This document shows, in pieces, positions 1 through 64,000 of a stretch of DNA of 64,000 nt. The stretch lies in NCBI RefSeq assembly GCF_003386095.1, contig NZ_QREG01000023.1, forward strand, positions 21,930 to 85,929, written 5' to 3'. The translations under genes were made by a program, and so were the position numbers. The notes beneath the pieces were generated by a model that had not been told where the DNA came from, did no database searches, and saw only the letters and a program-made list of their open reading frames with translations. Origin of the DNA: Marinoscillum furvescens DSM 4134. Its GTDB lineage: Bacteria > Bacteroidota > Bacteroidia > Cytophagales > Cyclobacteriaceae. Every line of letters begins with the position of its first letter. The first letter of the stretch is position 1.

Positions 1-1
1 C

Positions 2-919
2 TTGCAAAATGGCGAGTTAAATGACGCTGTAGATTTTTACACTAAAGCCCTTACTATAGACCCTAAATTTGCGCGAGCGTACAACAATCGGGGCGTGGCA
101 TATATTGAGGACGATCACCCCTATGAGGCCATTCAGGATTACAATCAAGCGATAGCTCTTGATGAAGACTATTATGATGCTATTTTTAACCGTGCTTTCG
201 CATACGAGCAAATAGGCAAGTACGATGATGCCCTTGCAGACCTCAATCAGGTAAAACAGCAATACCCAGATTCAGCTTATGTGTATTTTTATCAGGGATT
301 ATTAGAAACGCACATGCGCTCCTATGATGCTGCCAAAGAGAGCTTTAAAATGGCGATTGGAATGAACCCATCCAATGAGGAAGCTAAAGTAAACCTGGCC
401 ACACTTTATTACTTTCAGGATAGCTTGTCGATGGCTATGGATCAGCTTAAGGAAATAGTGAAAAACAATCCCACACAGAGTAGTGCGCTCAATACGCTAA
501 GTCAGGTATATCTGGCTGCAGGGGATTACCAAAATGCTTTGATTACAATCAATCAGGCTTTGAAAATAGAGCCATCAGAGCCTTACTTCCTCAACAATCG
601 CGGACAAGTCTATTTGGAAATGCAATCCTATGATTTGGCTTTAAAAGATATCAACAGAAGTATATTGCTGGACCCTAAGAACTCCTGGGCATACCGTAAC
701 AAGGGGCTGTATTTCCTGGCGCAGAAGCAATATGATGATGCCATTCGGCTATTTGAGAAAGCGCTTGCTGGGAATGAGTTTTTGGATGAAATATACGTGC
801 CGTTTGGCCAGGCCATGCTCATGAGTGGTAAACCAGACATGGCCTGCGAACTTTGGCAGCAAGGTGTGAAAAATCATGAAAAATCAGCTCAATCCTTATT
901 AGAACAACACTGCAATTAA
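2..919 (+). CDS. TPR-repeat protein, 5' end outside window
   Basis: The frame is open at the left edge, so the N-terminus and any signal peptide are missing; the first codon is only the window boundary. The 305 visible codons are almost entirely tetratricopeptide repeats, about eight or nine units of 34 residues, with recurring pieces such as AYNNRGVAYIE and YFLNNRGQVYLE. TPR solenoids are protein-binding scaffolds, and no catalytic domain is visible here. The stop overlaps the stop of the convergent gene at 916 by three bases. The partner is unknown. The family call is safe and the role is not. Confidence 0.85.
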   Translation: MQNGELNDAVDFYTKALTIDPKFARAYNNRGVAYIEDDHPYEAIQDYNQAIALDEDYYDAIFNRAFAYEQIGKYDDALADLNQVKQQYPDSAYVYFYQGLLETHMRSYDAAKESFKMAIGMNPSNEEAKVNLATLYYFQDSLSMAMDQLKEIVKNNPTQSSALNTLSQVYLAAGDYQNALITINQALKIEPSEPYFLNNRGQVYLEMQSYDLALKDINRSILLDPKNSWAYRNKGLYFLAQKQYDDAIRLFEKALAGNEFLDEIYVPFGQAMLMSGKPDMACELWQQGVKNHEKSAQSLLEQHCN

Positions 920-1629
920 TCCTCAGTATCCTCCGTGATAAAAATGAGTTTGTATAGTGATGCCACGTGACAAAACAACACTCCTGGCACTACAAATAAG
1001 GGCAAGAGAATATAAGGGAAATAGAAAACTGCCAGGTTAGGCACATCGAACTGAACCGGGTTATAAAAATAAGGTGTAGCCATGATCGCACGTACTACGA
1101 TGTTTATTAAAAGCCCAAGAGCCAGGAGGTTCCATATAATAGCAGCTATTCTGCTTTTACTTTTCATGCCTACCAAAAACAATCCGGCAAACGGAGCAGA
1201 AATGCCTGAAAGGATATCATAATTTACTCCTTCGAAAGTCATTACTTCCGATACAACACCGTTGATAAACAACCACCAAAGGACTATTTCCACTGGTACT
1301 CTGATGATATGTATATAGGTAAGAGTAGTGATGGGCATCTCTGCTATAAATCGCCTGACACCTGATAAACTCATCAACAAAATAAGGAGAGCAAGCAGTA
1401 TGGCCAGTCCCACCATCAACCGGGGAGGCCAGGCATGATAGTCCTGAAAAAAACCCTGAATGCTAAGCAGTGACACTACGAAAACCCAAATAGCACATAA
1501 AGTGGTAAAAAAAATGGGAACATTGCTTCCTCGGCCACCGGCATGCTGTATAGCAAAATAGATAAATCCAAAAGTAGCCACCACGCATGCCAGGAACGTG
1601 AGGCTAACACAAGAAGGTATATTTTCCAT
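916..1629 (-). CDS. multi-pass inner-membrane protein, unknown function
   Basis: A 237-residue, strongly hydrophobic protein with about seven predicted membrane spans (roughly residues 8-27, 36-58, 69-91, 103-125, 135-152, 160-183 and 200-225) and an acidic C-terminus (ITEDTED). I recognise no family motif and see no conserved charged residue inside the helices that would suggest a transporter mechanism. It is a single gene converging on the TPR gene. Codon use and composition look native. Confidence 0.7.
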   Translation of the reverse strand: MENIPSCVSLTFLACVVATFGFIYFAIQHAGGRGSNVPIFFTTLCAIWVFVVSLLSIQGFFQDYHAWPPRLMVGLAILLALLILLMSLSGVRRFIAEMPITTLTYIHIIRVPVEIVLWWLFINGVVSEVMTFEGVNYDILSGISAPFAGLFLVGMKSKSRIAAIIWNLLALGLLINIVVRAIMATPYFYNPVQFDVPNLAVFYFPYILLPLFVVPGVLFCHVASLYKLIFITEDTED

Positions 1630-1749
1630 TGGTTAGATTAGACTGATTCTCAATATAAAGAATTCTGAAACGAAAATTAAGCCCATTCTGGTGGATGCGT
1701 GCACTTTTCTTTGCGAAGTTGCATTTCAGTATAAATTAATAGTTTTACG

Positions 1750-2382
1750 ATGATGGAGGAGCTTATTCCAAAACTCAAAGCAAGGTTGAAGTCAGGATTG
1801 CCAGGAGACGTTGCTCATCAAAAGATGACGCCCAGGTTAATCAATGGTAACCGGGTACGGATGAAAAATTCGCAGACCCCACGAAAAGGAGCTGTATTGG
1901 TCTTGCTCTATCAAGATGCAGATCGTTGGCATTTTCCACTTATACAGCGTCCGAGCTACGAAGGAGTCCATAGCGGGCAAATGGCACTACCCGGAGGACG
2001 GATGGAGCCCGAAGATCAAAACCTGATAGATACCGCCCTGCGGGAGACCCACGAAGAAATAGGGGTGCCTGCAGCGAATGTAGAAGTACTGGGGCAATTA
2101 TCTGAGTTTATGGTGACAGCCAGCAACCACCTGGTGCTTCCAGTAGTAGGGTATTCGCCTCATAAGCCCTCGTTTACACCTGACCCTAGAGAAGTGGCCG
2201 AAGTAATACGAGCTCCTCTGGATCAACTGCTCAATAAAGACCATCTGAAGGAAAAGGAAATAGAAGCTAGTGGTGGTTTTAGGCTGCATTCTCCATACTT
2301 CGAACTAAATGATAAGGTGGTGTGGGGAGCTACTGCTATGATGTTGAGCGAATTTGTACATATCTTAGAGGATTTGACATAA
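1750..2382 (+). CDS. Nudix hydrolase, CoA pyrophosphatase type (NudL-like)
   Basis: A 210-residue Nudix hydrolase. The box spans about residues 82-106, with G82-G83, E86, D89, R98-E99 and E102-E103, the metal-binding glutamates. It is preceded by LIQRPSYEGVHSGQMALPGG. The HxGQxxxPGG stretch directly before the box is typical of the CoA diphosphatase branch (NudL/YeaB), which cleaves CoA to 4'-phosphopantetheine and 3',5'-ADP. The substrate is inferred from that signature only. The start at 1750 is followed by a second ATG three bases later. The DUF819 gene begins 12 bases downstream, so the two are probably co-transcribed. Confidence 0.85.
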   Translation: MMEELIPKLKARLKSGLPGDVAHQKMTPRLINGNRVRMKNSQTPRKGAVLVLLYQDADRWHFPLIQRPSYEGVHSGQMALPGGRMEPEDQNLIDTALRETHEEIGVPAANVEVLGQLSEFMVTASNHLVLPVVGYSPHKPSFTPDPREVAEVIRAPLDQLLNKDHLKEKEIEASGGFRLHSPYFELNDKVVWGATAMMLSEFVHILEDLT

Positions 2383-2394
2383 TAAACAACTTTT

Positions 2395-3639
2395 ATGAAC
2401 ACCCCATTGCTAACCAATGATGCCGTGATATTTGGTATCATCATGCTCATACTTGGTTTTGTATTTACTACCTCTTCCAGCGATCACCCCATTTGGAAGC
2501 GCTTTTATTCGGTAGTTCCTGCATTGCTGATGTGCTATTTTTTGCCTTCACTGCTTGGGACCTTCGGCATCATTGACCCACAGGAATCCAACCTGTATTT
2601 TGTGGCTAGCAGATACATGCTTCCTGCTAGCTTAGTTTTGCTGACAATAAGCGTAGACCTTAAAGAAATTCTTAAGCTAGGACCAAAGGCACTCATCATG
2701 TTTATTACAGCTACGTTGGGGATCGTTTTTGGTGGGCCATTAGCTATTTTACTTTTTTCGGCTATAGCCCCAGATGTGGTAAGTGCACCACCACCCAATG
2801 AAGTGTGGAGAGGGATGACGGCCATTGCAGGGTCCTGGATAGGGGGAGGCGCCAACCAGGCAGCCATGAAGGAAGTATTTGAAGTAAATGACGTGTTGTT
2901 CTCCAAAATGGTTGCTGTAGACATCATTGTGGGCAACACCTGGCTGGGTATACTCCTGGCAGGTATTGGGTACTCTAAGGTGATCGATCGAAAGCTAAAA
3001 GCAGATGCTTCGGCCATAGAGCATTTAAAGGAAAAGATGGAGGCTTTTCAGGCCAGCATTACTAAAACCCCTTCGCTAACTGATTTGATGAAAATATTGG
3101 CAGTGGGTTTTATCTGTACAGCTGCGGCTCATTATGGCAGTGATCTAATAGCTCCAGCTATTGCTGCAAATTACCCTTACCTGGAGCAGTACAGCCTCAC
3201 GTCCGGTTTTTTCTGGATTGTGGTCATTGCCACCACACTGGGCGTAGGGCTTTCGTTTACCAAAGCCAAAAACCTGGAAGGTGCAGGTGCCTCCAAAATT
3301 GGAAGTGTTTTTATTTACATTCTTGTAGCAACCATCGGTATGCACATGGATGTTATGGCTGTTTTTGATGACCCTGCCTTATTTGCAGTGGGGGCAGTAT
3401 GGATGCTCATTCATGTCACGTTACTTATACTGGTTGCCAAACTTATCCGTGCTCCTTATTTCTTTGTAGCAGTGGGCAGTACAGCCAATGTGGGAGGTGC
3501 GGCATCAGCACCTGTAGTGGCGGCCGCTTTTCACCCTTCGCTGGCGCCAGTAGGTGTACTCCTGGCCGTGTTGGGATACGTACTGGGTACGTATGGAGCA
3601 TACCTATGTGGTATACTGATGGGGGTAGCTGCACCATGA
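2395..3639 (+). CDS. DUF819 family integral membrane protein
   Basis: A 414-residue polytopic membrane protein with about ten hydrophobic segments and the family's glycine-rich motif GSWIGGGANQAA near residues 149-160. A second similar stretch, GSTANVGGAASAPVVAAA, lies near the C-terminus, suggesting two inverted halves as in secondary transporters. The family (YjcL-like) resembles transporters but has no established substrate to my knowledge. Its stop overlaps the next start (ATGA at 3636-3639), so the esterase is translationally coupled. Confidence 0.85.
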   Translation: MNTPLLTNDAVIFGIIMLILGFVFTTSSSDHPIWKRFYSVVPALLMCYFLPSLLGTFGIIDPQESNLYFVASRYMLPASLVLLTISVDLKEILKLGPKALIMFITATLGIVFGGPLAILLFSAIAPDVVSAPPPNEVWRGMTAIAGSWIGGGANQAAMKEVFEVNDVLFSKMVAVDIIVGNTWLGILLAGIGYSKVIDRKLKADASAIEHLKEKMEAFQASITKTPSLTDLMKILAVGFICTAAAHYGSDLIAPAIAANYPYLEQYSLTSGFFWIVVIATTLGVGLSFTKAKNLEGAGASKIGSVFIYILVATIGMHMDVMAVFDDPALFAVGAVWMLIHVTLLILVAKLIRAPYFFVAVGSTANVGGAASAPVVAAAFHPSLAPVGVLLAVLGYVLGTYGAYLCGILMGVAAP

Positions 3640-4274
3640 GTCGTGAACATCACCTTCAGGTTAGCATAAAGGCTTCATTTTCAACATTAAATGAGCTCAC
3701 AGACCAAACAAAAAGGATCTGGTTGGTATTCCATGGCTATGGCCAGTTATCCCGGTATTTCGTTCAAAAATTTAAAGGATTAGACCCAGTTGAAAATTTC
3801 ATCATTGCTCCTCAGGGGTTGTCAAAATTCTACCTTGAAGGATTCTCAGGCAGAGTAGGAGCTACCTGGATGACACGTGAGGATCGTCTCACTGAAATTG
3901 TCAATCAACAGGCCTATGTAGATCAGGTACTATCTTCTATTGATATAGACTGGGCTTCTGTTCAGCTAAATTATTTTGGTTTTTCGCAGGGAGTAGCCAC
4001 GATGGTTCGATACGCCGCATATGCACAAATTCCATTCGCTCAAATGGTTGTATGGGCTGGGACTTTTCCGCCAGAGCCAATGTCAGATGCTTTTGCATTT
4101 CTTTCAGGACAGGAGTCCATTTCATATTTTAGTGGAAAGGATGATCCATTTTACAAACCAGAAATGGAGGAACAGCAACGTGAGACTATTTATAAAGCCA
4201 GTGGAATAACTCCAAAAGTTGTGTTTTTCGAAGGCAAACATGAAGTGAAATCTGAGCTGGTGAGTCAACTTTAG
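3636..4274 (+). CDS. alpha/beta-hydrolase, phospholipase/carboxylesterase family
   Basis: A 212-residue small serine esterase. The start is the ATG of the ATGA overlap with the DUF819 gene; the frame is open further upstream, but only inside that gene. Visible elements are the oxyanion-side motif FHGYGQ (32-37), the nucleophile elbow G115-F-S117-Q-G119, an acidic residue at D169 or D170 (SGKDDPF) and H202 (GKHEV), a complete Ser-Asp-His triad. There is no signal peptide, so it is probably cytoplasmic. The family acts on acyl esters and lysophospholipids; the exact substrate is unknown. Confidence 0.82.
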   Translation: MSREHHLQVSIKASFSTLNELTDQTKRIWLVFHGYGQLSRYFVQKFKGLDPVENFIIAPQGLSKFYLEGFSGRVGATWMTREDRLTEIVNQQAYVDQVLSSIDIDWASVQLNYFGFSQGVATMVRYAAYAQIPFAQMVVWAGTFPPEPMSDAFAFLSGQESISYFSGKDDPFYKPEMEEQQRETIYKASGITPKVVFFEGKHEVKSELVSQL

Positions 4275-4407
4275 GGTTGTTCATGACTGAACATTCCATG
4301 TGCTAAATCGGACAATAGTAAAGTAGGCTTACGCTGAAGTGGGTCTAAATCAGAGAGTTGCTGTTTTGGTATTTTCTTTGAGTATTAAGCCGGATAAACC
4401 TAATCTT

Positions 4408-5070
4408 ATGATCAAACTAACCGAAGTAGATAAGTATATCGAGTCAAAATACCAACGTGTATTTATACTCAAAGGAATAAATCTTGAAATCAATGAGGGC
4501 AAGTTTGTGAGCATCATGGGGCCGAGTGGTTCGGGTAAATCTACACTACTCAATATCATCGGCATGCTAGACAAACCCTCACAGGGGGCATATTATTTTT
4601 TGGATCAGCCGGTCCATACCTTTCGCGAACGCCAAACAGCCAAAATGCATAAAGAGCAAATTGGGTTTATCTTCCAGGCATATCACCTGATCGATGAGTT
4701 GAATGTGTACGAAAACATCGAAACGCCATTGATCTACCGAGGAATCAAACGCAAGGAACGCCAAAGTATGGTGGCTGAGATGTTGGACCGGTTCAATATG
4801 GTTGCAAAGCGGGATTTATTCCCGGAGCAGCTTTCTGGTGGCCAACAACAGCTTGTAGGCATAGCGCGCGCTATCGTAGGCAAGCCAAACTTACTATTGG
4901 CCGATGAACCTACAGGGAATTTGCATTCATCCCAGGGCGAAGAAGTCATGGAATTGTTGCGTGAATTAAACAAAGAGGGAATGACCGTAGTTCAGGTAAC
5001 ACATAATGAGAAATTTGCTGAGTATGGTTCACGTATCGTTCAGTTGGACGATGGGGCCATTCGGCAATAG
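4408..5070 (+). CDS. ABC transporter ATP-binding protein (MacB/LolD type)
   Basis: A 220-residue ATPase subunit. I chose the ATG at 4408 (MIKLTEVDKY) over an upstream GTG at 4339, because family members begin with this beta strand. Walker A is G38-PSGSGK44-ST, the Q-loop is FIFQAYHLI, the signature is LSGGQQQ, Walker B is LLLADEPTGN and the switch histidine is in VTHNEK. The signature is normally followed by R-V-A-I-A-R; here it reads L-V-G-I-A-R. No permease is adjacent. The nearest FtsX/MacB permease lies about 22 kb away at 26838, and pairing the two is speculative. Confidence 0.9.
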   Translation: MIKLTEVDKYIESKYQRVFILKGINLEINEGKFVSIMGPSGSGKSTLLNIIGMLDKPSQGAYYFLDQPVHTFRERQTAKMHKEQIGFIFQAYHLIDELNVYENIETPLIYRGIKRKERQSMVAEMLDRFNMVAKRDLFPEQLSGGQQQLVGIARAIVGKPNLLLADEPTGNLHSSQGEEVMELLRELNKEGMTVVQVTHNEKFAEYGSRIVQLDDGAIRQ

Positions 5071-5088
5071 TAGCCATCACCAATTTAT

Positions 5089-6324
5089 ATGAAAAGAGTG
5101 TTGTTGAGTGCCATTACCATTTTGCTACTAGGAGTAGCCGTGGCACAAGAGGAGGAGCGGAAGATTATAAAATTAGGAGCAGTATATTCTTCTTTGCCCT
5201 GGTTAAATGCCTCAGGTGGTGAAAAAGAAGGGTTTGTATATATGGACAACCTGGATTTTACAGCTAATTTAAACATCGACCGCATCTTTAAGTGGGAAAA
5301 CGATTTGATCGTATTTGCTTATCTACTGAGCAACCATGGCGGACAGGCATCAAGCTTGATGGGCGATTTTCAGGTGGCAAGCAACATCGAAGCACCCCGT
5401 TCAACTCGCTTGTTCGAGTTATGGGTTCAGGAAAACTTCTTTCACAATGACATCTCGGTGCTCGTAGGGTTGTACGATCTCAATTCTGAGTTTGATGTGC
5501 TACGGCCGGGCACGATTTTTATCAACAGCTCTTTTGGTATAGGTGCTGAGTATGCACAGTCAGGTTTAAATGGTCCGTCCATCTTTCCTATATCATCATT
5601 GGGCATGCGTATGAGTGCGCAAATGGGAGACAAGGTGGTTGTAAGGCTTGCTGTTCTTGATGGAGTCCCAGGTGATGCCGGTGACCCCACTACCAATCAT
5701 ATTCACCTGTCAAAAAAAGATGGCGCATTGCTGGCCGCAGAAACAAGTATCTATCCGGGTAGTACCGTGGTGATAAACCCAGAACATGTAGAGCGAGGCT
5801 ATGTGACGAGAAGAAAAAAAGTAGGTCGGGAACATGAAATACCTACCAATGATAAAATCAATCTAGGAGGGTGGTACTATACGGCCAAATTTCCAGAGTT
5901 GAATAGCCCATATGTTTCGCATGGCAACTGGGGTGTTTATGCAGGTATGCAAAAGTATTTTCACTTTGGAAGAGAGGGTCGCTACCTGGCGCTCTTTGGT
6001 AGGTATGGAGTAGCCAATGCCCTCTACAATCAGCTGCAGTCTGCACTGTCAGGAGGCGTGGTTTTTGCGGATCTGATCAAAGGCAAAACAGACTATCTTG
6101 GCTTTGGTTTTTCCACAGGATACAATGGAGATCCTTACATGGAGGGTATGCAGTCACCACAAGAGCCATTACGATCTGAAACCGCTTTAGAATTCACATA
6201 TAGTGTTTCATTGGCCAACTGGTTTAGCTTACAGCCAGACGTGCAGTATGTGATTAATCCTGGCATGAGGCGCAGCCTGAGCAATAGCCTTGGTGTGGGG
6301 CTATTGCTACAGGTTTCTATTTAG
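5089..6324 (+). CDS. OprB-like carbohydrate porin, outer membrane
   Basis: A 411-residue protein with a signal peptide (cleavage near VAVA-QEEE, residue 19). The body alternates aromatic and polar residues as expected of an outer-membrane beta-barrel and carries the OprB-like core GLYDLNSEFDVL ... NSSFGIGAEYAQSG. OprB-family porins pass mono- and oligosaccharides. It starts 18 bases after the ABC ATPase and may share its transcript. No terminator is visible after it. The sugar specificity cannot be read from the sequence. Confidence 0.8.
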   Translation: MKRVLLSAITILLLGVAVAQEEERKIIKLGAVYSSLPWLNASGGEKEGFVYMDNLDFTANLNIDRIFKWENDLIVFAYLLSNHGGQASSLMGDFQVASNIEAPRSTRLFELWVQENFFHNDISVLVGLYDLNSEFDVLRPGTIFINSSFGIGAEYAQSGLNGPSIFPISSLGMRMSAQMGDKVVVRLAVLDGVPGDAGDPTTNHIHLSKKDGALLAAETSIYPGSTVVINPEHVERGYVTRRKKVGREHEIPTNDKINLGGWYYTAKFPELNSPYVSHGNWGVYAGMQKYFHFGREGRYLALFGRYGVANALYNQLQSALSGGVVFADLIKGKTDYLGFGFSTGYNGDPYMEGMQSPQEPLRSETALEFTYSVSLANWFSLQPDVQYVINPGMRRSLSNSLGVGLLLQVSI

Positions 6325-6629
6325 TGAATAATAGGGCTGCGCTCTACGGGTTGGTTAGGGGTAAAAAGCAGGCGGTATGTTCTGGATGTTTGAGTCTTTT
6401 TGAATTCTCGCAATTAATTCCCAATGTCTCACATTTATCGACTTTGATTAATACTAGATATGGTTGAGAAAAGGGTTTGTAATGATCACTCTACGAATTA
6501 ACTGCATTTGCTCTGCCGCAAAAAACGAAAGTCTGCACCCTGATTTAAGTTGAGTTGCAATTTTCGCAAATCCTATTTAGACAATTTTGGGCATATTGCT
6601 ATTCTTGCCTTTATACCGAAGAGTGTGGA
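6325..6629. other. 305-bp intergenic gap between convergent genes
   Basis: The gap lies between the 3' ends of the porin (plus) and the HTH gene (minus). It is AT-rich with scattered short palindromes. I see no open frame, tRNA, clear rho-independent terminator or repeat in it. Confidence 0.6.
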
Positions 6630-7649
6630 TCACTTTTCGTAAATACCTACATGGCGCGGAGGTAAGAGTCTCACTTGAAACTGATCAATTTTGTCCTTCA
6701 TCTTGTTGAAAAATTGCAGGCGAGCTTTCTCAGAAGAGTGACTTAGCAAACTGGATTTTTGTAAGATGTTATCTATGTATGCTTCTATATTTTCACAGAA
6801 AGCTTCGTCTGTAGTAGTCAGTACATTCAGCATGTTATAGGTTTTCATCACCATCCGTTTGTTACCGAGAGAAAAGAAAACCGTATTGTCCCCGATTTCT
6901 ATTTCATTGTGGTAAAGCTCAAATTTTCCGAACTCAATGTGCTTTTTGTCGCTATGACATAGTTTGTGGCCGGCCTCTGCAGATTTGCTAAGCAAGTCGA
7001 GCATGTTTTTTAACTCAGACAACAGCGCCTCTAATTGCTCTCTACTTATTATTTGAGTATCAAAATAATACTCGATTTGCCTCAGGGTAATGTTCATGGT
7101 TTCGTCACTCCAGATTTCCAGTGAAGGGACATCTCGGTAGGTTTTCCAAATTTGTTCGCTAGTCTCCATTATCTCTGGAGCTACCGCACGCTCATCAAAT
7201 GGTTGTTGGAGGGTCTTGGGATCTTTGAGGATAGTTCTGAGCCAAAAATATGATTTAAACCTGCTCAGTAATGGAAATTGAAAGTAATGAAAAGGCGGAA
7301 TGTCTTTGGCCACATACACCATGCGATAGGAGGGTGCAGCCCCCACCAGACTGATGCTTTCGGCTACAGATTTCAGAAAATCACCATAGGTAAATGTTTC
7401 GTTTATTGTGCGTTTATGAAATAATACGGTGCTTTTGGAGGTTTGGAAAAACGTATCGAGAGACAGGTTGTAGTGAAGCGCAATTTTCCGTATTTCATTG
7501 AAGGTGAGTAAAGTGTCCCCGCGCAGGCGTCTGTAGGCACTGTCTCGGCTAATGTCTAATAACAAGCACAACTCGTCGGCCAGTGTAGAATGCGTATTGG
7601 CCTTTACCCATTCCAAAAAACGGACTTGTATTTCTCTATCGGTAGGCAT
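6630..7649 (-). CDS. helix-turn-helix regulator with large C-terminal sensor-like region
   Basis: A 339-residue protein. The ATG at 7649 (MPTDREIQVRF) is chosen because the upstream in-frame extension is intergenic in character. Residues 1-70 form an XRE/Cro-like HTH (TLADELCLLLDISRDSAYRRLRG ... FNEIRKIALHY). The remaining 270 residues are helical and carry no domain I can name; this architecture recurs among Cytophagales. It is expected to bind DNA and regulate transcription, with target and ligand unknown. It is a single gene, followed on its 5' side by the yhhQ gene on the same strand. Confidence 0.72.
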   Translation of the reverse strand: MPTDREIQVRFLEWVKANTHSTLADELCLLLDISRDSAYRRLRGDTLLTFNEIRKIALHYNLSLDTFFQTSKSTVLFHKRTINETFTYGDFLKSVAESISLVGAAPSYRMVYVAKDIPPFHYFQFPLLSRFKSYFWLRTILKDPKTLQQPFDERAVAPEIMETSEQIWKTYRDVPSLEIWSDETMNITLRQIEYYFDTQIISREQLEALLSELKNMLDLLSKSAEAGHKLCHSDKKHIEFGKFELYHNEIEIGDNTVFFSLGNKRMVMKTYNMLNVLTTTDEAFCENIEAYIDNILQKSSLLSHSSEKARLQFFNKMKDKIDQFQVRLLPPRHVGIYEK

Positions 7650-7722
7650 AGCTGGTAAGGTTCGAAAAATGAAAATACAATATTTTGCGCATTCAACAGG
7701 CAAAAGCTTGTATCAAATCGAT

Positions 7723-8517
7723 TTACCAAAATCCCTGGCTCGAAGCTGAAGCCTCTTGCTGCATTTCTTCCGATAGTTCTTTGCCCAGAAAACGGTCGAT
7801 CAGGTAGTGAGCAAGGTAGATGAGTGGAGTTAGCAGTATGGCTACCCCAAATTTATAGATATAGTTTATGGTGCCTACAGATAAAAGTTGGGGCATCGAC
7901 CATTTGCTGCCTTCAGGAGCGAGTAGGTAAAAGGCTATACCTAAAACCACGAAGCTGTCTATAAACTGTGAAATCAAGGTGGACCCTGTAGCCCGTAACC
8001 AAACAAACCTGGCACCAGTAATTTTTCTTAACTTTTGAAAAACGAAAACGTCTAATAATTGGCCAATAAGAAAAGCAACCAGGGAGCCAATAATGATACC
8101 CAGGCCTTGCTGGAAGATGGTTTTGAATGCATAGTTTATGTTGAAATTGGCCCCTTCCGGGCCTTCACTATTCACATCTAACCAAAACTGGGCTGGAGGC
8201 AATAGTGTGATAGTGTAGATGACCAAAAAGGCAAAACAAATGCAGCCAATGGTCAGAAAGCTAATGGTCTTAACGCCTTTTTTGCCAAAGTACTCATTGA
8301 TCACATCAGTGGTCACGAACACCACGGGCCAGATGACTACACCTGCTGTGAGGTTAAAATCCAATACAAAATCGCCAAAAAGTGGGATGTTGGCAGGAGC
8401 AAGCCCCAGGGTTTGCTCTGCTGAAAAGATTTTTACACCAATTATTTCAGCCAACAATGCATTGGTCAGAAATATGCCTGCCAGGATTAGGAAGAGTTGT
8501 TGTTTCTTAGATTTCAC
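7723..8517 (-). CDS. yhhQ: queuosine precursor transporter (VUT/YhhQ family)
   Basis: A 264-residue membrane protein with about six spans and the family hallmark DVINEYFGKKG around residues 71-81, plus ATGSTLISQFIDSFV near residue 180. YhhQ imports 7-cyano-7-deazaguanine (preQ0) or preQ1 for queuosine modification of GUN-anticodon tRNAs. The tRNA-Asp(GTC) genes elsewhere in this window encode a natural substrate of that pathway. Its start lies six bases from the stop of rnz, so it probably belongs to the rnz-STAS-purC transcript. Confidence 0.88.
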   Translation of the reverse strand: MKSKKQQLFLILAGIFLTNALLAEIIGVKIFSAEQTLGLAPANIPLFGDFVLDFNLTAGVVIWPVVFVTTDVINEYFGKKGVKTISFLTIGCICFAFLVIYTITLLPPAQFWLDVNSEGPEGANFNINYAFKTIFQQGLGIIIGSLVAFLIGQLLDVFVFQKLRKITGARFVWLRATGSTLISQFIDSFVVLGIAFYLLAPEGSKWSMPQLLSVGTINYIYKFGVAILLTPLIYLAHYLIDRFLGKELSEEMQQEASASSQGFW

Positions 8518-8522
8518 CTGGC

Positions 8523-9440
8523 CTAGTGATTTATTACAAATTTTTTACCTTCTTCAGCCAGGTAGGTTTCTGAAAAAACCGATCGTGCTTCACGAAGTAG
8601 CGGAGATAGGTCTTTATAACGTGTAGAAAAATGACCTAGTAATAGTCTTCTGACTTCAGCTTTTTCGGCCAGTTCTGCCGCTTGGCGGGCTGTGGTATGA
8701 TAAGTACTTGCCGCTCGCTCATGCATGTCGTGCATGAAGGTAGACTCGTGATATACCAGATCCACGCCCTTTATTGTTTCTGCCAATTCAGGTATAAGGC
8801 GAGTGTCTGAGCAATAAGCGTAGCTATAGGGAGGTTTTGGGTCGAAAGTGACTTCTTCATTTTTGAAAACGACATTTCCACTTTCATCTACCAAATCTTC
8901 ACCATTTCTAAGCTTGGCTGCTTCTACAGGCGTTAGCTTTCGCTTGATGGCGTTTTTATTGATTCCGCGCTTCTTAGCTTTTTCTTCAAAGAGAAACCCT
9001 GAGCAGGGGATGCGGTGATCAAGAGGTATAGTGGTAATGCGTAATTTGTCATTATCAAAAATCACCTCGGGTACATTGGGGGTCCACTCTTTAAACTTAA
9101 TGTCATAAGACAGTCTGGTCATAGAGTAGCGCAGCTGCAAGGTGATAATCTCTGCGAGACCTGGTGGTCCGTAGATACAAAGATCTGCCTTACGTCCATA
9201 CAGATGTAATGTGGAGATTAGCCCCATTAGGCCGTAGTAATGATCTCCGTGTAGGTGCGAAATCAATATTTCATTGATTCGCGACAGTTTGATCTTGTGC
9301 TTTTTGATGAGCAGCTGAGTGCCTTCCCCACAGTCGATTAGGAAATACTTGTCCTGCACACGCAGTAGCTGCGAGGTATGGTGACGATTGTGGGCGAAGG
9401 CTGCTGAATTGGAACCTAATATTTGAAGCTCTATTGCCAA
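8523..9440 (-). CDS. rnz: ribonuclease Z
   Basis: A 305-residue metallo-beta-lactamase-fold endonuclease that trims tRNA 3' trailers. The zinc motif is H62-L-H64-G-D66-H67; further ligands fit SDTR and LLGHFSTRY near the C-terminus, and the N-terminal LGSNSAAFA is typical. The tRNA genes in this window carry no encoded CCA (G73 is followed by CAA), the substrate class that RNase Z matures directly. It lies between the STAS gene (9 bases away) and yhhQ in one minus-strand cluster. Confidence 0.95.
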   Translation of the reverse strand: MAIELQILGSNSAAFAHNRHHTSQLLRVQDKYFLIDCGEGTQLLIKKHKIKLSRINEILISHLHGDHYYGLMGLISTLHLYGRKADLCIYGPPGLAEIITLQLRYSMTRLSYDIKFKEWTPNVPEVIFDNDKLRITTIPLDHRIPCSGFLFEEKAKKRGINKNAIKRKLTPVEAAKLRNGEDLVDESGNVVFKNEEVTFDPKPPYSYAYCSDTRLIPELAETIKGVDLVYHESTFMHDMHERAASTYHTTARQAAELAEKAEVRRLLLGHFSTRYKDLSPLLREARSVFSETYLAEEGKKFVINH

Positions 9441-9449
9441 AATCAGGTG

Positions 9450-9830
9450 TTATTCCTCGCCGCCTTCTTCTCGAAGACCTTTTTCGATTTCATTGAACAT
9501 TACAGCTTCTACAGCTTCTTCCTGAGTAGGGAGGATGTCCATCACCTTATCCAGCATAGAAATTTTGATGAGCTTCATTACATGCTCGTTTACACCACAC
9601 ATGATGAATGATCCGCTCTCTTTAAAAAGTCTGTTGCCCACCAGCAATGCGCTCAACCCCGAAGAGTCAGAATATTTTACCACGGACATGTTCACTACTA
9701 CATTTTCCACACCTTCGGCCTGGAGCGTGACAAATTCTGATTTTACCTCTGGAGCAATCGTGCTATCCAGCTTTTCTTCATCTATAGTAAGAATGGTATA
9801 TTGGTCTTGTCTGTCTATTGAAAACTTCAT
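9450..9830 (-). CDS. STAS-domain anti-sigma factor antagonist
   Basis: A 126-residue single STAS domain of SpoIIAA/RsbV type. The phosphoacceptor loop is [11 protein letters not shown], with S56 as the probable regulatory serine. The acidic tail ([11 protein letters not shown]) is an extension. Such proteins bind anti-sigma kinases when unphosphorylated; no kinase or phosphatase partner is in the window. Its start overlaps the purC stop by four bases (9827-9830), so translation is coupled to purC and probably to rnz downstream. Confidence 0.9.
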
Positions 9831-10771
9831 AATCTATCTATCGTCTTTTCTACGTTCTTCTTTATACGGTCTAAAATGTTTTCGGTGGTGTCTTTTATAA
9901 AAACCATTCCAGTTATTTTCTCAAAAAGTTCAATGTATCGCTCCGAAACAGAATTTACAAACTCTTCCGTCATTTCGGGGATTTGTTGCCCTTCTTTTCC
10001 CTGAAAACCATTGCTGATCAGCCATTGCCGAACAAATTCTTTTGAAAGTTGCTTTTGCCCTTCACCGCTTGCCTGACGTTTTTCATAACCTTCGGCATAA
10101 AAATATCTCGACGAATCTGGCGTATGCACTTCATCTATAAGCAATATTTCGCCATTATGTTTTCCAAATTCATATTTGGTATCCACCAAAATCAACCCCT
10201 GTTCGGCTGCTAGCTGAGTGCCTCGCTCGAAGAGTTTTACGGTGTATTCTTCAAGTTGCACATAGTCTGACTCACTCACCAACCCCTGGGCTAAGATTTC
10301 TTCTCGTGAAATGTCCTCATCATGCCCCTCATGAGCTTTGGTAGTAGGTGTTATGATAGGGGAAGGTAGCTTGTCATGCTCTTTGAGCCCATCGGGTAGA
10401 GGTACACCGCACAGGCTTCGTTTCCCGTCGCGGTATTCACGCCAGGCGTGACCGGTAAGGTAACCACGGATGACCATTTCCACAGGAAAGGCCTCGCATT
10501 TGATACCGATAGTTACATTAGGATCAGGAACTGTCAAAACCCAGTTCGGCACAATGTCTTTCGTTTTTTGCAGCATGGTAGCTGCTATTTGGTTTAGTAC
10601 CTGACCTTTAAAGGGAATAGGCTCTGGTAAGACTACATCAAAAGCCGATATCCGGTCTGATGCGATCATCAGAAGCTTATCGCCAAATGAATAAACGTCA
10701 CGTACTTTACCAACATATTTGTCGGTCTGCTTAGGGAATTCGAAATCTGTGTATTTGATGCCTTTGGACAT
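9827..10771 (-). CDS. purC: SAICAR synthetase (purine biosynthesis)
   Basis: A 314-residue phosphoribosylaminoimidazole-succinocarboxamide synthase, which condenses CAIR with aspartate using ATP. The motifs include [25 protein letters not shown] at the N-terminus, [17 protein letters not shown], and [11 protein letters not shown]. The length matches the longer eukaryote-like PurC form. I use the ATG at 10771; the open frame extends three codons to a TTG. It is the first gene of the purC-STAS-rnz-yhhQ cluster. Confidence 0.95.
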
Positions 10772-10831
10772 AGGGCGCAAAGATAGTGATCTGAATGGAA
10801 TAAAATTGACCTCTAAATTACAATACTCTGT

Positions 10832-12151
10832 TTAACCAGCGGTCAACTTTTCGGAGCTAATTACCCTGCCAGACTCATAGTTTTCTTTGAGGATCATCGT
10901 TTCCTTTCGATCGTAGTAGTACCACTCACCTGTGCGTTTGTTTCGCAGGTAGTTGCCTTCATATTCTTTTGCGCCGTTTTTGTGATACTTTACAAAAGGG
11001 CCTTGCAGCCGGTCGAGCTTCCAGGTTTCTTTCGTTTTTAGCTTTCCATTGGGGTAGTAGGTGGTAGCCTCACCCTGCTTGCGTCCATAAGCAAATGTAG
11101 TGCGCTCTACGATGGTGCCCTTCTGGTAAATTTCAGTCACCCCATGCAATTTCCCGTTCTGCCACGTTTGGACCTTTGATAGCCTGTTTTTATCATCATA
11201 AAATTTCCAGGTGCCATGCGGGAGTTCATTGAGGAGTTGTTTGCTGGCTACTATTTTGCCTTTTTCGCTGTATTCGGTGATACGCGCATCCATGCCTTTG
11301 TTGGAATACACCCCTTCAACCTTCACTTTACCATTCGCGTGGTACTCCAGGTTTTTGCCCACTCGATACCCGTTTTTATAGCTAAACTTTTTATGTAGGT
11401 CTCCATTGTCGAAATAGGCTATATAATCACCTTGCAGTGCGCCTTCTTTGTATTTTCCTTCTGACTTGAGTTGACCATTTTCATGAAAGTATTTCACAAA
11501 TCCTGAGCGTTTCCCACGCTCATTCAGCACTTCCATTTCCAGATTGCCAGAAGGGTAGTAGGTGCGGTATTCCCCGTCGAGCAGACCTCCTACATACTCG
11601 GCTTCCAGCATCACTATTCCTGATTCATAATATTTTTTGGTGGTGCCGTTTGGTTTGCCATCAGCGTATTCCACTTCTTGCTTTAGGTTGCCGTTCGGGT
11701 AGTATTCGGTTACCAGTCCATCAGGCTTGCCGTTTACAAACTGTGTGGAGCCACGGAGCTGTCCATTTTCATTGTATACTTTGAGCTCGCCTACAAGCGT
11801 ATCTTGCTGAAACATGGCCTCCTGCATCACAGTGCCGTCCGGAGCATATACTTTGGTCAGCCCTTCCTTCAGGTTGTTTACATAAGTGGTGACACGCTGC
11901 ACCGTTCCATTTTCGTAATAATTAGTAAAAGTGCCTTGCTTTTTCCCATCTTCAAAATGCCCTTTTACCAGCACTTCGCCAGAAGGACTAAACTTTTTAT
12001 AAGGTCCATGCACCCGACTAGAATCATTGTCTAATACCTGATAGGTTTCTTTTACCTGCCCATCCAGGTTTTCATAATACGTGGTTATGGGGGTTTGGCT
12101 TTGCGCCAAAATGGACATGAGAATAAATAGTGAACAAAGGCTGACTTTCAT
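10832..12151 (-). CDS. secreted MORN-type repeat protein (YwqK-like)
   Basis: A 439-residue protein. The start at 12151 gives a good signal peptide (MKVSLCSLFILMSILAQSQ). The upstream in-frame extension from 12244 is rejected because it would bury that signal. The body is about fifteen repeats of roughly 23 residues built on G-x-x-x-x-Y-Y-x-N-G-x-x-x-x-E, the MORN_2 pattern. Databases often label such proteins 'toxin-antitoxin system YwqK family antitoxin', but nothing here indicates a toxin. It is probably periplasmic or surface-exposed, with unknown function. Confidence 0.78.
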   Translation of the reverse strand: MKVSLCSLFILMSILAQSQTPITTYYENLDGQVKETYQVLDNDSSRVHGPYKKFSPSGEVLVKGHFEDGKKQGTFTNYYENGTVQRVTTYVNNLKEGLTKVYAPDGTVMQEAMFQQDTLVGELKVYNENGQLRGSTQFVNGKPDGLVTEYYPNGNLKQEVEYADGKPNGTTKKYYESGIVMLEAEYVGGLLDGEYRTYYPSGNLEMEVLNERGKRSGFVKYFHENGQLKSEGKYKEGALQGDYIAYFDNGDLHKKFSYKNGYRVGKNLEYHANGKVKVEGVYSNKGMDARITEYSEKGKIVASKQLLNELPHGTWKFYDDKNRLSKVQTWQNGKLHGVTEIYQKGTIVERTTFAYGRKQGEATTYYPNGKLKTKETWKLDRLQGPFVKYHKNGAKEYEGNYLRNKRTGEWYYYDRKETMILKENYESGRVISSEKLTAG

Positions 12152-12322
12152 ATCACAAAAAAAGAGAATGCTGAGCATGTAACGCAAATAGAAAAGATGA
12201 ATTGTAAAGTTCGGGTATTTAGAAGCAATACAGGTAGTTAACATCGTGTAATCAGAAATGATTTCCTGAAGAACATGGCATATCCTATGGCTAAGACTGC
12301 TCTAATTTACACCTTTGTAATT

Positions 12323-13207
12323 ATGGAAGCTAATCAATTGGAAAGTCAGGTTTTTATAACTGCAGAAATGGAACTTGGGGAGGGTCCGCTTTGGCATCCT
12401 GTGGAGAGCTGCTGGTACTGGGTGGATATCTATCAGGGCAAACTTCATAAGGCTGATGCTGCTGGAAATCACCTAAGTAGTTTTGCTTTTGATAAAAAAT
12501 TAGGTTTCGCGCTGCCAGCCAGCGAGGAACAGTTTGTTTGTGGGTTGGAGGATGGATTGGCAGTATTTAGTATGTCCACGGGGAAAACTTCTTATCTGGC
12601 CAATATCAATCATGAAGCAAACGGCAACAGATTTAACGATGGCAAAACTGACCCGACGGGTAGGGTATGGGGAGGTACTATGAATGTAGACGAAAGTACG
12701 CGCTATGGAAATTTGTACACCTGGGAACATCAAAAACTCAGGTCTCACCTAAGTCAGCTAGGTGTATCTAATGGACTGGGATGGTCACCGGATCATCGAA
12801 CTTTTTATCACATAGACTCACCAAGGCGCACCATCACTGCTTATGGTTTTGATGCCGTGTCTGGTAGTTTGGAAGAAGCATCCAATGTGATTCATGTACC
12901 GGAAAGCATGGGTTTTCCAGACGGGATGGCTGTGGATAATGAAGGCATGCTTTGGGTAGCGCATTGGGATGGGTATGCGGTAAGGTGCTGGGATCCTGAG
13001 TCTGGCAAAGTGCTACACGAAATTCAAGTGCCCGCTCCGAGAGTGACGTCTTGTGCTTTTGGTGGAGCCGATGGCAAAACACTCTTAATTACTACAGCGC
13101 GAACAGGCTTAAGTAAAGAAGAGCTGATGAAATATCCGCAAAGCGGAAGCTTGTTTGTGGCCCATCTCAATGTAGGTGGAATGCCCTGTACCCTGGCTAA
13201 GCACTAA
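12323..13207 (+). CDS. SMP-30/gluconolactonase family lactonase
   Basis: A 294-residue six-bladed beta-propeller hydrolase. The ATG at 12323 (MEANQLESQ) is preferred to one at 12275. Family motifs include GEGPLWHP (metal-binding Glu), NDGKTDPTGRVWGGTM (metal-binding Asn), GLGWSPD, and FPDGMAVDNEGMLWVAHWDG. These enzymes hydrolyse sugar lactones with a divalent metal. The downstream gene is a FucP-type sugar symporter, which supports a joint role in uptake and oxidation of a sugar or sugar acid. A TTTG-type -7 element (12310-12317) sits just before the start. Confidence 0.88.
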   Translation: MEANQLESQVFITAEMELGEGPLWHPVESCWYWVDIYQGKLHKADAAGNHLSSFAFDKKLGFALPASEEQFVCGLEDGLAVFSMSTGKTSYLANINHEANGNRFNDGKTDPTGRVWGGTMNVDESTRYGNLYTWEHQKLRSHLSQLGVSNGLGWSPDHRTFYHIDSPRRTITAYGFDAVSGSLEEASNVIHVPESMGFPDGMAVDNEGMLWVAHWDGYAVRCWDPESGKVLHEIQVPAPRVTSCAFGGADGKTLLITTARTGLSKEELMKYPQSGSLFVAHLNVGGMPCTLAKH

Positions 13208-13318
13208 AGCACACGTGTGAACGTCGAAATCTTTTCGTTTTTAATTTTATTTAAAATGCTTCGCGTAGCTTTAAACGGATTTTTAGTCTGTTAATATTTT
13301 TTTCCTAAACTAAACTAT

Positions 13319-14614
13319 ATGAAGTCAACATCTGATCCTGTGGTAGGACGTAGTGTGCTTTTACCTTTTATTCTGATCACTTCACTATTTGCCCTTTGGG
13401 GATTTGCCAATGCAGTTACGGATCCTATGGTTCAGGCATTTAAGAAAGTGCTCGAACTATCCAACTCTCAGGCTGCATGGGTGCAAATGGCTTTTTATGG
13501 AGGCTATTTTTGTATGGCATTACCTGCGGCATTGTTTGTAAGAAAGTTTTCTTATAAAACGGGGGTGCTAATAGGTCTGGCGCTATATGCTGGTGGTGCG
13601 CTGTTGTTTTATCCGGCAGCTACTTCAGAGCAATTTTGGTTTTTCTGTTTGGGCCTATACATTCTTACGTTTGGTTTGGCTTTTTTAGAAACTACAGCCA
13701 ATCCCTACATACTGGCAATGGGATCGCCTGAAACTGCCACTCGTAGGTTAAACCTTGCTCAGGCTTTCAATCCGCTGGGATTGATTTTGGGACTATTAGT
13801 AGCCCAACAATTCGTGTTGAAGAAGCTACAATCCGATAATATAGAAGACTATGCTTCTCTGGCTGAAGCTAAAAAAGCGCTGATAAGAACCAGTGATTTA
13901 ATGGTGATCCGTGATCCTTACGTGATGTTGGGCCTTGTGGTGCTGGGCATATTTGTGCTCATCCTGATCAATAAAATGCCTCAGGCTAAAGACAAAAATG
14001 GCATGCCTTCTTTAAGCAATACAATCGGAGCGCTTTTAAGCAGAAGGAAGTACAACTTAGGAGTGTTGGCGCAAGTGTTGTATGTAGGCGCTCAGATCAT
14101 GTGCTGGACATATATCTACCAATACGCTGAGGCCATTGGTATCAGTAGCGATATTGCAGCCAATTATCAGTTTGCTGCATTCTTATTGTTTTTAGTAGGA
14201 AGGGCAGTGGGTACTTATATGCTGCGCCTGATCAACTCTGGAAAGCTGCTTTTACTTTTTGCAATAGCTGGAGGCATCTGTACAGTGCTTACCATGGTGC
14301 TTTCGGGCGTTTCTGGCTTGTATGCACTGGTGGCTATATCCTTTTTTATGTCAGTAATGTTTCCTACAATCTATGGTATTGCTCTCGAAGGTCTTAGCGA
14401 GGAAGAGTCCAAAATCGGTGCTGCAGGGTTGGTAATGGCTATTGTAGGTGGTGCTCTGATGCCCAAGTTTCAAGGGATGTTGATTGATCTGGGAGGAGCA
14501 GGAGTAAGTGATATTACAATATTAGGAATGGCGGAAGTCAACTTTTCATTTATTCTACCTTTACTCTGTTTTGTAGGTATCGCATTATACGGATCAATTA
14601 CACAGCGTAAATAG
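13319..14614 (+). CDS. fucP: L-fucose:H+ symporter type MFS permease
   Basis: A 431-residue major facilitator with twelve membrane spans. FucP-family signatures are SLFALWGFANAVTDPM near the N-terminus, FYGGYFCMALPAA, and FLETTANPYILAMG; acidic and asparagine residues at the last of these line the sugar site in FucP. The family includes fucose, glucose/galactose and N-acetylglucosamine transporters, so the exact sugar is uncertain. The lactonase upstream and a strong terminator downstream define a two-gene unit, although the 111-bp gap could hold its own promoter. Confidence 0.88.
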   Translation: MKSTSDPVVGRSVLLPFILITSLFALWGFANAVTDPMVQAFKKVLELSNSQAAWVQMAFYGGYFCMALPAALFVRKFSYKTGVLIGLALYAGGALLFYPAATSEQFWFFCLGLYILTFGLAFLETTANPYILAMGSPETATRRLNLAQAFNPLGLILGLLVAQQFVLKKLQSDNIEDYASLAEAKKALIRTSDLMVIRDPYVMLGLVVLGIFVLILINKMPQAKDKNGMPSLSNTIGALLSRRKYNLGVLAQVLYVGAQIMCWTYIYQYAEAIGISSDIAANYQFAAFLLFLVGRAVGTYMLRLINSGKLLLLFAIAGGICTVLTMVLSGVSGLYALVAISFFMSVMFPTIYGIALEGLSEEESKIGAAGLVMAIVGGALMPKFQGMLIDLGGAGVSDITILGMAEVNFSFILPLLCFVGIALYGSITQRK

Positions 14615-14656
14615 GTATTGTTCTCCTTAATTTTCTGATAACTAATTAATCTTAAG

Positions 14657-14704
14657 AGTTGCTTTGTATCGTAGACCTATCTACCTGCAAAGCAACTTTT
14701 TTTA
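14657..14704 (+). terminator. rho-independent terminator after fucP
   Basis: A 10-bp perfect stem, AGTTGCTTTG (14657-14666) with CAAAGCAACT (14688-14697), is followed by eight T. The loop contains a second 5-bp stem, GTAGA/TCTAC (14671-14675/14680-14684). It lies 43 bases after the fucP stop. Confidence 0.9.
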
Positions 14705-14860
14705 TCTCCCGGCATTGCGGAGCCTTGTCTGCTGTCCATTTCAGGTCTCAACTGAGCTGCGTGTTGCAAACAATGAAGAGAATTTACACTTAGAACTAAG
14801 TTCTATCTTTTACCACTTGATATAGTCAGATTAAAATCCTCTTTTTGCACAAAAAAAAAC

Positions 14861-15451
14861 ATGCCCAATACGCGTTTATTACAGCAACTCGAATTCATTC
14901 GAGAAATTGATAAACTCAAATACATTTTTCGTAAGTCCAGGCTATTTGGCAGTGACCGTCATGAAAACGATGCGGAGCACAGCTGGCATTTGGCGATGAT
15001 GGCTGTAGTGCTTGAAGAGCATGCCATCGCTCCCGTTTCGCTTTTGCGAGTGATCAAGATGCTGCTCATTCATGACATAGTTGAAATAGACGCTGGGGAT
15101 ACCTTCTTGTATGACACCACCAAGGATCATAACAATACAGAAGAGGAACTAGTGGCCGCCAATCGCATTTTTGGGATCCTTCCTGAGGATCAGCGAGATG
15201 AGTTCATCAAGATCTGGCAGGAGTTCGAGGCAGGGGAGTCGGCAGATGCCCGCTTTGCTAAAGCCCTGGACCGACTAGAACCCGTGATGCAAAATGCCTC
15301 CAATGGAGGGGGAACCTGGCAGGAATTTGATGTGCCAAAAGAAAAGGTTCTTAATAAAATTCAAGGTATCAGTAGAGGTTCGGATACTTTATGGGCTTAT
15401 ACGCAACAGCTATTGGATAAGTGTGTAGCTGACGGATTGCTGAAAGCTTAA
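14861..15451 (+). CDS. HD-domain phosphohydrolase (HDDC2/YfbR-like)
   Basis: A 196-residue HD-superfamily protein. The metal-binding pattern is present: R-x-E-N-D-A-E-H-S-W-H around residues 32-42, HDIVEIDAGD near residue 70 and a later D (ALDRLEP). Members of this group (YfbR, HDDC2) dephosphorylate deoxynucleoside 5'-monophosphates. The substrate here is inferred. It is a single gene whose 3' end overlaps by four bases the stop of the convergent SRPBCC gene. Confidence 0.85.
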   Translation: MPNTRLLQQLEFIREIDKLKYIFRKSRLFGSDRHENDAEHSWHLAMMAVVLEEHAIAPVSLLRVIKMLLIHDIVEIDAGDTFLYDTTKDHNNTEEELVAANRIFGILPEDQRDEFIKIWQEFEAGESADARFAKALDRLEPVMQNASNGGGTWQEFDVPKEKVLNKIQGISRGSDTLWAYTQQLLDKCVADGLLKA

Positions 15452-15903
15452 GAATCCGCTGCGTATCTTGGGTTGCCTTCGGCAAAAGATTTGAAGTCTT
15501 CCATAAACTGCAAGCTTTGCTTCTTAAATGCCTTTTTTCCCATGAAAAAGGCCATAAACTTCATTAAACCACTAAATTCAAACTCTGTTTCACTGACCCA
15601 CCTCGTCTGATTTCCTTGATCGTAAAAATAGTTGCGCTGTATATTGAAAGCACCTTTGGTATCATAGGTGCCATGAAAAGCATCCGGCAAGCTGCGCTCA
15701 GTGATCGTTTCAATCATTTCCATCTCACGTTTACCCCATTTGTATTTGAGCCTTGAGGTGGCACCACGAGTTCCGGGCTCGCCATCCAGATGCTCGAACG
15801 AGATAAATCCCTTTTGCCAATACTTCATGTTGTCAGGGTTGTCAAACTTTTCGATGACCTTGTCTCTAGGTAAGTCGATAGTGATTTCCAGGTTATATTT
15901 CAT
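15448..15903 (-). CDS. SRPBCC-family protein
   Basis: A 151-residue START-like/polyketide-cyclase-type domain. It begins with the standard first strand (MKYNLEITIDLPRDKVIEKF), followed by DNPDNMKYWQKGF and a long C-terminal helix (KQSLQFMEDFKSFAEG). Such domains bind hydrophobic ligands in a deep cavity; the ligand is unknown. No signal peptide is visible. Its promoter must lie in the 126-bp gap before the tRNA-remnant array. Confidence 0.75.
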   Translation of the reverse strand: MKYNLEITIDLPRDKVIEKFDNPDNMKYWQKGFISFEHLDGEPGTRGATSRLKYKWGKREMEMIETITERSLPDAFHGTYDTKGAFNIQRNYFYDQGNQTRWVSETEFEFSGLMKFMAFFMGKKAFKKQSLQFMEDFKSFAEGNPRYAADS

Positions 15904-16031
15904 TTTTAGGTTAATGTGTTTAGAGTAAAGCTAATGGATTTGTAGGTTTTGAAGAAAATGGATACTGAGTAAACAGGTGGCGAAATTTAGGTGTTCAGGT
16001 TGAAGCCCCATTTTTAAGAACTCCTTTATTG

Positions 16032-16090
16032 CGGTATGGACAGGACTCGAATCGCAGCGGCGCACCGTCCGCGACTTCTTGCGTATCAGG
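16032..16090 (-). pseudogene. tRNA-Asp remnant 1
   Basis: The 3'-half remnant shares the acceptor 3' strand, T-loop and part of the anticodon arm with the intact genes. A 16-nt net insertion disrupts the T-stem. It carries ACAGGAC instead of ACGGGAC (shared with remnant 5) and TTCTTGCG in the anticodon arm. Its downstream terminator is truncated. Confidence 0.85.
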
Positions 16091-16203
16091 CCTGTTGAGT
16101 TTTTGAGATGTTTGTTGGAGTTTAAGAATGAAATGCTTGCTACTAGTGGAATAGGGTGGATTAGACACAAAAAAAGGAGGCTCATCTGAAAACTCCTTTA
16201 TTG

Positions 16204-16262
16204 CGGTATGGACGGGACTCGAATCGCAGCGGCGCACCGTCCGCGACTTCCTGGGTAACAGG
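16204..16262 (-). pseudogene. tRNA-Asp remnant 2
   Basis: Same structure as the other remnants, with CCTGGGTAACAGG in the anticodon arm. It is followed on the minus strand by a hairpin terminator at 16169-16199. Confidence 0.85.
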
Positions 16263-16375
16263 CCTATTGAGTTTTTGAGATGTTTGTTGGAGTTTAAGAA
16301 TGAAATGCTTGCTACTAGTGGAATAGGGTGGATTAGACACAAAAAAAGGAGCCTCATCTGAGAACTCCTTCCTTG

Positions 16376-16434
16376 CGGTATGGACGGGACTCGAATCGCA
16401 GCGGCGCACCGTCCGCGACTTCCTGCGTATCAGG
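16376..16434 (-). pseudogene. tRNA-Asp remnant 3
   Basis: Same structure, with CCTGCGTATCAGG in the anticodon arm. A terminator follows at about 16341-16371. Confidence 0.85.
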
Positions 16435-16547
16435 CCTGTTGAGTTTTTGAGATGTTTGTTGGAGTTTAAGAATGAAATGCTTGCTACTAGTGCAATAGGA
16501 TGGGTCTGATACAAAAAAAGGAGCCTCATCTGAGAACTCCTTCTTTG

Positions 16548-16606
16548 CGGTATGGACGGGACTCGAATCGCAGCGGCGCACCGTCCGCGACTTCCTGCGT
16601 AAAAGG
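16548..16606 (-). pseudogene. tRNA-Asp remnant 4
   Basis: Same structure, with GCGTAAAAGG in the anticodon arm. The spacer to its left carries the GTCTGATAC variant shared only with the one left of remnant 7. Confidence 0.85.
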
Positions 16607-16719
16607 CCTATTGAGTTGATGAGCTGTTTGTTGGAGTTTAGGAATGAAATGCTTGCTACTAGTGGAATAGGGTGGATTAGACACAAAAAAAGGAGCCTCA
16701 TCTGAAAACTCCTTTATTG

Positions 16720-16778
16720 CGGTATGGACAGGACTCGAATCGCAGCGGCGCACCGTCCGCGACTTCCTGCGTATCAGG
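16720..16778 (-). pseudogene. tRNA-Asp remnant 5
   Basis: Same structure. It shares the ACAGGAC variant with remnant 1 and CGTATCAGG with remnants 1, 3 and 6. Confidence 0.85.
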
Positions 16779-16891
16779 CCTGTTGAGTTTTTGAGATGTT
16801 TGTTGCGGGTTAAGAATCAAATGCTTGCTACTAGTGGAATAGGGTGGATTAGACACAAAAAAAGGAGTCTCATCTGAGAACTCCTTCCTTG

Positions 16892-16950
16892 CGGTATGGA
16901 CGGGACTCGAATCGCAGCGGCGCACCGTCCGCGACCTCCTGCGTATCAGG
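16892..16950 (-). pseudogene. tRNA-Asp remnant 6
   Basis: Same structure. It keeps GCGACCTCCTGCG, as in the intact tRNAs, where the other remnants have GCGACTTC. Confidence 0.85.
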
Positions 16951-17058
16951 CCTATTGAGTTGATGAGGTGTTTGTTGGAGTTAAAGAATGATTGCTACCA
17001 GTGGAATGGGATGGGTCTGATACAAAAAAAGGAGCCTCACCTGAGAATACCTTCCTTG

Positions 17059-17117
17059 CGGTATGGACGGGACTCGAATCGCAGCGGCGCACCGTCCGCG
17101 ACTTCCTGCGTGACAGA
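17059..17117 (-). pseudogene. tRNA-Asp remnant 7
   Basis: The remnant next to the intact genes and the least decayed. It keeps GCGTGACAG of the anticodon loop, but has the same T-stem insertion and lacks the D-arm and 5' acceptor strand. Confidence 0.85.
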
Positions 17118-17197
17118 CCTATTGAGTTGATAAGAGGTTTGTTGGAGTTTAATAACGAAATGATATTGCTATTAGTGGAATAGGGTGGAATAGACAC

Positions 17198-17227
17198 AAA
17201 AAAAGGAGCCTCATCTGAGAACTCCTT
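17198..17227 (-). terminator. terminator after tRNA-Asp copy at 17233
   Basis: On the minus strand AAGGAG (17222-17227) pairs with CTCCTT (17203-17208), with an inner CTC/GAG pairing and a run of seven T. The same hairpin recurs in the remnant array. Confidence 0.85.
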
Positions 17228-17232
17228 CTTTG

Positions 17233-17306
17233 CGGTATGGACGGGACTCGAACCCGCGACCTCCTGCGTGACAGGCAGGCATTCTAACCAACTGAACTAC
17301 CACACC
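17233..17306 (-). tRNA. tRNA-Asp(GTC), second copy
   Basis: A 74-nt cloverleaf on the minus strand. The acceptor GGTGTGG pairs with CCATACC (one G-U), the discriminator is G73, the anticodon arm CCTGC-CTGTCAC-GCAGG gives GTC, and the T-arm GCGGG-TTCGAGT-CCCGT is intact. CCA is not encoded. Body identical to the copy at 17400. It is followed by its own terminator. Confidence 0.97.
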
Positions 17307-17364
17307 AGTGCAATTATCATTTTGATCAAAGCCTAACACGAAATGAATTGAATCGTGAGTAGGT

Positions 17365-17398
17365 AAAAAAAGGAGCCTCAATGATGAAAGCTCCTTTT
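17365..17398 (-). terminator. terminator between the two tRNA-Asp genes
   Basis: On the minus strand AAAAGGAGC (17390-17398) pairs with GCTCCTTTT (17368-17376) and continues into a T-run. It begins only two bases after the tRNA 3' end. Confidence 0.88.
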
Positions 17399-17399
17399 G

Positions 17400-17473
17400 C
17401 GGTATGGACGGGACTCGAACCCGCGACCTCCTGCGTGACAGGCAGGCATTCTAACCAACTGAACTACCACACC
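17400..17473 (-). tRNA. tRNA-Asp(GTC), promoter-proximal copy
   Basis: A 74-nt tRNA with anticodon GTC, G73 and no encoded CCA; all arms pair. It is the first gene read from the promoter at 17532-17562. Queuosine at the wobble base is expected for a GUC anticodon, which fits the YhhQ transporter in this window. Confidence 0.97.
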
Positions 17474-17531
17474 TTTGATCTTTTTGGGACGCTTACACTC
17501 GTTTGTGTGCGTGTTTCCCTCAATTGCGATG

Positions 17532-17562
17532 CAAAACTATGTGCTTATTTGATTAAATCCAA
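17532..17562 (-). promoter_or_regulatory. promoter of the tRNA-Asp genes
   Basis: On the minus strand TTGG (17559-17562), a 19-base spacer and TAGTTTTG (17532-17539) fit the Bacteroidota -33/-7 consensus TTTG-N19-TAnnTTTG with a slightly weak -33. Transcription would start near 17526, about 50 bases before the first tRNA. Confidence 0.65.
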
Positions 17563-17631
17563 TAGGCCAATTCAATTATTTTTATCCACATTTTCGATAT
17601 CGTTAAAACTGTCGAAAAGGGGATTTCTTTC

Positions 17632-17639
17632 TACATTTG
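17632..17639 (+). promoter_or_regulatory. -7 element of accA
   Basis: TACATTTG matches the Bacteroidota TAnnTTTG -7 box exactly, 20 bases before the accA ATG. No good -33 TTTG lies at the usual distance. It supports the start at 17660 over the long upstream frame. Confidence 0.55.
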
Positions 17640-17659
17640 TCCCAGTAAAAAATCAAAGC

Positions 17660-18604
17660 ATGCACTTAGAGTTCGAAAAGCCAATAGTAGAATTAGAAAG
17701 CAAGCTGGCAGATATGAAACAGCTAGCCCAGCAGAGTGATGTAGACGTAACAGATGCCATCAAAAAGCTGGAGACAAAGATTACAACCCTTAAGAAAGAT
17801 ACCTTTACCAATCTTACGAGGTGGCAGCGAGTGCAGCTGTCCCGTCATCCTGAGCGCCCGTACACCCTGGACTATATCTATGAGATCTCTGATGATTTTG
17901 TAGAGTTACACGGTGATCGTACTGTAAAAGACGATAAAGCCATGGTGGGAGGTTTTGCTACCATAGATGGTGAGTCGGTAATGATCATTGGACAACAAAA
18001 GGGGAGAAATACCAAGCAGCGTCAAGAACGTAATTTTGGTATGGCCAACCCTGAAGGGTACCGAAAAGCTTTGCGCCTCATGAAGTTGGCTGAGAAGTTT
18101 AACAAACCCATCATTACGCTGGTGGACACTCCGGGTGCTTATCCAGGGTTAGAAGCGGAAGAACGCGGACAGGGAGAAGCCATCGCTCGAAATCTCAAAG
18201 AAATGATGATGCTCAAAGTACCAGTGGTGAGTGTGATCATTGGAGAAGGAGCTTCTGGTGGAGCATTGGGGATTGCCATCGCAGACAAAGTTTTAATGAT
18301 GGAAAATACCTGGTATTCGGTGATATCGCCTGAGTCGTGCTCGTCGATACTGTGGAGAAGCTGGGATTATAAAGAACAGGCTGCTGAAGCACTCAAGCTT
18401 ACCGCAAAGGATATGCTGGAGCACAAACTGATTGATGGTATTATCAATGAGCCGCTTGGAGGTGCGCATTCAGATATGAAAGCGGCTGCTTCTCAGCTGA
18501 AAAGCGATGTGCTAAAACACATCAAAGCCTTGAAGAAACTTTCAGAAGATAAGCGTATACAACAGAGAATAGATAAATTCTCTGATATGGGAGCTTATAA
18601 ATAA
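17660..18604 (+). CDS. accA: acetyl-CoA carboxylase carboxyltransferase subunit alpha
   Basis: A 314-residue AccA, partner of AccD in transferring the carboxyl group from biotin to acetyl-CoA for fatty-acid synthesis. Motifs: [29 protein letters not shown] near residue 155 and [13 protein letters not shown] near residue 195, the oxyanion region. The frame runs upstream to 17381 through the tRNA-Asp gene, an artefact; [13 protein letters not shown] is the normal AccA N-terminus. Patatin and acyltransferase genes follow closely, forming a small lipid-metabolism cluster. Confidence 0.96.
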
Positions 18605-18610
18605 TTGACA

Positions 18611-19393
18611 ATGAAAATTGGTTTAGTGCTTTCGGGAGGTGGTGCCAGAGGAATCGCTCATCTTGGTATTATGGAGGCACTTCTAGAATCTGGAGTACGT
18701 TTTAGTGTGGTGTCCGGATCGAGCGCCGGAGCTCTTGCAGGAGCCTTATACTGTGCTGGTCACTCACCTAGAGAAATTTGCCAGATTATTGAAAAAACCA
18801 ATTTTTACAGAGCTTTCAGGCCTTCTTTTAACAGCAGAAGCCTGCTAAACATAGAAAGAGCTTCTGGGGAGTTGAGTAAATACTTCCCGGAAGATTCTTT
18901 TGCATCTCTCAAAATCCCTCTTCGGGTAACGACCACAGATATTTCCAAAGGCAAGGTAAAGGTTTACAAGCGAGGACAGCTCATACGCCCAGTGTTAGCT
19001 TCTTGTTGTATTCCAGTGGTTTTTGACCCTGTTCGTATCGGAAAACGCACACTTGTAGATGGTGGTATACTGGATAACCTTCCATATAAGCCAATCAAAA
19101 AGGAGTGCGATAAAATCATCGCTTTACATTGCAACCCTATAGATAAGGGGTATCGTCCGGGTAACTGGAGAGACCTGATGGAACGCTCCATGATGCTTAC
19201 GGTGACACAGTATGTGCACAGTAAGAAAAAAAACTATGATTTGTTTTTAGAGCCGCCAGGAGTGAGTAGATATAAGGTGTTTGATTTTAAGAAGGCTCAG
19301 GAAATTTTTGATTTTGGATATGAGTATGCCCAAAAAGAGATAGCTTCAGGTGCGTTAGAAAAGATCGGACTCCATGAAAAAAGCGTTCTTTAG
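18611..19393 (+). CDS. patatin-like phospholipase (RssA-type)
   Basis: A 260-residue patatin-fold serine acyl hydrolase. The oxyanion loop is G9-G10-G11-A-R-G14, the nucleophile elbow G36-S-S38-A-G40 and the catalytic Asp is in the VDGG motif near residue 150. The ATG at 18611 is used; an in-frame TTG two codons earlier directly abuts the accA stop. There is no signal peptide, so it probably acts on membrane lipids from the cytoplasm. Its 3' end overlaps the acyltransferase by 20 bases, implying co-expression and possibly deacylation-reacylation. Confidence 0.88.
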   Translation: MKIGLVLSGGGARGIAHLGIMEALLESGVRFSVVSGSSAGALAGALYCAGHSPREICQIIEKTNFYRAFRPSFNSRSLLNIERASGELSKYFPEDSFASLKIPLRVTTTDISKGKVKVYKRGQLIRPVLASCCIPVVFDPVRIGKRTLVDGGILDNLPYKPIKKECDKIIALHCNPIDKGYRPGNWRDLMERSMMLTVTQYVHSKKKNYDLFLEPPGVSRYKVFDFKKAQEIFDFGYEYAQKEIASGALEKIGLHEKSVL

Positions 19394-19922
19394 TGTATGT
19401 TTTAGGCTTACGGGCTGGAGGGTAGTAGGGCAAAGACCTGTGCACTTAAAAAAGTATGTGCTCATAGTAGCCCCACACACTAGCAATTGGGATTTTTTTG
19501 TGGGTGTGGCAGCCAGGAGTATTTCAGGGCTGAAGAGTGACTTCCTGGCAAAGGACTCCTTGTTCAAAATTCCACTTGTAGGTTGGTTTTTACGGAAGGT
19601 TGGAGGGCATCCTGTAGACCGATCACGTAAAATGAATATGGTGGACCAGGTAGTGGAGCTGTTTCATAAACATGAAGAGTTTGTGATCACTATAACCCCA
19701 GAGGGTACCAGATCTTATAACCCGAATTGGAAAACCGGGTTTTATAGAATAGCTGACAAAGCCAGGGTGCCAATAGTACTTGTAGGGTTTGACTATGAAA
19801 AGCGAACAGTGGAATACCGAAAGCCTTTTATTCCTACAGGGGATTTGGAAAAGGAACTAGAAGAAATCAAAGCTTACTTTCGTACCGTGAAAGGAAAGCA
19901 TCCGGAAAAAGGAGTGAGGTAA
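19374..19922 (+). CDS. PlsC-like 1-acylglycerol-phosphate acyltransferase
   Basis: A 182-residue short acyltransferase with the catalytic HTSNWD (HX4D) motif near residues 35-40 and the glycerol-phosphate-binding PEGTR motif near residue 110. It transfers acyl groups from ACP or CoA to a lysolipid. At 182 residues it is shorter than canonical PlsC (about 240) and resembles the compact variants common in Bacteroidota. It overlaps the patatin gene and ends before a bidirectional terminator. Confidence 0.85.
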   Translation: MKKAFFSVCFRLTGWRVVGQRPVHLKKYVLIVAPHTSNWDFFVGVAARSISGLKSDFLAKDSLFKIPLVGWFLRKVGGHPVDRSRKMNMVDQVVELFHKHEEFVITITPEGTRSYNPNWKTGFYRIADKARVPIVLVGFDYEKRTVEYRKPFIPTGDLEKELEEIKAYFRTVKGKHPEKGVR

Positions 19923-19944
19923 TCGGAGCGGATGCCTTGCAAAT

Positions 19945-19972
19945 AAAAAAGCCCCGATCAACGGGGCTTTTT
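19945..19972. terminator. bidirectional rho-independent terminator
   Basis: AAAAAAGCCCCG (19945-19956) and CGGGGCTTTTT (19962-19972) form a GC-rich stem with an ATCAA loop and a T-run in both directions. It lies between convergent genes and can end both transcripts. Confidence 0.92.
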
Positions 19973-19973
19973 G

Positions 19974-20753
19974 TTATTTCTTCTTTGTGGTTCGTTTTGT
20001 TCGGCGCTTTGGCTTCACTTCTTCCACAATTTCATCTTCTACGTCTGCGAGAATACGTCCACAGTGCTCGCATACGATGATCTTTTTCTTTTCTCTGATC
20101 TCAGCTTGCATTTGTGGAGGCACCACGTTGAAACAGCCACCACAAGCACCTCTTTTTACAGGTACCACAGCAAGTCCGTTTCGCATATTGTTTCTTACTT
20201 TGTCGTAAGACTTCAATAAGCGATCTTCTACTTGCTTAGCAGCTTTTTCACGATCTTTTAACAGCTTTTGTTCATCAGCTTCAGACTCCTGAGTGATGGT
20301 TTCCAATTCAGCCTTTTTCGAATCAAGATCTTTGCCTCTTTCAGTAAGAATGCCTTCAGTTTCGGCGATCTCCTCCTTCTTTGCATCAATCTTCACAAAA
20401 GACTCCTTGATTCTTTTTTCAAGAATCTGAATTTCCAGCTGCTGTAGCTCAATTTCTTTGCTGATCGCATCATATTCGCGGTTATTGCGAACATTCATTT
20501 GCTGCTCTTCATATTTTTTGATGAGCTTCTCAGCGTCTTTTATAGCAGTACGGTTGCTTGAGATATTGTCTTCCAAGTCGGCCAATTCCTGCTTTTGCTT
20601 CTCAATCCTCGTCTGGTAACCAGCAATCTCATCTTCAAGGTCCATTACCTCATCAGGCAAAGCACCTCTTACTTTGATTAATTCGTCACGTTCTGAATCG
20701 ATGGATTGTAATTTTACGAGGTTTTCGAGCTTTTTCGCTACAGTATTTTCCAT
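19974..20753 (-). CDS. coiled-coil protein with C-terminal zinc ribbon
   Basis: A 259-residue protein. Residues 1-190 are a nearly unbroken heptad coiled coil rich in E, K and Q. Two CxxC pairs (CGGC and CEHC) near residues 205 and 230 form a C4 zinc ribbon, and the tail is basic (KPKRRTKRTTKKK). This matches the zf-RING_7/CT398-like family, suspected to bind nucleic acid, with no settled function. It lies six bases downstream of the Nif3-like gene, a pairing common in Bacteroidota. Confidence 0.88.
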   Translation of the reverse strand: MENTVAKKLENLVKLQSIDSERDELIKVRGALPDEVMDLEDEIAGYQTRIEKQKQELADLEDNISSNRTAIKDAEKLIKKYEEQQMNVRNNREYDAISKEIELQQLEIQILEKRIKESFVKIDAKKEEIAETEGILTERGKDLDSKKAELETITQESEADEQKLLKDREKAAKQVEDRLLKSYDKVRNNMRNGLAVVPVKRGACGGCFNVVPPQMQAEIREKKKIIVCEHCGRILADVEDEIVEEVKPKRRTKRTTKKK

Positions 20754-20759
20754 GCAGTA

Positions 20760-21854
20760 TTACAAATAATTGATAGGATTCGTTTGTACGTCCGATAAAC
20801 GGAGTGCAATATTAGTGAATTTTTCGCTTAATATATCATAAAGCAAATCCTTTGTGAATTGCTCACTTTCGTAGTGTCCAATATCCGCAATGATGGTCTG
20901 TCCATCGGCTTCAAAAAACTCGTGGTACTTAAAATCCCCTGTGATAAATACATCTGCACCCTGACGAATAGCGCTACTAAGCAGGAAGCTTCCTGCTCCA
21001 CCGCAGAGAGCCACTTTTGATACCTTGTTACGGGTAATGGCTGTGTGACGAATGCATTTGGTCTGCATTTTTTCCTTTAACCATGCCAAAAACGCAGCAG
21101 TGTCCATAGGATTTTCAAGTACACCGATCATTCCAGACCCAACATCCTGGTGCTTGTTCGAGAGCGACGTGAGGTAGTATGCTACTTCCTCATAAGGATG
21201 TGCCTGTCGTAAAGATGCCAGTATTTTGCCCGACAAGTGGTTAGGAAAAATGACCTCCACCCGGTCTTCAGTTACGGTTTCATCTACATGCTGAGCACCG
21301 ATATGTGGATTGGTGTGTGCTCCAGGTCTAAAAGTACCAGTGCCGGCTACACGAAAACTACAGTGGTCGTAATCGCCTATACTTCCAGCACCAGCAGCAT
21401 AGAGTGCATCCAACACTTCCTGAGTGTTATCTTTAGGTACAAAGGTGGTTAGCTTAGTCAGTAGGCCTGATTTGGGGCTCAAAGTGCGTACCTGCTTTAG
21501 GCCGAGGCGTTCTGCAATCCTACGATTGACGCCCAGGTGATAGTTGTCCAGATTTGTGTGGATAGCATAAATCGCTATGCCATTTTGGATAGCTTTGATA
21601 ATGCATCGTTCTACCCAGTGATTGCCCGTGAGGCTTTTCAACCCTTTGAAAATAAGCGGGTGATGGGCGATGATTAAGTTGTCACCATTTTGAATAGCTT
21701 CTGCGATTACCTCTTCTGTAACGTCCAGGGTAAGGCTTATTCCTTTAACTTCTGAATTTGGATTACCAACTAAAAGCCCACAGTTGTCATAAGACTCCTG
21801 ATATTCCAGAGGCACAAGTCCTTCCAGGTAATTGGTTATATCTTTGATTTGCAT
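20760..21854 (-). CDS. Nif3-like dinuclear metal centre protein
   Basis: A 364-residue Nif3/YbgI family protein, often annotated GTP cyclohydrolase I type 2 homologue. Metal-binding motifs are YDNCGLLVG and IIAHHPLIFKG in the first domain and ITGDFKYHEF and DIGHYESEQF in the last. The middle insertion (about residues 130-230) is the CutA/PII-like domain of long-form members. The start at 21854 (MQIKDITNYL) fits the family; the frame extends upstream only through lpxK coding sequence. The biochemical role is unsettled. Confidence 0.9.
   Translation of the reverse strand: MQIKDITNYLEGLVPLEYQESYDNCGLLVGNPNSEVKGISLTLDVTEEVIAEAIQNGDNLIIAHHPLIFKGLKSLTGNHWVERCIIKAIQNGIAIYAIHTNLDNYHLGVNRRIAERLGLKQVRTLSPKSGLLTKLTTFVPKDNTQEVLDALYAAGAGSIGDYDHCSFRVAGTGTFRPGAHTNPHIGAQHVDETVTEDRVEVIFPNHLSGKILASLRQAHPYEEVAYYLTSLSNKHQDVGSGMIGVLENPMDTAAFLAWLKEKMQTKCIRHTAITRNKVSKVALCGGAGSFLLSSAIRQGADVFITGDFKYHEFFEADGQTIIADIGHYESEQFTKDLLYDILSEKFTNIALRLSDVQTNPINYL
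21839..21846 (+). promoter_or_regulatory. -7 element of lpxK inside the nif3-like gene
   Basis: TATCTTTG matches TAnnTTTG exactly, 18 bases before the lpxK ATG, and lies in the first codons of the divergent Nif3-like gene. No clear -33 is present. Confidence 0.5.
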
Positions 21855-21864
21855 AGATTCAAAT

Positions 21865-22905
21865 ATGATGTATTGGTGGCAAATAATTCTATTTCCTTTT
21901 GCTTTGCTTTTCGATGTGATCACGAGGCTCCGTAACCGTTTGTATGATCGGGGCATTCGGCAAAGCACAAAATTTGATACAAATGTAGTGTCGATAGGAA
22001 ATCTATCCATAGGAGGCACGGGTAAAACCCCTATGCTCAACTATCTCATCGATTATTTTCATGCGAAAGACTGGAAAGTGGCAACGCTTAGTCGTGGATA
22101 TGGGCGCAATACTAGAGGCTTTAGGCTTGCAAGCACTGAGGATAATGCCGATAGTATAGGTGACGAGCCATTTATGTACTACACCCGCTACAAAGGCGTA
22201 GTGCCAGTAGCGGTAGGGGAAGAGCGTGACTTAGCGTTGTCCGAATTGTACTTACATGAGCCTGACACTCATGTGGTCCTGCTAGACGATGCGTTTCAAC
22301 ACAGGCGCTTGCTGCCATCTGCTAGCATCATGCTCACTACTTATCAGCATCCTTTTATGACGGACTTTCTTTTGCCAGCGGGTAGGTTGCGAGAAGCCAG
22401 AAGTGGTGCTCGACGAGCAGATATCATTATTGTCACCAAATGTCCGGAGAATATTTCTGGGGCTGAACAGGTCAAATACCGTGAGCAAATCCGATCATAC
22501 AGTGATGCAGAGGTCTTTTTTATGACCACTGTTTATCACCAACCAAAACCCATGTTTGAAAACGACATTCCACTAAAGCGAAATGTAGTGGGGATTTCAG
22601 GGTTAGCGCATTCGGGCTCATTTGAAAGGCATCTACAAAAACACTTTGGAGTAAAACTCACTCACCATTACCGCGATCACTATCGCTATAAAAATCAGGA
22701 CGTCAAAGACATTATTCAAGAGCTCGACGATGACACCAGCCTCGTTACCACAGAAAAGGATATGGTAAAACTTAGACATTTTGATGCACTGCAGCGTTTC
22801 TCCTGTTTTTATATCCCTATCGAAATGAAATTTATAAAGGATGAAGCGTTATTTCTTTCTACAATGGAGTCTAAGTTAAAAAACTATGTGGATGACCCGA
22901 ATTGA
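21865..22905 (+). CDS. lpxK: tetraacyldisaccharide 4'-kinase
   Basis: A 346-residue LpxK, which phosphorylates the 4' position of the lipid A precursor at the inner membrane. An N-terminal hydrophobic helix is followed by the P-loop GGTGKTP (50-56), then SRGYGR, GDEP, LLDDAFQHR and TTEKD, all family hallmarks. There are two candidate ATGs (21865 and 21868). Its presence shows that the host makes lipopolysaccharide. The start is only 10 bases from the divergent Nif3-like start. Confidence 0.95.
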   Translation: MMYWWQIILFPFALLFDVITRLRNRLYDRGIRQSTKFDTNVVSIGNLSIGGTGKTPMLNYLIDYFHAKDWKVATLSRGYGRNTRGFRLASTEDNADSIGDEPFMYYTRYKGVVPVAVGEERDLALSELYLHEPDTHVVLLDDAFQHRRLLPSASIMLTTYQHPFMTDFLLPAGRLREARSGARRADIIIVTKCPENISGAEQVKYREQIRSYSDAEVFFMTTVYHQPKPMFENDIPLKRNVVGISGLAHSGSFERHLQKHFGVKLTHHYRDHYRYKNQDVKDIIQELDDDTSLVTTEKDMVKLRHFDALQRFSCFYIPIEMKFIKDEALFLSTMESKLKNYVDDPN

Positions 22906-22908
22906 TTA

Positions 22909-22916
22909 TACTTTTG
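22909..22916 (+). promoter_or_regulatory. -7 element before the large porin gene
   Basis: TACTTTTG matches TAnnTTTG exactly and ends four bases before the GTG start, so the transcript would be nearly leaderless if this element is used. Confidence 0.45.
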
Positions 22917-22920
22917 CCAC

Positions 22921-24786
22921 GTGAAAAGAATCCTGACATGTATTATAGCTGCCATGAGCACGGTAGCATTGTTTGCTCAGATCACAGATGATTCTACCAA
23001 GCTGGTGTACAATGCCAATACCACTAGGATCATTCTAGAGTCAGATTTAAAAAACAATATTGAATCCGAAAGACATCCTGACACCACTCTTTACGAGTTG
23101 GAAAAATTTACTCCATTGGATCAGGCGGATTTTAAATATCAAGACCTTGGCAATGTAGGAACTGCGATGTTCCCTATTTTCTATCCTGTAGCAGACGAGA
23201 TCGGACGCACAAGTGGGCTTTCGGCCTACGACTATTATATGGTGTCTCCGGAAAGCTTCAAATACTATAACAGCAAGTCTCCATTTATGGACCTCATGGT
23301 GGTGTTTGGTGGAAAAGGAAGGTCAGTTGTGGATTATTCATTTAGTAGAAATGTAAATGAAAACTGGAATTTTGGATTTGACATCTATCGCATCACTTCT
23401 GACAAACAAATAGGTAAAAGTGGACAGCAAGACCGAAATGTTGTAGGGACTGTAATAGACTTATACACCTACTATCAGCATCCGGAAAAGCCCTATGAAG
23501 CAATGGTACATGTAGCCAACATGGGTTTTAACATTGAAGAAACAGGAGGTATATATGTAGATGATATTTCAAATGCATCCAGTGTAGATTTATTTGAATA
23601 TCAGGATTCGGATATTCAACTCAGCGAAGCACGATCTTTTGAAGACCGCTTTCATTTCCACCTATACCATCAGTACAACTGGACCAAACAGCTTCAGTTT
23701 TATCATCAGCTTGATATCAAAAATCAGGAGTCGGGCTATCAGGATTTTAGAGATGGGGGCGGCACTTACAATACCTATACTGATTATTATGATCAATTTT
23801 TGCTGGGGGTAGACAGTACCTACAGACAAATTAAGTGGAGTGAAGTAAGTAATGAAGCAGGAGTAAAAGGAGACCTGGCCAATCTATTTTACCGGCTTTA
23901 CCTAAAACGTCGGGATTTGAATATGGATGCGATCTATGAAGATCCCACAGACAAATTCAGCGAAATGTTTTTGGGAGGCTACACCCGGTTCAACTGGCGA
24001 GACAAGTTTAATGTGGAAGCGCAGGCCGAACTGATGCAGTCGGGTGAGTATAAGCTAATAGGAAACCTCAACTCCGATTTGATTTTTGGCTCCTATAAAT
24101 CCTTGCGCCTGAAACCTTCAGTGTTCAGTGATAGATACTTTGGCAATCATCAGGACTGGGACAATTCGTTTGCTTCAGCATTTACCAATGAGATTACTGG
24201 TGGTATACAGCTAGATCTCAAATGGCTGACCATCAGACCAAAAGGACGACTTTTGTCTCGAGATAAATTTATATACTATGACGAAAATCGCACCGTACGC
24301 CAAAGTGATGAGGTGGCCATAATGGCATCAATCGGTGGTGATTTCAACCTCAAGTTGATTACCAATAAAGAATATAATGAATCGATACACCTTGAAAATG
24401 AAGCCTATTTCACCAAAGTAAGTGGCAACGGTGCACAGTACATGCCTGTGCCAGAGTGGTTTTATAATGGAAGGCTTTTTTGGAGAGGGTTTTGGTTTAA
24501 CAACACGATGGGCGTGGAAGTAGGGGTAAACCTCCATGCAAAAAGCCAATACTTTGCTCCTGCATATGCTCCAGAAATCCAGCAGTTTTATCTGCAGGAT
24601 GAGTTTCGCATCGAAAACTTCTACACCGCTGACATCTTTTGGAGTATGCAGGTCAACAACGTACGGGCATTTGTGAGATGGACCAACTTTAATCAAACCG
24701 GATTCACGGGGTATTTTATCACCCCATATTACCCAGGGCAAAGCCGAACTCTGGATTTTGGTGTGCGCTGGCTCTTTTACGACTAG
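22921..24786 (+). CDS. Bacteroidota putative porin (Porin_10 type)
   Basis: A 621-residue outer-membrane beta-barrel with a GTG start and signal peptide (cleavage after LFA-Q near residue 20). The barrel shows alternating aromatic/polar strands and ends in the aromatic terminal strand FGVRWLFYD, the Bam recognition pattern. Conserved pieces such as LGNVGTAMFP and YDYYMVSPESFKYYNSKSPF match the 'putative porin' family widespread in Bacteroidota. The solute is unknown. miaE follows five bases after its stop. Confidence 0.82.
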   Translation: MKRILTCIIAAMSTVALFAQITDDSTKLVYNANTTRIILESDLKNNIESERHPDTTLYELEKFTPLDQADFKYQDLGNVGTAMFPIFYPVADEIGRTSGLSAYDYYMVSPESFKYYNSKSPFMDLMVVFGGKGRSVVDYSFSRNVNENWNFGFDIYRITSDKQIGKSGQQDRNVVGTVIDLYTYYQHPEKPYEAMVHVANMGFNIEETGGIYVDDISNASSVDLFEYQDSDIQLSEARSFEDRFHFHLYHQYNWTKQLQFYHQLDIKNQESGYQDFRDGGGTYNTYTDYYDQFLLGVDSTYRQIKWSEVSNEAGVKGDLANLFYRLYLKRRDLNMDAIYEDPTDKFSEMFLGGYTRFNWRDKFNVEAQAELMQSGEYKLIGNLNSDLIFGSYKSLRLKPSVFSDRYFGNHQDWDNSFASAFTNEITGGIQLDLKWLTIRPKGRLLSRDKFIYYDENRTVRQSDEVAIMASIGGDFNLKLITNKEYNESIHLENEAYFTKVSGNGAQYMPVPEWFYNGRLFWRGFWFNNTMGVEVGVNLHAKSQYFAPAYAPEIQQFYLQDEFRIENFYTADIFWSMQVNNVRAFVRWTNFNQTGFTGYFITPYYPGQSRTLDFGVRWLFYD

Positions 24787-24791
24787 AATAC

Positions 24792-25391
24792 ATGGATACG
24801 CAAAAAACAGTACTAGGACTTAACCTCCCTACCGATCCTCGCTGGGTGAATATCGCTGAAATGAACATCGAGGATATCCTCGTAGATCATGCCTACTGCG
24901 AGCAGAAGGCAGCCTCTTCCTGCATTTCGTTGATCGTGCAGTATCCCGACAAAGAAGAGATCGTGGAAATGCTCACTCCAGTGGTAGCGGAAGAATGGGC
25001 CCATTTTGAACGAGTGATTGAGCAGATTAAGAAGCGTGGCTATAAGCTCGGTAAAATGCGCAAAGACGAATATGTAGCCGCACTCAGTCAAATACTGAAA
25101 AAGGGTGGTAGCCGCGAGCAACAGCTTGTTGAAAAGCTCCTCATGAATGCGTTGATAGAAGCACGTTCTGCTGAGCGGTTTAAACTCTTGTGGAAAAACA
25201 TTGGTGATGAAGAATTGTCACGCTTTTACTATGAACTTATGGTGTCGGAGGCGGGTCATTATAATAATTTTATAGACCTGGCCAAGACTTATATGCCAGA
25301 GGACTATGTGGTAAATCGCTGGCAGGAATTTCTGAGTGAGGAAGCTAAAATCATGCAGTCTTTGGAAGTAAGAGGTGATCGCATGCACTGA
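24792..25391 (+). CDS. miaE: tRNA 2-methylthio-N6-isopentenyladenosine(37) hydroxylase
   Basis: A 199-residue non-haem diiron enzyme of the MiaE family, which hydroxylates the isopentenyl group of ms2i6A37 in tRNAs reading UNN codons. Ferritin-like helices carry the metal ligands: E in DHAYCEQKAAS, EEWAHFERV (ExxH), E in EARSAERF, and EAGHYNNF (ExxH). Length matches the family. MiaA and MiaB, which supply its substrate, are not in the window. It sits directly behind the porin gene. Confidence 0.9.
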   Translation: MDTQKTVLGLNLPTDPRWVNIAEMNIEDILVDHAYCEQKAASSCISLIVQYPDKEEIVEMLTPVVAEEWAHFERVIEQIKKRGYKLGKMRKDEYVAALSQILKKGGSREQQLVEKLLMNALIEARSAERFKLLWKNIGDEELSRFYYELMVSEAGHYNNFIDLAKTYMPEDYVVNRWQEFLSEEAKIMQSLEVRGDRMH

Positions 25392-25500
25392 AGTCACTCA
25401 CTATGACTAGCCTTTAAATCAAATCGATAGCCTAAAGCAAGTAACCCACATCCTTCAGGAAGACTGCCCAGACTAGCAAAACGCATCAACTACACAGTAA

Positions 25501-26760
25501 TCAGGTCTTTTGTTTCTTCTTTTTGGCTGCAGGAAACAGGATGTTGTTAAGAATGAGCCTGTATCCGGGAGAGTTGGGATGGAGGTTTAGGTCAGTGGGT
25601 TGCTCATTGACGAAGTGCTGGTAATCCTCAGGATCATGCCCGCCATAAAACGTCCAAAACCCTTTACCCATAACCCCATGTATGTACCGGGCTTCGCCTA
25701 CCGAGCGGTTTTCGCCCATGATTACCACGTCTGATTTAATCAGTGATTTTCTGAAGGCCGTGGTTTGCCCCATAAAACCTTTAATGATGCGTTCATGATT
25801 TTGGGTAAGCATAGTAGGGATGGGGTCCCATTTCGCAGAAAATTCGAACAACGAAAAGAAATCATTTTCTTGGCGCAAACCTCTTTCTCTTGCTTGCATA
25901 TCGATGTTTGAGTATTCGTACTGATAGGGGTCACGTTCTATCAAAAAGTTTTCAAAAGCCATGGTCTCAGAAAAATCCAATTTGTTTTGGGCATTGGGGT
26001 CCGCAGGATCTCCATCGTACATGGATTCTACTATATCCAGACCTTCGGCCGAAAGAGCAATGTCGTAGGTGTCTGTGGCAGAGCACATGGCAAACAAAAA
26101 TCCTCCACTGGCTACATACGCTTTGATTTTCTTAACCACGGCCAATTTCAGGTGTGAAACTTTCGAAAAACCATGCTTACGTGCAGATTCTTCGTATTCC
26201 CGCTGCTGCTGCTGGTACCAGGGAAAGTGCTGATAGGTCTTATAAAACTTACCATACTGTCCTGTGAAATCTTCGTGATGCAAATGCAGCCAGTCATATT
26301 TTGGAAGTTCATTGTACATGATTTCATCGTCGAAAATCACGTCATAGGGGATTTCCGCATAGGTAAGCACCAGTGTGACAGCATCATCCCAGGGCTGCTT
26401 GCTTTTGGGCGAGTAGACCGCAATTTTCGGATATTTTTCCAATTTCATCACATCCATATTTGATGCAGGGCTTCCAATCTGCTGGATAATGCTATTGGCC
26501 TGAGCATCACTGATGACCTTGTAGGAAACGTTTCTGATTACGCACTCATTTTCAATGCGTTGGAGGTGTTTTACCATAAAGCTGCCCCCTTGATAATTGA
26601 GCAACCAATCCACAGGCACTTCCTGAGTAAGCATCCAGTAGGTGATTCCATATGCCTTTAGGTGGTTGGTTTGGCTTCCATCCATTGGGATCAAAATATA
26701 TGCGGCTTTAGCCTGTAGCGCACCCGCCAGCAAGATCAATACTATCCAATTCCTCATCAC
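25501..26760 (-). CDS. secreted glutamine-amidotransferase-like protein (often labelled 'asparagine synthetase B')
   Basis: A 419-residue protein with a signal peptide (cleavage after LQAKA, about residue 19) and a basic C-terminus (KKKKQKT). The fold appears amidotransferase-like (YPKIAVYSPKSKQPWDDAV, HHEDFTGQYGKFY, GGFLFAMCSATDTYDIAL). Databases often name this Bacteroidota family asparagine synthetase B, but the true AsnB domains (N-terminal Cys2 and a PPi-loop SGGxDS) are absent, so that name is doubtful. Location and function are uncertain. Confidence 0.65.
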   Translation of the reverse strand: MMRNWIVLILLAGALQAKAAYILIPMDGSQTNHLKAYGITYWMLTQEVPVDWLLNYQGGSFMVKHLQRIENECVIRNVSYKVISDAQANSIIQQIGSPASNMDVMKLEKYPKIAVYSPKSKQPWDDAVTLVLTYAEIPYDVIFDDEIMYNELPKYDWLHLHHEDFTGQYGKFYKTYQHFPWYQQQQREYEESARKHGFSKVSHLKLAVVKKIKAYVASGGFLFAMCSATDTYDIALSAEGLDIVESMYDGDPADPNAQNKLDFSETMAFENFLIERDPYQYEYSNIDMQARERGLRQENDFFSLFEFSAKWDPIPTMLTQNHERIIKGFMGQTTAFRKSLIKSDVVIMGENRSVGEARYIHGVMGKGFWTFYGGHDPEDYQHFVNEQPTDLNLHPNSPGYRLILNNILFPAAKKKKQKT

Positions 26761-26837
26761 GCATCAATTTTTCTTGTACTAACGATCTCTCAAAACGACT
26801 AGTTCTGATTATCTTTCCATTGCCATAAAGGTAAGTC

Positions 26838-28073
26838 ATGGACATTATAGAAAACGTCAAGGAAGGGATAAATTCCATTAAAGCCAATAAACTCCGAACA
26901 ATCCTTACAGCTGCGATAATAGCTATAGGTATTACTTCACTTGTAGGTATTCTTACTGCCATAGAGGGTATCCAGTCGTCGATCAACGACAGCTTTTCCA
27001 ATTTGGGTGCCAATACTTTTGATATAGAAAGCAAAAGAGCCAACCGCGGCTCCAGAGATGGGAAAACCGCCAAAGTCTTTCCTCCACTGACTTATGACAA
27101 CTTATTGAGGTTTAAGGAAAAATTTACAGCTGGCCAAGTCAGCATCAATGCAGCTGTGACATGGACTGCTGAAGTTACCTATGCTTCACAAAAATCCAAC
27201 CCAAACATAAGAGTCCAGGGTGGAGACTATGACTACCTGGTAGTAGATGGGTATGATATATCGGAGGGCAGGTCTTTTTCTCAGGCTGAAGTAACTAATG
27301 GAGCAATGGTGGTAATCATTGGTTCAGAAGTGAAAAAGTCCTTGTTTGCCAATGATGAAAATCCGATAGGCAAAGAAATTAAGTTTTTGGGTGGCAAGTT
27401 TAAAGTCATTGGCATGCTGGGCACACAGGGAGGGTCCGGTGGTGATGACAGTATCGATAGGATGTGCCTGGTGCCTACGCTTACAGCGAGGAAACTGGCT
27501 GCGGGCAGACGGCTCAACTATGAAGTTACTGTAGCTGTAAACGACCCTGAAAAAATGGATGCTGCTACAGGACTCGCCACGGGTTTGATGCGAGCCATTC
27601 GAAGGGATCCGGTGAAATCTGAAAGTTCGTTTGAAGTAAAAGTAAACCAATCCTTAGCGGAAAGGCTGGGAGAAATTACAGGCTATTTGCGAATTGGTGG
27701 TTTTACTATCGGGTTTATTACGTTACTGGGAGCCTCTATAGGTTTGATGAATATAATGCTCGTATCAGTGACCGAGCGCACACGAGAAATAGGAGTGCGA
27801 AAAGCACTTGGAGCTACTCCTCTAAAAATCAGGCAGCAGTTTCTTATTGAAGCATTGGTAATCTGCCAGATGGGTGGATTGGGCGGCATTGTCTTGGGTA
27901 TAGCCATTGGCAATCTCACCTCAGGCTTGATTAGTGATGGAGGGTTTGTGATCCCTTGGGTATGGATCATTTTCGGTGTAGTTGTTGGCATGATTGTAGG
28001 ATTGATTTCCGGATATCTGCCAGCCTACAAGGCTTCTAAGCTAGACCCTATCGACTCACTTCGTTTTGAATAA
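26838..28073 (+). CDS. ABC transporter permease, MacB/FtsX type
   Basis: A 411-residue permease with one N-terminal membrane helix (residues 20-42), a periplasmic MacB_PCD domain of about 220 residues and three C-terminal helices with the FtsX motif SVTERTREIGVRKALGA. MacB-type systems export peptides, lipoproteins or antibiotics, or transmit mechanical force. No ATPase is adjacent; the lone ATPase at 4408 is of the matching class. The lipoprotein gene start overlaps its 3' end by eight bases. Confidence 0.9.
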   Translation: MDIIENVKEGINSIKANKLRTILTAAIIAIGITSLVGILTAIEGIQSSINDSFSNLGANTFDIESKRANRGSRDGKTAKVFPPLTYDNLLRFKEKFTAGQVSINAAVTWTAEVTYASQKSNPNIRVQGGDYDYLVVDGYDISEGRSFSQAEVTNGAMVVIIGSEVKKSLFANDENPIGKEIKFLGGKFKVIGMLGTQGGSGGDDSIDRMCLVPTLTARKLAAGRRLNYEVTVAVNDPEKMDAATGLATGLMRAIRRDPVKSESSFEVKVNQSLAERLGEITGYLRIGGFTIGFITLLGASIGLMNIMLVSVTERTREIGVRKALGATPLKIRQQFLIEALVICQMGGLGGIVLGIAIGNLTSGLISDGGFVIPWVWIIFGVVVGMIVGLISGYLPAYKASKLDPIDSLRFE

Positions 28074-28629
28074 ATTACTACTTCTTACGGTTACAATGCT
28101 CATGTTGTGGACGGCATGTACACCAAAAATATATACAGATCAGAAGTTTTTTACCTGCGCTAAAGAAGAGTTCGAATCTTCCAACTCAGATAAAAGTCAA
28201 CTCTTCAAGGCAGTACTACACCATGCACTATTGGAAGAAAAAGACTTGCCTGGCTACGAGTCTTTAGCTGATCCGAATCGGGTTTACGTTCTAGACTTGA
28301 TGTATCAAACGTCCCCAACGAGTGACTCACCAGAAATGACTCGAGTGACTACTTCCGAGCTGCCCTCCAGTGTAGGTGAGGTCGTCTTTTGTGTGAAAAG
28401 TAAAAGAGAGCTTCAAGAAATCGCCGATCGGGCAGGAGCTTTCATGTATCTGATTTTAGGAGTAGTAGAGCTCACCGAACAGAATGCAGTAGTAGCTATA
28501 GAAAGCCAATGGCAAACCAGCAGGTTAGATCCACTTGCCATTGCCGATGGTGGTGGCTATACTTGCCGATTCATCCAAAAAGATGACCAATGGACTTTTG
28601 ATAAAAAATTGGACAGTTGGTCTATGTAA
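28066..28629 (+). CDS. lipoprotein of unknown function
   Basis: A 187-residue protein with a TTG start and a type II signal (MNKLLLLTVTMLMLWTAC, lipobox cysteine at 18). The mature part has no domain I recognise. The overlap with the MacB-type permease suggests co-translation and perhaps a functional link at the cell envelope. Confidence 0.65.
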   Translation: MNKLLLLTVTMLMLWTACTPKIYTDQKFFTCAKEEFESSNSDKSQLFKAVLHHALLEEKDLPGYESLADPNRVYVLDLMYQTSPTSDSPEMTRVTTSELPSSVGEVVFCVKSKRELQEIADRAGAFMYLILGVVELTEQNAVVAIESQWQTSRLDPLAIADGGGYTCRFIQKDDQWTFDKKLDSWSM

Positions 28630-28641
28630 TCTTAATCGTAC

Positions 28642-29172
28642 ATGTCAGACATTACCCAAAAACTAGAGCAAACCATCCGTGACATCCCTGATTTCCCAAA
28701 ACCGGGAATTGTTTTTAAAGACATTACTCCGGTATTGGCTAACCCGGAGATAAGTAAAGCGGTAAGCGAAGCTTTTCTAAATTATTGGAAAAAGGCGCAG
28801 ATCGATGTGATTGTGGGCATCGAATCACGGGGGTTTATGTATGGACTTCCGCTTGCTCAGGGTTTAGATGTACCTTTTGTGCCTGTACGAAAAGTGGGTA
28901 AGCTACCATATACTACCATCAGGCATAGCTATGATTTGGAGTATGGGTCGGCTGAAGTAGAAATTCATACTGATGCCATTGCTCCCGGGCAACGAGTATT
29001 AATACACGATGACCTCTTGGCCACAGGTGGAACAGCTGCTGCGGCCGCTGAGCTCATTCGGAAAATTGGAGGTGAAGTGGTGGGGTATTCCTTTTTGGTG
29101 GAGCTGGCTTTTCTAAACGGTAGAGCAAAGCTTGCTGATAAGGAGGTGCATGCTCTTGTTACCTATTCTTAG
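28642..29172 (+). CDS. apt: adenine phosphoribosyltransferase
   Basis: A 176-residue purine-salvage enzyme forming AMP from adenine and PRPP. The PRPP-binding motif VLIHDDLLATGGTA lies near residues 121-134, with PDFPKPGIVFKDITP near the N-terminus and ESRGFMYG. Length is typical for bacterial Apt. It ends three bases before the stop of a convergent lipoprotein gene. Confidence 0.96.
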   Translation: MSDITQKLEQTIRDIPDFPKPGIVFKDITPVLANPEISKAVSEAFLNYWKKAQIDVIVGIESRGFMYGLPLAQGLDVPFVPVRKVGKLPYTTIRHSYDLEYGSAEVEIHTDAIAPGQRVLIHDDLLATGGTAAAAAELIRKIGGEVVGYSFLVELAFLNGRAKLADKEVHALVTYS

Positions 29173-29175
29173 GTT

Positions 29176-29520
29176 TTACTGGATAATTCGGATTTCCTTT
29201 ACCCGGTCTAGTGCATCAAACCTTACTGATAGCCTTTTGGCTATACAGTCATCATCAGCTATCAACGAATAGTAGAAGAATTTCTGATTGCGATTGTACA
29301 GTTCATGTTCTGTAGGCTGGCCTAAAAGTGTTTTGATTTCAGCCTGGCCTTCTCCCAGGAGTTTTTCTTGCTGACTCACGAGCAACTCCGCATGAGACAG
29401 CCTATTGTCTTTACAGGTAAGTTTTGAATGCTCCCACGAGGCTGCATCAAACCCATCGATCTCAGGAGTGCTATAACAAGCGGAAAGGAATACAAGCATC
29501 AGTGGAAAAATACGATTCAT
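29176..29520 (-). CDS. small lipoprotein, BamE/SmpA-like fold possible
   Basis: A 114-residue lipoprotein. The ATG at 29520 gives a clean lipobox (MLVFLSAC, cysteine 15), and its ATGA overlaps the stop of the upstream desaturase gene. The longer frame from 29694 lies inside that gene and is rejected. The pattern KTLLGQPTEHELYNRNQKFFYYSL resembles the SmpA/OmlA (BamE) core, where a helix leads into LGxP and strands. A role in outer-membrane assembly would be inference. Confidence 0.65.
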   Translation of the reverse strand: MNRIFPLMLVFLSACYSTPEIDGFDAASWEHSKLTCKDNRLSHAELLVSQQEKLLGEGQAEIKTLLGQPTEHELYNRNQKFFYYSLIADDDCIAKRLSVRFDALDRVKEIRIIQ

Positions 29521-30749
29521 CAGTGTGGTATACTCTGTTTGATAGTAGGTGCCGGAGCACGCGAAATTAGGTAGAAGGCAACTAATGAACCAATACTCAG
29601 AACAATAGTTGGGATGAAAAAATAGGGAGAAGGGGAAATAGCGTAAACTAATATTCCACATGCTACTAATCGCAGATACTCTAGTGCTTGCCATTTACTC
29701 TGTTCCAATAGAACTCCGAACTGAGCCACGGACCAAATAATGAACCCTCCAAACGTAAGCTGCTGAACGATATTCATTTGATCACGGGTAAAAAGAAAAA
29801 TGGAGGTAATACCGAGAATGGCTATAAATTGAAAAAAGAGATACACCTGCAAATGACGCCAGGTGTTCGCATTAAATTTTTGATAAGTATCAGAATTCGG
29901 TTCTTCAACTTGAATGGGGCCTCCAAGTATTTCTGGTCTCCATCCGGGTTTGTAAAACGTCACTTTTAGCTTATTGAAAAAACCTGGTGTTTCGCGAAGC
30001 TGACGAGCCATATCTAAATAATGTTGCAGGTTAGCTCTTATTGGGTTCCAGGTGTTGATGGGTTTGGTAATGCCATAAGTGGGGCGTTCTTCCTCTTCTT
30101 GAAAGGTCCCAAAAATCCGATCCCAAATGATCAGTGATCCCGCATGGTTTTTATCAATGTATTTGGGGTTTTTGCCATGATGTACCCGGTGGTGTGACGG
30201 TGTATTAAATATCCACTCAATCGGTTTAGGCAACTTCCCAATGGTTTCTGTATGAATCCAAAATTGATATACTGTATTGAGTGCCGAGACCAGGAGAAAG
30301 TCCAGGGTGTTAAAGCCCAAAATGGCTAGAGGAAGGTAGAACCAAAACGTCCACAAAGCTTGAAAAGACCCTTGGCGTAATGCTACAGAAAAGTTGTAGT
30401 CTTCGCTCTGGTGGTGCACTACATGACCACCCCAAAACAAGTTGACTTCATGACTCATTCGGTGCCCCCAATAGTAACAAAAATCAACGCCAAGAATCAG
30501 GAGTAGCCAGTACCACCATGAATTGGGTAGGTGAAACACCGCCAAATATTCGAATGCCATCTGATAAACTCCTACCATGGCAACCTTAATAAACGCCCCG
30601 GTTATTTGCTGGGTGATCCCACATGAAATATTCGTCATGGCGTCATTTAGCCGGTAGATCTGCCTCTTACGAACGAGCTGAATCATCAGCTCAATGGCTA
30701 TTAGGGTAAAGTATAGGGGTATACTTAAAATAATGGGGTCAATGTTCAT
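29520..30749 (-). CDS. sterol desaturase/fatty acid hydroxylase family membrane enzyme
   Basis: A 409-residue integral membrane diiron enzyme. The eight-histidine signature is present: HRMSH near residue 98, HVVHH near 110 and HRVHH near 200. Hydrophobic segments lie before, between and after them, and three or four further helices make up the C-terminal third. The length and extra helices resemble alkylglycerol-monooxygenase-like members. The hydroxylated lipid is unknown. The ATG at 30749 is preferred over a TTG at 30779. Confidence 0.85.
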   Translation of the reverse strand: MNIDPIILSIPLYFTLIAIELMIQLVRKRQIYRLNDAMTNISCGITQQITGAFIKVAMVGVYQMAFEYLAVFHLPNSWWYWLLLILGVDFCYYWGHRMSHEVNLFWGGHVVHHQSEDYNFSVALRQGSFQALWTFWFYLPLAILGFNTLDFLLVSALNTVYQFWIHTETIGKLPKPIEWIFNTPSHHRVHHGKNPKYIDKNHAGSLIIWDRIFGTFQEEEERPTYGITKPINTWNPIRANLQHYLDMARQLRETPGFFNKLKVTFYKPGWRPEILGGPIQVEEPNSDTYQKFNANTWRHLQVYLFFQFIAILGITSIFLFTRDQMNIVQQLTFGGFIIWSVAQFGVLLEQSKWQALEYLRLVACGILVYAISPSPYFFIPTIVLSIGSLVAFYLISRAPAPTIKQSIPH

Positions 30750-30784
30750 ACCCTTAAAAATAGGAAATCCTTTAGCCAATCGAA

Positions 30785-31402
30785 TTATTCTTCGACAAGC
30801 TCACTAAGGTTTTCTTCCAATTGTTTTAGGTAAGGACCAAAAGCTTTTTTGTTGAGGTAGCGAGCCAGGAAATAACCAACCACTGTACTAACAAGGATCA
30901 CCACACCAAAAATAATCCAGGACTTTGTGCTGTTTAATATGGGTTGCTCTCCAGCCATCCACTGAAACCCCAGTAAAAATCCACTTGCAGCGCAGACGGG
31001 GTATAGGCATAATGCCACGTGTTCCTCGTACCGCAATACCTTTTCAATACGCTTCTTGTAGTTTTTGACACTTGTACGTACGTTTTGTGTCATGTCGATT
31101 CCTGCTTTGAGGATTCGATATTCTTGAAAAAGTAAAATGGATCCACTCACATATGCAGCAAAAAGAATAATGAGGAGATACTGGGACACCACAGGCATAG
31201 CTATAGGGATGATAGCTCCAAAGACCAACGCGAACGCTATAGCGAAATAGGCCTTGGAACGTATGCCGCGTAGCAGTTTTTCCATAGGAGCAGAGGAGCG
31301 TTTTACTGCATTTCCATGGATTACATCACTTGTTTGCTTCTCAGCGTCAGCATTTGCGATGTTTACTTCTTTCCATAGGTCTTTCAATTCGTCCATGTGC
31401 AT
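30785..31402 (-). CDS. membrane protein downstream of ECF sigma, possible anti-sigma factor
   Basis: A 205-residue protein with a soluble N-terminus (MDELKDLWKEVN...), four hydrophobic segments (about residues 52-70, 75-95, 130-150, 165-185) and a charged tail. Its start lies inside the 3' end of the sigma gene (18-base overlap), so the two are co-translated. That position suggests it regulates the sigma factor, but no zinc-binding or FecR motif is visible. Confidence 0.65.
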   Translation of the reverse strand: MHMDELKDLWKEVNIANADAEKQTSDVIHGNAVKRSSAPMEKLLRGIRSKAYFAIAFALVFGAIIPIAMPVVSQYLLIILFAAYVSGSILLFQEYRILKAGIDMTQNVRTSVKNYKKRIEKVLRYEEHVALCLYPVCAASGFLLGFQWMAGEQPILNSTKSWIIFGVVILVSTVVGYFLARYLNKKAFGPYLKQLEENLSELVEE

Positions 31403-31869
31403 TCCTTTAGTTTCTTTGATAGCTGCTGTTTTATTCTGTGAAGTTTTACTCCTACATTATTAGGAGTCATTCCCAGTATTTCGGCTATTTCGCCATTGTC
31501 AAAGTCTTCCAGGTGCAGCGTAATGATCGTTTTATTGATGTCTGAAAGCTGCCGAATAGCTCGCATCAGCAGTTCGGCTCGATCACTGGATTCTGTGGGA
31601 GTGTAGCGTAGATTTTTTTGTGCTTCCAGAGAGGATAGGGGTGGTTTCAGTTTTCTCCGGTAGGTGAGGGCGGTATTGAGAGCCACCCGATAGAGCCATG
31701 TACTAAACTTGGAAGCACCCTTAAACTTATCAACTGCACGCCACGCCTGGAGCTGAATTTCCTGTGTAAGATCCTCCCGGTCAATAGGATCATCACAATA
31801 CAGGTATACAATCTTTTGAATGATGCCCAGATGCTGTTGTATATGGTGGATAAATTCTTGTTCAGTCAA
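31384..31869 (-). CDS. ECF-type RNA polymerase sigma factor
   Basis: A 161-residue sigma factor with only regions 2 and 4. Region 2 includes YCDDPIDREDLTQEIQLQAWRAVDKF and FSTWLYRVALNTAL; region 4 includes the HTH DNGEIAEILGMTPNNVGVKLHRIKQQL. It presumably directs a small envelope-stress-type regulon including its own operon. It is divergent from the small membrane protein at 31951 across an 81-bp gap. Confidence 0.92.
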   Translation of the reverse strand: MTEQEFIHHIQQHLGIIQKIVYLYCDDPIDREDLTQEIQLQAWRAVDKFKGASKFSTWLYRVALNTALTYRRKLKPPLSSLEAQKNLRYTPTESSDRAELLMRAIRQLSDINKTIITLHLEDFDNGEIAEILGMTPNNVGVKLHRIKQQLSKKLKECTWTN

Positions 31870-31950
31870 AGGTGAATGTGGTTAGAGTGACCTACTTTTG
31901 CTCTCATTAGTAGAGTCTGGTCTTCAAATATTACACCCCGGAGCATAATT

Positions 31951-32373
31951 ATGGTAAAAGTTGTCAACTTTTTGAAATTCCTGTCCATTGTTCTTTTTTT
32001 AGGTATTCTCCTCATGGTTTATGCCTATTTGCCTGTTCAGGTTAGTCTGGAAACGGCACCTGGGGGTTACCAGCTCCATAAAGAAACTTTCTTCTATTAC
32101 ACGATCACTGGATTTATAGTCATCAACATCGTGTTGCTGGCATTTCAAAAGCTCAATGAAAAGCGGCTTTCGGGCGATCCCCTCAAAGCATGGATGAGAG
32201 GCTTAGGCTTTGTGGTAAACATATACCTTACACTGATAATCGGTTTCATCGGTGTGATCAATAACACCACTCATCTGGACCCGGCAAGTTTTGCATACCT
32301 CAATTACCTGGGGCCGTTTCTATTGGTCGCCTGGTTTGTAGGATTATTTTATTTGGTTTTTTCTAAGCGGTAA
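31951..32373 (+). CDS. small four-helix membrane protein, unknown
   Basis: A 140-residue protein with four hydrophobic helices (about residues 8-28, 46-66, 82-102, 115-137) and short polar loops. No motif is recognised. It lies alone between the ECF operon and parE. Confidence 0.6.
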   Translation: MVKVVNFLKFLSIVLFLGILLMVYAYLPVQVSLETAPGGYQLHKETFFYYTITGFIVINIVLLAFQKLNEKRLSGDPLKAWMRGLGFVVNIYLTLIIGFIGVINNTTHLDPASFAYLNYLGPFLLVAWFVGLFYLVFSKR

Positions 32374-32529
32374 AACTCACTGAATAGCAGTTTATTAAGG
32401 AGGATGATTTCAATCAAAATCCTAAGTTATCAGTGTTTTTAACACGTTTTGAAATCTGAATTTTTGTATAAATTCCGATTTTAGTTTGGTTTAAGACAGT
32501 TTCAATCTACTCGAATTGACTTAAAAAGT

Positions 32530-34407
32530 ATGGCGGACGTTCAATACAACGAAGACAGTATTAAATCACTAGACTGGAAGGAGCACATCAGGCTCCGACC
32601 GGGTATGTACATTGGTAAGTTAGGTGATGGATCTGCGCATGATGATGGTATCTATGTACTCGTAAAGGAGATAATAGACAACTCCATAGATGAACATATG
32701 ATGGGACATGGCAAAACCATTCACATCAAAGTGACAGACAGAAGGGTAGAAGTACGTGACTATGGACGTGGAATTCCGCTGGGTAAAGTGGTGGACTGTG
32801 TGAGTAAAATCAATACGGGTGGTAAGTATGACTCTGGAGCCTTTCAAAAGTCTGTAGGCTTGAATGGAGTCGGTACCAAAGCTGTAAACGCACTGAGTAA
32901 TTACTTCAAAGTGCAATCTTATAGAGATGGTGAAACCAAAGCCGCAGAGTTTGAACAGGGAGAGCTTATCAATGATGCTAAGATTGAGAAAACCTCTGAG
33001 CGCAATGGTACTGCCACCATTTTTGAGCCGGATGAATCGGTGTTTAAGAATTACCATTTCCGTCCAGAATTTTTAGAAAACCTGCTGTGGAATTACGCTT
33101 TCCTAAATGCAGGTCTTACCATCAACTTTAATGGCAAGAAGTACCATTCAGAAAATGGGTTGCTTGATTTGCTTCAGCGAAAAACAGACGAAGAAGCATT
33201 AAGGTATCCAATTATCCATTTGAAAGGTAACGATATCGAGGTGGCTCTTACTCATGCCAATCAATATGGCGAGGAGTATTATTCCTTTGTGAATGGCCAG
33301 CACACCACCCAGGGAGGAACACACCTGGCGGCACTGCGTGAGTCTATTGTAAAGACACTTCGTGACTTCTATGGCAAAAACTTCGATGCGGCTGATGTGC
33401 GAGCATCGATTGTAGGAGCCATCGCAGTAAGAGTACAAGAGCCAGTATTCGAAAGTCAGACAAAAACTAAGTTGGGGTCACAGAATGTAGCTCCGGACGG
33501 ACCTACCATGCGTACCTTCGTCAATGACTTCATTAAAACTGAGCTAGATAACTTTCTGCACAGAAATAGCGATACAGCCGATGCGCTCTTAAAACGTATT
33601 TTACAGTCAGAGAGAGAGCGAAAAGAGATTGCAGGGATTAAAAAACTAGCTAACGAACGTGCCAAAAAAGCAAACCTGCACAATAAAAAATTACGCGACT
33701 GCCGTATTCATTACAACGATAAGCGTGGTAAAGAAGAGGTGCTCGACAAAACGATGATTTTCATCACAGAGGGGGACAGTGCTAGTGGATCTATTACCAA
33801 GTCACGTGATGTGCAGACTCAGGCTGTTTTTAGTTTAAGAGGCAAGCCGTTCAACTGTTTTGGGCAAACCAAGAAGGTGGTATATGAAAATGAAGAGTTT
33901 AACCTACTGCAACACGCTCTGAACATAGAAGATGGATTGGAAGGGCTTCGCTATAGAAAAATAGTGATTGCTACCGACGCAGATGTAGACGGAATGCACA
34001 TCCGCCTATTGATGCTCACCTATTTTCTGCAGTTCTTTCCTGAGTTGGTTCGTAACAACCATGTTTACATACTGGAGACACCGCTCTTTAGAGTGAGGAA
34101 CAAAAAAGAAACCATCTATTGTTACAGTGAGCAGGAGCGACGCGATGCTATTGCCAGGTTGGGCGGTAAACCAGAAATCACTCGATTTAAAGGCTTGGGT
34201 GAAATCTCGCCAGAAGAGTTTGGCGGCTTTATCGGAGATGATATCCGTTTAGAGCCAGTGATTCTGCAAAAGGACACGAAAATCAAAGATTTGCTCAGGT
34301 TCTACATGGGTAAAAACACCCCTGATCGTCAGGAATTTATCATTGACAGGCTGAGAATCGAAAAGGATCTGATAGACGAAGATCTGCAGAAGCAAGTAGT
34401 AGCCTGA
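32530..34407 (+). CDS. parE: DNA topoisomerase IV subunit B
   Basis: A 625-residue ATPase subunit. The GHKL ATP site is at [19 protein letters not shown] and [14 protein letters not shown], and the QTKTK loop carries the ATP-sensing lysine. The TOPRIM domain has [10 protein letters not shown] and [12 protein letters not shown]. The length fits ParE rather than GyrB, which is larger. It works with ParC to decatenate daughter chromosomes. The usual partner gene is not adjacent: two secreted-protein genes intervene. Confidence 0.94.
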
Positions 34408-34412
34408 TATTG

Positions 34413-35633
34413 ATGAAAACGACCCAATTATATGTAGCATGTTTTGTCTTGATGGCAGGCTTATGGTCCTGTTCGGATGGAGGAGATGAGACACCCAAGC
34501 CGGAAGAGAGTCCGTCTACTTTGGTAGCGGATGAAAGCTTTGGTACCTGGAGAAGTGGTGATCTTCGTGGATTTATAGGTTTTTCTGGTCTTGATATCAG
34601 CAGTGAGGCGATGACGCATGACGTCAACCTTTTCAAGGTGAGGTATACTACTATGTACCAAAACCAGGAGATTGAAGCTTCTACATTGGTGATCTTGCCA
34701 GCAAATGAGGAAGGTGAAAATGAAGCATTTTCAGTGTTTAGTTTTCAGCATGGTACGATAGCTTCAGATGCTGAGGCACCTACCAATCAAGCCATCAACA
34801 GCCAAACCAATATTTTCTTGTCGTCACTTGCCAGTACAGGACAAGTAGTGGTAGTACCAGATCTGATCGGATTTGGGGCTTCGGCCGATTACGTGCACCC
34901 TTACTATGTGGAAGAACTCACAGCCACGGCTACCATAGATGCCATCTACGCTGCTCGCGAGTTGGCCACAGCCAATGACTTGGCATTGGATGGAGAGCTA
35001 TACCTTGGAGGTTATTCGCAGGGAGGCTATTCTACCATGGCCACTCATAAGCATATAGAAGAAAAAGGCGTCAGTTTTTTTGAGTTGAAAGCTTCGTTTC
35101 CATCCTCTGGAGGGTATGATGTGAAGGCATTTCAAGAGTACTTCTTTGGGTTAGAGACCTACCATCAGCCGTTCTACATGGCTTTTGTAGCGTACGGTTA
35201 TGCAGAAGCATATGGTTGGTCAGATGCATTACCAAAGCTTTTCAACGAACCTTACGCTTCTAAAATCCCTCAGTTATTTGACGGGTCACAAAGTGGCGGG
35301 CTTATCAATAAGGAATTAAACGATACACTCAGCGTCTTTTTAACAGCCGATATTCTGGCCAATATTGATAATTACCCGGATTTCAAGGATGCACTTGTAG
35401 CCAATAGCCTTACCGACTGGACACCCACGATCCCTATGTATATGTATCATGGCGATGCAGACATTACTGTTCCTTTTGAAAACAGTCAATTGACGTATGA
35501 TCAACTGATCGCTAATGGCGCATCGAAGGAGGTAGTAACCTTTACGGCCTTCGAAGGAGCTACGCATGGCACAGGAGTATCGCCTTACATTGAGGCTTTC
35601 ATAGAAGTGCTTTTAAAACTCGAAACCCAATAA
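34413..35633 (+). CDS. lipoprotein alpha/beta-hydrolase (secretory lipase-like)
   Basis: A 406-residue lipoprotein; the lipobox GLWSC puts the acylated cysteine at 20. The nucleophile elbow GYSQGG lies near residue 195, the acid in YHGDADITVPF near 345 and the histidine in EGATHGTG near 380, a full triad. The layout resembles secretory lipases and bacterial lipoprotein esterases that act outside the cytoplasm. The start follows the parE stop by five bases; a TTG one codon upstream is possible. Confidence 0.82.
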   Translation: MKTTQLYVACFVLMAGLWSCSDGGDETPKPEESPSTLVADESFGTWRSGDLRGFIGFSGLDISSEAMTHDVNLFKVRYTTMYQNQEIEASTLVILPANEEGENEAFSVFSFQHGTIASDAEAPTNQAINSQTNIFLSSLASTGQVVVVPDLIGFGASADYVHPYYVEELTATATIDAIYAARELATANDLALDGELYLGGYSQGGYSTMATHKHIEEKGVSFFELKASFPSSGGYDVKAFQEYFFGLETYHQPFYMAFVAYGYAEAYGWSDALPKLFNEPYASKIPQLFDGSQSGGLINKELNDTLSVFLTADILANIDNYPDFKDALVANSLTDWTPTIPMYMYHGDADITVPFENSQLTYDQLIANGASKEVVTFTAFEGATHGTGVSPYIEAFIEVLLKLETQ

Positions 35634-35641
35634 TAACCCCC

Positions 35642-36628
35642 ATGAATAAAATCATTACTGTTTTTTGTCTAAGTCTACTAATGGTGTTCGGTGCCCTGGC
35701 ACAGTACAACAAAGAGAATCCTCTCACTCATACCTATTCCATTGTGGCGTATGATAAAACCTCAGGAGACATAGGTGTGGCTGTTCAGTCTCATTGGTTT
35801 TCTGTAGGCACAGTAGTGACCTGGGCGGAAGCGGGAGTAGGGGCAATTGCCACACAGTCATTTTCCAATCCAGCTTTTGGGCCTCAGGGACTTGCCTTAC
35901 TAAAAACAGGTCTGAATGCCGAGCAAACGCTCGCTGCACTCATCGCTAGTGATGAAGGAGAAGCCTATCGGCAAGTAGGTGTGATCGATGCTTCCGGACT
36001 GGCTGCATCTCATACTGGAAGTAAAAACATTCCAGCTGCTGGCCATCTGGTAGGTGAAGGGTATGCCGTTCAAGCCAATTTAATGGAAAAAGAAACCGTT
36101 TGGCCTGCAATGGCTCGTGCATTTGAAGACTCTGAAGGCAAGCCACTCGCTGAGCGACTTATATTAGCGCTGGAAGCTGCTCAACGTGAAGGTGGAGATA
36201 TCCGGGGAAAGCAATCAGCTGCAGTATTGGTAGTTTCGGGTAAATCCACGGGAAAGCCCTGGATAGACCGTAAGGTGGATTTGCGGGTAGATGACCATGC
36301 TGAACCGCTTCTGGAGATTCGCAGATTGTGGAAAGTACACCAGGCCTACGAATTCATGAACCAGGGAGATCATGCGGTAGAGGCCGGTGATTTTGAAAAG
36401 GCAGGTAAACTTTATGAGCGAGCAGAGCAGATGTTTCCGGACAACCTGGAAATGCAGTACTGGCACGCCATCAACCTCGCCAATATTGGGGAAATGGAAA
36501 AAGCTCTCCCAATGTTTAAAAGCATTTTTAAAAAGGACTCTAAGTGGAAAACACTTACCCCCAGACTGCTGGACAATGGAGTGTTAACCGTGGGTGAAGA
36601 GGACTTAAAGAAGATATTGAAACAATAA
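35642..36628 (+). CDS. secreted DUF1028 protein with TPR tail
   Basis: A 328-residue protein with a signal peptide (cleavage at ALA-Q, about residue 20). Residues 22-225 form a DUF1028 domain (THTYSIVAYDKTSGDIGVAV, QSFSNPAFGPQGL, DIRGKQSAAVLVV), an Ntn-hydrolase-like fold of unknown activity. Residues 230-315 form about two TPR units. It begins eight bases after the lipase stop, so the two are co-transcribed. The role is unknown. Confidence 0.85.
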   Translation: MNKIITVFCLSLLMVFGALAQYNKENPLTHTYSIVAYDKTSGDIGVAVQSHWFSVGTVVTWAEAGVGAIATQSFSNPAFGPQGLALLKTGLNAEQTLAALIASDEGEAYRQVGVIDASGLAASHTGSKNIPAAGHLVGEGYAVQANLMEKETVWPAMARAFEDSEGKPLAERLILALEAAQREGGDIRGKQSAAVLVVSGKSTGKPWIDRKVDLRVDDHAEPLLEIRRLWKVHQAYEFMNQGDHAVEAGDFEKAGKLYERAEQMFPDNLEMQYWHAINLANIGEMEKALPMFKSIFKKDSKWKTLTPRLLDNGVLTVGEEDLKKILKQ

Positions 36629-36671
36629 GACGTTTTATTTTTAGCACTTAAAACTTAAAGCACAAGAGTAC

Positions 36672-39275
36672 ATGAGTGAGGAAAACGGAAGAAACGACGA
36701 AGAACTACATGGATCAACGGCCGTTTCGGGAATGTACGAAAACTGGTTTTTGGACTATGCTTCTTACGTAATAATGGAGCGGGCGGTGCCTGCTATAGAG
36801 GATGGTTTGAAACCTGTACAGCGTAGGATATTGCATGCGCTGAAAGAGATGGATGATGGCCGGTTTAACAAAGTGGCCAATATCATTGGTAGCACGATGC
36901 AGTACCACCCTCATGGGGATGCGTCCATTGCGGATGCCATTGTAAACCTTGGTCAAAAAAACCTACTGATCGAAACGCAAGGTAACTGGGGCGATGTGCG
37001 CACCGGTGATAGTGCTGCAGCGCCAAGGTATATCGAAGCCCGGCTGTCCAAGTTTGCATTGGAAGTAGTGTACAACCCTCAGACCACCGAATGGCAGCTT
37101 TCTTACGATGGCCGAAAAAAGGAGCCCGTTACATTTCCAGTAAAATTTCCGTTGTTGTTGGCTCAGGGAGTGGAAGGAATCGCCGTAGGTTTGTCCACCA
37201 AAATTATGCCTCACAACTTTTGTGAGATTTTGCAAGGTGCCATCAATACCCTGAAAGGTAAAAAGGTGACACTGTACCCTGATTTTCAGACCGGTGGCAA
37301 AATAGACATCACTGATTATAACGATGGAAAGCGCGGTGGTAAAGTAAGAATTCGAGCTAAAATTGAGGAGCTGGATCCTAAAACGCTTGTAATTAAGGAT
37401 ATACCCTATGGCACCACGACTAGTTCATTGATCGAGTCCATCATCAAGGCCAATGACAAAGGGAAGATCAAGATCAAAAAAGTAATCGACAATACGGCCA
37501 AGGACATAGAAGTTCTGGTACAGTTGGCACCCAATACCTCACCGGACATCACCATTGATGCACTGTATGCTTTCACAGACTGTGAGGTATCCATTTCACC
37601 AAATGCGTGTGTAATTCACGAGGAAAAACCTCAATTCCTTGGTGCAAGTGATCTCCTAAAACATTCTGTAGACCAGACTGTAGACTTACTAAGACAAGAG
37701 CTGGAAATCAAGCGTGGCGAATTGATGGAGAAAATACTCTTTTCGTCACTTGAGAAAATCTTTATCGAAAACCGTATCTACCGGGATATAGAAGAATGTG
37801 AAACCTGGGAGGCAGTACTCGAAACCATCGATAAAGGGCTAGATCCCTATAAGCCACAGTTTTACAGAGAAATCACTCAGGAAGATATTATCCGACTTAC
37901 TGAGATCAGAATCAAGCGAATTTCTAAGTTTGATACTTTCAAGGCAGATGAACTGATGCGTAAGCTCGAGGAAGAGCTAAAAGAAACAGAGTACCATCTG
38001 GAGCATCTTACTGACTTTGCTATAGCTTATTACCAAAACCTGTTGGATAAATATGGTAAAGGCCGTGAGCGAAAAACGGAAATCGCGAATTTTGACACTA
38101 TTTCTGCATCGGTCGTAGCTGCAAATAATGCGAAACTCTATGTAAACCGTACTGATGGCTTTATAGGTTATGGCCTCAAGAAAGACGAATTTGTTTGTGA
38201 CTGCTCGGACATTGATGATATCATCGTTTTCAGAAAAGATGGTGTTTGTCAGGTCACGCGGATTCAAGACAAGGTATTTGTAGGGAAAAACATCATACAT
38301 GTAGGCGTCTTTAAAAAAGGCGATGAACGCATGACCTACAATATGTGCTACGTAGATTCCAAATCTGGACGTACCATGATCAAGCGATTTCAAGTATTGT
38401 CGGTGACAAGAGATCGTGAATATGACCTTACCAAAGGAGGAAAAGGATCAAAAGTGCTCTACTTTAGCGCCAATCCAAATGGGGAAGCCGAAACCATAAC
38501 TGTATACCTTACTGCTGCCAGTAAAGCACGAAAGAAAGTCTTTGATTTTGAGTTTGCTGACATTGAGATAAAAGGCCGAGGTGCAGGAGGGAATATTCTT
38601 ACTAAATATCCAGTGCGTAAAATACAGTTTAAGGCTGCAGGGGTGTCTACACTCGGTGGATTGGATATGTGGTATGACGAAGTAGTAGGACGTCTAAACA
38701 CAGATGAAAGAGGTAATTACCTAGGCAACTTTAAGCCTGAGGATCAGATCATCGTGTTTTATAAGGACGGTAGCTATGAGCTAACCAGCTTTGAAATCAC
38801 CAATCGTTATGAGCCTTCGCAGGTCCTTGCACTGCAGAAGTTTGAGCCAGAACAGCCAGTAAATGCGATTCACTATGATGGAGACAATAAAACCTACTAT
38901 GTGAAACGTTTCATGGTGGAAACGTCTACTCAAAACAAGCGATTTTCCTTTGTGACAGAATCGAAAAGTTCTAAGCTAGTCTTTGCGAGTAATACGGCGG
39001 CTACAAGAGCTAAGGTCACTTATAAAGAGGGGCGTAGCAAGAGTACCACAGAGATGGATCTTTCTGAAATCGTGGATGTAAAAGGGTGGAAGGCCATAGG
39101 AAATAAATGTCCGGTTCAGAATGTGCAAGAAGCACAATTGATCGTAGAAGAACCCAAGAAGGAGGCCGAAGTAGATATTGAAGGGCTAAAAGACTCTATC
39201 AAAAGTGAAGTAGAAGAAGAAGAGAATCAGTTAGGTTTATTTGGTGGAGGGAAAAAAGAAGACAATCCTTCATAA
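36672..39275 (+). CDS. parC: DNA topoisomerase IV subunit A
   Basis: An 867-residue cleavage subunit with catalytic Y120 in AAAPRYIEARLS. The quinolone-pocket helix reads HPHGDASIADA: alanine (A84) sits directly after the GD, where E. coli ParC has Ser80. The C-terminal half forms a beta-pinwheel-like domain. The final 18 residues contain QLGLF (QLGLFGGGKKEDNPS), matching the sliding-clamp binding pentapeptide. It pairs with ParE encoded 2.3 kb upstream. Confidence 0.94.
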   Translation: MSEENGRNDEELHGSTAVSGMYENWFLDYASYVIMERAVPAIEDGLKPVQRRILHALKEMDDGRFNKVANIIGSTMQYHPHGDASIADAIVNLGQKNLLIETQGNWGDVRTGDSAAAPRYIEARLSKFALEVVYNPQTTEWQLSYDGRKKEPVTFPVKFPLLLAQGVEGIAVGLSTKIMPHNFCEILQGAINTLKGKKVTLYPDFQTGGKIDITDYNDGKRGGKVRIRAKIEELDPKTLVIKDIPYGTTTSSLIESIIKANDKGKIKIKKVIDNTAKDIEVLVQLAPNTSPDITIDALYAFTDCEVSISPNACVIHEEKPQFLGASDLLKHSVDQTVDLLRQELEIKRGELMEKILFSSLEKIFIENRIYRDIEECETWEAVLETIDKGLDPYKPQFYREITQEDIIRLTEIRIKRISKFDTFKADELMRKLEEELKETEYHLEHLTDFAIAYYQNLLDKYGKGRERKTEIANFDTISASVVAANNAKLYVNRTDGFIGYGLKKDEFVCDCSDIDDIIVFRKDGVCQVTRIQDKVFVGKNIIHVGVFKKGDERMTYNMCYVDSKSGRTMIKRFQVLSVTRDREYDLTKGGKGSKVLYFSANPNGEAETITVYLTAASKARKKVFDFEFADIEIKGRGAGGNILTKYPVRKIQFKAAGVSTLGGLDMWYDEVVGRLNTDERGNYLGNFKPEDQIIVFYKDGSYELTSFEITNRYEPSQVLALQKFEPEQPVNAIHYDGDNKTYYVKRFMVETSTQNKRFSFVTESKSSKLVFASNTAATRAKVTYKEGRSKSTTEMDLSEIVDVKGWKAIGNKCPVQNVQEAQLIVEEPKKEAEVDIEGLKDSIKSEVEEEENQLGLFGGGKKEDNPS

Positions 39276-39300
39276 CCTGGAAATCTTATAAGATCACAGC

Positions 39301-39948
39301 ATGCGGGTGCTTTGGAAAGTGACCAAATATATGGTTTTGTTTGGAGGGATTTTGGCAGGACTCATCTTGTCAATCAACTTTTGGATTGTTTCATCCACGC
39401 AGGACCAGATATACTATCAGACAGAATCAGTGCCTCCCAAAAGGGTGGCACTGCTTTTAGGTACCAGTAAGCGCACTACCAAAGGTGGCACCAATAAGTA
39501 CTTTGCCGAAAGAATAGCAGCAGCAGCAGACCTTTATCACCGCGGAGTAATCTCTCACATCATCGTAAGTGGTGACAACAATACGGTCTATTACAACGAG
39601 CCACGTGATATGCTCAAAGCGCTATCAGAGAAAGGCGTGCCTCAGGAAGACATTACGATGGACTATGCAGGATTTAGAACACTCGACTCTGTGGTTCGCT
39701 GCAAGTTAGTGTTTGGACAAAACGAAGTGATGATTATCACTCAGGATTTCCATTGTTACCGAGCATTGTTTATTGCTAATCACTACCAAATGAACGCTGT
39801 GGCCTTTTCAGCAGACAATAAAGACCAACTCCCCTGGACACTAGCATTGCGAGAGGTTCTAGCACGAACCAATAGTGTGCTTGACTTATACGTTTTTGAT
39901 AAAAAACCGAAGTTTCTGGGAGAAGGAGAGGACCTGACTATAGACTGA
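39301..39948 (+). CDS. SanA/YdcF-like DUF218 membrane-anchored protein
   Basis: A 215-residue protein with one N-terminal helix (about residues 10-32) and a DUF218 domain: VALLLGTSKRT, IIVSGDN, MDYAGFRTLDSVVR and IITQDFHCYRA are hallmarks of the SanA (vancomycin exclusion) branch. E. coli SanA affects outer-membrane barrier function; the biochemical activity is unknown. Its end overlaps the convergent Hpt gene by 11 bases. Confidence 0.85.
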   Translation: MRVLWKVTKYMVLFGGILAGLILSINFWIVSSTQDQIYYQTESVPPKRVALLLGTSKRTTKGGTNKYFAERIAAAADLYHRGVISHIIVSGDNNTVYYNEPRDMLKALSEKGVPQEDITMDYAGFRTLDSVVRCKLVFGQNEVMIITQDFHCYRALFIANHYQMNAVAFSADNKDQLPWTLALREVLARTNSVLDLYVFDKKPKFLGEGEDLTID

Positions 39949-40252
39949 AAAAAGCCCTCATTTCACTTACCGCTGCTGTGCATTCAGACTCCATTTCCAG
40001 GATCATATCCATATTGGCCGTTTCTGGCTCGTTCTGAATTCGAATTGCCGTATCCAATGTCTTCAGGCTAAGCATTTGTAAAGATGGTTTGAGCTGATGG
40101 GCCAGTTTTCTGGCTTGGTCCAGATCACCTGCATTCCAGGTTTCTTTCAGTTCACTGAGAATTTTTCCTGAATTCGACTCAAAAGTCAAAATAAACTCCT
40201 CAATAAACGCCTTATCCCCGTCACTGATCGAATTGAGATACGATAAATCCAT
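39938..40252 (-). CDS. stand-alone Hpt (histidine phosphotransfer) protein
   Basis: A 104-residue four-helix Hpt domain. The phosphorylated histidine is in ARKLAHQLKPSLQML (H52 or so), with the acidic surround typical of the family. It should shuttle phosphate between hybrid kinases and response regulators. No kinase or receiver gene is in the window, so it is an orphan. Confidence 0.82.
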   Translation of the reverse strand: MDLSYLNSISDGDKAFIEEFILTFESNSGKILSELKETWNAGDLDQARKLAHQLKPSLQMLSLKTLDTAIRIQNEPETANMDMILEMESECTAAVSEMRAFFSL

Positions 40253-40281
40253 AGGTTAAAATTATATTACTGACATATAGA

Positions 40282-41256
40282 ATGCCAATGAAGCTACTTT
40301 TTATTTCTATTGTATTCGTATCAGTACTGCTGATCATTCTGGGAGTGATTTGGGCATCCGGACCAGCTGAACGAATAACTGCTCCGAATCGCTTGCAGGA
40401 GTACCCTGCAATTCAGCGACTGGAGTCAAAAGACACTTTTTCCGTGCTTACATACAATGTAGGATATTTCTCTGGCATGACGAACAATTTGCCATTGGAG
40501 CGCAGTGAGGCATTTTTTAAAGAAAACCTCGAAAGCGGTTTGAAAACATTATGGACCATAAAGCCTGACATACTGGGACTACAGGAAGTTGATTTTGGCT
40601 CCAGCCGATCATTTAATTACAATCAGCAAGACACTATTGCCGTCAGGTTGGGGTATAAATATGCCTACCAGTCGATAAACTGGAATAAGCGCTACGTACC
40701 TTTTCCATATTGGCCTCCGAGCCTTCAATTTGGACGACTCTTGTCTGGTCAGTCTATCATTAGTCATTATCAGATAAACCCGATTCATACCATAACCCTT
40801 CAACGCCCGGAAAACCAGCATTTTTTTAGGGATAAGTTTTATATCGACCGGCTACTGCAAATCGCTGAAGTAAAGCTGGGAAACCATCTGGTAGTGGTCA
40901 TGAATGTACATATGGAAGCTTATGACCAGGCTACGCGGGTAGATCAGGCTGCGCAAGTGCTGGAGGTGTATGAAAAGTATGCGAGTTCTTCACCCGTGTT
41001 ACTAATTGGAGATTTCAACAGTGCTTTTGATAGCGAGGATGCTATGGAGCTAATTATGAAAGGCAGTCACATAGCGTCAGCCCTGCTTCCGGATCAGAGC
41101 AACCACACTTACAGTTCATTAAAGCCGGAAGAGCAAATTGACCACATTCTTTACAATTCAAATTTCATTGAAAAAGTCTCAGCAGAAGTAGTGTCAACGG
41201 CAGGACAGGTTTCTGATCATTTACCTGTGGTAATGAACTTTAAGTTTGTGAAATAA
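40282..41256 (+). CDS. endonuclease/exonuclease/phosphatase family protein, membrane-anchored
   Basis: A 324-residue protein with one N-terminal hydrophobic helix (residues 4-24) and an EEP catalytic domain: TYNVG, LGLQEVD (metal Glu), NVHMEAY, IGDFNSAF and SDHLPVV (catalytic Asp-His). EEP enzymes cleave phosphodiesters in nucleic acids, sphingomyelin or phosphoinositides. The membrane anchor suggests an envelope substrate. A terminator follows. Confidence 0.85.
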   Translation: MPMKLLFISIVFVSVLLIILGVIWASGPAERITAPNRLQEYPAIQRLESKDTFSVLTYNVGYFSGMTNNLPLERSEAFFKENLESGLKTLWTIKPDILGLQEVDFGSSRSFNYNQQDTIAVRLGYKYAYQSINWNKRYVPFPYWPPSLQFGRLLSGQSIISHYQINPIHTITLQRPENQHFFRDKFYIDRLLQIAEVKLGNHLVVVMNVHMEAYDQATRVDQAAQVLEVYEKYASSSPVLLIGDFNSAFDSEDAMELIMKGSHIASALLPDQSNHTYSSLKPEEQIDHILYNSNFIEKVSAEVVSTAGQVSDHLPVVMNFKFVK

Positions 41257-41264
41257 TTGACAAA

Positions 41265-41293
41265 AAAAATTGAGTGATAAACACCCAATTTTT
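41265..41293 (+). terminator. terminator after the EEP gene
   Basis: AAAAATTG-A-GTG (41265-41276) pairs with CAC-C-CAATTTTT (41282-41293) around an ATAAA loop, with one A/C mismatch. It lies nine bases after the stop. The T-run is the right arm itself. Confidence 0.65.
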
Positions 41294-41327
41294 ACTATTT
41301 TCGAGCGACTATCTAAAACTATAGATC

Positions 41328-41792
41328 ATGATCGAAGAATTCGAAAACCTACGGGAAGATGAAATAGAGGTGTTGGTAAATGCACCAGTGCATGTGGCTA
41401 TTCTGATTGCTGGAGCTGATGGCAACATTGATAAATCAGAGCGCAAAGAAGCGATAGAAGTGGCTCGCAGTAAGCAAAGCAGAGCACGTGAACAATTAGT
41501 AGATTATTACAAGCTTGTGGGGGAGTCGTTTGAGGAGAAGTTTAATAGTATGATCGATAGCTTGCCAGAAGATGCCGAGGAGCGAAACAAGGCGATTACA
41601 GCAGAGCTTCGAAAGCTCAACTTCATTTTACCGAAAGTAGATAAAAACTTTGCAGTAAAGCTGTATGCTTCTTTGAAAGATCTGGCTAAAAAAATAGCAG
41701 AAGCATCAGGAGGTATACTGGGATACCTGTCAGTAAGCTACGAAGAAGCCAAGCTGATAGAATTGAAGATGATCAACGATCCTAACGCATAA
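41328..41792 (+). CDS. TerB-like helical protein, unknown
   Basis: A 154-residue all-helical soluble protein. The segment APVHVAILIAGADGNIDKSERKEAIEVA fits the TerB/DUF533 pattern of helix, acidic DGxID turn and helix, which binds metal in TerB. The rest is charged helices with a final ASGGILGYLSVS stretch. It is a single gene with its own terminator. The function is unknown. Confidence 0.65.
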   Translation: MIEEFENLREDEIEVLVNAPVHVAILIAGADGNIDKSERKEAIEVARSKQSRAREQLVDYYKLVGESFEEKFNSMIDSLPEDAEERNKAITAELRKLNFILPKVDKNFAVKLYASLKDLAKKIAEASGGILGYLSVSYEEAKLIELKMINDPNA

Positions 41793-41811
41793 AGCGAATT
41801 AATTATAAAGT

Positions 41812-41837
41812 AAAAGCTGCCACTGGCAGCTTTTTTT
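41812..41837 (+). terminator. rho-independent terminator after the TerB-like gene
   Basis: AAAAGCTGCC (41812-41821) pairs with GGCAGCTTTT (41825-41834) around an ACT loop, followed by more T, 20 bases after the stop. Confidence 0.92.
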
Positions 41838-41907
41838 GTTTTCAGGCATTTGTCGGCAAACGATTTGACGTTAGATTCGTTTTTCCTTCATACCAAAAGC
41901 AGATTCA

Positions 41908-42459
41908 TTGTATCGCAGTAGTGTCATTCCTCCTTTACGACTGGTGTTTCTCATGTGGCTAGCATACACTTTACAAATGTATTCTGGTGTAGACCTTGGT
42001 TTTTTAGGAGTGAACCCAAGAACACTCTCAGGGCTGATAGGAGTGATTACCGCGCCGTTGATTCACGGCTCACTTCAGCACCTCGTTTCCAATACTTTTC
42101 CTGTGCTTTTTTTAGGTGCTACCCTGTATTTATTCTATGATCGAATAGCACCACAGGTCTTTTTTCAATGCTACTTACTTACCAACCTGCTGGTTTGGAT
42201 ATTTGGTAGGCCATACTACCACATAGGGGCAAGTGGCCTGGTGTATGCTCTGGCTGGTTTTTTAATTTCTTTCGGGATTTTTCGTAGGCGATTTCGTGCC
42301 ATTTTTATTTCCCTGGTCATTCTGCTGCTCTATGGAGGGATGATTTATGGTATTCTGCCACAAGATTCTTACATCAGCTGGGAGTCGCATTTATTGGGTT
42401 TTATAGTAGGGGTAGGTAGTGCTTTTGGGATGTCTAGAATCAGGAGGGTGGCGAATTAG
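41908..42459 (+). CDS. rhomboid intramembrane serine protease
   Basis: A 183-residue compact rhomboid with six hydrophobic segments. HGSLQHLVSN (residues 52-61) supplies the oxyanion-side His/Asn, GASGLVYALAG the catalytic serine and WESHLLGFIVG the catalytic histidine. It cleaves transmembrane substrates within the bilayer; the substrate is unknown. The start is uncertain: TTG at 41908 is the longest, and a GTG a few codons later is possible. Confidence 0.85.
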   Translation: MYRSSVIPPLRLVFLMWLAYTLQMYSGVDLGFLGVNPRTLSGLIGVITAPLIHGSLQHLVSNTFPVLFLGATLYLFYDRIAPQVFFQCYLLTNLLVWIFGRPYYHIGASGLVYALAGFLISFGIFRRRFRAIFISLVILLLYGGMIYGILPQDSYISWESHLLGFIVGVGSAFGMSRIRRVAN

Positions 42460-42555
42460 ATAATAGTCACAGATTACTAAAGGTTTAGGGCATTAGCTAC
42501 ACCGTACTCATGCCCGTTTTTGAATAGGAAGTGCTAGCTTGACTAATTCTAAAGT

Positions 42556-42599
42556 AAATACTAATATAAATAGAGTATAAACTAATATAGTTAGTATTT
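42556..42599. promoter_or_regulatory. repeat-rich operator-like region before the radical SAM gene
   Basis: ACTAATATA occurs at 42560-42568 and 42581-42589, exactly 21 bp apart (two helical turns), with a partial ACTAAT at 42542. In addition AAATACTAA (42556-42564) is the reverse complement of TTAGTATTT (42591-42599). The block ends eight bases before the ATG and could bind a dimeric regulator. Confidence 0.45.
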
Positions 42600-42606
42600 T
42601 AGCTGA

Positions 42607-43650
42607 ATGATAAAGGGAAAAGGAGCACAATACAATCCTTCCAATCCATTTAGCCAGCAAGCTATTGGCCAATACCACGATGAAGGCATAGATGAATATA
42701 CGCATGAGGAGCGTCCTGCTTTAGAGCTGTTTTATGAGACACCCAAAAATGTAATCAGTACCAACAACAGCCCGGATCTAAAATTACCATATTCTGTAAA
42801 CCCATATCAAGGATGTGAGCACGGCTGTGTTTATTGCTATGCACGCAATTCGCATACCTATTGGGGATTTAGTGCGGGTTTAGACTTTGAGTCAAAGCTA
42901 ATTATCAAAAAGAATGTTGCCTCTCAGTTAGCTAGTCAGATTCAAAATCCACGATGGAAAGTTCAGCCTATAATGCTTTCTGGAAACACAGACTGCTACC
43001 AGCCCATTGAAAAAAAGCTAGGGCTTACTCGTCAGGTACTGGAGGTCATGTTGAAATATCGCTGCCCGGTGAGTATCATCTCCAAAAATGCTTTGGTCAC
43101 ACGGGATTTGGATATCCTAAAAGAATTAGCAACACTTGACCTGGTGCATGTCTATTTTAGCATTACTACCCTGGAAGAAGACCTGAGATCACAACTAGAG
43201 CCGCGCACAGCAACCGCCAAGAAAAAACTCAAAGCAATGGAACTACTAGCCTCCAATCGAGTGCCCGTAGGCGTGATGAATGCACCAATTATCCCCGGTT
43301 TAAACCACCATGAAATCCCTGAAGTCATCCGGCAAGCCGCCAATTCCGGTGCGCTAAACGCTGGCTATACGGTAGTACGCCTCAATGGACAGATTGCGCA
43401 AATCTTTGAAAACTGGCTGGAGAAAACCTATCCAGATCGGCTGCATAAAGTAATGAATCAGGTAAGCGAACTACACGGAGGTAAGGTAAACGACACAAAA
43501 TGGGGCAGGAGAATCACAGGCTCAGGGCAAACCGCAGCTATGATCAAACAACTATTTGATGTAGCAAAAAGCAAGTACCTAAAGGGCAAAAAAATGCCTC
43601 CTTTATCTGTAGCTCATTTCAGAAAAGGAGGCAATTATTCGTTGTTTTAG
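42607..43650 (+). CDS. PA0069-family radical SAM protein (SplB-like)
   Basis: A 347-residue radical SAM enzyme. The [4Fe-4S] motif is C-E-H-G-C-V-Y-C near residue 73, followed by GNTDCYQPIEKKLGLTR, typical of the PA0069/Rv2578c group related to spore photoproduct lyase. Members have no proven reaction; a link to DNA damage has been suggested by similarity only. The upstream repeats suggest regulation. Its 3' coding end contains the terminator of the convergent DoxX gene. Confidence 0.88.
   Translation: MIKGKGAQYNPSNPFSQQAIGQYHDEGIDEYTHEERPALELFYETPKNVISTNNSPDLKLPYSVNPYQGCEHGCVYCYARNSHTYWGFSAGLDFESKLIIKKNVASQLASQIQNPRWKVQPIMLSGNTDCYQPIEKKLGLTRQVLEVMLKYRCPVSIISKNALVTRDLDILKELATLDLVHVYFSITTLEEDLRSQLEPRTATAKKKLKAMELLASNRVPVGVMNAPIIPGLNHHEIPEVIRQAANSGALNAGYTVVRLNGQIAQIFENWLEKTYPDRLHKVMNQVSELHGGKVNDTKWGRRITGSGQTAAMIKQLFDVAKSKYLKGKKMPPLSVAHFRKGGNYSLF
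43588..43632 (-). terminator. terminator of the DoxX gene, embedded in the radical SAM coding end
   Basis: On the minus strand GCCTCCTTT (43624-43632) pairs with AAAGGAGGC (43596-43604), followed by A and seven T (43588-43594). The 19-base loop is long. It lies 23 bases past the DoxX stop, inside the last 20 codons of the opposing gene. Confidence 0.75.
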
Positions 43651-43654
43651 CCTA

Positions 43655-44011
43655 TCAGTTGGTCAATTTGGAACTCATGAAAAAGGCTGCACCTGATAAG
43701 GCAATGTCTTTCAAGAACATGGTAGTTGCGGATTGGTCACCGTTTAGGAAACCATTGAAATGTATCAATAATGCAAATAATAGCAACATGACTCCTAATA
43801 GGGTCATTGCTAGTTTGGCCTTTTTGTTAATGATAAGTGCTACTGCAGCCAAAATATGCCCAAGTCCTGTAAGGTATACCCAGGCTTCTGGGAAGGGAAA
43901 TACAGCCGGAACCATTCCCGCCATACCCTCTGCATTCATAAAATGAAACATACCAAACATGACAAAGGGCAGTCCGTACAATAACTTGCCAATAAATCCG
44001 AGACTTTTCAT
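43655..44011 (-). CDS. DoxX-family membrane protein
   Basis: A 118-residue four-helix membrane protein. The N-terminal GKLLYGLPFVMFGMFHFMNA, PEAWVYLTGLGHILAAVALI and the C-terminal MFLKDIALSGAAFFM are typical of DoxX-like proteins. Members are linked to redox and thiol stress in other bacteria; no partner gene is beside it. It is a single gene convergent with the radical SAM gene. Confidence 0.82.
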   Translation of the reverse strand: MKSLGFIGKLLYGLPFVMFGMFHFMNAEGMAGMVPAVFPFPEAWVYLTGLGHILAAVALIINKKAKLAMTLLGVMLLLFALLIHFNGFLNGDQSATTMFLKDIALSGAAFFMSSKLTN

Positions 44012-44083
44012 AATTCTAAGGTTGTTGTTTTAGGTTTTGTTATATAACTCACAACCCGGTATTTTGTCTAAACCGATTAGGAA

Positions 44084-44788
44084 CTAGACTTCTAGTGCTT
44101 GCAAAATTCGCTTCTTAATATCCTCTGCTTTAGGACCTGCCTGGTCTTCAAATCGCTGATAGCCGGATTCGCCATCCGGATCTACCCATAGGCCGTCTTT
44201 CGTTGGGGATTTTACTGGTTCCTGATCAAAGTCTATGGTATAAATATCCGCCATCAGATCATGAAGAGCTTCCCAGCTGATTTCGGTTTTGTTAATCCGC
44301 GCCGCTCTTTTTTCAAACGATCCAGAGACCTCATAGAACGCCCGCTGATTTCCTGCAATAGCCTGAATGAGCATTTTCAACGGCTTTTCTATTCCAGCTT
44401 TTTCATAAATGGCCTGGATGAGTTCCTGTAGTTTGTAGTCCCACTCCTCGGCCAGCACCACCATACCATCTCTGGTTTCGCCATTTTCGCTCATTTCTAC
44501 ATGCAGGTAGATGTTAAAATCTTCACTTTCATCTTCCAGCTCTATGTTTTGTAGCGATTCGTGTAACAAAGAGGCCCACTCATTTCCAAGAGTACCTTCC
44601 CACTTATAGTCATCGTTTTCACTAAATCCTTCGGCTTCAATCTCTTCCCTGGAAATATCATCTCGATTGAGAAACTCCAACTCATAGGCTATTTGCACTT
44701 CGTCATTTACAAACGAAAGATCAAGCGTATATGCAAAAGCATGGGGTGGTGGAAGTTGTAAAGTTTGGTAGGATATTTTTACATTCAT
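44084..44788 (-). CDS. uncharacterised acidic protein co-transcribed with menE
   Basis: A 234-residue soluble acidic protein. I recognise no domain. The N-terminus has beta character (MNVKISYQTLQL, FAYTLDLSF) and the centre is helical (EEWDYKLQELIQAIYEKAG). It starts inside the menE stop (4-base overlap, 44785-44788), so it is translationally coupled to menE. Whether it contributes to menaquinone synthesis is unknown. Confidence 0.7.
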   Translation of the reverse strand: MNVKISYQTLQLPPPHAFAYTLDLSFVNDEVQIAYELEFLNRDDISREEIEAEGFSENDDYKWEGTLGNEWASLLHESLQNIELEDESEDFNIYLHVEMSENGETRDGMVVLAEEWDYKLQELIQAIYEKAGIEKPLKMLIQAIAGNQRAFYEVSGSFEKRAARINKTEISWEALHDLMADIYTIDFDQEPVKSPTKDGLWVDPDGESGYQRFEDQAGPKAEDIKKRILQALEV

Positions 44789-45819
44789 AATTTGATCTTT
44801 TTTAATGTCTCTAATCGGTTGATTTTTCCTGAAGTGGTATAAGCAAATTGGTCGAGTGCATACACAGCTTTTGGTCTCTGATACTTATCTATATGGCTAA
44901 AATCCAGTGTAGGTTTATCACCTTCCACAAGGAGCACCACACGCTCACCAAGACGCTCATCAGGTATTCCAGCCACAAAGAAAGGTTTTTTTAACTGATC
45001 ACTTATCAATTCTTCCAGACTTTCAGGATGCACTTTTAGCCCACCACTGTTGATCACAAAATCAGCACGGCCTTTCCAAACAAAAGCTGTGTCACCATTG
45101 AGTTCTACTATGTCATTGGTTTGGATCCACCGCTGACTGGTCACGGAGCCTTTTAGCGCAAGGCATCCTCGATCGTCGGTACGAAAAGTTACATCCCCAA
45201 TGCTCTTGTAAACCAGCTCTTGTTCACTCAGATTTCGGAGTGCCACATGGGAAGCGGTCTCTGTCATCCCATAGGTATGGTAAATCTTGCATGGCAGCCT
45301 GGCTATAATTTCCCTTTCGCTAGAAGTAAGAGGAGCTCCTCCTATGAGTACTGTGTTAAACTGTTTGAACCTGTGAGGCTCATTTTTCAACAGCTTCATG
45401 AGCTGTAGTGGTACCAGAGATACCAGATCAATCTTTTTGTCATTAGGTAATGCCGCCAGGCTACTTCCTGGTTTCAATACGGTGAGGCGCATATTTGAAA
45501 TCAGCGATCTAATCACGACCATCATACCGCCAATTTTACCGGCATCCAGCATGAGTAGTGCCTGTTCAAATTGCTGTGAGGAATCCAAGAAGGCTAATGA
45601 AGATTTTGCGCTGTATGCGAGGACTTCACGAGACAACTTGATGTTTTTGGGCACACCTGTAGAACCAGAAGTTTCAATTGACAAGTAGTCCGCACCTTGC
45701 AGCCATTGTTGGATGATGATTGCCACTTGCATTTCATGTTTTTCTAATGAAAGCTCCCGGAGCTGAAGATTTGCCAACTCATTAAAAGTGAATGTATTTT
45801 TTGAAAAAGTGACAGTCAT
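44785..45819 (-). CDS. menE: o-succinylbenzoate-CoA ligase-like AMP-binding enzyme
   Basis: A 344-residue adenylate-forming enzyme, shorter than canonical MenE (about 450). The P-loop is ETSGSTGVPKNI (residues 49-60); later motifs are YHTYGMTETASH, TNDIVEL, WKGRADFVINSGGLKVHPE and SGKINR with the catalytic lysine. The shortened N-terminal domain is a Bacteroidota MenE feature. It activates o-succinylbenzoate in menaquinone synthesis, consistent with menD and menF 7 kb away. Confidence 0.85.
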   Translation of the reverse strand: MTVTFSKNTFTFNELANLQLRELSLEKHEMQVAIIIQQWLQGADYLSIETSGSTGVPKNIKLSREVLAYSAKSSLAFLDSSQQFEQALLMLDAGKIGGMMVVIRSLISNMRLTVLKPGSSLAALPNDKKIDLVSLVPLQLMKLLKNEPHRFKQFNTVLIGGAPLTSSEREIIARLPCKIYHTYGMTETASHVALRNLSEQELVYKSIGDVTFRTDDRGCLALKGSVTSQRWIQTNDIVELNGDTAFVWKGRADFVINSGGLKVHPESLEELISDQLKKPFFVAGIPDERLGERVVLLVEGDKPTLDFSHIDKYQRPKAVYALDQFAYTTSGKINRLETLKKIKL

Positions 45820-45895
45820 TTTTCGAAATTATCTTAGTGTTGGCAAAGATAGTTACCTTTCTATGCAACCTGTCCAAAGAATAACAGTAGACTCA

Positions 45896-45926
45896 TTTGA
45901 TCAATTTGGGATCCAATGTATGTTTG
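45896..45926 (+). promoter_or_regulatory. galE promoter, perfect Bacteroidota consensus
   Basis: TTTG (45896-45899), exactly 19 bases, then TATGTTTG (45919-45926): a complete match to TTTG-N19-TAnnTTTG. Transcription should start near 45932, about 40 bases before the galE ATG. Confidence 0.85.
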
Positions 45927-45973
45927 CACCTCAAACTACCTAAAAAGAACATCTTCAAGAATCTAAGAACATT

Positions 45974-47002
45974 ATGAAAGGAAAAATACTGGTAACTGGC
46001 GGTACAGGCTTTATCGGCTCACACACTGCTGTAGAGCTGATCAACGAAGGCTATGAAGTGGTCATTATTGACGATTTGTCTAATTCTACCACGGATGTGC
46101 TAGACGGAATCGAGAAAATCACGGGTACTAAGCCATCCTTTCATCAATTCAATATTTGTGATGAGCATCAACTAAAGGCCTTTTTTGAAAAGGAAAAGGA
46201 TATAGATGCCATCATTCACTTTGCGGCGAGCAAGGCGGTAGGAGAGTCGGTAGAAAAACCAATTCTCTACTACCGAAACAACATAGGATCTCTGGTGAAC
46301 CTACTGGAAGAAATGAACAATGTAGGGGTGAAGCACATGGTGTTTTCATCATCGTGCACAGTATATGGTCAGCCAGAAAAATTACCTGTTACCGAGCAAA
46401 CGCCCGTTCAACCTGCTGAGTCTCCTTATGGAAATACAAAGCAAATCTGCGAGGAAATCCTTCAAGACACCACGAAAGCTCATGGCAACCTGAATACCAT
46501 TGCGTTGCGCTACTTCAATCCAGTAGGGGCTCATGAAACGGCACACATAGGGGAGCTTCCAAATGGCGTGCCGGCAAATCTGGTGCCTTTTATCACACAA
46601 ACTGCAGCAGGTCTACGCGAACAGATCAGCGTATTTGGCAGTGACTACAACACACCTGATGGTACTGCTATTCGAGATTATATTCATGTGGTAGATCTGG
46701 CCAAAGCTCATGTGATAGCCGTTTCGCGTATGGTGGAAGGTAAAAACAAAGCGAACTACGAGTGCTTCAATATAGGGACGGGTACCGGGTATTCAGTATT
46801 GGAAACCGTGAAAAAATTTGAAGAGGTCAATGGTGTGAACCTGAACTACAAGATCGTGGACCGCAGACCAGGCGATATAGAGCAAATCTACGCAGACACC
46901 ACCTATGCCAATGAAGAGCTTGGCTGGAAGGCGGAGCTAGGGCTCGAAGAAATGATGCGATCTGCCTGGAAATGGCAGCTACGGGTGGTAGGTAAGGATT
47001 AG
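45974..47002 (+). CDS. galE: UDP-glucose 4-epimerase
   Basis: A 342-residue extended SDR enzyme that interconverts UDP-glucose and UDP-galactose with bound NAD. The Rossmann motif is TGGTGFIGSH (8-17), the catalytic serine lies in SSSCTVYGQP and the catalytic YxxxK is YGNTK; RYFNPVGAH and RDYIHVVDLA are GalE-specific. A perfect promoter precedes it and a long nested hairpin follows. It could serve Leloir metabolism or surface polysaccharide synthesis; no other gal gene is nearby. Confidence 0.96.
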   Translation: MKGKILVTGGTGFIGSHTAVELINEGYEVVIIDDLSNSTTDVLDGIEKITGTKPSFHQFNICDEHQLKAFFEKEKDIDAIIHFAASKAVGESVEKPILYYRNNIGSLVNLLEEMNNVGVKHMVFSSSCTVYGQPEKLPVTEQTPVQPAESPYGNTKQICEEILQDTTKAHGNLNTIALRYFNPVGAHETAHIGELPNGVPANLVPFITQTAAGLREQISVFGSDYNTPDGTAIRDYIHVVDLAKAHVIAVSRMVEGKNKANYECFNIGTGTGYSVLETVKKFEEVNGVNLNYKIVDRRPGDIEQIYADTTYANEELGWKAELGLEEMMRSAWKWQLRVVGKD

Positions 47003-47008
47003 CCTATT

Positions 47009-47097
47009 GCCAGGAAATGAAGCTCTTTGCTACCTAAAAGGATCATATAGATCTTGATTAGGTAGCAAATGAATGATTGTTTATTCTTGCTCCTGGC
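47009..47097. terminator. nested inverted repeat between convergent genes
   Basis: A perfect 12-bp inverted repeat, TTTGCTACCTAA (47026-47037) with TTAGGTAGCAAA (47058-47069), sits inside a 7-bp repeat, GCCAGGA (47009-47015) with TCCTGGC (47091-47097). The 20-base loop also holds GATC/GATC. There is no long T-run, so it may be a bidirectional terminator or an RNA 3'-end stabiliser. Confidence 0.6.
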
Positions 47098-47106
47098 TAT
47101 TGATCA

Positions 47107-47625
47107 CTATGGTTTTTGGGGAAATGTCTTATCCAGCGAAATCAATTGCTGGTAATAGTCATTGATTCTGGCGTGAGCAGTTCCATCTATCAGCAATATT
47201 ACCACGAGCATGGCTATCGTAGTGATCATACTGGCGCGCCAAATAGGAGAGCTTACAAATGCCACCACTAGTGCGCAAATAGCTATAATTATTGGTATTG
47301 CTGTGAAGACTATGGTTTGATATTCTTTCAGCGTGTTTTCTGCTCTGGTTATCTCTGATGAGATAAATGCTTCGGTATCCTGATGATAAGCCTTCTCAAA
47401 TTGGCTGATTCTATTTTTGTTGGTAAAAAAAAGCCCCAGACCGATTGTCAAAAGTAGCGCCCCTGCTACAAGCAATGGGATCACATAAGCTCGAGCTATT
47501 TCTGTTTTCCCCAAGTGCCAAAAGCCAAAACTTGCAGCTAAAAACACCAGAGCAAAGAGGATGAAAAAGCGAGTAGAGAAAACTTCCGACCTGGCCCAAT
47601 CTTGAGCTAATTTTAATATTTCCAT
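47107..47625 (-). CDS. four-helix membrane protein in the AraC/SDR operon
   Basis: A 172-residue protein starting at the ATG at 47625 (MEILKLAQDWARSE); the longer frame runs back into the araC-type gene. Two hydrophobic pairs (about residues 18-38, 43-65 and 95-115, 120-142) flank a charged helix (FEKAYHQDTEAFISSEITRAENTLKEY). No family is recognised. It follows the regulator gene by 10 bases. Confidence 0.65.
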   Translation of the reverse strand: MEILKLAQDWARSEVFSTRFFILFALVFLAASFGFWHLGKTEIARAYVIPLLVAGALLLTIGLGLFFTNKNRISQFEKAYHQDTEAFISSEITRAENTLKEYQTIVFTAIPIIIAICALVVAFVSSPIWRASMITTIAMLVVILLIDGTAHARINDYYQQLISLDKTFPQKP

Positions 47626-47635
47626 GAGGTATTTT

Positions 47636-48466
47636 TTACAGTTGTGAAAAGTGTTGATTGTTTTGAATGCTACTTGGGCTGTATCCAAACGCTTTTTTAA
47701 AAGCAAAAGAAAAATGCGAAAGGTTTTCAAATCCTGCCGAAAGGTACACTGCCGTTGCTTTCTTCTTTTCTGTGGTGAGCTTGTGGTGAGCAAGCTCTAG
47801 CCGTTTTTCCATTAGCCATTTACCTGGAGTTTTATTGAAAATTTTCTTGAAATCTGCTTTGAATGAAGTCAGGCTTCTTCCAGTCAAATACGCAAACTTT
47901 TCTAAAGGCAGGTTGTACATATAATGCTCTTCCATGTATTTCTTCAGGTCAATTTTACCAGGTTCGCCAAACGTTCCAAGAATTGTGCTCAATCGTTTAT
48001 CTACATGATCTATGATCGTGAGAGCTTCATTTATCTTGATCGGCACCAAATCTTCTGGAAGCTCATCTTGCATTTCGAAATATGGAAGTAAAGAACTAAA
48101 AAAGCTAGTCCAAAGGGGATGAGGGGTGACAGGTCGCTCTTTAGCTATATCCTCAGGCCATGTGGATAACGTGGTACGGCCCTGGTAAAACTCACGCAGC
48201 TGTTCTTCTGGCAACGACATGGATACGCACTTAAAAGGTTGCGCTTCACTGGGTGTTTTAACACTTCTTGACAATTGGGCTTTAGGTACCAGTAGCGTGT
48301 CACCCTTTACAAAGGTTAAGGTGCGGAACCCGTAGGTAATTGTAAGTTCCCCTGAATAAATATGAGCCAAAATGTGCTGTGGGTAAATATTTTCCCAGGT
48401 ATGTTTTTGCTCTATGGTGCAGGTCATAAATACCTTGCCTTTGTCTTTTGCTTGCGGTAGCTTCAT
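47636..48466 (-). CDS. AraC-family transcriptional regulator
   Basis: A 276-residue regulator. Residues 20-90 form a cupin-like sensing domain (HILAHIYSGELTITYG, KGDTLLVPKAQ). The C-terminal 100 residues carry two HTH motifs (LPLEKFAYLTGRSLTSFKADFKKIF and KATAVYLSAGFENLSHFSFAFKKAFGYSP). It lies in one operon with the SDR gene upstream and a membrane protein downstream, which it may control. Confidence 0.9.
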   Translation of the reverse strand: MKLPQAKDKGKVFMTCTIEQKHTWENIYPQHILAHIYSGELTITYGFRTLTFVKGDTLLVPKAQLSRSVKTPSEAQPFKCVSMSLPEEQLREFYQGRTTLSTWPEDIAKERPVTPHPLWTSFFSSLLPYFEMQDELPEDLVPIKINEALTIIDHVDKRLSTILGTFGEPGKIDLKKYMEEHYMYNLPLEKFAYLTGRSLTSFKADFKKIFNKTPGKWLMEKRLELAHHKLTTEKKKATAVYLSAGFENLSHFSFAFKKAFGYSPSSIQNNQHFSQL

Positions 48467-48487
48467 AACGATTGAATATAATTAATT

Positions 48488-49456
48488 TCAATGTTTAAGG
48501 GAGGTATTGACATTGAATTGCTGGCCCGTAGCTTTTTCAGACAACTCCCACAATCTTTTGGCCACAGCCTTATCTTTGGCGTGAGTCGCTAATTTACATT
48601 CGCCAACAGGCCCTGTCCAATAATTTCGTCCTGTGGGGCCATAAAATGCATCCTGGTTCAGGCTGGGTTCTGTTGCACACATGAGCTCAGGGTAAGCTCC
48701 TTTTTCTGCTGACTGCACAAATGGTGATAGTTTCATAAGCTGCCAAATAAAACGCGTCAGCAAACTCCCACTGGTTTTTATTAACGAGGTTCTGGAGGCT
48801 CCAGGATGGCATGCGTATACCTTTACAGCATTTTTTCCAGACTGTTTCAACCGATCCTGCAACTCATATACGGTCATTATTTGTGCTAGTTTACTTTGGC
48901 TATAAGCGTCATTGCCGGTATAGTCTCGGTCCCAGTTTATGTCATCAAACTTGATGGTCTTGAGTCCGAGGTTATACCCCATGCTTCCTACAGTTACTAT
49001 TCGCCCTTTGGATTTTTCAATAATCGGAAAAAGTAATGCCTGCAAGGTAAAATGACCATAATGGTTAACACCCAGTTGACTTTCATAGCCATCTACAGTG
49101 AGCCTACGATTGGGCACTTGAGCAATAGCTCCATTGCAGATGAGTGCATCAATTCGTTGCACTTTTTCCATTACCTGACTAGCCGCCCGTTTTACGGATG
49201 CCTGCTCGCCCAAATCCATCGTGATGTTGGCTACATCAATATGTTCACCGAGTTGTTGCTTTAGGCTGCTAATTACATCGTTTGACTTTTGAGGGTTGCG
49301 GTTGAGCATCAGCACAGAAGCACCTTTGGACAAAAGTATGCGGGTAGCTTCATATCCAGTACCACTAGTTGTGCCTGTTATTACAAAAGTTTTACCGGTT
49401 TGGTCTTTCATACTCTCAGGTGTCCAGCCTTGCTTACCAAATTGATTTTCTTTCAT
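48488..49456 (-). CDS. short-chain dehydrogenase/reductase
   Basis: A 322-residue classical SDR of the retinol-dehydrogenase/protochlorophyllide-reductase-like size. The cofactor motif is TGTTSGTGYEA near residues 28-38, NGA near 110 (NNAG equivalent, changed to CNGAI), the catalytic serine in VTVGSMGYN and YSQSK as YxxxK. The substrate is unknown. It is first in an operon with an AraC regulator. Confidence 0.88.
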   Translation of the reverse strand: MKENQFGKQGWTPESMKDQTGKTFVITGTTSGTGYEATRILLSKGASVLMLNRNPQKSNDVISSLKQQLGEHIDVANITMDLGEQASVKRAASQVMEKVQRIDALICNGAIAQVPNRRLTVDGYESQLGVNHYGHFTLQALLFPIIEKSKGRIVTVGSMGYNLGLKTIKFDDINWDRDYTGNDAYSQSKLAQIMTVYELQDRLKQSGKNAVKVYACHPGASRTSLIKTSGSLLTRFIWQLMKLSPFVQSAEKGAYPELMCATEPSLNQDAFYGPTGRNYWTGPVGECKLATHAKDKAVAKRLWELSEKATGQQFNVNTSLKH

Positions 49457-49607
49457 CTTTGTTTTTATCTAGTTTTATCTGAAGCAAAGATCTCAAGCTA
49501 CCAGGCATCCCGCTTTGTTGAAAAGTCATATTTGCTTTGCTGTAAAGTTTTTCAATTTGACCAATAGGTATGAAGCATTGCCAACAAGAAGCAACCGATA
49601 GCTAAAA

Positions 49608-50261
49608 ATGCCCGTTAACTTTGTCGGGCGCGGGATGCGTATACCCCAGATTCAAATAAATCATTTATTTTGGCTCATAAAGCTTCGATCCCGAGATTTA
49701 CCATCTAACCTATACAGATTGCAAAGTCCAGAAAAAGTACTCGTAGACCGACTCAGAAACAAAGACCCACACGCATTCGCCAAAGTCTTTGAGGACTATT
49801 ATCAGCGATTGCATAGCTACGCTCAGCGCTTTTTAGATACCAGTGAAGATGCTGAAGAAGCTATTCAGGAAGTGTTCGTGAAATTCTGGGAAAAATGTGA
49901 AGACCTGGCTCCGGACTCATCTATCAAGAGCTATTTGTATCGATCTGTACATAATACTTGTCTCAATACACTCAAACATCAAAAGGTAAAGGATAGCTAC
50001 CGACAGTACGTCATTCATTATTTGGAGCACTCACAAGAAATGCACACCGAACAACTGCCAAATGATGAAGTGTCTAAGCGCATTTATTCGGCTATTGATG
50101 ACTTGCCAGCACGCTGCTCGGAGATATTTAAGCTAAGTAGATACGAGGGATTAAAGTATCAGGAAATAGCAGATCACCTGGGAATTTCCATTAAAACTGT
50201 GGAAGTCCAAATGGGCAAAGCATTGCGTACCTTACGTGAAAACCTCAAAGACTTAAAGTAA
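49608..50261 (+). CDS. ECF sigma factor of a FecIR-type cassette
   Basis: A sigma factor of up to 217 residues. Regions 2 (DYYQRLHSYAQRFLDTSEDAEEAIQEVFVKFWEKC) and 4 (GLKYQEIADHLGISIKTVEVQMGKALRTLRENL) are clear. The first 40 residues are not family-like, and a perfect -7 box overlaps the ATG at 49608, so the true start may be 49635 or the TTG at 49722. It is followed by an STN protein and FecR, the usual components of a sigma/anti-sigma cell-surface signalling unit. Confidence 0.85.
   Translation: MPVNFVGRGMRIPQIQINHLFWLIKLRSRDLPSNLYRLQSPEKVLVDRLRNKDPHAFAKVFEDYYQRLHSYAQRFLDTSEDAEEAIQEVFVKFWEKCEDLAPDSSIKSYLYRSVHNTCLNTLKHQKVKDSYRQYVIHYLEHSQEMHTEQLPNDEVSKRIYSAIDDLPARCSEIFKLSRYEGLKYQEIADHLGISIKTVEVQMGKALRTLRENLKDLK
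49616..49623 (+). promoter_or_regulatory. -7 element near the ECF sigma start
   Basis: TAACTTTG matches TAnnTTTG exactly. If used, it rules out the ATG at 49608 and places the transcript start near 49629. Confidence 0.4.
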
Positions 50262-50265
50262 AGCT

Positions 50266-51669
50266 ATGCAGAAATGGTGGCTGTGTATTTGCTGGTGCGT
50301 ACCCCTGCTACTGTCAGCGCAAACCAATCGGACCTCCACACAAGACACCCTGTCAGTTTCTTTTACTGACCTGCCGCTTGAAATCATTCTAGATAGCATA
50401 AGCTATAAGTCTGGATACTCCTTTGCATACAATGCGGAAGCGCTGACTGATGGAAGTTTATATTCGTTTACCAGTAATGCAATAAGAGTTGATTCCTTAT
50501 TGAATGCATTGCTGGTAGGCACTGGACTTACCTATACGCGGTTGGATGATCAGATAGTCATCAAAAAAACTCCACCTGAGAAATCAGAATCACTTCCGGG
50601 TAAATTGATTTTAACAGGCTATGTGCGTGAATTTGAAACCAAGAGACCAATAGTTGGTGCTAATATCTACATCAATGGCACCACTATAGGTACTACGACA
50701 GACCAACACGGAAATTACCAGATAGGCAACTTACCCAAAGGGTTTCGTACCGTGGTTTTCTCACATGTAGGCTATGAACTGGCATCTTATGATCTGGAGG
50801 TGCTAGAGGATCAGCGATATGTGGTCAATGCTCAATTGCGACAGGACATTGTGGAGCTGCAGGGGATAGAAGTAACAAGTAGTCGTTTAGCCAGTGACAA
50901 AAAATGGTCACAAAACCTATCCATTTTTGAGAAAGAATTTATCGGTTCATCTGCAAACGCAAAATCATGTCTGCTACTCAATCCGGAGGTTTTAGATTTT
51001 TATATGGACCCCAATAAGGATACACTCTTTGCCCGTGCATCTGAACCACTTCTGATTCAAAACCTGGCGCTTGGCTATCAGATAAGCTATGAGCTCATTT
51101 ACTTTAAAAAGACTTCCAACAGGACCAATTTTTATGGTCACGCCCGGTTTAATAACCTTGAGCCTAAAAGCTCAAAACAACTGCGCACCTGGCGTAAAAA
51201 CAGAAAGAGGACCTTTAGGGGCAGTATTTTTCATTTTCTCCAAAACCTTGCAGCAGACCGCCATCTGCAGGCAGGTTACCAGCTTTACGCCGCTTCAGAA
51301 ATTAATGAGCAGTCTCCCGAGCGTATCCCATCCAGGTCTTTACTGTTCAAATCCGCACCTGAAAGTTGGCAGCTTAGTTTTGATCAGTATCTCATAGTAG
51401 TCTATGAAAACGAACTAGAAAGCACTCAATATCTAAACGACCAGCTCATGCAAGATCAACGTTCTGGTAAGCGAGTGCATACAGCTTTGAGTAAATTAAG
51501 GCCCAATGCTCAAAAATCAGTTTTGGAGCTCAATAGCGAATTTGTAACGATAGATAGCTATGGACAAATAAAAGAGCCTGGTGGTTTGACCATTCTGGGG
51601 TATTGGGCCTGGGAACGCGTAGCGGACATGATGCCTGCAGATTACCACCCTAAAACAGATAAACTCTAA
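50266..51669 (+). CDS. secreted STN plus carboxypeptidase-regulatory-like domain protein, no TonB barrel
   Basis: A 467-residue protein with a signal peptide (cleavage at LLSA-Q, residue 18). Residues 28-100 form an STN (secretin/TonB N-terminal) domain and residues 115-195 a CarboxypepD_reg-like beta-sandwich (GYVREFETKRPIVGANIYINGT). The rest contains the family segment LLNPEVLDFY ... PLLIQNLALGYQISYEL. The 22-strand TonB receptor barrel that usually follows these domains is absent. It lies between sigma and FecR and may be the sensor that FecR reads. Confidence 0.8.
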   Translation: MQKWWLCICWCVPLLLSAQTNRTSTQDTLSVSFTDLPLEIILDSISYKSGYSFAYNAEALTDGSLYSFTSNAIRVDSLLNALLVGTGLTYTRLDDQIVIKKTPPEKSESLPGKLILTGYVREFETKRPIVGANIYINGTTIGTTTDQHGNYQIGNLPKGFRTVVFSHVGYELASYDLEVLEDQRYVVNAQLRQDIVELQGIEVTSSRLASDKKWSQNLSIFEKEFIGSSANAKSCLLLNPEVLDFYMDPNKDTLFARASEPLLIQNLALGYQISYELIYFKKTSNRTNFYGHARFNNLEPKSSKQLRTWRKNRKRTFRGSIFHFLQNLAADRHLQAGYQLYAASEINEQSPERIPSRSLLFKSAPESWQLSFDQYLIVVYENELESTQYLNDQLMQDQRSGKRVHTALSKLRPNAQKSVLELNSEFVTIDSYGQIKEPGGLTILGYWAWERVADMMPADYHPKTDKL

Positions 51670-51726
51670 TCAGGAATAGGGGTTATCACTGGCTTCTTTG
51701 TTTATTTGTGGACTAGTAAATGCAAA

Positions 51727-52692
51727 ATGGAAGAGATATTAAGTAAGTATTTTTCTGGCAATGCCTCCGAAGAGGAAATAAAAGAAGTGGAAACCTGGAG
51801 AGGTGCCACAGAAGCTAATGCCAAAGCCTTTTTGGACTACAAGATAGTTTGGGTCCAAACAGCTCCACAACGACCTGTTAATCAGGAAATGTTGTCTGAC
51901 ATATTAAGTGAAAACTCCTCCGATAACGAAATTCGAATTCTTCCCCTTTGGAAGCAAAAGAGTTTTCAGCTGGCTGCTTCACTTCTAATAGCACTTGGCG
52001 TAATATTTATGATCGTACAGCTTTCTAAGGTAGATCAGCCATTCGGACAGGTAGTTGCAGAAGTCACCTCCTTCGACCTTCCTGATGGCTCTACTGTCAC
52101 CATTCAGCGGGGCAGTTCGCTTACTTTAGAAGAATTCGGGGAAAACCGGGAAGTAACGTTAATGGGCAAAGGGTTTTTCGAGATTGAAGAAGATGCAAGT
52201 GCTCCATTTATTGTGCATACAGAAAAGGCCAATGTCAGAGTATTAGGTACGTCTTTTTTAGTGGAAGAGCTTACCGAAAAAGAAGGTACCTGTGTGATGG
52301 TCTCTACTGGAAAAGTAGCCTTACAGCAAAACGCTACGATTTTTGGTCGGCAGAGCATGGAGATCAATCTAAAAAAAGGAGAGATGGGCATGGTGGCCGT
52401 AGGCCAACGAGGCATCAGCAAGCAAAAGATATCCGATACGAACTATTTGGCATGGAAAACCAGAAAAATGGTCTTTAGAAGTACTCCACTCCATGAAGTA
52501 AGCCGGGTGTTTGAGGAAGTATATGGCATTTCGCTGGCTTTTGACAATTCGGCTCTAAAAGATTGTAAGCTCACCGCTAAGTTTGATAATAAGACTCCTG
52601 AAGCTGTGGTAAGTGTCATCAGTGAAACCTTTGCAATGGATTATACCAAAGGCGCTCAGGGTTATGTGCTTTCGGGCTTAGGATGTAGGTAA
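51727..52692 (+). CDS. FecR-family anti-sigma factor
   Basis: A 321-residue single-pass protein. A cytoplasmic N-terminal domain (residues 1-85) is followed by a membrane helix (about 88-108, QLAASLLIALGVIFMIV), the FecR periplasmic domain (SFDLPDGSTVTIQRGSSL, GKGFFEIEEDASAPFIVHT, VRVLGTSFLVE) and a C-terminal STN-like DUF4974 region (FRSTPLHEVSRVFEEVYG). It regulates the ECF sigma factor at 49608. The ATG at 51727 fits; its stop nearly touches the convergent menD stop. Confidence 0.92.
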   Translation: MEEILSKYFSGNASEEEIKEVETWRGATEANAKAFLDYKIVWVQTAPQRPVNQEMLSDILSENSSDNEIRILPLWKQKSFQLAASLLIALGVIFMIVQLSKVDQPFGQVVAEVTSFDLPDGSTVTIQRGSSLTLEEFGENREVTLMGKGFFEIEEDASAPFIVHTEKANVRVLGTSFLVEELTEKEGTCVMVSTGKVALQQNATIFGRQSMEINLKKGEMGMVAVGQRGISKQKISDTNYLAWKTRKMVFRSTPLHEVSRVFEEVYGISLAFDNSALKDCKLTAKFDNKTPEAVVSVISETFAMDYTKGAQGYVLSGLGCR

Positions 52693-52695
52693 AGT

Positions 52696-54390
52696 CTATC
52701 GATCATTTATCTCCTGACGAAGGTCAGCATATGCCTTTTCACTTGCACTGCCATCTAAGAATATTTCCAAAAGTTTAGGTGTTTTGTCGTCTTTGTGAAG
52801 CGCATTTAGTGCCTTGTCCAAACTCTCATAATCTTTAGCGCTGTGATAATCAAAACCGTATTCCAGCGCTGTAAATTTTGCACTGTGCTGGTGAGCGGTC
52901 TCAAAGTGCTGAGGGCGTTCTGGCAGATTCTTGGGTCCAGGTATGAGTCGAAAAATACCTCCACCGCCATTGTTAAAAACAATGATCTTGAGGCCTTCTA
53001 GCGAATAAGGATGAAAAAACGCATTGCGATCATAAAAAAAGCTAAGATCCCCAGTAAGCAATAGGGTTGTTTTATCAGCTACTAATGCATTGCCCACCGC
53101 CGTACCATTGGTTCCATCAATACCACTGGTTCCCCGGTTGGCATAAACCTCCACACCTTCAGGTAGTTGTTGGATAAAGTTCGCAAAGCGAACGGGCATG
53201 CTATTCGCCAGATGAAGGTCAATGTTGGCAGGTAGTGACGCTATTACACGATCAAAAGCCGTAAACTCACAGAAAGTAGCTGTCGCTAAAACCTGCTCCA
53301 TTCTCCGCTGAAGTTTGTCATTTTCTATCTTCCAGTTTTGGATGAAGTTGCTTCTTACCTGAAGGTTGAATTCAGGGCCTGGAGGTTGATAATTTGCCAG
53401 TGCATGGGTGAAGTGCTCCACGTTGGTCCTAATGACATCCGTCAAATGCTGAAAGGTGTCTGGAGCAACACCATCAGGATCTATGTGCCAGTGTGCCTTT
53501 GGAGGGTTGGTTCTTAAATAGGTTTTTAAGCTCTTGCTAATCACTGATTTACCGCATGTGATCAGTAGGTCTGGCCGCAGGCTTTCCTGGAGTTTCGGAT
53601 CCATGCCCGTGAGGAATAAATCTTGATGCCGTATAGCCCCGTCAAATAAAACATTTGAGATCACATCAGCTACAGGCACCAGGTGCTCAGCGAGTCCGGG
53701 CAAGTCTCGCTCCAACTCTTGATTTGAGCGCTGCTGGCCTATAACCAGAAGTGGTCGGTCATACTGCTCGTATTTTTCCAAAAGCTCAGACCAATCCGGC
53801 GCTTGTGTAAAGGCATGCTGCTTGAAAGTACGAACCTGTTCCGAAAAGTTTATCTGCTGCTCGCCAGGATAAAAAGGTTCCCGAAACGGGATGTTGATGT
53901 GGACAGGACCGGCCGGTCCCTGCTGACAGGTGTTAATGGCCTCATTGAGTTTGCGATTGTACTCCCAGGCAGCATCTTGATGACTAGTGTCTACAGGAAG
54001 GTTGAAGGATTTTTTAATGAAGTTATCCAATGCTCCCAATTGATCGATGGTCTGACCATCACGCTGTTCTTGCCATTCTGGAGGGCGGTCTGCACTAATG
54101 ACCACCAGGGGTATTTGCTGATACCTTGCTTCGGCCACTGCGGGAGCATAGTTGAGCAAAGCCGTACCGCTTGTGCAGCAAAGCACTACGGGTTTATTGA
54201 GCCGTTGAGCCATGCCCAGCGCAATAAATGCTGCGGACCGCTCATCTACAATATTGTAGATATTGCATGCTTCATTGCGAGCAAATGACAAAGTAAGTGG
54301 TGCATTTCGAGAGCCTGGGGACAACACCACGTGGGTAATTCCATGAGCTGTAAACACCCTGGAGGTATCAAAAACAGTTTGTGTGATCAT
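52696..54390 (-). CDS. menD: SEPHCHC synthase (menaquinone biosynthesis)
   Basis: A 564-residue thiamine-diphosphate enzyme that adds 2-oxoglutarate-derived succinyl semialdehyde to isochorismate. Motifs: SPGSRNAPL, the catalytic Glu in IVDERSAAF, TSGTALLNYAPAV, and the ThDP/Mg signature GDLSFFYDRNAFF ... NNGGGGIF. The start overlaps the menF stop by four bases, so the men genes form one operon. Confidence 0.95.
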   Translation of the reverse strand: MITQTVFDTSRVFTAHGITHVVLSPGSRNAPLTLSFARNEACNIYNIVDERSAAFIALGMAQRLNKPVVLCCTSGTALLNYAPAVAEARYQQIPLVVISADRPPEWQEQRDGQTIDQLGALDNFIKKSFNLPVDTSHQDAAWEYNRKLNEAINTCQQGPAGPVHINIPFREPFYPGEQQINFSEQVRTFKQHAFTQAPDWSELLEKYEQYDRPLLVIGQQRSNQELERDLPGLAEHLVPVADVISNVLFDGAIRHQDLFLTGMDPKLQESLRPDLLITCGKSVISKSLKTYLRTNPPKAHWHIDPDGVAPDTFQHLTDVIRTNVEHFTHALANYQPPGPEFNLQVRSNFIQNWKIENDKLQRRMEQVLATATFCEFTAFDRVIASLPANIDLHLANSMPVRFANFIQQLPEGVEVYANRGTSGIDGTNGTAVGNALVADKTTLLLTGDLSFFYDRNAFFHPYSLEGLKIIVFNNGGGGIFRLIPGPKNLPERPQHFETAHQHSAKFTALEYGFDYHSAKDYESLDKALNALHKDDKTPKLLEIFLDGSASEKAYADLRQEINDR

Positions 54391-55571
54391 GAATGAAGGG
54401 CTTTAAGCAGCGTCTGCATTTTATGTGCTGTTTCGGCTAATTCTTTTTCAGGGCGTGAGTCTTCGGTAATACCCGCACCTGCGTACAAACGCGCCTTGTC
54501 GCCGATCAGTTGGAGGCAGCGTAGGTTGACAAACAAGTGAGTGTTGCCGTTAAATCCGACAGGCCCCATAAATCCGGCATACAATGACCGGTCGTACCCT
54601 TCGTGCGCCTTGATAAAATCATCTGCTGTTTCTCTGGGAAAGCCGCATACCGCACTGGTCGGGTGTAGTAGATCAAGCATTGTGCTACCTAACAAGGGGC
54701 TATTGGTAGCTTCCATATCCACTTTAAATTCTGTTTTTAAATGCGCCAGATTACCAGCTCGCACAGTTTTGGGGCCTATTTCGTCAAACTCCCTTAAGCG
54801 GATTTTCTTAAAGCATGCAATGATGTACCTGCTCACCATGGCCTGCTCTTCAATTTCTTTTTGCATCCAGGCAACCTCACTTAGGCTAATGGACTCAGCA
54901 AGTGGTTGGGTGCCCGCCAGGGCATCTGTAGAAAAATACCGCTGACCTTCTATACTGAGCAACTTTTCTGGGCTTGCACCCAGCCAGATACCGTGGGTTG
55001 TGCTGGTCAAATGGCAAAAGGCCCGAGGATACATTTCAGCTATGCGCTCAAACAACGACAAAGGATCTTCGCCTTGATGATCAAAATCTTCATATCTGGA
55101 AAGCACCACCTTTTCCAGCTTGCCCTGGCGAATGCTTTGAACCGCATCTGCTACCATGGTGCTAAAATCGCCGGATGAAATATCTGCTACGGGTTGATGA
55201 ATAGGATCAGCCTTTTTTGACTCCAGCGCCTGACGAAAGCCTTCCAGTTGGTCAGAAGAAGTGGTCGGAGCAATTCGTAATTCAGCCTCACTATTGTGAA
55301 TGTGGATGATGATATTTCCCTGTAGCACCTGGGGCGCCACCGGATGACTCGCGTTATAAGGATTAATAAGAAAAGCTTCGTGTAGCTCCTCCAAATTTTG
55401 GTCATAGTCCTGGCCACTGCCGCTGAGGTCTACGATTGCAAAGATTTTTGCTTCGTTGGGAAGTCTCCAAACGGCTAGAGGATATGGGGTGTGAATGACC
55501 TGGCTAAGTAAAGCCGTAGCGTCTTCTCTTGTGGTGATCTGCTGTAATTGTGCTAATGCTGCTTGACTCAT
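54387..55571 (-). CDS. menF: isochorismate synthase
   Basis: A 394-residue chorismate-utilising enzyme converting chorismate to isochorismate. C-terminal motifs: KLEKVVLSR, WLGASPEKLL, the TDALAGT loop, ELAETAHKMQ, HPTSAVCGFP and RSLYAGFMG. It could also feed siderophore synthesis, but coupling to menD points to menaquinone. The overlap with the thioesterase stop (55568-55571) continues the operon. Confidence 0.94.
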   Translation of the reverse strand: MSQAALAQLQQITTREDATALLSQVIHTPYPLAVWRLPNEAKIFAIVDLSGSGQDYDQNLEELHEAFLINPYNASHPVAPQVLQGNIIIHIHNSEAELRIAPTTSSDQLEGFRQALESKKADPIHQPVADISSGDFSTMVADAVQSIRQGKLEKVVLSRYEDFDHQGEDPLSLFERIAEMYPRAFCHLTSTTHGIWLGASPEKLLSIEGQRYFSTDALAGTQPLAESISLSEVAWMQKEIEEQAMVSRYIIACFKKIRLREFDEIGPKTVRAGNLAHLKTEFKVDMEATNSPLLGSTMLDLLHPTSAVCGFPRETADDFIKAHEGYDRSLYAGFMGPVGFNGNTHLFVNLRCLQLIGDKARLYAGAGITEDSRPEKELAETAHKMQTLLKALHS

Positions 55572-56002
55572 TCCTGTATTTTCTTCTCCAATATCGCCAT
55601 GGTAATCTTACTGATGCAGATCAGTTTTTCATCTTCATCAGTAATACGGATTTCCCAAAGTTGGGTCGTTCTTCCAATGTGCAAAGGTGTTGCTTTTCCG
55701 GTGACGATGCCTTCTTTTTTAGCCCTTATGTGGTTGGCGTTGATTTCCAGACCAACCACAGATTTGTCCATTCCGGCTATCAATGCTGCTGCCACACTTC
55801 CCAGTGTTTCGGCAAGTGCCACAGACGCTCCTCCGTGTAGCAGTCCCATGGGTTGGCGGGTGTGCTGATTTACGGGCATGTTTGCACAGATGTAGTCTTC
55901 ACCTACTTCAGTAAATTGAATGCCGAGATGTGAAACCATTGTCTCGTCACAAAATGCGTTTAACCCCTCCGGAGTGGTGCCTTTTGGTATCATATTGGCC
56001 AT
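55568..56002 (-). CDS. hotdog-fold thioesterase, probable DHNA-CoA hydrolase (MenI-like)
   Basis: A 144-residue PaaI/YdiI-type thioesterase with HTRQPMGLLHGGASVALAETLGS, carrying the catalytic acidic residue and HGG motif. As first gene of the menF-menD operon it probably cleaves 1,4-dihydroxy-2-naphthoyl-CoA, the role of YdiI (MenI) in E. coli. The assignment rests on context. A second ATG three codons in (M4) is possible. Confidence 0.82.
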   Translation of the reverse strand: MANMIPKGTTPEGLNAFCDETMVSHLGIQFTEVGEDYICANMPVNQHTRQPMGLLHGGASVALAETLGSVAAALIAGMDKSVVGLEINANHIRAKKEGIVTGKATPLHIGRTTQLWEIRITDEDEKLICISKITMAILEKKIQE

Positions 56003-56132
56003 AAAAGTAACACGGCGTAATCTATTTTGCTGCTTCCGCCTTAAAAATCATATTTCTTTATCGAATCACTTTATCCAACTTCTTTAGAAGCTATAAGTTT
56101 ACGGTGATTTTTTAGCTCTAAATACGCAACAC

Positions 56133-56756
56133 TTGAAGCAATTTTACATAATCAGACACGGCGAAACAGAATACAACCGCATAGGAATGGTGCAGGGGAG
56201 TGGAATAGATGCGCCGCTAAATGAAACCGGAGAACAGCAGGCCGAAGCCTTTTATCAGGCATACAAAGACGTGTCATTCGACAAGATTTATACTTCCAAC
56301 CTCATTCGTACCGAGCAAACTGTAAAGAAGTTTATTGCTAAAGACATCCCACATGAGGCGCTGCCTGGGCTGCGCGAGATCAGCTGGGGAGTACAGGAAG
56401 GGGTAGCCTTTACTCCTGAAACCTCCACGGAATATCAGGAAACAGCCAAAGACTGGAGCAGAGGTAACCTCGAGCGAAGAATTGAAGGGGGTGAAAATCC
56501 GATTGAGGTAGCTGCTCGTCAGCAAGAGGCCTTTGAGCATATCCTGGCTCAGCCTAACGAAGATCGAGTATTGATTTGTACTCATGGACGAGCTATGCGC
56601 ATCATGATGTGCTGGATGCTCAAGCACCCGCTGAGTATGATGGATCAGTTTAAGCATACCAATACTGGGCTGTATGTGGTAAACTGGACCGGTAGTCAGT
56701 TTTCCATAGAGGTCCACAATGCTACGGAGCATTTGGAGACTGTGCCAGCCGGCTGA
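56133..56756 (+). CDS. histidine phosphatase family protein
   Basis: A 207-residue phosphoglycerate-mutase-like phosphatase with a TTG start. The catalytic motif is IRHGETEYNR at residues 7-16, the acid is in LREISWGVQEG near 85 and the second histidine in ICTHGRAMR near 150. The substrate cannot be told from the sequence. It lies 46 bases ahead of ligD on the same strand. Confidence 0.88.
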   Translation: MKQFYIIRHGETEYNRIGMVQGSGIDAPLNETGEQQAEAFYQAYKDVSFDKIYTSNLIRTEQTVKKFIAKDIPHEALPGLREISWGVQEGVAFTPETSTEYQETAKDWSRGNLERRIEGGENPIEVAARQQEAFEHILAQPNEDRVLICTHGRAMRIMMCWMLKHPLSMMDQFKHTNTGLYVVNWTGSQFSIEVHNATEHLETVPAG

Positions 56757-56802
56757 CGGAAATTTGCTGGATTCTGTGCATCTTTAGCATGTACCTAAGT
56801 AC

Positions 56803-59124
56803 ATGACTATGGGGCGCGACAAAATCTATGTAGAAGTAGGTAAACGAAAGCTCCACCTGTCTAATCTAGACAAGGTGCTATTTCCTGACGATCATATTGT
56901 AAAGGCGGAGGTGATCGATTATTACCTCTCTTTAGCTCCCACCATCCTGCACCACCTCAAAGGTCGTCCTCTGTCGTTTGTGCGTTTTCCTGACGGTATC
57001 CAAGGGGAGCAATTTTTTCAAAAAAACAGACCCGAGTGGACACCAGACTGGATCGAATACATCCGTCTGGGGCGTGAGCGCAAAAAGGAATACATCGTGG
57101 CCTATGAAGAGGCTACTTTGGTGTGGCTAGCGAATCTTGCTTGTCTGGAGCTGCATCAGATTCACAGTTTTCACCACTATGCCGAAAAGCCCGATTACCT
57201 GGTTTTTGATCTGGATCCTCCAGAAGGTAAAAATGATTTTAATGAAGTAAAAGCACTCGCCTTTGCGCTCAAAGAGGAACTGGAAAACTATGACTATCAT
57301 GTTTTTGTGAAAACCACAGGTGGCAAAGGCTTGCATTTACTCGTACCCATCGAAATGCAATACACGTTTGATGAAGGATTTGCTGTTGCCAAAAAGTTGG
57401 CTGAAAGCTTTATAAAGAAACATAAAAACACGACCCTTCATTTAAACAAAGCTGCAAGAAAAGGACGAGTGCTCATAGACATTTTTCGAAACAAGCCCTC
57501 ACAGACGATCGTATCGCCCTACAGTTTGCGTGGAAGAGACGGTGCTCCGGCATCTGCGCCACTCACCTGGGATGAGTTGCAAGCTACCACGCACCCTCAT
57601 GAGTGGAACCTACAATCGGTCAAAATTCAAACCCTTGAGCGTGGAGACCCCTGGGAGGCCATTCGTAGCTGGGCGGTGCCTTTGCATACGGACAAACGTA
57701 CCCGAGCACCAGGGGTAGATCTGAAAGACAATGCTAAGCGCAAAACGCCAGAGCAGCTGGTAGCTTATGAAGCTCGAAGGGATTTTAGCAAGACGCCAGA
57801 GCCCTATGTGCCGGAAGATGATGGACGGAGCAATCGATTTGTGGTTCAACGCCACCATGCCTCTCATTTGCATTATGACCTGCGGTTAGAGCACGAAGGT
57901 GTGCTCAGGTCATGGGCCCTGCCGCGTGGGTTGCCACCGCATCCGGGAGTAAAACGCCTGGCCGTGCAAACAGAGGACCACCCGCTGGAGTATCTTTCTT
58001 TCGAAGCGGAAATACCCAAAGGTCAGTATGGAGGCGGTATGATGTGGATCTTCGCAGCAGGCAGATACGAGATCACCAAGGAAAAGAAAAACGGATTCTA
58101 TTTCAGGTTGTCAGGGCCTCAGCTAAATGCTGAATACCGCATGCACCTGATGAAGGGCAAAGAGTGGCTGCTTGAAAGAGTAGATAAACCTCAACATGAC
58201 TATCTGCAACAGCCAGTAAAGCCCATGCTTGCCAATGTGCTGAAGAAACCTCCTAAAGGTAATTTCCTATATGAGGTAAAATGGGATGGAATACGCGTAC
58301 TTATCACACTCCACGAAGGGGAATTGACCATCAGAAGTAGAAACTTAAATGATATTACGGCTCAGTTTCCAGAGCTCAACATTCCCGAGGAAGTATTTCG
58401 AGTCAATAATGGAGTATTTGATGGGGAGATTGTCTGTCTGGACAAAGATGGGAAGGCTGTTTTTAGCAAGGTCATTAAGCGCTTAATGACCAAAAAGGAG
58501 CTAGACATTGCGCATTATGCTAAAAAGCATCCAGTTCACTGCTACCTGTTTGATGTGATCTACCTCGATGGGAGATTGCTGACTGGTGATCCCTGGCTCA
58601 GGCGACGGGAATGGCTTGCCGACTCCTTTCGTAAAAACACACCTTATCGTTTGAGTGAGGCGATTGATGATGGTGAGGGCTTGTTTGCTGCCACTCAGGA
58701 GATGAGTGTGGAGGGCATCATGGCCAAAGACCTATACGGCAAATATTACCCGGGCAAGCGCTCCGATAGCTGGTTCAAAATCAAAGTGAAGCACGAGATA
58801 GACGCCTGGATCATAGGCTATACTCAAGGCAAAGGAGATCGGGCGGACACCTTTGGGGCGTTACATGTAGCCCAAAAAGATAGCGACAGTCAGTGGATAT
58901 ACCGCGGCAAGGTAGGCACTGGCTTTAGTGATCATCTTTTGCAAACCCTTCGTGAAGTAATGGATAGTCAAAAAGCGGGTAAGGTGCCTATTGCCAAGAA
59001 TATAAGTGACCCTGGTGTATGGCTTACAGAACCTCTACCTGTGGAGCTAAAATATACCGAGCTTACCAAAGATGGCCATTTCCGAGACCCCGTTTTTCAG
59101 AAGCTCAGACAGGATTTTATGTGA
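56803..59124 (+). CDS. ligD: DNA ligase D (primase-phosphoesterase-ligase)
   Basis: A 773-residue NHEJ ligase with three domains in the order POL-PE-LIG. POL (about 1-300) has the D136-L-D138 metal pair (VFDLDPPEG). The 3'-phosphoesterase (about 335-460) has HASHLHYDLRLE (352-363). The ATP-dependent ligase (about 470-773) has catalytic K493 in EVKWDGIRV and the later motif WFKIKVKHEIDAW. This is the mycobacterial order, unlike the PE-LIG-POL order of Pseudomonas. With Ku it repairs double-strand breaks. The alternative ATG at 56809 is equally possible. Confidence 0.96.
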   Translation: MTMGRDKIYVEVGKRKLHLSNLDKVLFPDDHIVKAEVIDYYLSLAPTILHHLKGRPLSFVRFPDGIQGEQFFQKNRPEWTPDWIEYIRLGRERKKEYIVAYEEATLVWLANLACLELHQIHSFHHYAEKPDYLVFDLDPPEGKNDFNEVKALAFALKEELENYDYHVFVKTTGGKGLHLLVPIEMQYTFDEGFAVAKKLAESFIKKHKNTTLHLNKAARKGRVLIDIFRNKPSQTIVSPYSLRGRDGAPASAPLTWDELQATTHPHEWNLQSVKIQTLERGDPWEAIRSWAVPLHTDKRTRAPGVDLKDNAKRKTPEQLVAYEARRDFSKTPEPYVPEDDGRSNRFVVQRHHASHLHYDLRLEHEGVLRSWALPRGLPPHPGVKRLAVQTEDHPLEYLSFEAEIPKGQYGGGMMWIFAAGRYEITKEKKNGFYFRLSGPQLNAEYRMHLMKGKEWLLERVDKPQHDYLQQPVKPMLANVLKKPPKGNFLYEVKWDGIRVLITLHEGELTIRSRNLNDITAQFPELNIPEEVFRVNNGVFDGEIVCLDKDGKAVFSKVIKRLMTKKELDIAHYAKKHPVHCYLFDVIYLDGRLLTGDPWLRRREWLADSFRKNTPYRLSEAIDDGEGLFAATQEMSVEGIMAKDLYGKYYPGKRSDSWFKIKVKHEIDAWIIGYTQGKGDRADTFGALHVAQKDSDSQWIYRGKVGTGFSDHLLQTLREVMDSQKAGKVPIAKNISDPGVWLTEPLPVELKYTELTKDGHFRDPVFQKLRQDFM

Positions 59125-59340
59125 ATCTTAACGCATTGAAATATAGTAGGTTATGATCTCTTGCTTCTTGTGATTATTTAATTAATTACTTACCTTTCCT
59201 TAGCAATGCCAAAAGCGTTTACCAGGGAGCTTCAAACTATCTTTTCAGATGGACGTTAGCTTATAGTAACACACTGCTATCTTGCAGTATATGAATGAGA
59301 TAGCTTAAATGCACTGCAGTTTCACTCAAACTATTTCGTC

Positions 59341-60183
59341 ATGCGAGCAATCTGGAAAGGACACATTCGGTTTTCATTAGTAACAATCCCGATCAGGATA
59401 TACAACGCCATAGATAATCAGCAGGCTATCCGCTTCAACTTGCTTTCGAAAGAAAACCACAATCCGGTCAAGTACGAAAAGAAAGATAAGGTGACAGGAG
59501 AGACCCTGCGTGCTGAAGATATTGTGAAGGGGTATCAGTATGAGCCGGATCAGTTTGTAATCATCACTAGTGAAGATTTTGACAAGGTGAAGCTGCAAAG
59601 TACCAAAGTGATCGAAATCGAAGGGTTTGTAGATGCCAGCGAAGTGCACCCTACGTTGTTTGATGCACCCTACTTTGCGGGGCCAGATGGAGATGTGGCC
59701 GCCAAAACCTACCGTTTGCTCTCGGAAGCGTTGCTTAAATCTGGGAAGGTAGGCGTGGGCAAGGTGGTCTTGCGAGATCGTGAAAATGTGGTGCTGCTCA
59801 CGCCACACGAAGGGGGCATATTGCTTTACAAGTTGCGCTATCGTGACGAAGTGCGGAGTATTACACAGGTACCAAAAATGGATACCGATTCAGAGATAGA
59901 TGCAGATCAACTAAAAATGGCGAGTACGCTGATAGACAGCATGACCAGGTCGTTTGAGGACATGGAGCTCAAGGATCGCTACAATGGAGCCCTTAAAGAA
60001 ATGATCATGAGCAAGATAGAAGGTAAGGAGGTAGTAAGCGTAACAGAAGAAGAGCCAGAAGTGGTAGACATTATGACAGCCCTGAAGGAGAGTATCGCTC
60101 AGGCTAAGGCTGATAAAAAGCCAATGAAAAAGGCAAAGAAAAAGTCCAAGGCATCAGAAAAGAAACAGCAAAAAGCTAGCTGA
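59341..60183 (+). CDS. ku: Ku homodimer DNA-end-binding protein
   Basis: A 280-residue bacterial Ku. The core begins MRAIWKGHIRFSLVTIPIRIYNA and contains IVKGYQYEPDQFVIITSEDF, the standard ring-forming domain. The last 27 residues are a lysine-rich tail (DKKPMKKAKKKSK) typical of DNA-sliding Ku tails. A 216-bp gap without evident genes or strong signals separates it from ligD. The TPR gene starts inside its stop codon. Confidence 0.96.
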   Translation: MRAIWKGHIRFSLVTIPIRIYNAIDNQQAIRFNLLSKENHNPVKYEKKDKVTGETLRAEDIVKGYQYEPDQFVIITSEDFDKVKLQSTKVIEIEGFVDASEVHPTLFDAPYFAGPDGDVAAKTYRLLSEALLKSGKVGVGKVVLRDRENVVLLTPHEGGILLYKLRYRDEVRSITQVPKMDTDSEIDADQLKMASTLIDSMTRSFEDMELKDRYNGALKEMIMSKIEGKEVVSVTEEEPEVVDIMTALKESIAQAKADKKPMKKAKKKSKASEKKQQKAS

Positions 60184-60794
60184 TGGCACGTATTGTTAAA
60201 CTTCCTGTAAGTCCACCCAAAAAGCTAGGTCCTAAGAAGGCAAAACGTAGACGCAAACCTAATCTGGAAGATTATGGGCAATTGAATTTGTTTGCACAGC
60301 CGCCAAAGGAAGGTAAAGTGGTGAGCATGCATCAGCAAGAAAGCTTTTTTGAGCAAGCTCTACAATTAGATGATGAGGGCAAACCGGAGGCTGAGAAGTA
60401 CTACCTGCTAGCCATCGAAAACAAGCAACGAGAAGTGGATGCCTATTGTAACCTGGGCATTATCAAATCTCAGCAGGAGGACCTTGCGGAGAGTATCAAT
60501 TACCTCACCAAGGCACTGGAGCTAAATCCCAGGCATTTTGAAGCGCACTATAACCTCGCCAATGTATATTCTGATATGGGCAATTTTCCTCTAGCTAAAA
60601 CACATTATGAGGTGTCCATCTCCATAGACCCGGACTTTCCTGACAGCTATTACAATCTCGGGCTGGTGCTCATTTCTTTGAAACAGTATGAGCGAGCCAT
60701 CAAGGCTATCAATACATACATCGAGCACTCTCCAGAATCTGACCACTCGGTAGCGTCAGAACTCCTTAAAACCCTAAAATCCTTTGCATTATGA
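60183..60794 (+). CDS. TPR protein coupled to Ku, with a basic N-terminus and clamp-like motif
   Basis: A 203-residue protein. Residues 1-28 are strongly basic (KKLGPKKAKRRRKP); QLNLF at residues 33-37 matches the beta-clamp-binding pentapeptide (QL[SD]LF). From about residue 50 there are four TPR units (YCNLGIIKSQQEDL, AHYNLANVYSDMGNF, SYYNLGLVLISLKQY). The start lies inside the ku stop (TGATG), so translation is coupled. It is plausibly an NHEJ scaffold, which is inference from position. Confidence 0.82.
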   Translation: MARIVKLPVSPPKKLGPKKAKRRRKPNLEDYGQLNLFAQPPKEGKVVSMHQQESFFEQALQLDDEGKPEAEKYYLLAIENKQREVDAYCNLGIIKSQQEDLAESINYLTKALELNPRHFEAHYNLANVYSDMGNFPLAKTHYEVSISIDPDFPDSYYNLGLVLISLKQYERAIKAINTYIEHSPESDHSVASELLKTLKSFAL

Positions 60795-61162
60795 AAGATT
60801 CAAACGAATTACTCGCGGATCATTTTGAGCGCCTCAAAAGTCTGGTCCCTGATCTATACATCCGGGAGCACGACAGGAGTCCGACACCAAACACAGACGC
60901 AATGTATGGATTGCTCAAGCGCACGCTGGGCATTGTAGAAGCTATTTATTTAAAAAATGCTAACGGGTTTAATGATGCTCGAATGGAGGAATATGCCAAA
61001 GTGATTCAGGAGCTTAAAGAACTTGGTTTTGAATATTCCGGTCATGAAGAACTGATGGATAAAGCCGCTAGTAAACTGCTCATGAAAGCGAAAAAACCCA
61101 TGAAACGAGCCAAAGGTGGTACAGAATTTGATCAGGGAAAATCTGATCGAAAAGCTATTTAA
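60791..61162 (+). CDS. small basic-tailed protein, third gene of the ku operon
   Basis: A 123-residue protein of unknown family whose start overlaps the TPR stop by four bases (ATGA). The N-terminal 90 residues are mixed charge and probably helical. The tail KAKKPMKRAKGG repeats the KKPMK-[KR]-AK motif of the Ku tail with different synonymous codons, so it is not a recent copy. The tail suggests DNA binding. Confidence 0.75.
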   Translation: MKDSNELLADHFERLKSLVPDLYIREHDRSPTPNTDAMYGLLKRTLGIVEAIYLKNANGFNDARMEEYAKVIQELKELGFEYSGHEELMDKAASKLLMKAKKPMKRAKGGTEFDQGKSDRKAI

Positions 61163-61165
61163 CCT

Positions 61166-61372
61166 ATGAAACACCTTAAATATCTACTCGGAGTAGGAGC
61201 GCTTTTTTCAATGCTCATGTTTGCCGGTTGTGATGAAGAAGAAGTGTCTGGCACCTGTGCCGGATGCCCTAGTGATACACCATGGAGTGTTTTTGGCTCA
61301 GATCAGTGCTACAAATCACTTGACGATTGCGAAGCAGCAGAAAAAGGGAACTGTACCATTTGTGATGGCTAA
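61166..61372 (+). CDS. small cysteine-rich lipoprotein
   Basis: A 68-residue lipoprotein: the lipobox MFAGC puts the lipidated cysteine at 22. The mature part holds six further cysteines (31, 34, 48, 55, 63, 66), enough for three disulfides or a metal site. I recognise no family. It begins three bases after the preceding stop and may share the ku transcript. Confidence 0.72.
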   Translation: MKHLKYLLGVGALFSMLMFAGCDEEEVSGTCAGCPSDTPWSVFGSDQCYKSLDDCEAAEKGNCTICDG

Positions 61373-61451
61373 AACTAACGTAGGGTAAATCTATTGGGAG
61401 AAGTATTTGCGTAATTAGGTTGATTGGCTAATTTTCCCTTAAACCTAACCC

Positions 61452-62147
61452 ATGAAGCTAAGCATCATCATACCCACACTCAACGAGGCAGATAACATAG
61501 AGCCGCTGATCAGGTTTTTTGCCACTCACCCTCAGCATGAACACCTCGAAGTGATCGTAGTGGATGGTGGCAGCACAGACCGCACACCCAGTTTGGCACA
61601 AGCCGCTGGGGCGATGGTTGTCACCAGTGAGGTAGCCTCCAGGCCTGTTCAGCTCAACCTGGGTGCTCAGTCGGCTACAGCTGATATGCTCTATTTTGTA
61701 CATGCTGACGTCAGCCTGCCAGAGTCCTTTTATGACGACATCTTTAAGGCTTCGCAAAACTATGAGGTGGGGTGCTACCGTTATTTGTTTGATTCCAGCC
61801 ATCCGCTACTGAAGATCAACAGTTTCTTTTCGCGCTTCCCAATGATGTGGTGCCGTGGTGGAGATCAGACACTGTTCATCACCCGTTCGCTATTTGATCG
61901 TCTTGGAGGTTTCAATGAATACTACTGTGTGATGGAAGATTTTGACCTTATTCGAAGAGCTCGTGCGCTTACTTCCTTTTACATCATACCCAAGAGCATA
62001 AAGGTCTCTGCCCGAAAATATGCTCATAATGCATACATGCATGTGCAGCTTACAAACCTCAAGGCCTTTCGCATGTTTCGTAAAGGGGTGCCGCCCGCTG
62101 AAATACGTAGTTTTTATAAAAAAGCGCTCCGACTCGTTGACTATTGA
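61452..62147 (+). CDS. family 2 glycosyltransferase, TIGR04283-like
   Basis: A 231-residue GT-A glycosyltransferase: SIIIPTLNEADNIEPL, VVDGGSTDRT, the HADVSLP metal motif, CRGGDQTLFI and GGFNEYYCVMEDFDLIRRA. The GGDQ and MEDFD segments match the TIGR04283 subgroup, named for arsenosugar clusters but widespread. No membrane anchor is present. The acceptor is unknown; the MBL gene follows closely. Confidence 0.88.
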   Translation: MKLSIIIPTLNEADNIEPLIRFFATHPQHEHLEVIVVDGGSTDRTPSLAQAAGAMVVTSEVASRPVQLNLGAQSATADMLYFVHADVSLPESFYDDIFKASQNYEVGCYRYLFDSSHPLLKINSFFSRFPMMWCRGGDQTLFITRSLFDRLGGFNEYYCVMEDFDLIRRARALTSFYIIPKSIKVSARKYAHNAYMHVQLTNLKAFRMFRKGVPPAEIRSFYKKALRLVDY

Positions 62148-62194
62148 TCGGCAGGGGAGTTAGCTTTAATCGTGCAACTCAAAAAATCCCAACG

Positions 62195-62926
62195 ATGAAA
62201 ATGACCGTACTGGGCTGTGGTGATGCCTTTGCATCTGCCGGCCGTTTCAATACCAGTTTCCTGCTAGAAGAAGAGCTACATAAGGTCCTGATCGACTGTG
62301 GAGCATCTACATTGATAAGACTGAAGCAATTAAACATTGCTGTGGACTCCATTGATACGATCATTATCACCCACTTCCACGGCGACCACTATGGAGGGCT
62401 TCCGTTTTTGATGCTCAGCAATCATCTGGAGTGTAAACGCAAGCACCCATTGACCATCATAGGACCAGAAGGAATTCGAGATCGTCTATATGCCCTTCAG
62501 GAAGCCATGTATCCAGGTACACAGCCATTTCTAACAGCTTTGGATCTCAGGTTTCTGGAGTTTCAGGAAAACAATTGGATACAGGCTGCCGGGGTGGATG
62601 TCTATGCTCGTAAAGTTACGCATGCACCACCTTCTAACCCTCATGGCGTAAAAGTTAGGATAGGAGAGCAGGTATTTGGTTTTTCGGGAGATACCGAGTG
62701 GGACGATGCACTCATAGACCTGGCGGATGAAACCGATGCCTTTGTGATCGAATGCAATAACTTCGATATTGACACCCCGGGGCACCTCAGTTACCAAACT
62801 ATTCTCAATAAAAAGGATTTTTTCAAGACCCAGAAACTTTTGCTCACGCATATGGGTAATGACGTAATCAATCAAAAACACACTGATATTCAACGGCTTG
62901 AGGACGGAGCTGAAGTGACTTTTTGA
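62195..62926 (+). CDS. MBL-fold metallo-hydrolase (RNase Z-like)
   Basis: A 243-residue metallo-beta-lactamase-fold protein with H60-F-H62-G-D64-H65, FSGDTEW and LLLTHMGNDV as metal ligands. The N-terminal LGCGDAFASAGRFNTSF resembles RNase Z and PQQ-B-type proteins, but it is shorter than the true rnz at 8523. The ATG at 62195 is chosen; the longer frame starts inside the glycosyltransferase gene. The substrate is unknown. Confidence 0.85.
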   Translation: MKMTVLGCGDAFASAGRFNTSFLLEEELHKVLIDCGASTLIRLKQLNIAVDSIDTIIITHFHGDHYGGLPFLMLSNHLECKRKHPLTIIGPEGIRDRLYALQEAMYPGTQPFLTALDLRFLEFQENNWIQAAGVDVYARKVTHAPPSNPHGVKVRIGEQVFGFSGDTEWDDALIDLADETDAFVIECNNFDIDTPGHLSYQTILNKKDFFKTQKLLLTHMGNDVINQKHTDIQRLEDGAEVTF

Positions 62927-63010
62927 CTCCAGTCAAAAAAATCTTAGAAAAATCTATTCTCATGGTAGGAGATTTTCGGAGGTGTCTGTTTTTATACCAG
63001 ACAAACGAAA

Positions 63011-63784
63011 ATGAATGTTATGAGAGAGATAAAAAACTTGATCGCTGTAATTACACTAATCGCAACCGCGATAATGTTTCAAAGCTGTACCGAAGATGAA
63101 GTAGGAGCTGAGTCTACCGGTCAGGCCCAAATGGAAATGAAAGCCGTCACTACAAACGGCACCACGAGCAGTGGACGTACGCTTACTACTGGTTTTACAT
63201 TTACCGAAGTGATGGTAGGTGTTACAGAAATTGAATTCGAAACGCTCGAAGAGGAAGAATTAGAAGAGGGAGAAGACGGTGAAGAAGTAGAGGCTGAAGA
63301 TGAAGAGATCGAATATGAAGGTCGGTTCATAGTTGATTTGCTAGCAGGTACAAGTAATCCTGATTTTGGGTTGGCTGCTTTGTCTACTGGTACTTACCAG
63401 GAGATAGAAGTGGAAATGGAGCCAATCCTTGAAGGGAACCAAACTGTACGCATCAAGCTCTTTTTCGAAGATGCCTCTACTTCGGATACCGTATATGTCG
63501 AGTTTGAGACTAGTGAAGAATTAGAGTTTGAATTCGAAGATGAATCAGGCTTTACCATTGATGCAGGAGCTGTAAATGCTATTTTGATCCAGTTGGATTT
63601 GGACAAACTGTTTGCAGGTGTAGATCTGAGCAGTGCTACGGCAGATGAAGATGGTGTGATTCGTATCACAGATACATCCAACGAACAGCTTACTGATATG
63701 CTCGTGGATAAATTAGAAGATGCGATGGAAGCCGAAGAGGAAGATGAAGAAGACGATGAAGAGGACGAATCTGATAACGATTAA
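63011..63784 (+). CDS. highly acidic lipoprotein, DUF4382-like
   Basis: A 257-residue lipoprotein; the lipobox MFQSC has its cysteine near residue 26. The mature core (EMKAVTTNG ... FTEVMVGVTEIEFE, RFIVDLLAG, ALSTGTYQEIEVEME) fits the beta-rich DUF4382 pattern. Two Glu/Asp tracts, one mid-protein (residues 80-100) and one at the C-terminus, are almost entirely acidic and could bind calcium. A second ATG at 63020 is possible. A strong terminator follows. Confidence 0.75.
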   Translation: MNVMREIKNLIAVITLIATAIMFQSCTEDEVGAESTGQAQMEMKAVTTNGTTSSGRTLTTGFTFTEVMVGVTEIEFETLEEEELEEGEDGEEVEAEDEEIEYEGRFIVDLLAGTSNPDFGLAALSTGTYQEIEVEMEPILEGNQTVRIKLFFEDASTSDTVYVEFETSEELEFEFEDESGFTIDAGAVNAILIQLDLDKLFAGVDLSSATADEDGVIRITDTSNEQLTDMLVDKLEDAMEAEEEDEEDDEEDESDND

Positions 63785-63825
63785 GTTTGACGGTGAACAC
63801 GCTTGTCTAGGCTGGTAAGCGTGAG

Positions 63826-63853
63826 GCCCGGGAGTTATTCCCGGGCTTTTTTT
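63826..63853 (+). terminator. rho-independent terminator preceding the group II intron
   Basis: GCCCGGGA (63826-63833) pairs with TCCCGGGC (63839-63846) around GTTAT, followed by seven T. A second small hairpin, CACGCTT/AAGCGTG (63798-63804/63817-63823), lies just before it. Confidence 0.95.
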
Positions 63854-63857
63854 ATGC

Positions 63858-64000
63858 GTGCGCCCGGCAGGGCGCAAATACTTGGAGGTGAGTTTTTTTT
63901 AAAAAAAAAAAAGGGACAAGTCCTCTGTACGCCCGATGAGGGGAAGTACTAGCTGAGCGGCAAGTGTATTGTCTGTGAAGACCTGCATGAAGGAAGCCGA
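63858..64000 (+). mobile_element. group II intron, 5' end (continues past window)
   Basis: The sequence from GTGCGCCCGG at 63858 has the group II 5' splice-site start (GUGCG) and domain I landmarks: a GCGCCC-GGCA-GGGCGC hairpin, GGTGAG ... AAGTCC, GCTGAGCGGCAAG and TGAAGGAAGCCGA at the edge, all familiar from bacterial group II introns. It begins five bases after the terminator's T-run. T8A12 (63893-63912) interrupts a domain I loop. The maturase gene would lie beyond the window. The structural class is not determined. Confidence 0.82.

What the first reader, a model, noticed from the sequence alone, without database searches (positions are those of the whole stretch)
16014..17473. Seven-copy tandem array of disrupted tRNA-Asp 3' halves, each with its own terminator, next to two intact tRNA-Asp genes
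Seven units, mostly exactly 172 bp apart, each hold the 3' half of tRNA-Asp with the same 16-nt net insertion destroying the T-stem, followed by a hairpin terminator. The 31-bp GC-rich core is identical in all copies while anticodon arms and spacers vary. That is unexpected for freely decaying repeats; it fits either recent amplification with gene conversion or selection on the core. Readthrough from the tRNA promoter could yield tRNA-like decoy RNAs that engage RNase Z, RNase P or CCA-adding enzyme.
Basis: partly seen in the sequence, partly recalled or inferred. Interest (0 to 1): 0.85.

Follow-up and report, generated by a model that had tools for sequence, protein, structure and literature searches.

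The report
Tandem tRNA copies split by hairpins
Beside its aspartate tRNA genes this bacterium carries seven tandem broken copies of the tRNA's end, each split at the same loop by a short GC-rich insert whose close variants split copies of other tRNAs in this and related genomes, likely the trace of mobile hairpin DNA and repeated local amplification at tRNA genes.

Summary
The array is real: seven copies of positions ~31-75 of tRNA-Asp plus its terminator, minus strand, 167 or 172 bp apart, next to two intact tRNA-Asp genes. The invariant core is 33 nt, not 31: a T-arm interrupted by a 17-nt GC-rich module. RNA decoys are unsupported: the units have no promoter motif, lie behind terminators and lack the 5' acceptor strand; the array is missing at the locus in the four congeners where the locus can be seen.

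It is not unique. In the same genome 15 of 34 distinct tRNAs have same-strand partial copies nearby (0 of 34 in two controls); of 12 with downstream copies, 11 are broken at the T-arm. Close variants of the module interrupt T-loops of copies of seven tRNA species in five genera; others lie away from tRNAs. In other genera tRNA-Asp copies are linked to a small GIY-YIG nuclease gene, mostly with a palindrome in the anticodon loop. E. coli's rtT repeats at tyrT show a similar T-loop-split layout.

Best explanation: a mobile GC-rich hairpin entered a duplicated tRNA 3' end and recombination amplified it. A GIY-YIG trigger is inference; no trace of one lies here. New variant of a known, unexplained kind.

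The parts
17532..17562 (-). Promoter-like motif TTG-N20-TAGTTTTG upstream of the intact tRNA-Asp genes
   Evidence: regex scan of 15900-17700, only match there; 9 matches in the whole window, both strands; consensus recalled
17399..17473 (-). Intact tRNA-Asp (GTC), outer copy
17232..17306 (-). Intact tRNA-Asp (GTC), inner copy, identical to the outer one
17058..17116 (-). Split copy 1: tRNA 33-53 + module + 55-75; the only copy that keeps GTC
16891..16951 (-). Split copy 2
16719..16779 (-). Split copy 3
16547..16607 (-). Split copy 4
16375..16435 (-). Split copy 5
16203..16263 (-). Split copy 6
16031..16091 (-). Split copy 7, outermost; its hairpin has no T run
   Evidence: 5' limit by analogy with the other copies
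17079..17095 (-). 17-nt GC-rich module in the T-arm of copy 1; identical in the other six copies at 16912-16928, 16740-16756, 16568-16584, 16396-16412, 16224-16240, 16052-16068
17070..17102 (-). 33-nt core identical in all seven copies (copy 1 shown)
16017..17252 (-). Whole tandem array as delimited by Tandem Repeats Finder (its last bases run into the inner intact tRNA)

Best explanation
The array is seven tandem copies of the 3' part of the neighbouring tRNA-Asp gene with its terminator, each interrupted in the T-arm by the same 17-nt GC-rich module, and it likely arose when a mobile hairpin module entered one duplicated copy and recombination between copies then amplified it. Shown: the anatomy; exchange of sequence between units; close variants of the module in T-loops of other tRNAs' copies and also away from tRNAs; the same architecture at other tRNAs of this genome. 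Inferred: that the module moves as a hairpin, that it entered before amplification, and that breaks at tRNA genes start the process. One candidate source of breaks is the small GIY-YIG nucleases that sit next to tRNA-Asp in relatives, working as SegB does in phage T6. The units probably make little RNA and have no function of their own.
For: Lineage-specific and mosaic: the loci of four congeners (G001, G002, G003, G005) show no array; 27 of 66 site pairs incompatible. Same architecture elsewhere in the genome: 15 of 34 distinct tRNAs have same-strand partial copies within 2 kb (or to the contig end), against 0 of 34 with shuffled and 0 of 34 with swapped queries; of 12 with downstream copies 11 have a fragment end at the T-stem 5' strand or T-loop. 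Module variants: CGGTTCGCCGKTGCGATTCGA (<=1 mismatch) lies at 25 places in 12 of 196 family genomes, reversed pattern 0 in 196; by my reading 20 of 25 are T-loops of recognisable tRNA copies, seven species, five genera. A second insert family splits T-loops of Thr, Arg and a tRNA-like gene: 21 of 22 places in this genome lie in tRNA copies, reversed control 0. GIY-YIG ORFs occur at 12 of 73 family tRNA-Asp loci (5 of 5 ORFs tested pass the Pfam cut-off). SegB, a GIY-YIG nuclease, drives tandem amplification of a phage tRNA locus (PMC13096335; passages and one section read).
Against: The pattern itself ends in TTCGA, a T-loop sequence, so it favours T-loops. The looser pattern without it (ACGGTNCGCCGNTGCG, six genomes of the genus) found 26 places: 7 in this array and 19 elsewhere, of which only 3 have a tRNA gene within about 1.5 kb; so preference for tRNA copies is not shown for this module. 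The exact variant of this array (ACGGTGCGCCGCTGCG) was seen only here. No GIY-YIG trace in the array or window. Module conservation within arrays is inconsistent. No empty and filled site of one copy was found, and no enzyme for the module was identified. A third insert, identical between Met copies here and (reverse complement) Asp copies of Ekhidna, is genome-wide no commoner than its reversed control (11 against 12 matches).
Confidence: 0.45

Rival explanations
1. Functional small RNAs: read-through from the tRNA promoter yields unit RNAs that act as decoys or regulators, as was proposed for E. coli rtT RNA (recalled).
For: 33-nt invariant core; the module is less variable than both flanks in this array and in the C13 and rtT arrays; rttR is annotated as a small RNA in K-12.
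Against: No promoter motif in the units; terminators in front of every unit; no array at the locus in the four congeners where it can be seen; the module is not less variable than both flanks in Phe and Thr.
Confidence: 0.16
2. Plain neutral tandem duplication: slippage or unequal crossing-over made the copies, and the insert is a chance mutation of the founder copy.
For: Tandem duplication with exchange explains the spacing and the mosaic sites; intact tRNA-Asp is itself multicopy in many of the family genomes listed.
Against: Related inserts recur in T-loops of other tRNAs and genera, and fragment ends fall at the T-arm in 11 of 12 tRNAs; a private chance mutation would not recur.
Confidence: 0.22
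3. Scars of integrative elements that use the tRNA 3' half as attachment site: each unit is a remnant attachment site.
For: The T-loop and 3' end of tRNA genes are classic integrase sites (recalled).
Against: Each copy carries its own terminator and the anticodon-arm part in line, so a simple attachment scar does not fit; no integrase-like ORF recognised by eye among ORFs of 10000-24000 (no family search); a 23-nt piece of the core is not in viral contigs.
Confidence: 0.07
4. Degenerate GIY-YIG homing-element array: each unit once carried a nuclease gene, as in G099 and G006, and lost it.
For: GIY-YIG ORFs sit directly after tRNA-Asp in relatives and are repeated with the unit; a congener, G003, has one followed by a tRNA-Asp 3' end.
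Against: No similarity to the GIY-YIG profile in six frames of the array; the insert here is in the T-arm, whereas GIY-linked copies mostly carry a palindrome in the anticodon loop, with one T-arm case, L206.
Confidence: 0.1

Closest known systems
E. coli rtT repeats at tyrTV (rttR, tpr; NC_000913 1285900-1287600)
   Same: 178-bp x 3.1 tandem units downstream of duplicated tRNAs; each unit ends with the tRNA 3' end, and tRNA-like sequence is interrupted at the T-loop by a hairpin-rich insert.
   Different: Insert is ~64 nt, not 17; the 5' tRNA part is a weak match (12 nt, E 0.067); an inverted T-arm fragment is present; annotated as an RNA and a small protein gene. Published history of rtT is recalled, not read.
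SegB-driven segmental amplification of tRNA loci in phage T6 (PMC13096335; passages and one section read)
   Same: A GIY-YIG nuclease next to tRNA genes; tandem repeats of tRNA-containing segments; homologous recombination.
   Different: Shown in a phage with full-length tRNA copies under selection; here the copies are broken, chromosomal, and the unit has no nuclease gene.
Mobile GC clusters of yeast mitochondria (PMC4478555) and hairpin elements of sponge mitochondria (PMC2800124); passages of both read
   Same: Very short GC-rich or hairpin-forming modules, dispersed and lineage-specific.
   Different: Bacterial chromosome; many copies sit inside broken tRNA copies; movement and target duplication not shown.
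REP elements (PMC3733652, PMC12306157; passages read)
   Same: Short bacterial palindromic repeats.
   Different: REPs of the main families carry GTAG or CGTC tags; the passages seen describe no insertion into loops of tRNA gene copies. PMC12306157 lists rttR among REP-containing small RNAs. No tag or RAYT test was run here.

Membership tests
rtT-type tRNA-linked repeats | Tandem units downstream of a tRNA, each holding that tRNA's 3' end | tested here: met
   E. coli compared
rtT-type tRNA-linked repeats | Insert at the T-loop between tRNA-derived parts | tested here: met
   window; in E. coli itself the 5' part is a weak match (12 nt, E 0.067)
rtT-type tRNA-linked repeats | Processed RNA released from the tRNA transcript | not testable with these tools
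   no RNA data
GIY-YIG (SegB-like) amplification | GIY-YIG gene in or beside the amplified unit | tested here: not met
   none in the array or window; met at 12 of 73 family tRNA-Asp loci, a non-random set
Mobile GC cluster / hairpin element | Short GC-rich module at many unlinked places | tested here: met
   25 and 26 places, reversed control 0, for close variants of this module
Mobile GC cluster / hairpin element | Empty and filled sites, target-site duplication | tested here: inconclusive
   congener loci that were seen lack the copies themselves, so no empty site to compare
REP element | GTAG or CGTC tag and associated RAYT transposase | not tested
   no search for the tag or for RAYT was run
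tRNA attachment-site scar | Integrase gene nearby | tested here: inconclusive
   none recognised by eye among ORFs of 10000-24000; no family search

The most novel reading that the evidence does not exclude
Bacterial chromosomes host a class of tRNA-parasitic mobile DNA: autonomous units carry a small GIY-YIG nuclease plus a tRNA copy whose target loop is blocked by a hairpin, and non-autonomous derivatives, including this array and E. coli's rtT repeats, are hairpin-split tRNA tails that amplify in tandem beside the tRNA.
Probability: 0.25. Interest if true: 0.87.

Novelty: new variant of a known kind. Interest (0 to 1): 0.67.

Why it matters
The rtT repeats of E. coli have stood as an unexplained oddity (recalled). 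A similar T-loop-split architecture at many tRNAs of one genome, with related inserts across tRNA species and genera and nuclease genes beside tRNA-Asp in some relatives, turns an oddity into a class. It makes the question testable: do GIY-YIG nucleases cut tRNA genes, do split copies resist cutting, and do breaks at tRNA genes create tandem copies in bacterial chromosomes as SegB does in phage?

Tried and rejected
Exact pieces of the core in genome contigs and viral contigs: nothing (records of the window's own genome may be left out there). Module + TTCGA, no mismatch, in 395 Bacteroidota genomes: only this genome matched, but the sample held just eight other genomes of the family. Ekhidna's unit in 196 family genomes: 28 had some match at E <= 0.1, full-length only in G166, which has the Ekhidna lutea array. 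Rfam: only the two intact tRNAs pass gathering scores; weaker hits (SpF41_sRNA, mascRNA) fall on the intact tRNAs. Third insert (CGGCACGCGTAGTG): identical between Met copies here and, reverse-complemented, Asp copies of Ekhidna, but 11 matches in 5 of 196 genomes against 12 for the reversed pattern, and 5 of the 11 have no tRNA nearby. The swapped-query control in the family set was not clean: 39 of 97 tRNAs hit, 16 of 97 with swapped queries. The 73 family tRNA-Asp loci are not random: the first 20 were chosen partly for many BLAST matches, and loci were taken from a capped list. Of 25 named accA loci with an intact tRNA-Asp, 7 had any fragment match, some short or far off. Paper searches listed no description of the phenomenon (listings only, except the five papers whose passages were read); the library lacks most subscription journals.

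Full report
WHAT IS THERE. The window holds two identical tRNA-Asp genes on the minus strand (17399-17473 and 17232-17306), divergent from an ORF that I read as accA and used as the query. Downstream of them lie seven partial copies in tandem (TRF 16017-17252, 172 bp x 7.2). Units are mosaics: 27 of 66 pairs of informative sites show all four combinations, so the copies exchange sequence. The copy nearest the intact genes keeps the GTC anticodon; the others do not.

WHERE IT STANDS AMONG RELATIVES. It shares a family with G166, which holds the Ekhidna lutea array (NCBI lineage of Ekhidna). In five held congeners a search with the unit finds only short pieces of tRNA-Asp or, in G004, a short module-like piece near tRNA-Val. 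The tRNA-Asp loci of G001, G002, G003 and G005 were read and have no such array (G003 is on two contigs); in G004 no intact tRNA-Asp was found, so that locus was not seen. Ekhidna lutea has its own array at the same place: 98 bp x 3.5, tRNA 3' part with a 17-nt insert after TTCGA, net +16. G002 has 5' halves with a palindrome in the D-loop and a 3' end remnant; G003 has a GIY-YIG ORF followed by a tRNA-Asp 3' end.

A GENOME-WIDE PATTERN. I fetched regions around all 36 tRNA places that RF00005 listed in this genome; ARAGORN genes there, 34 distinct. Of these, 15 have same-strand partial copies of themselves within 2 kb or to the contig end; shuffled and swapped queries gave 0 of 34 each. Of the 12 with downstream copies, 11 have a fragment end at the T-stem 5' strand or T-loop; the twelfth, Ala, stops at position 46, and Arg-acg rests on one 14-nt match. 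The five with upstream copies have first fragments that end at positions 18-33. Tandem repeats by TRF are seen at Phe (105 bp), Thr (121 bp), Arg-tct (255 bp), Leu-cag (115 bp), Lys (115 bp, 1.9 copies) and, upstream, Met (170 bp). In 73 family tRNA-Asp loci (not a random sample) 27 have partial copies.

THE INSERTS RECUR. In this genome the Thr, Arg-tct and C13 tRNA-like arrays share TTCTGCCGCAGGCATTCC at the T-loop: 22 places with up to two mismatches, 21 of them in tRNA copies, reversed pattern 0; five congeners have 0 or 1. Ser-tga has CGGTTCGCCGTTGCGA before TTCGA, close to the module of the window's array (ACGGTGCGCCGCTGCGA). That pattern with TTCGA, one mismatch allowed, occurs at 25 places in 12 of 196 family genomes, the reversed pattern at none. 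Reading the contexts, I count 20 of 25 in T-loops of recognisable copies of Asp, Thr, Arg, Ser, Phe, Val and Met in five genera, 3 elsewhere in a similar non-tRNA context, and 2 unclear. The pattern contains the T-loop sequence TTCGA, so this count favours T-loops. A form without it, ACGGTNCGCCGNTGCG, has 26 places in 5 of the 6 genomes of the genus (control 0): 7 are this array, 4 others in this genome are not at tRNAs, and of 15 in congeners 3 have a tRNA gene within about 1.5 kb. So the module belongs to a dispersed family that also sits in tRNA copies; a preference of this module for T-loops is not shown, whereas the second insert family is nearly confined to tRNA copies. The exact variant of the window's array was seen only in this array.

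GIY-YIG LINK. A profile built from GIY-YIG ORFs of the genus finds ORFs at 12 of 73 family tRNA-Asp loci, in 11 of them downstream on the tRNA's strand; in 80 accA loci (925 kb) it finds 2, one beside tRNA-Asp. Five of five such ORFs tested pass the Pfam GIY-YIG cut-off. In 9 of the 11 downstream loci the ORF is followed by or runs into a tRNA-Asp copy whose anticodon loop is replaced by TCCCGA-N-TCGGGA, and L016 has an imperfect version; in L206 that palindrome replaces the T-arm; L184 shows no copy. The palindrome occurs 83 times in those 73 loci (76 within 1 kb of a tRNA; tandem arrays inflate this) and 4 times in the accA loci. In G099 and G006 the nuclease unit itself is repeated. In this genome a broken GIY-YIG ORF lies just downstream of tRNA-Ser-gga. 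None lies in the window or array.

MECHANISM. Shown: tandem copies with their terminators, exchange between copies, recurring inserts at loops of tRNA copies. Inferred: insertion of a mobile hairpin, amplification by recombination, and breaks at tRNA genes as trigger. SegB shows that a GIY-YIG nuclease can do the last step in a phage (PMC13096335, passages and one section); for this array it is an analogy. RNA function is disfavoured: the sole Bacteroidetes-type promoter motif is at 17562-17532, upstream of the intact genes, sigma-70-like sites are absent (0 found, 2.0 expected), and terminators intervene.

KNOWN KIND. E. coli tyrTV carries 178 bp x 3.1 repeats, annotated in part as rttR and tpr. 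Aligning a unit to tRNA-Tyr gives positions 67-85 exactly and, 64 nt upstream of that, AAGGTTCGACTC against positions 59-70 (E 0.067), so the unit also looks split at the T-loop. That 5' match is short and the reading is mine. Within arrays the insert is less variable than both flanks here, in C13 and in rtT, slightly in G032, not in Phe or Thr, and Leu has two copies only; in all but the window array the units were picked by matching the insert.

VERDICT. A real, non-random feature and one instance of a broad class; new variant of a known, unexplained kind.

Noticed in passing
L274 (G000:C13:35500-47500), about 3010-3140 and 4905-5030: Two tRNA-like genes with GTC in the anticodon position by my reading, a very long variable arm and encoded CCA; not called by ARAGORN or listed by RF00005; with 14 hairpin-insert places along 5.3 kb.
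   Followed up: partly
G000 contigs C6, C7, C9, C37, C39: Five contigs of the assembly begin within about 600 bp of a tRNA gene, as if assembly stopped at such arrays.
   Followed up: no
L206 (G171) 2700-3000: GIY-YIG ORF followed by a tRNA-Asp 3' end whose T-arm is replaced by a TCCCGAT..ATCGGGA palindrome, a bridge between the nuclease type and the T-loop type.
   Followed up: partly
L275 about 4440-4670 (G000:C1): Broken GIY-YIG ORF directly downstream of tRNA-Ser-gga in this genome.
   Followed up: partly
L289, L290, L291 (G007, G166, G039): The module sits in a similar non-tRNA context (TTTGA-module-TTCGTTT) in three genera.
   Followed up: no
window 45784-45828 and 63734-63768: Two short tandem repeats (21 bp, 12 bp) away from the array.
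   Followed up: no
L224 1202-2001 (G000:C15): 186-bp repeats upstream of a tRNA-Met in which no fragment of that tRNA was found.
   Followed up: no
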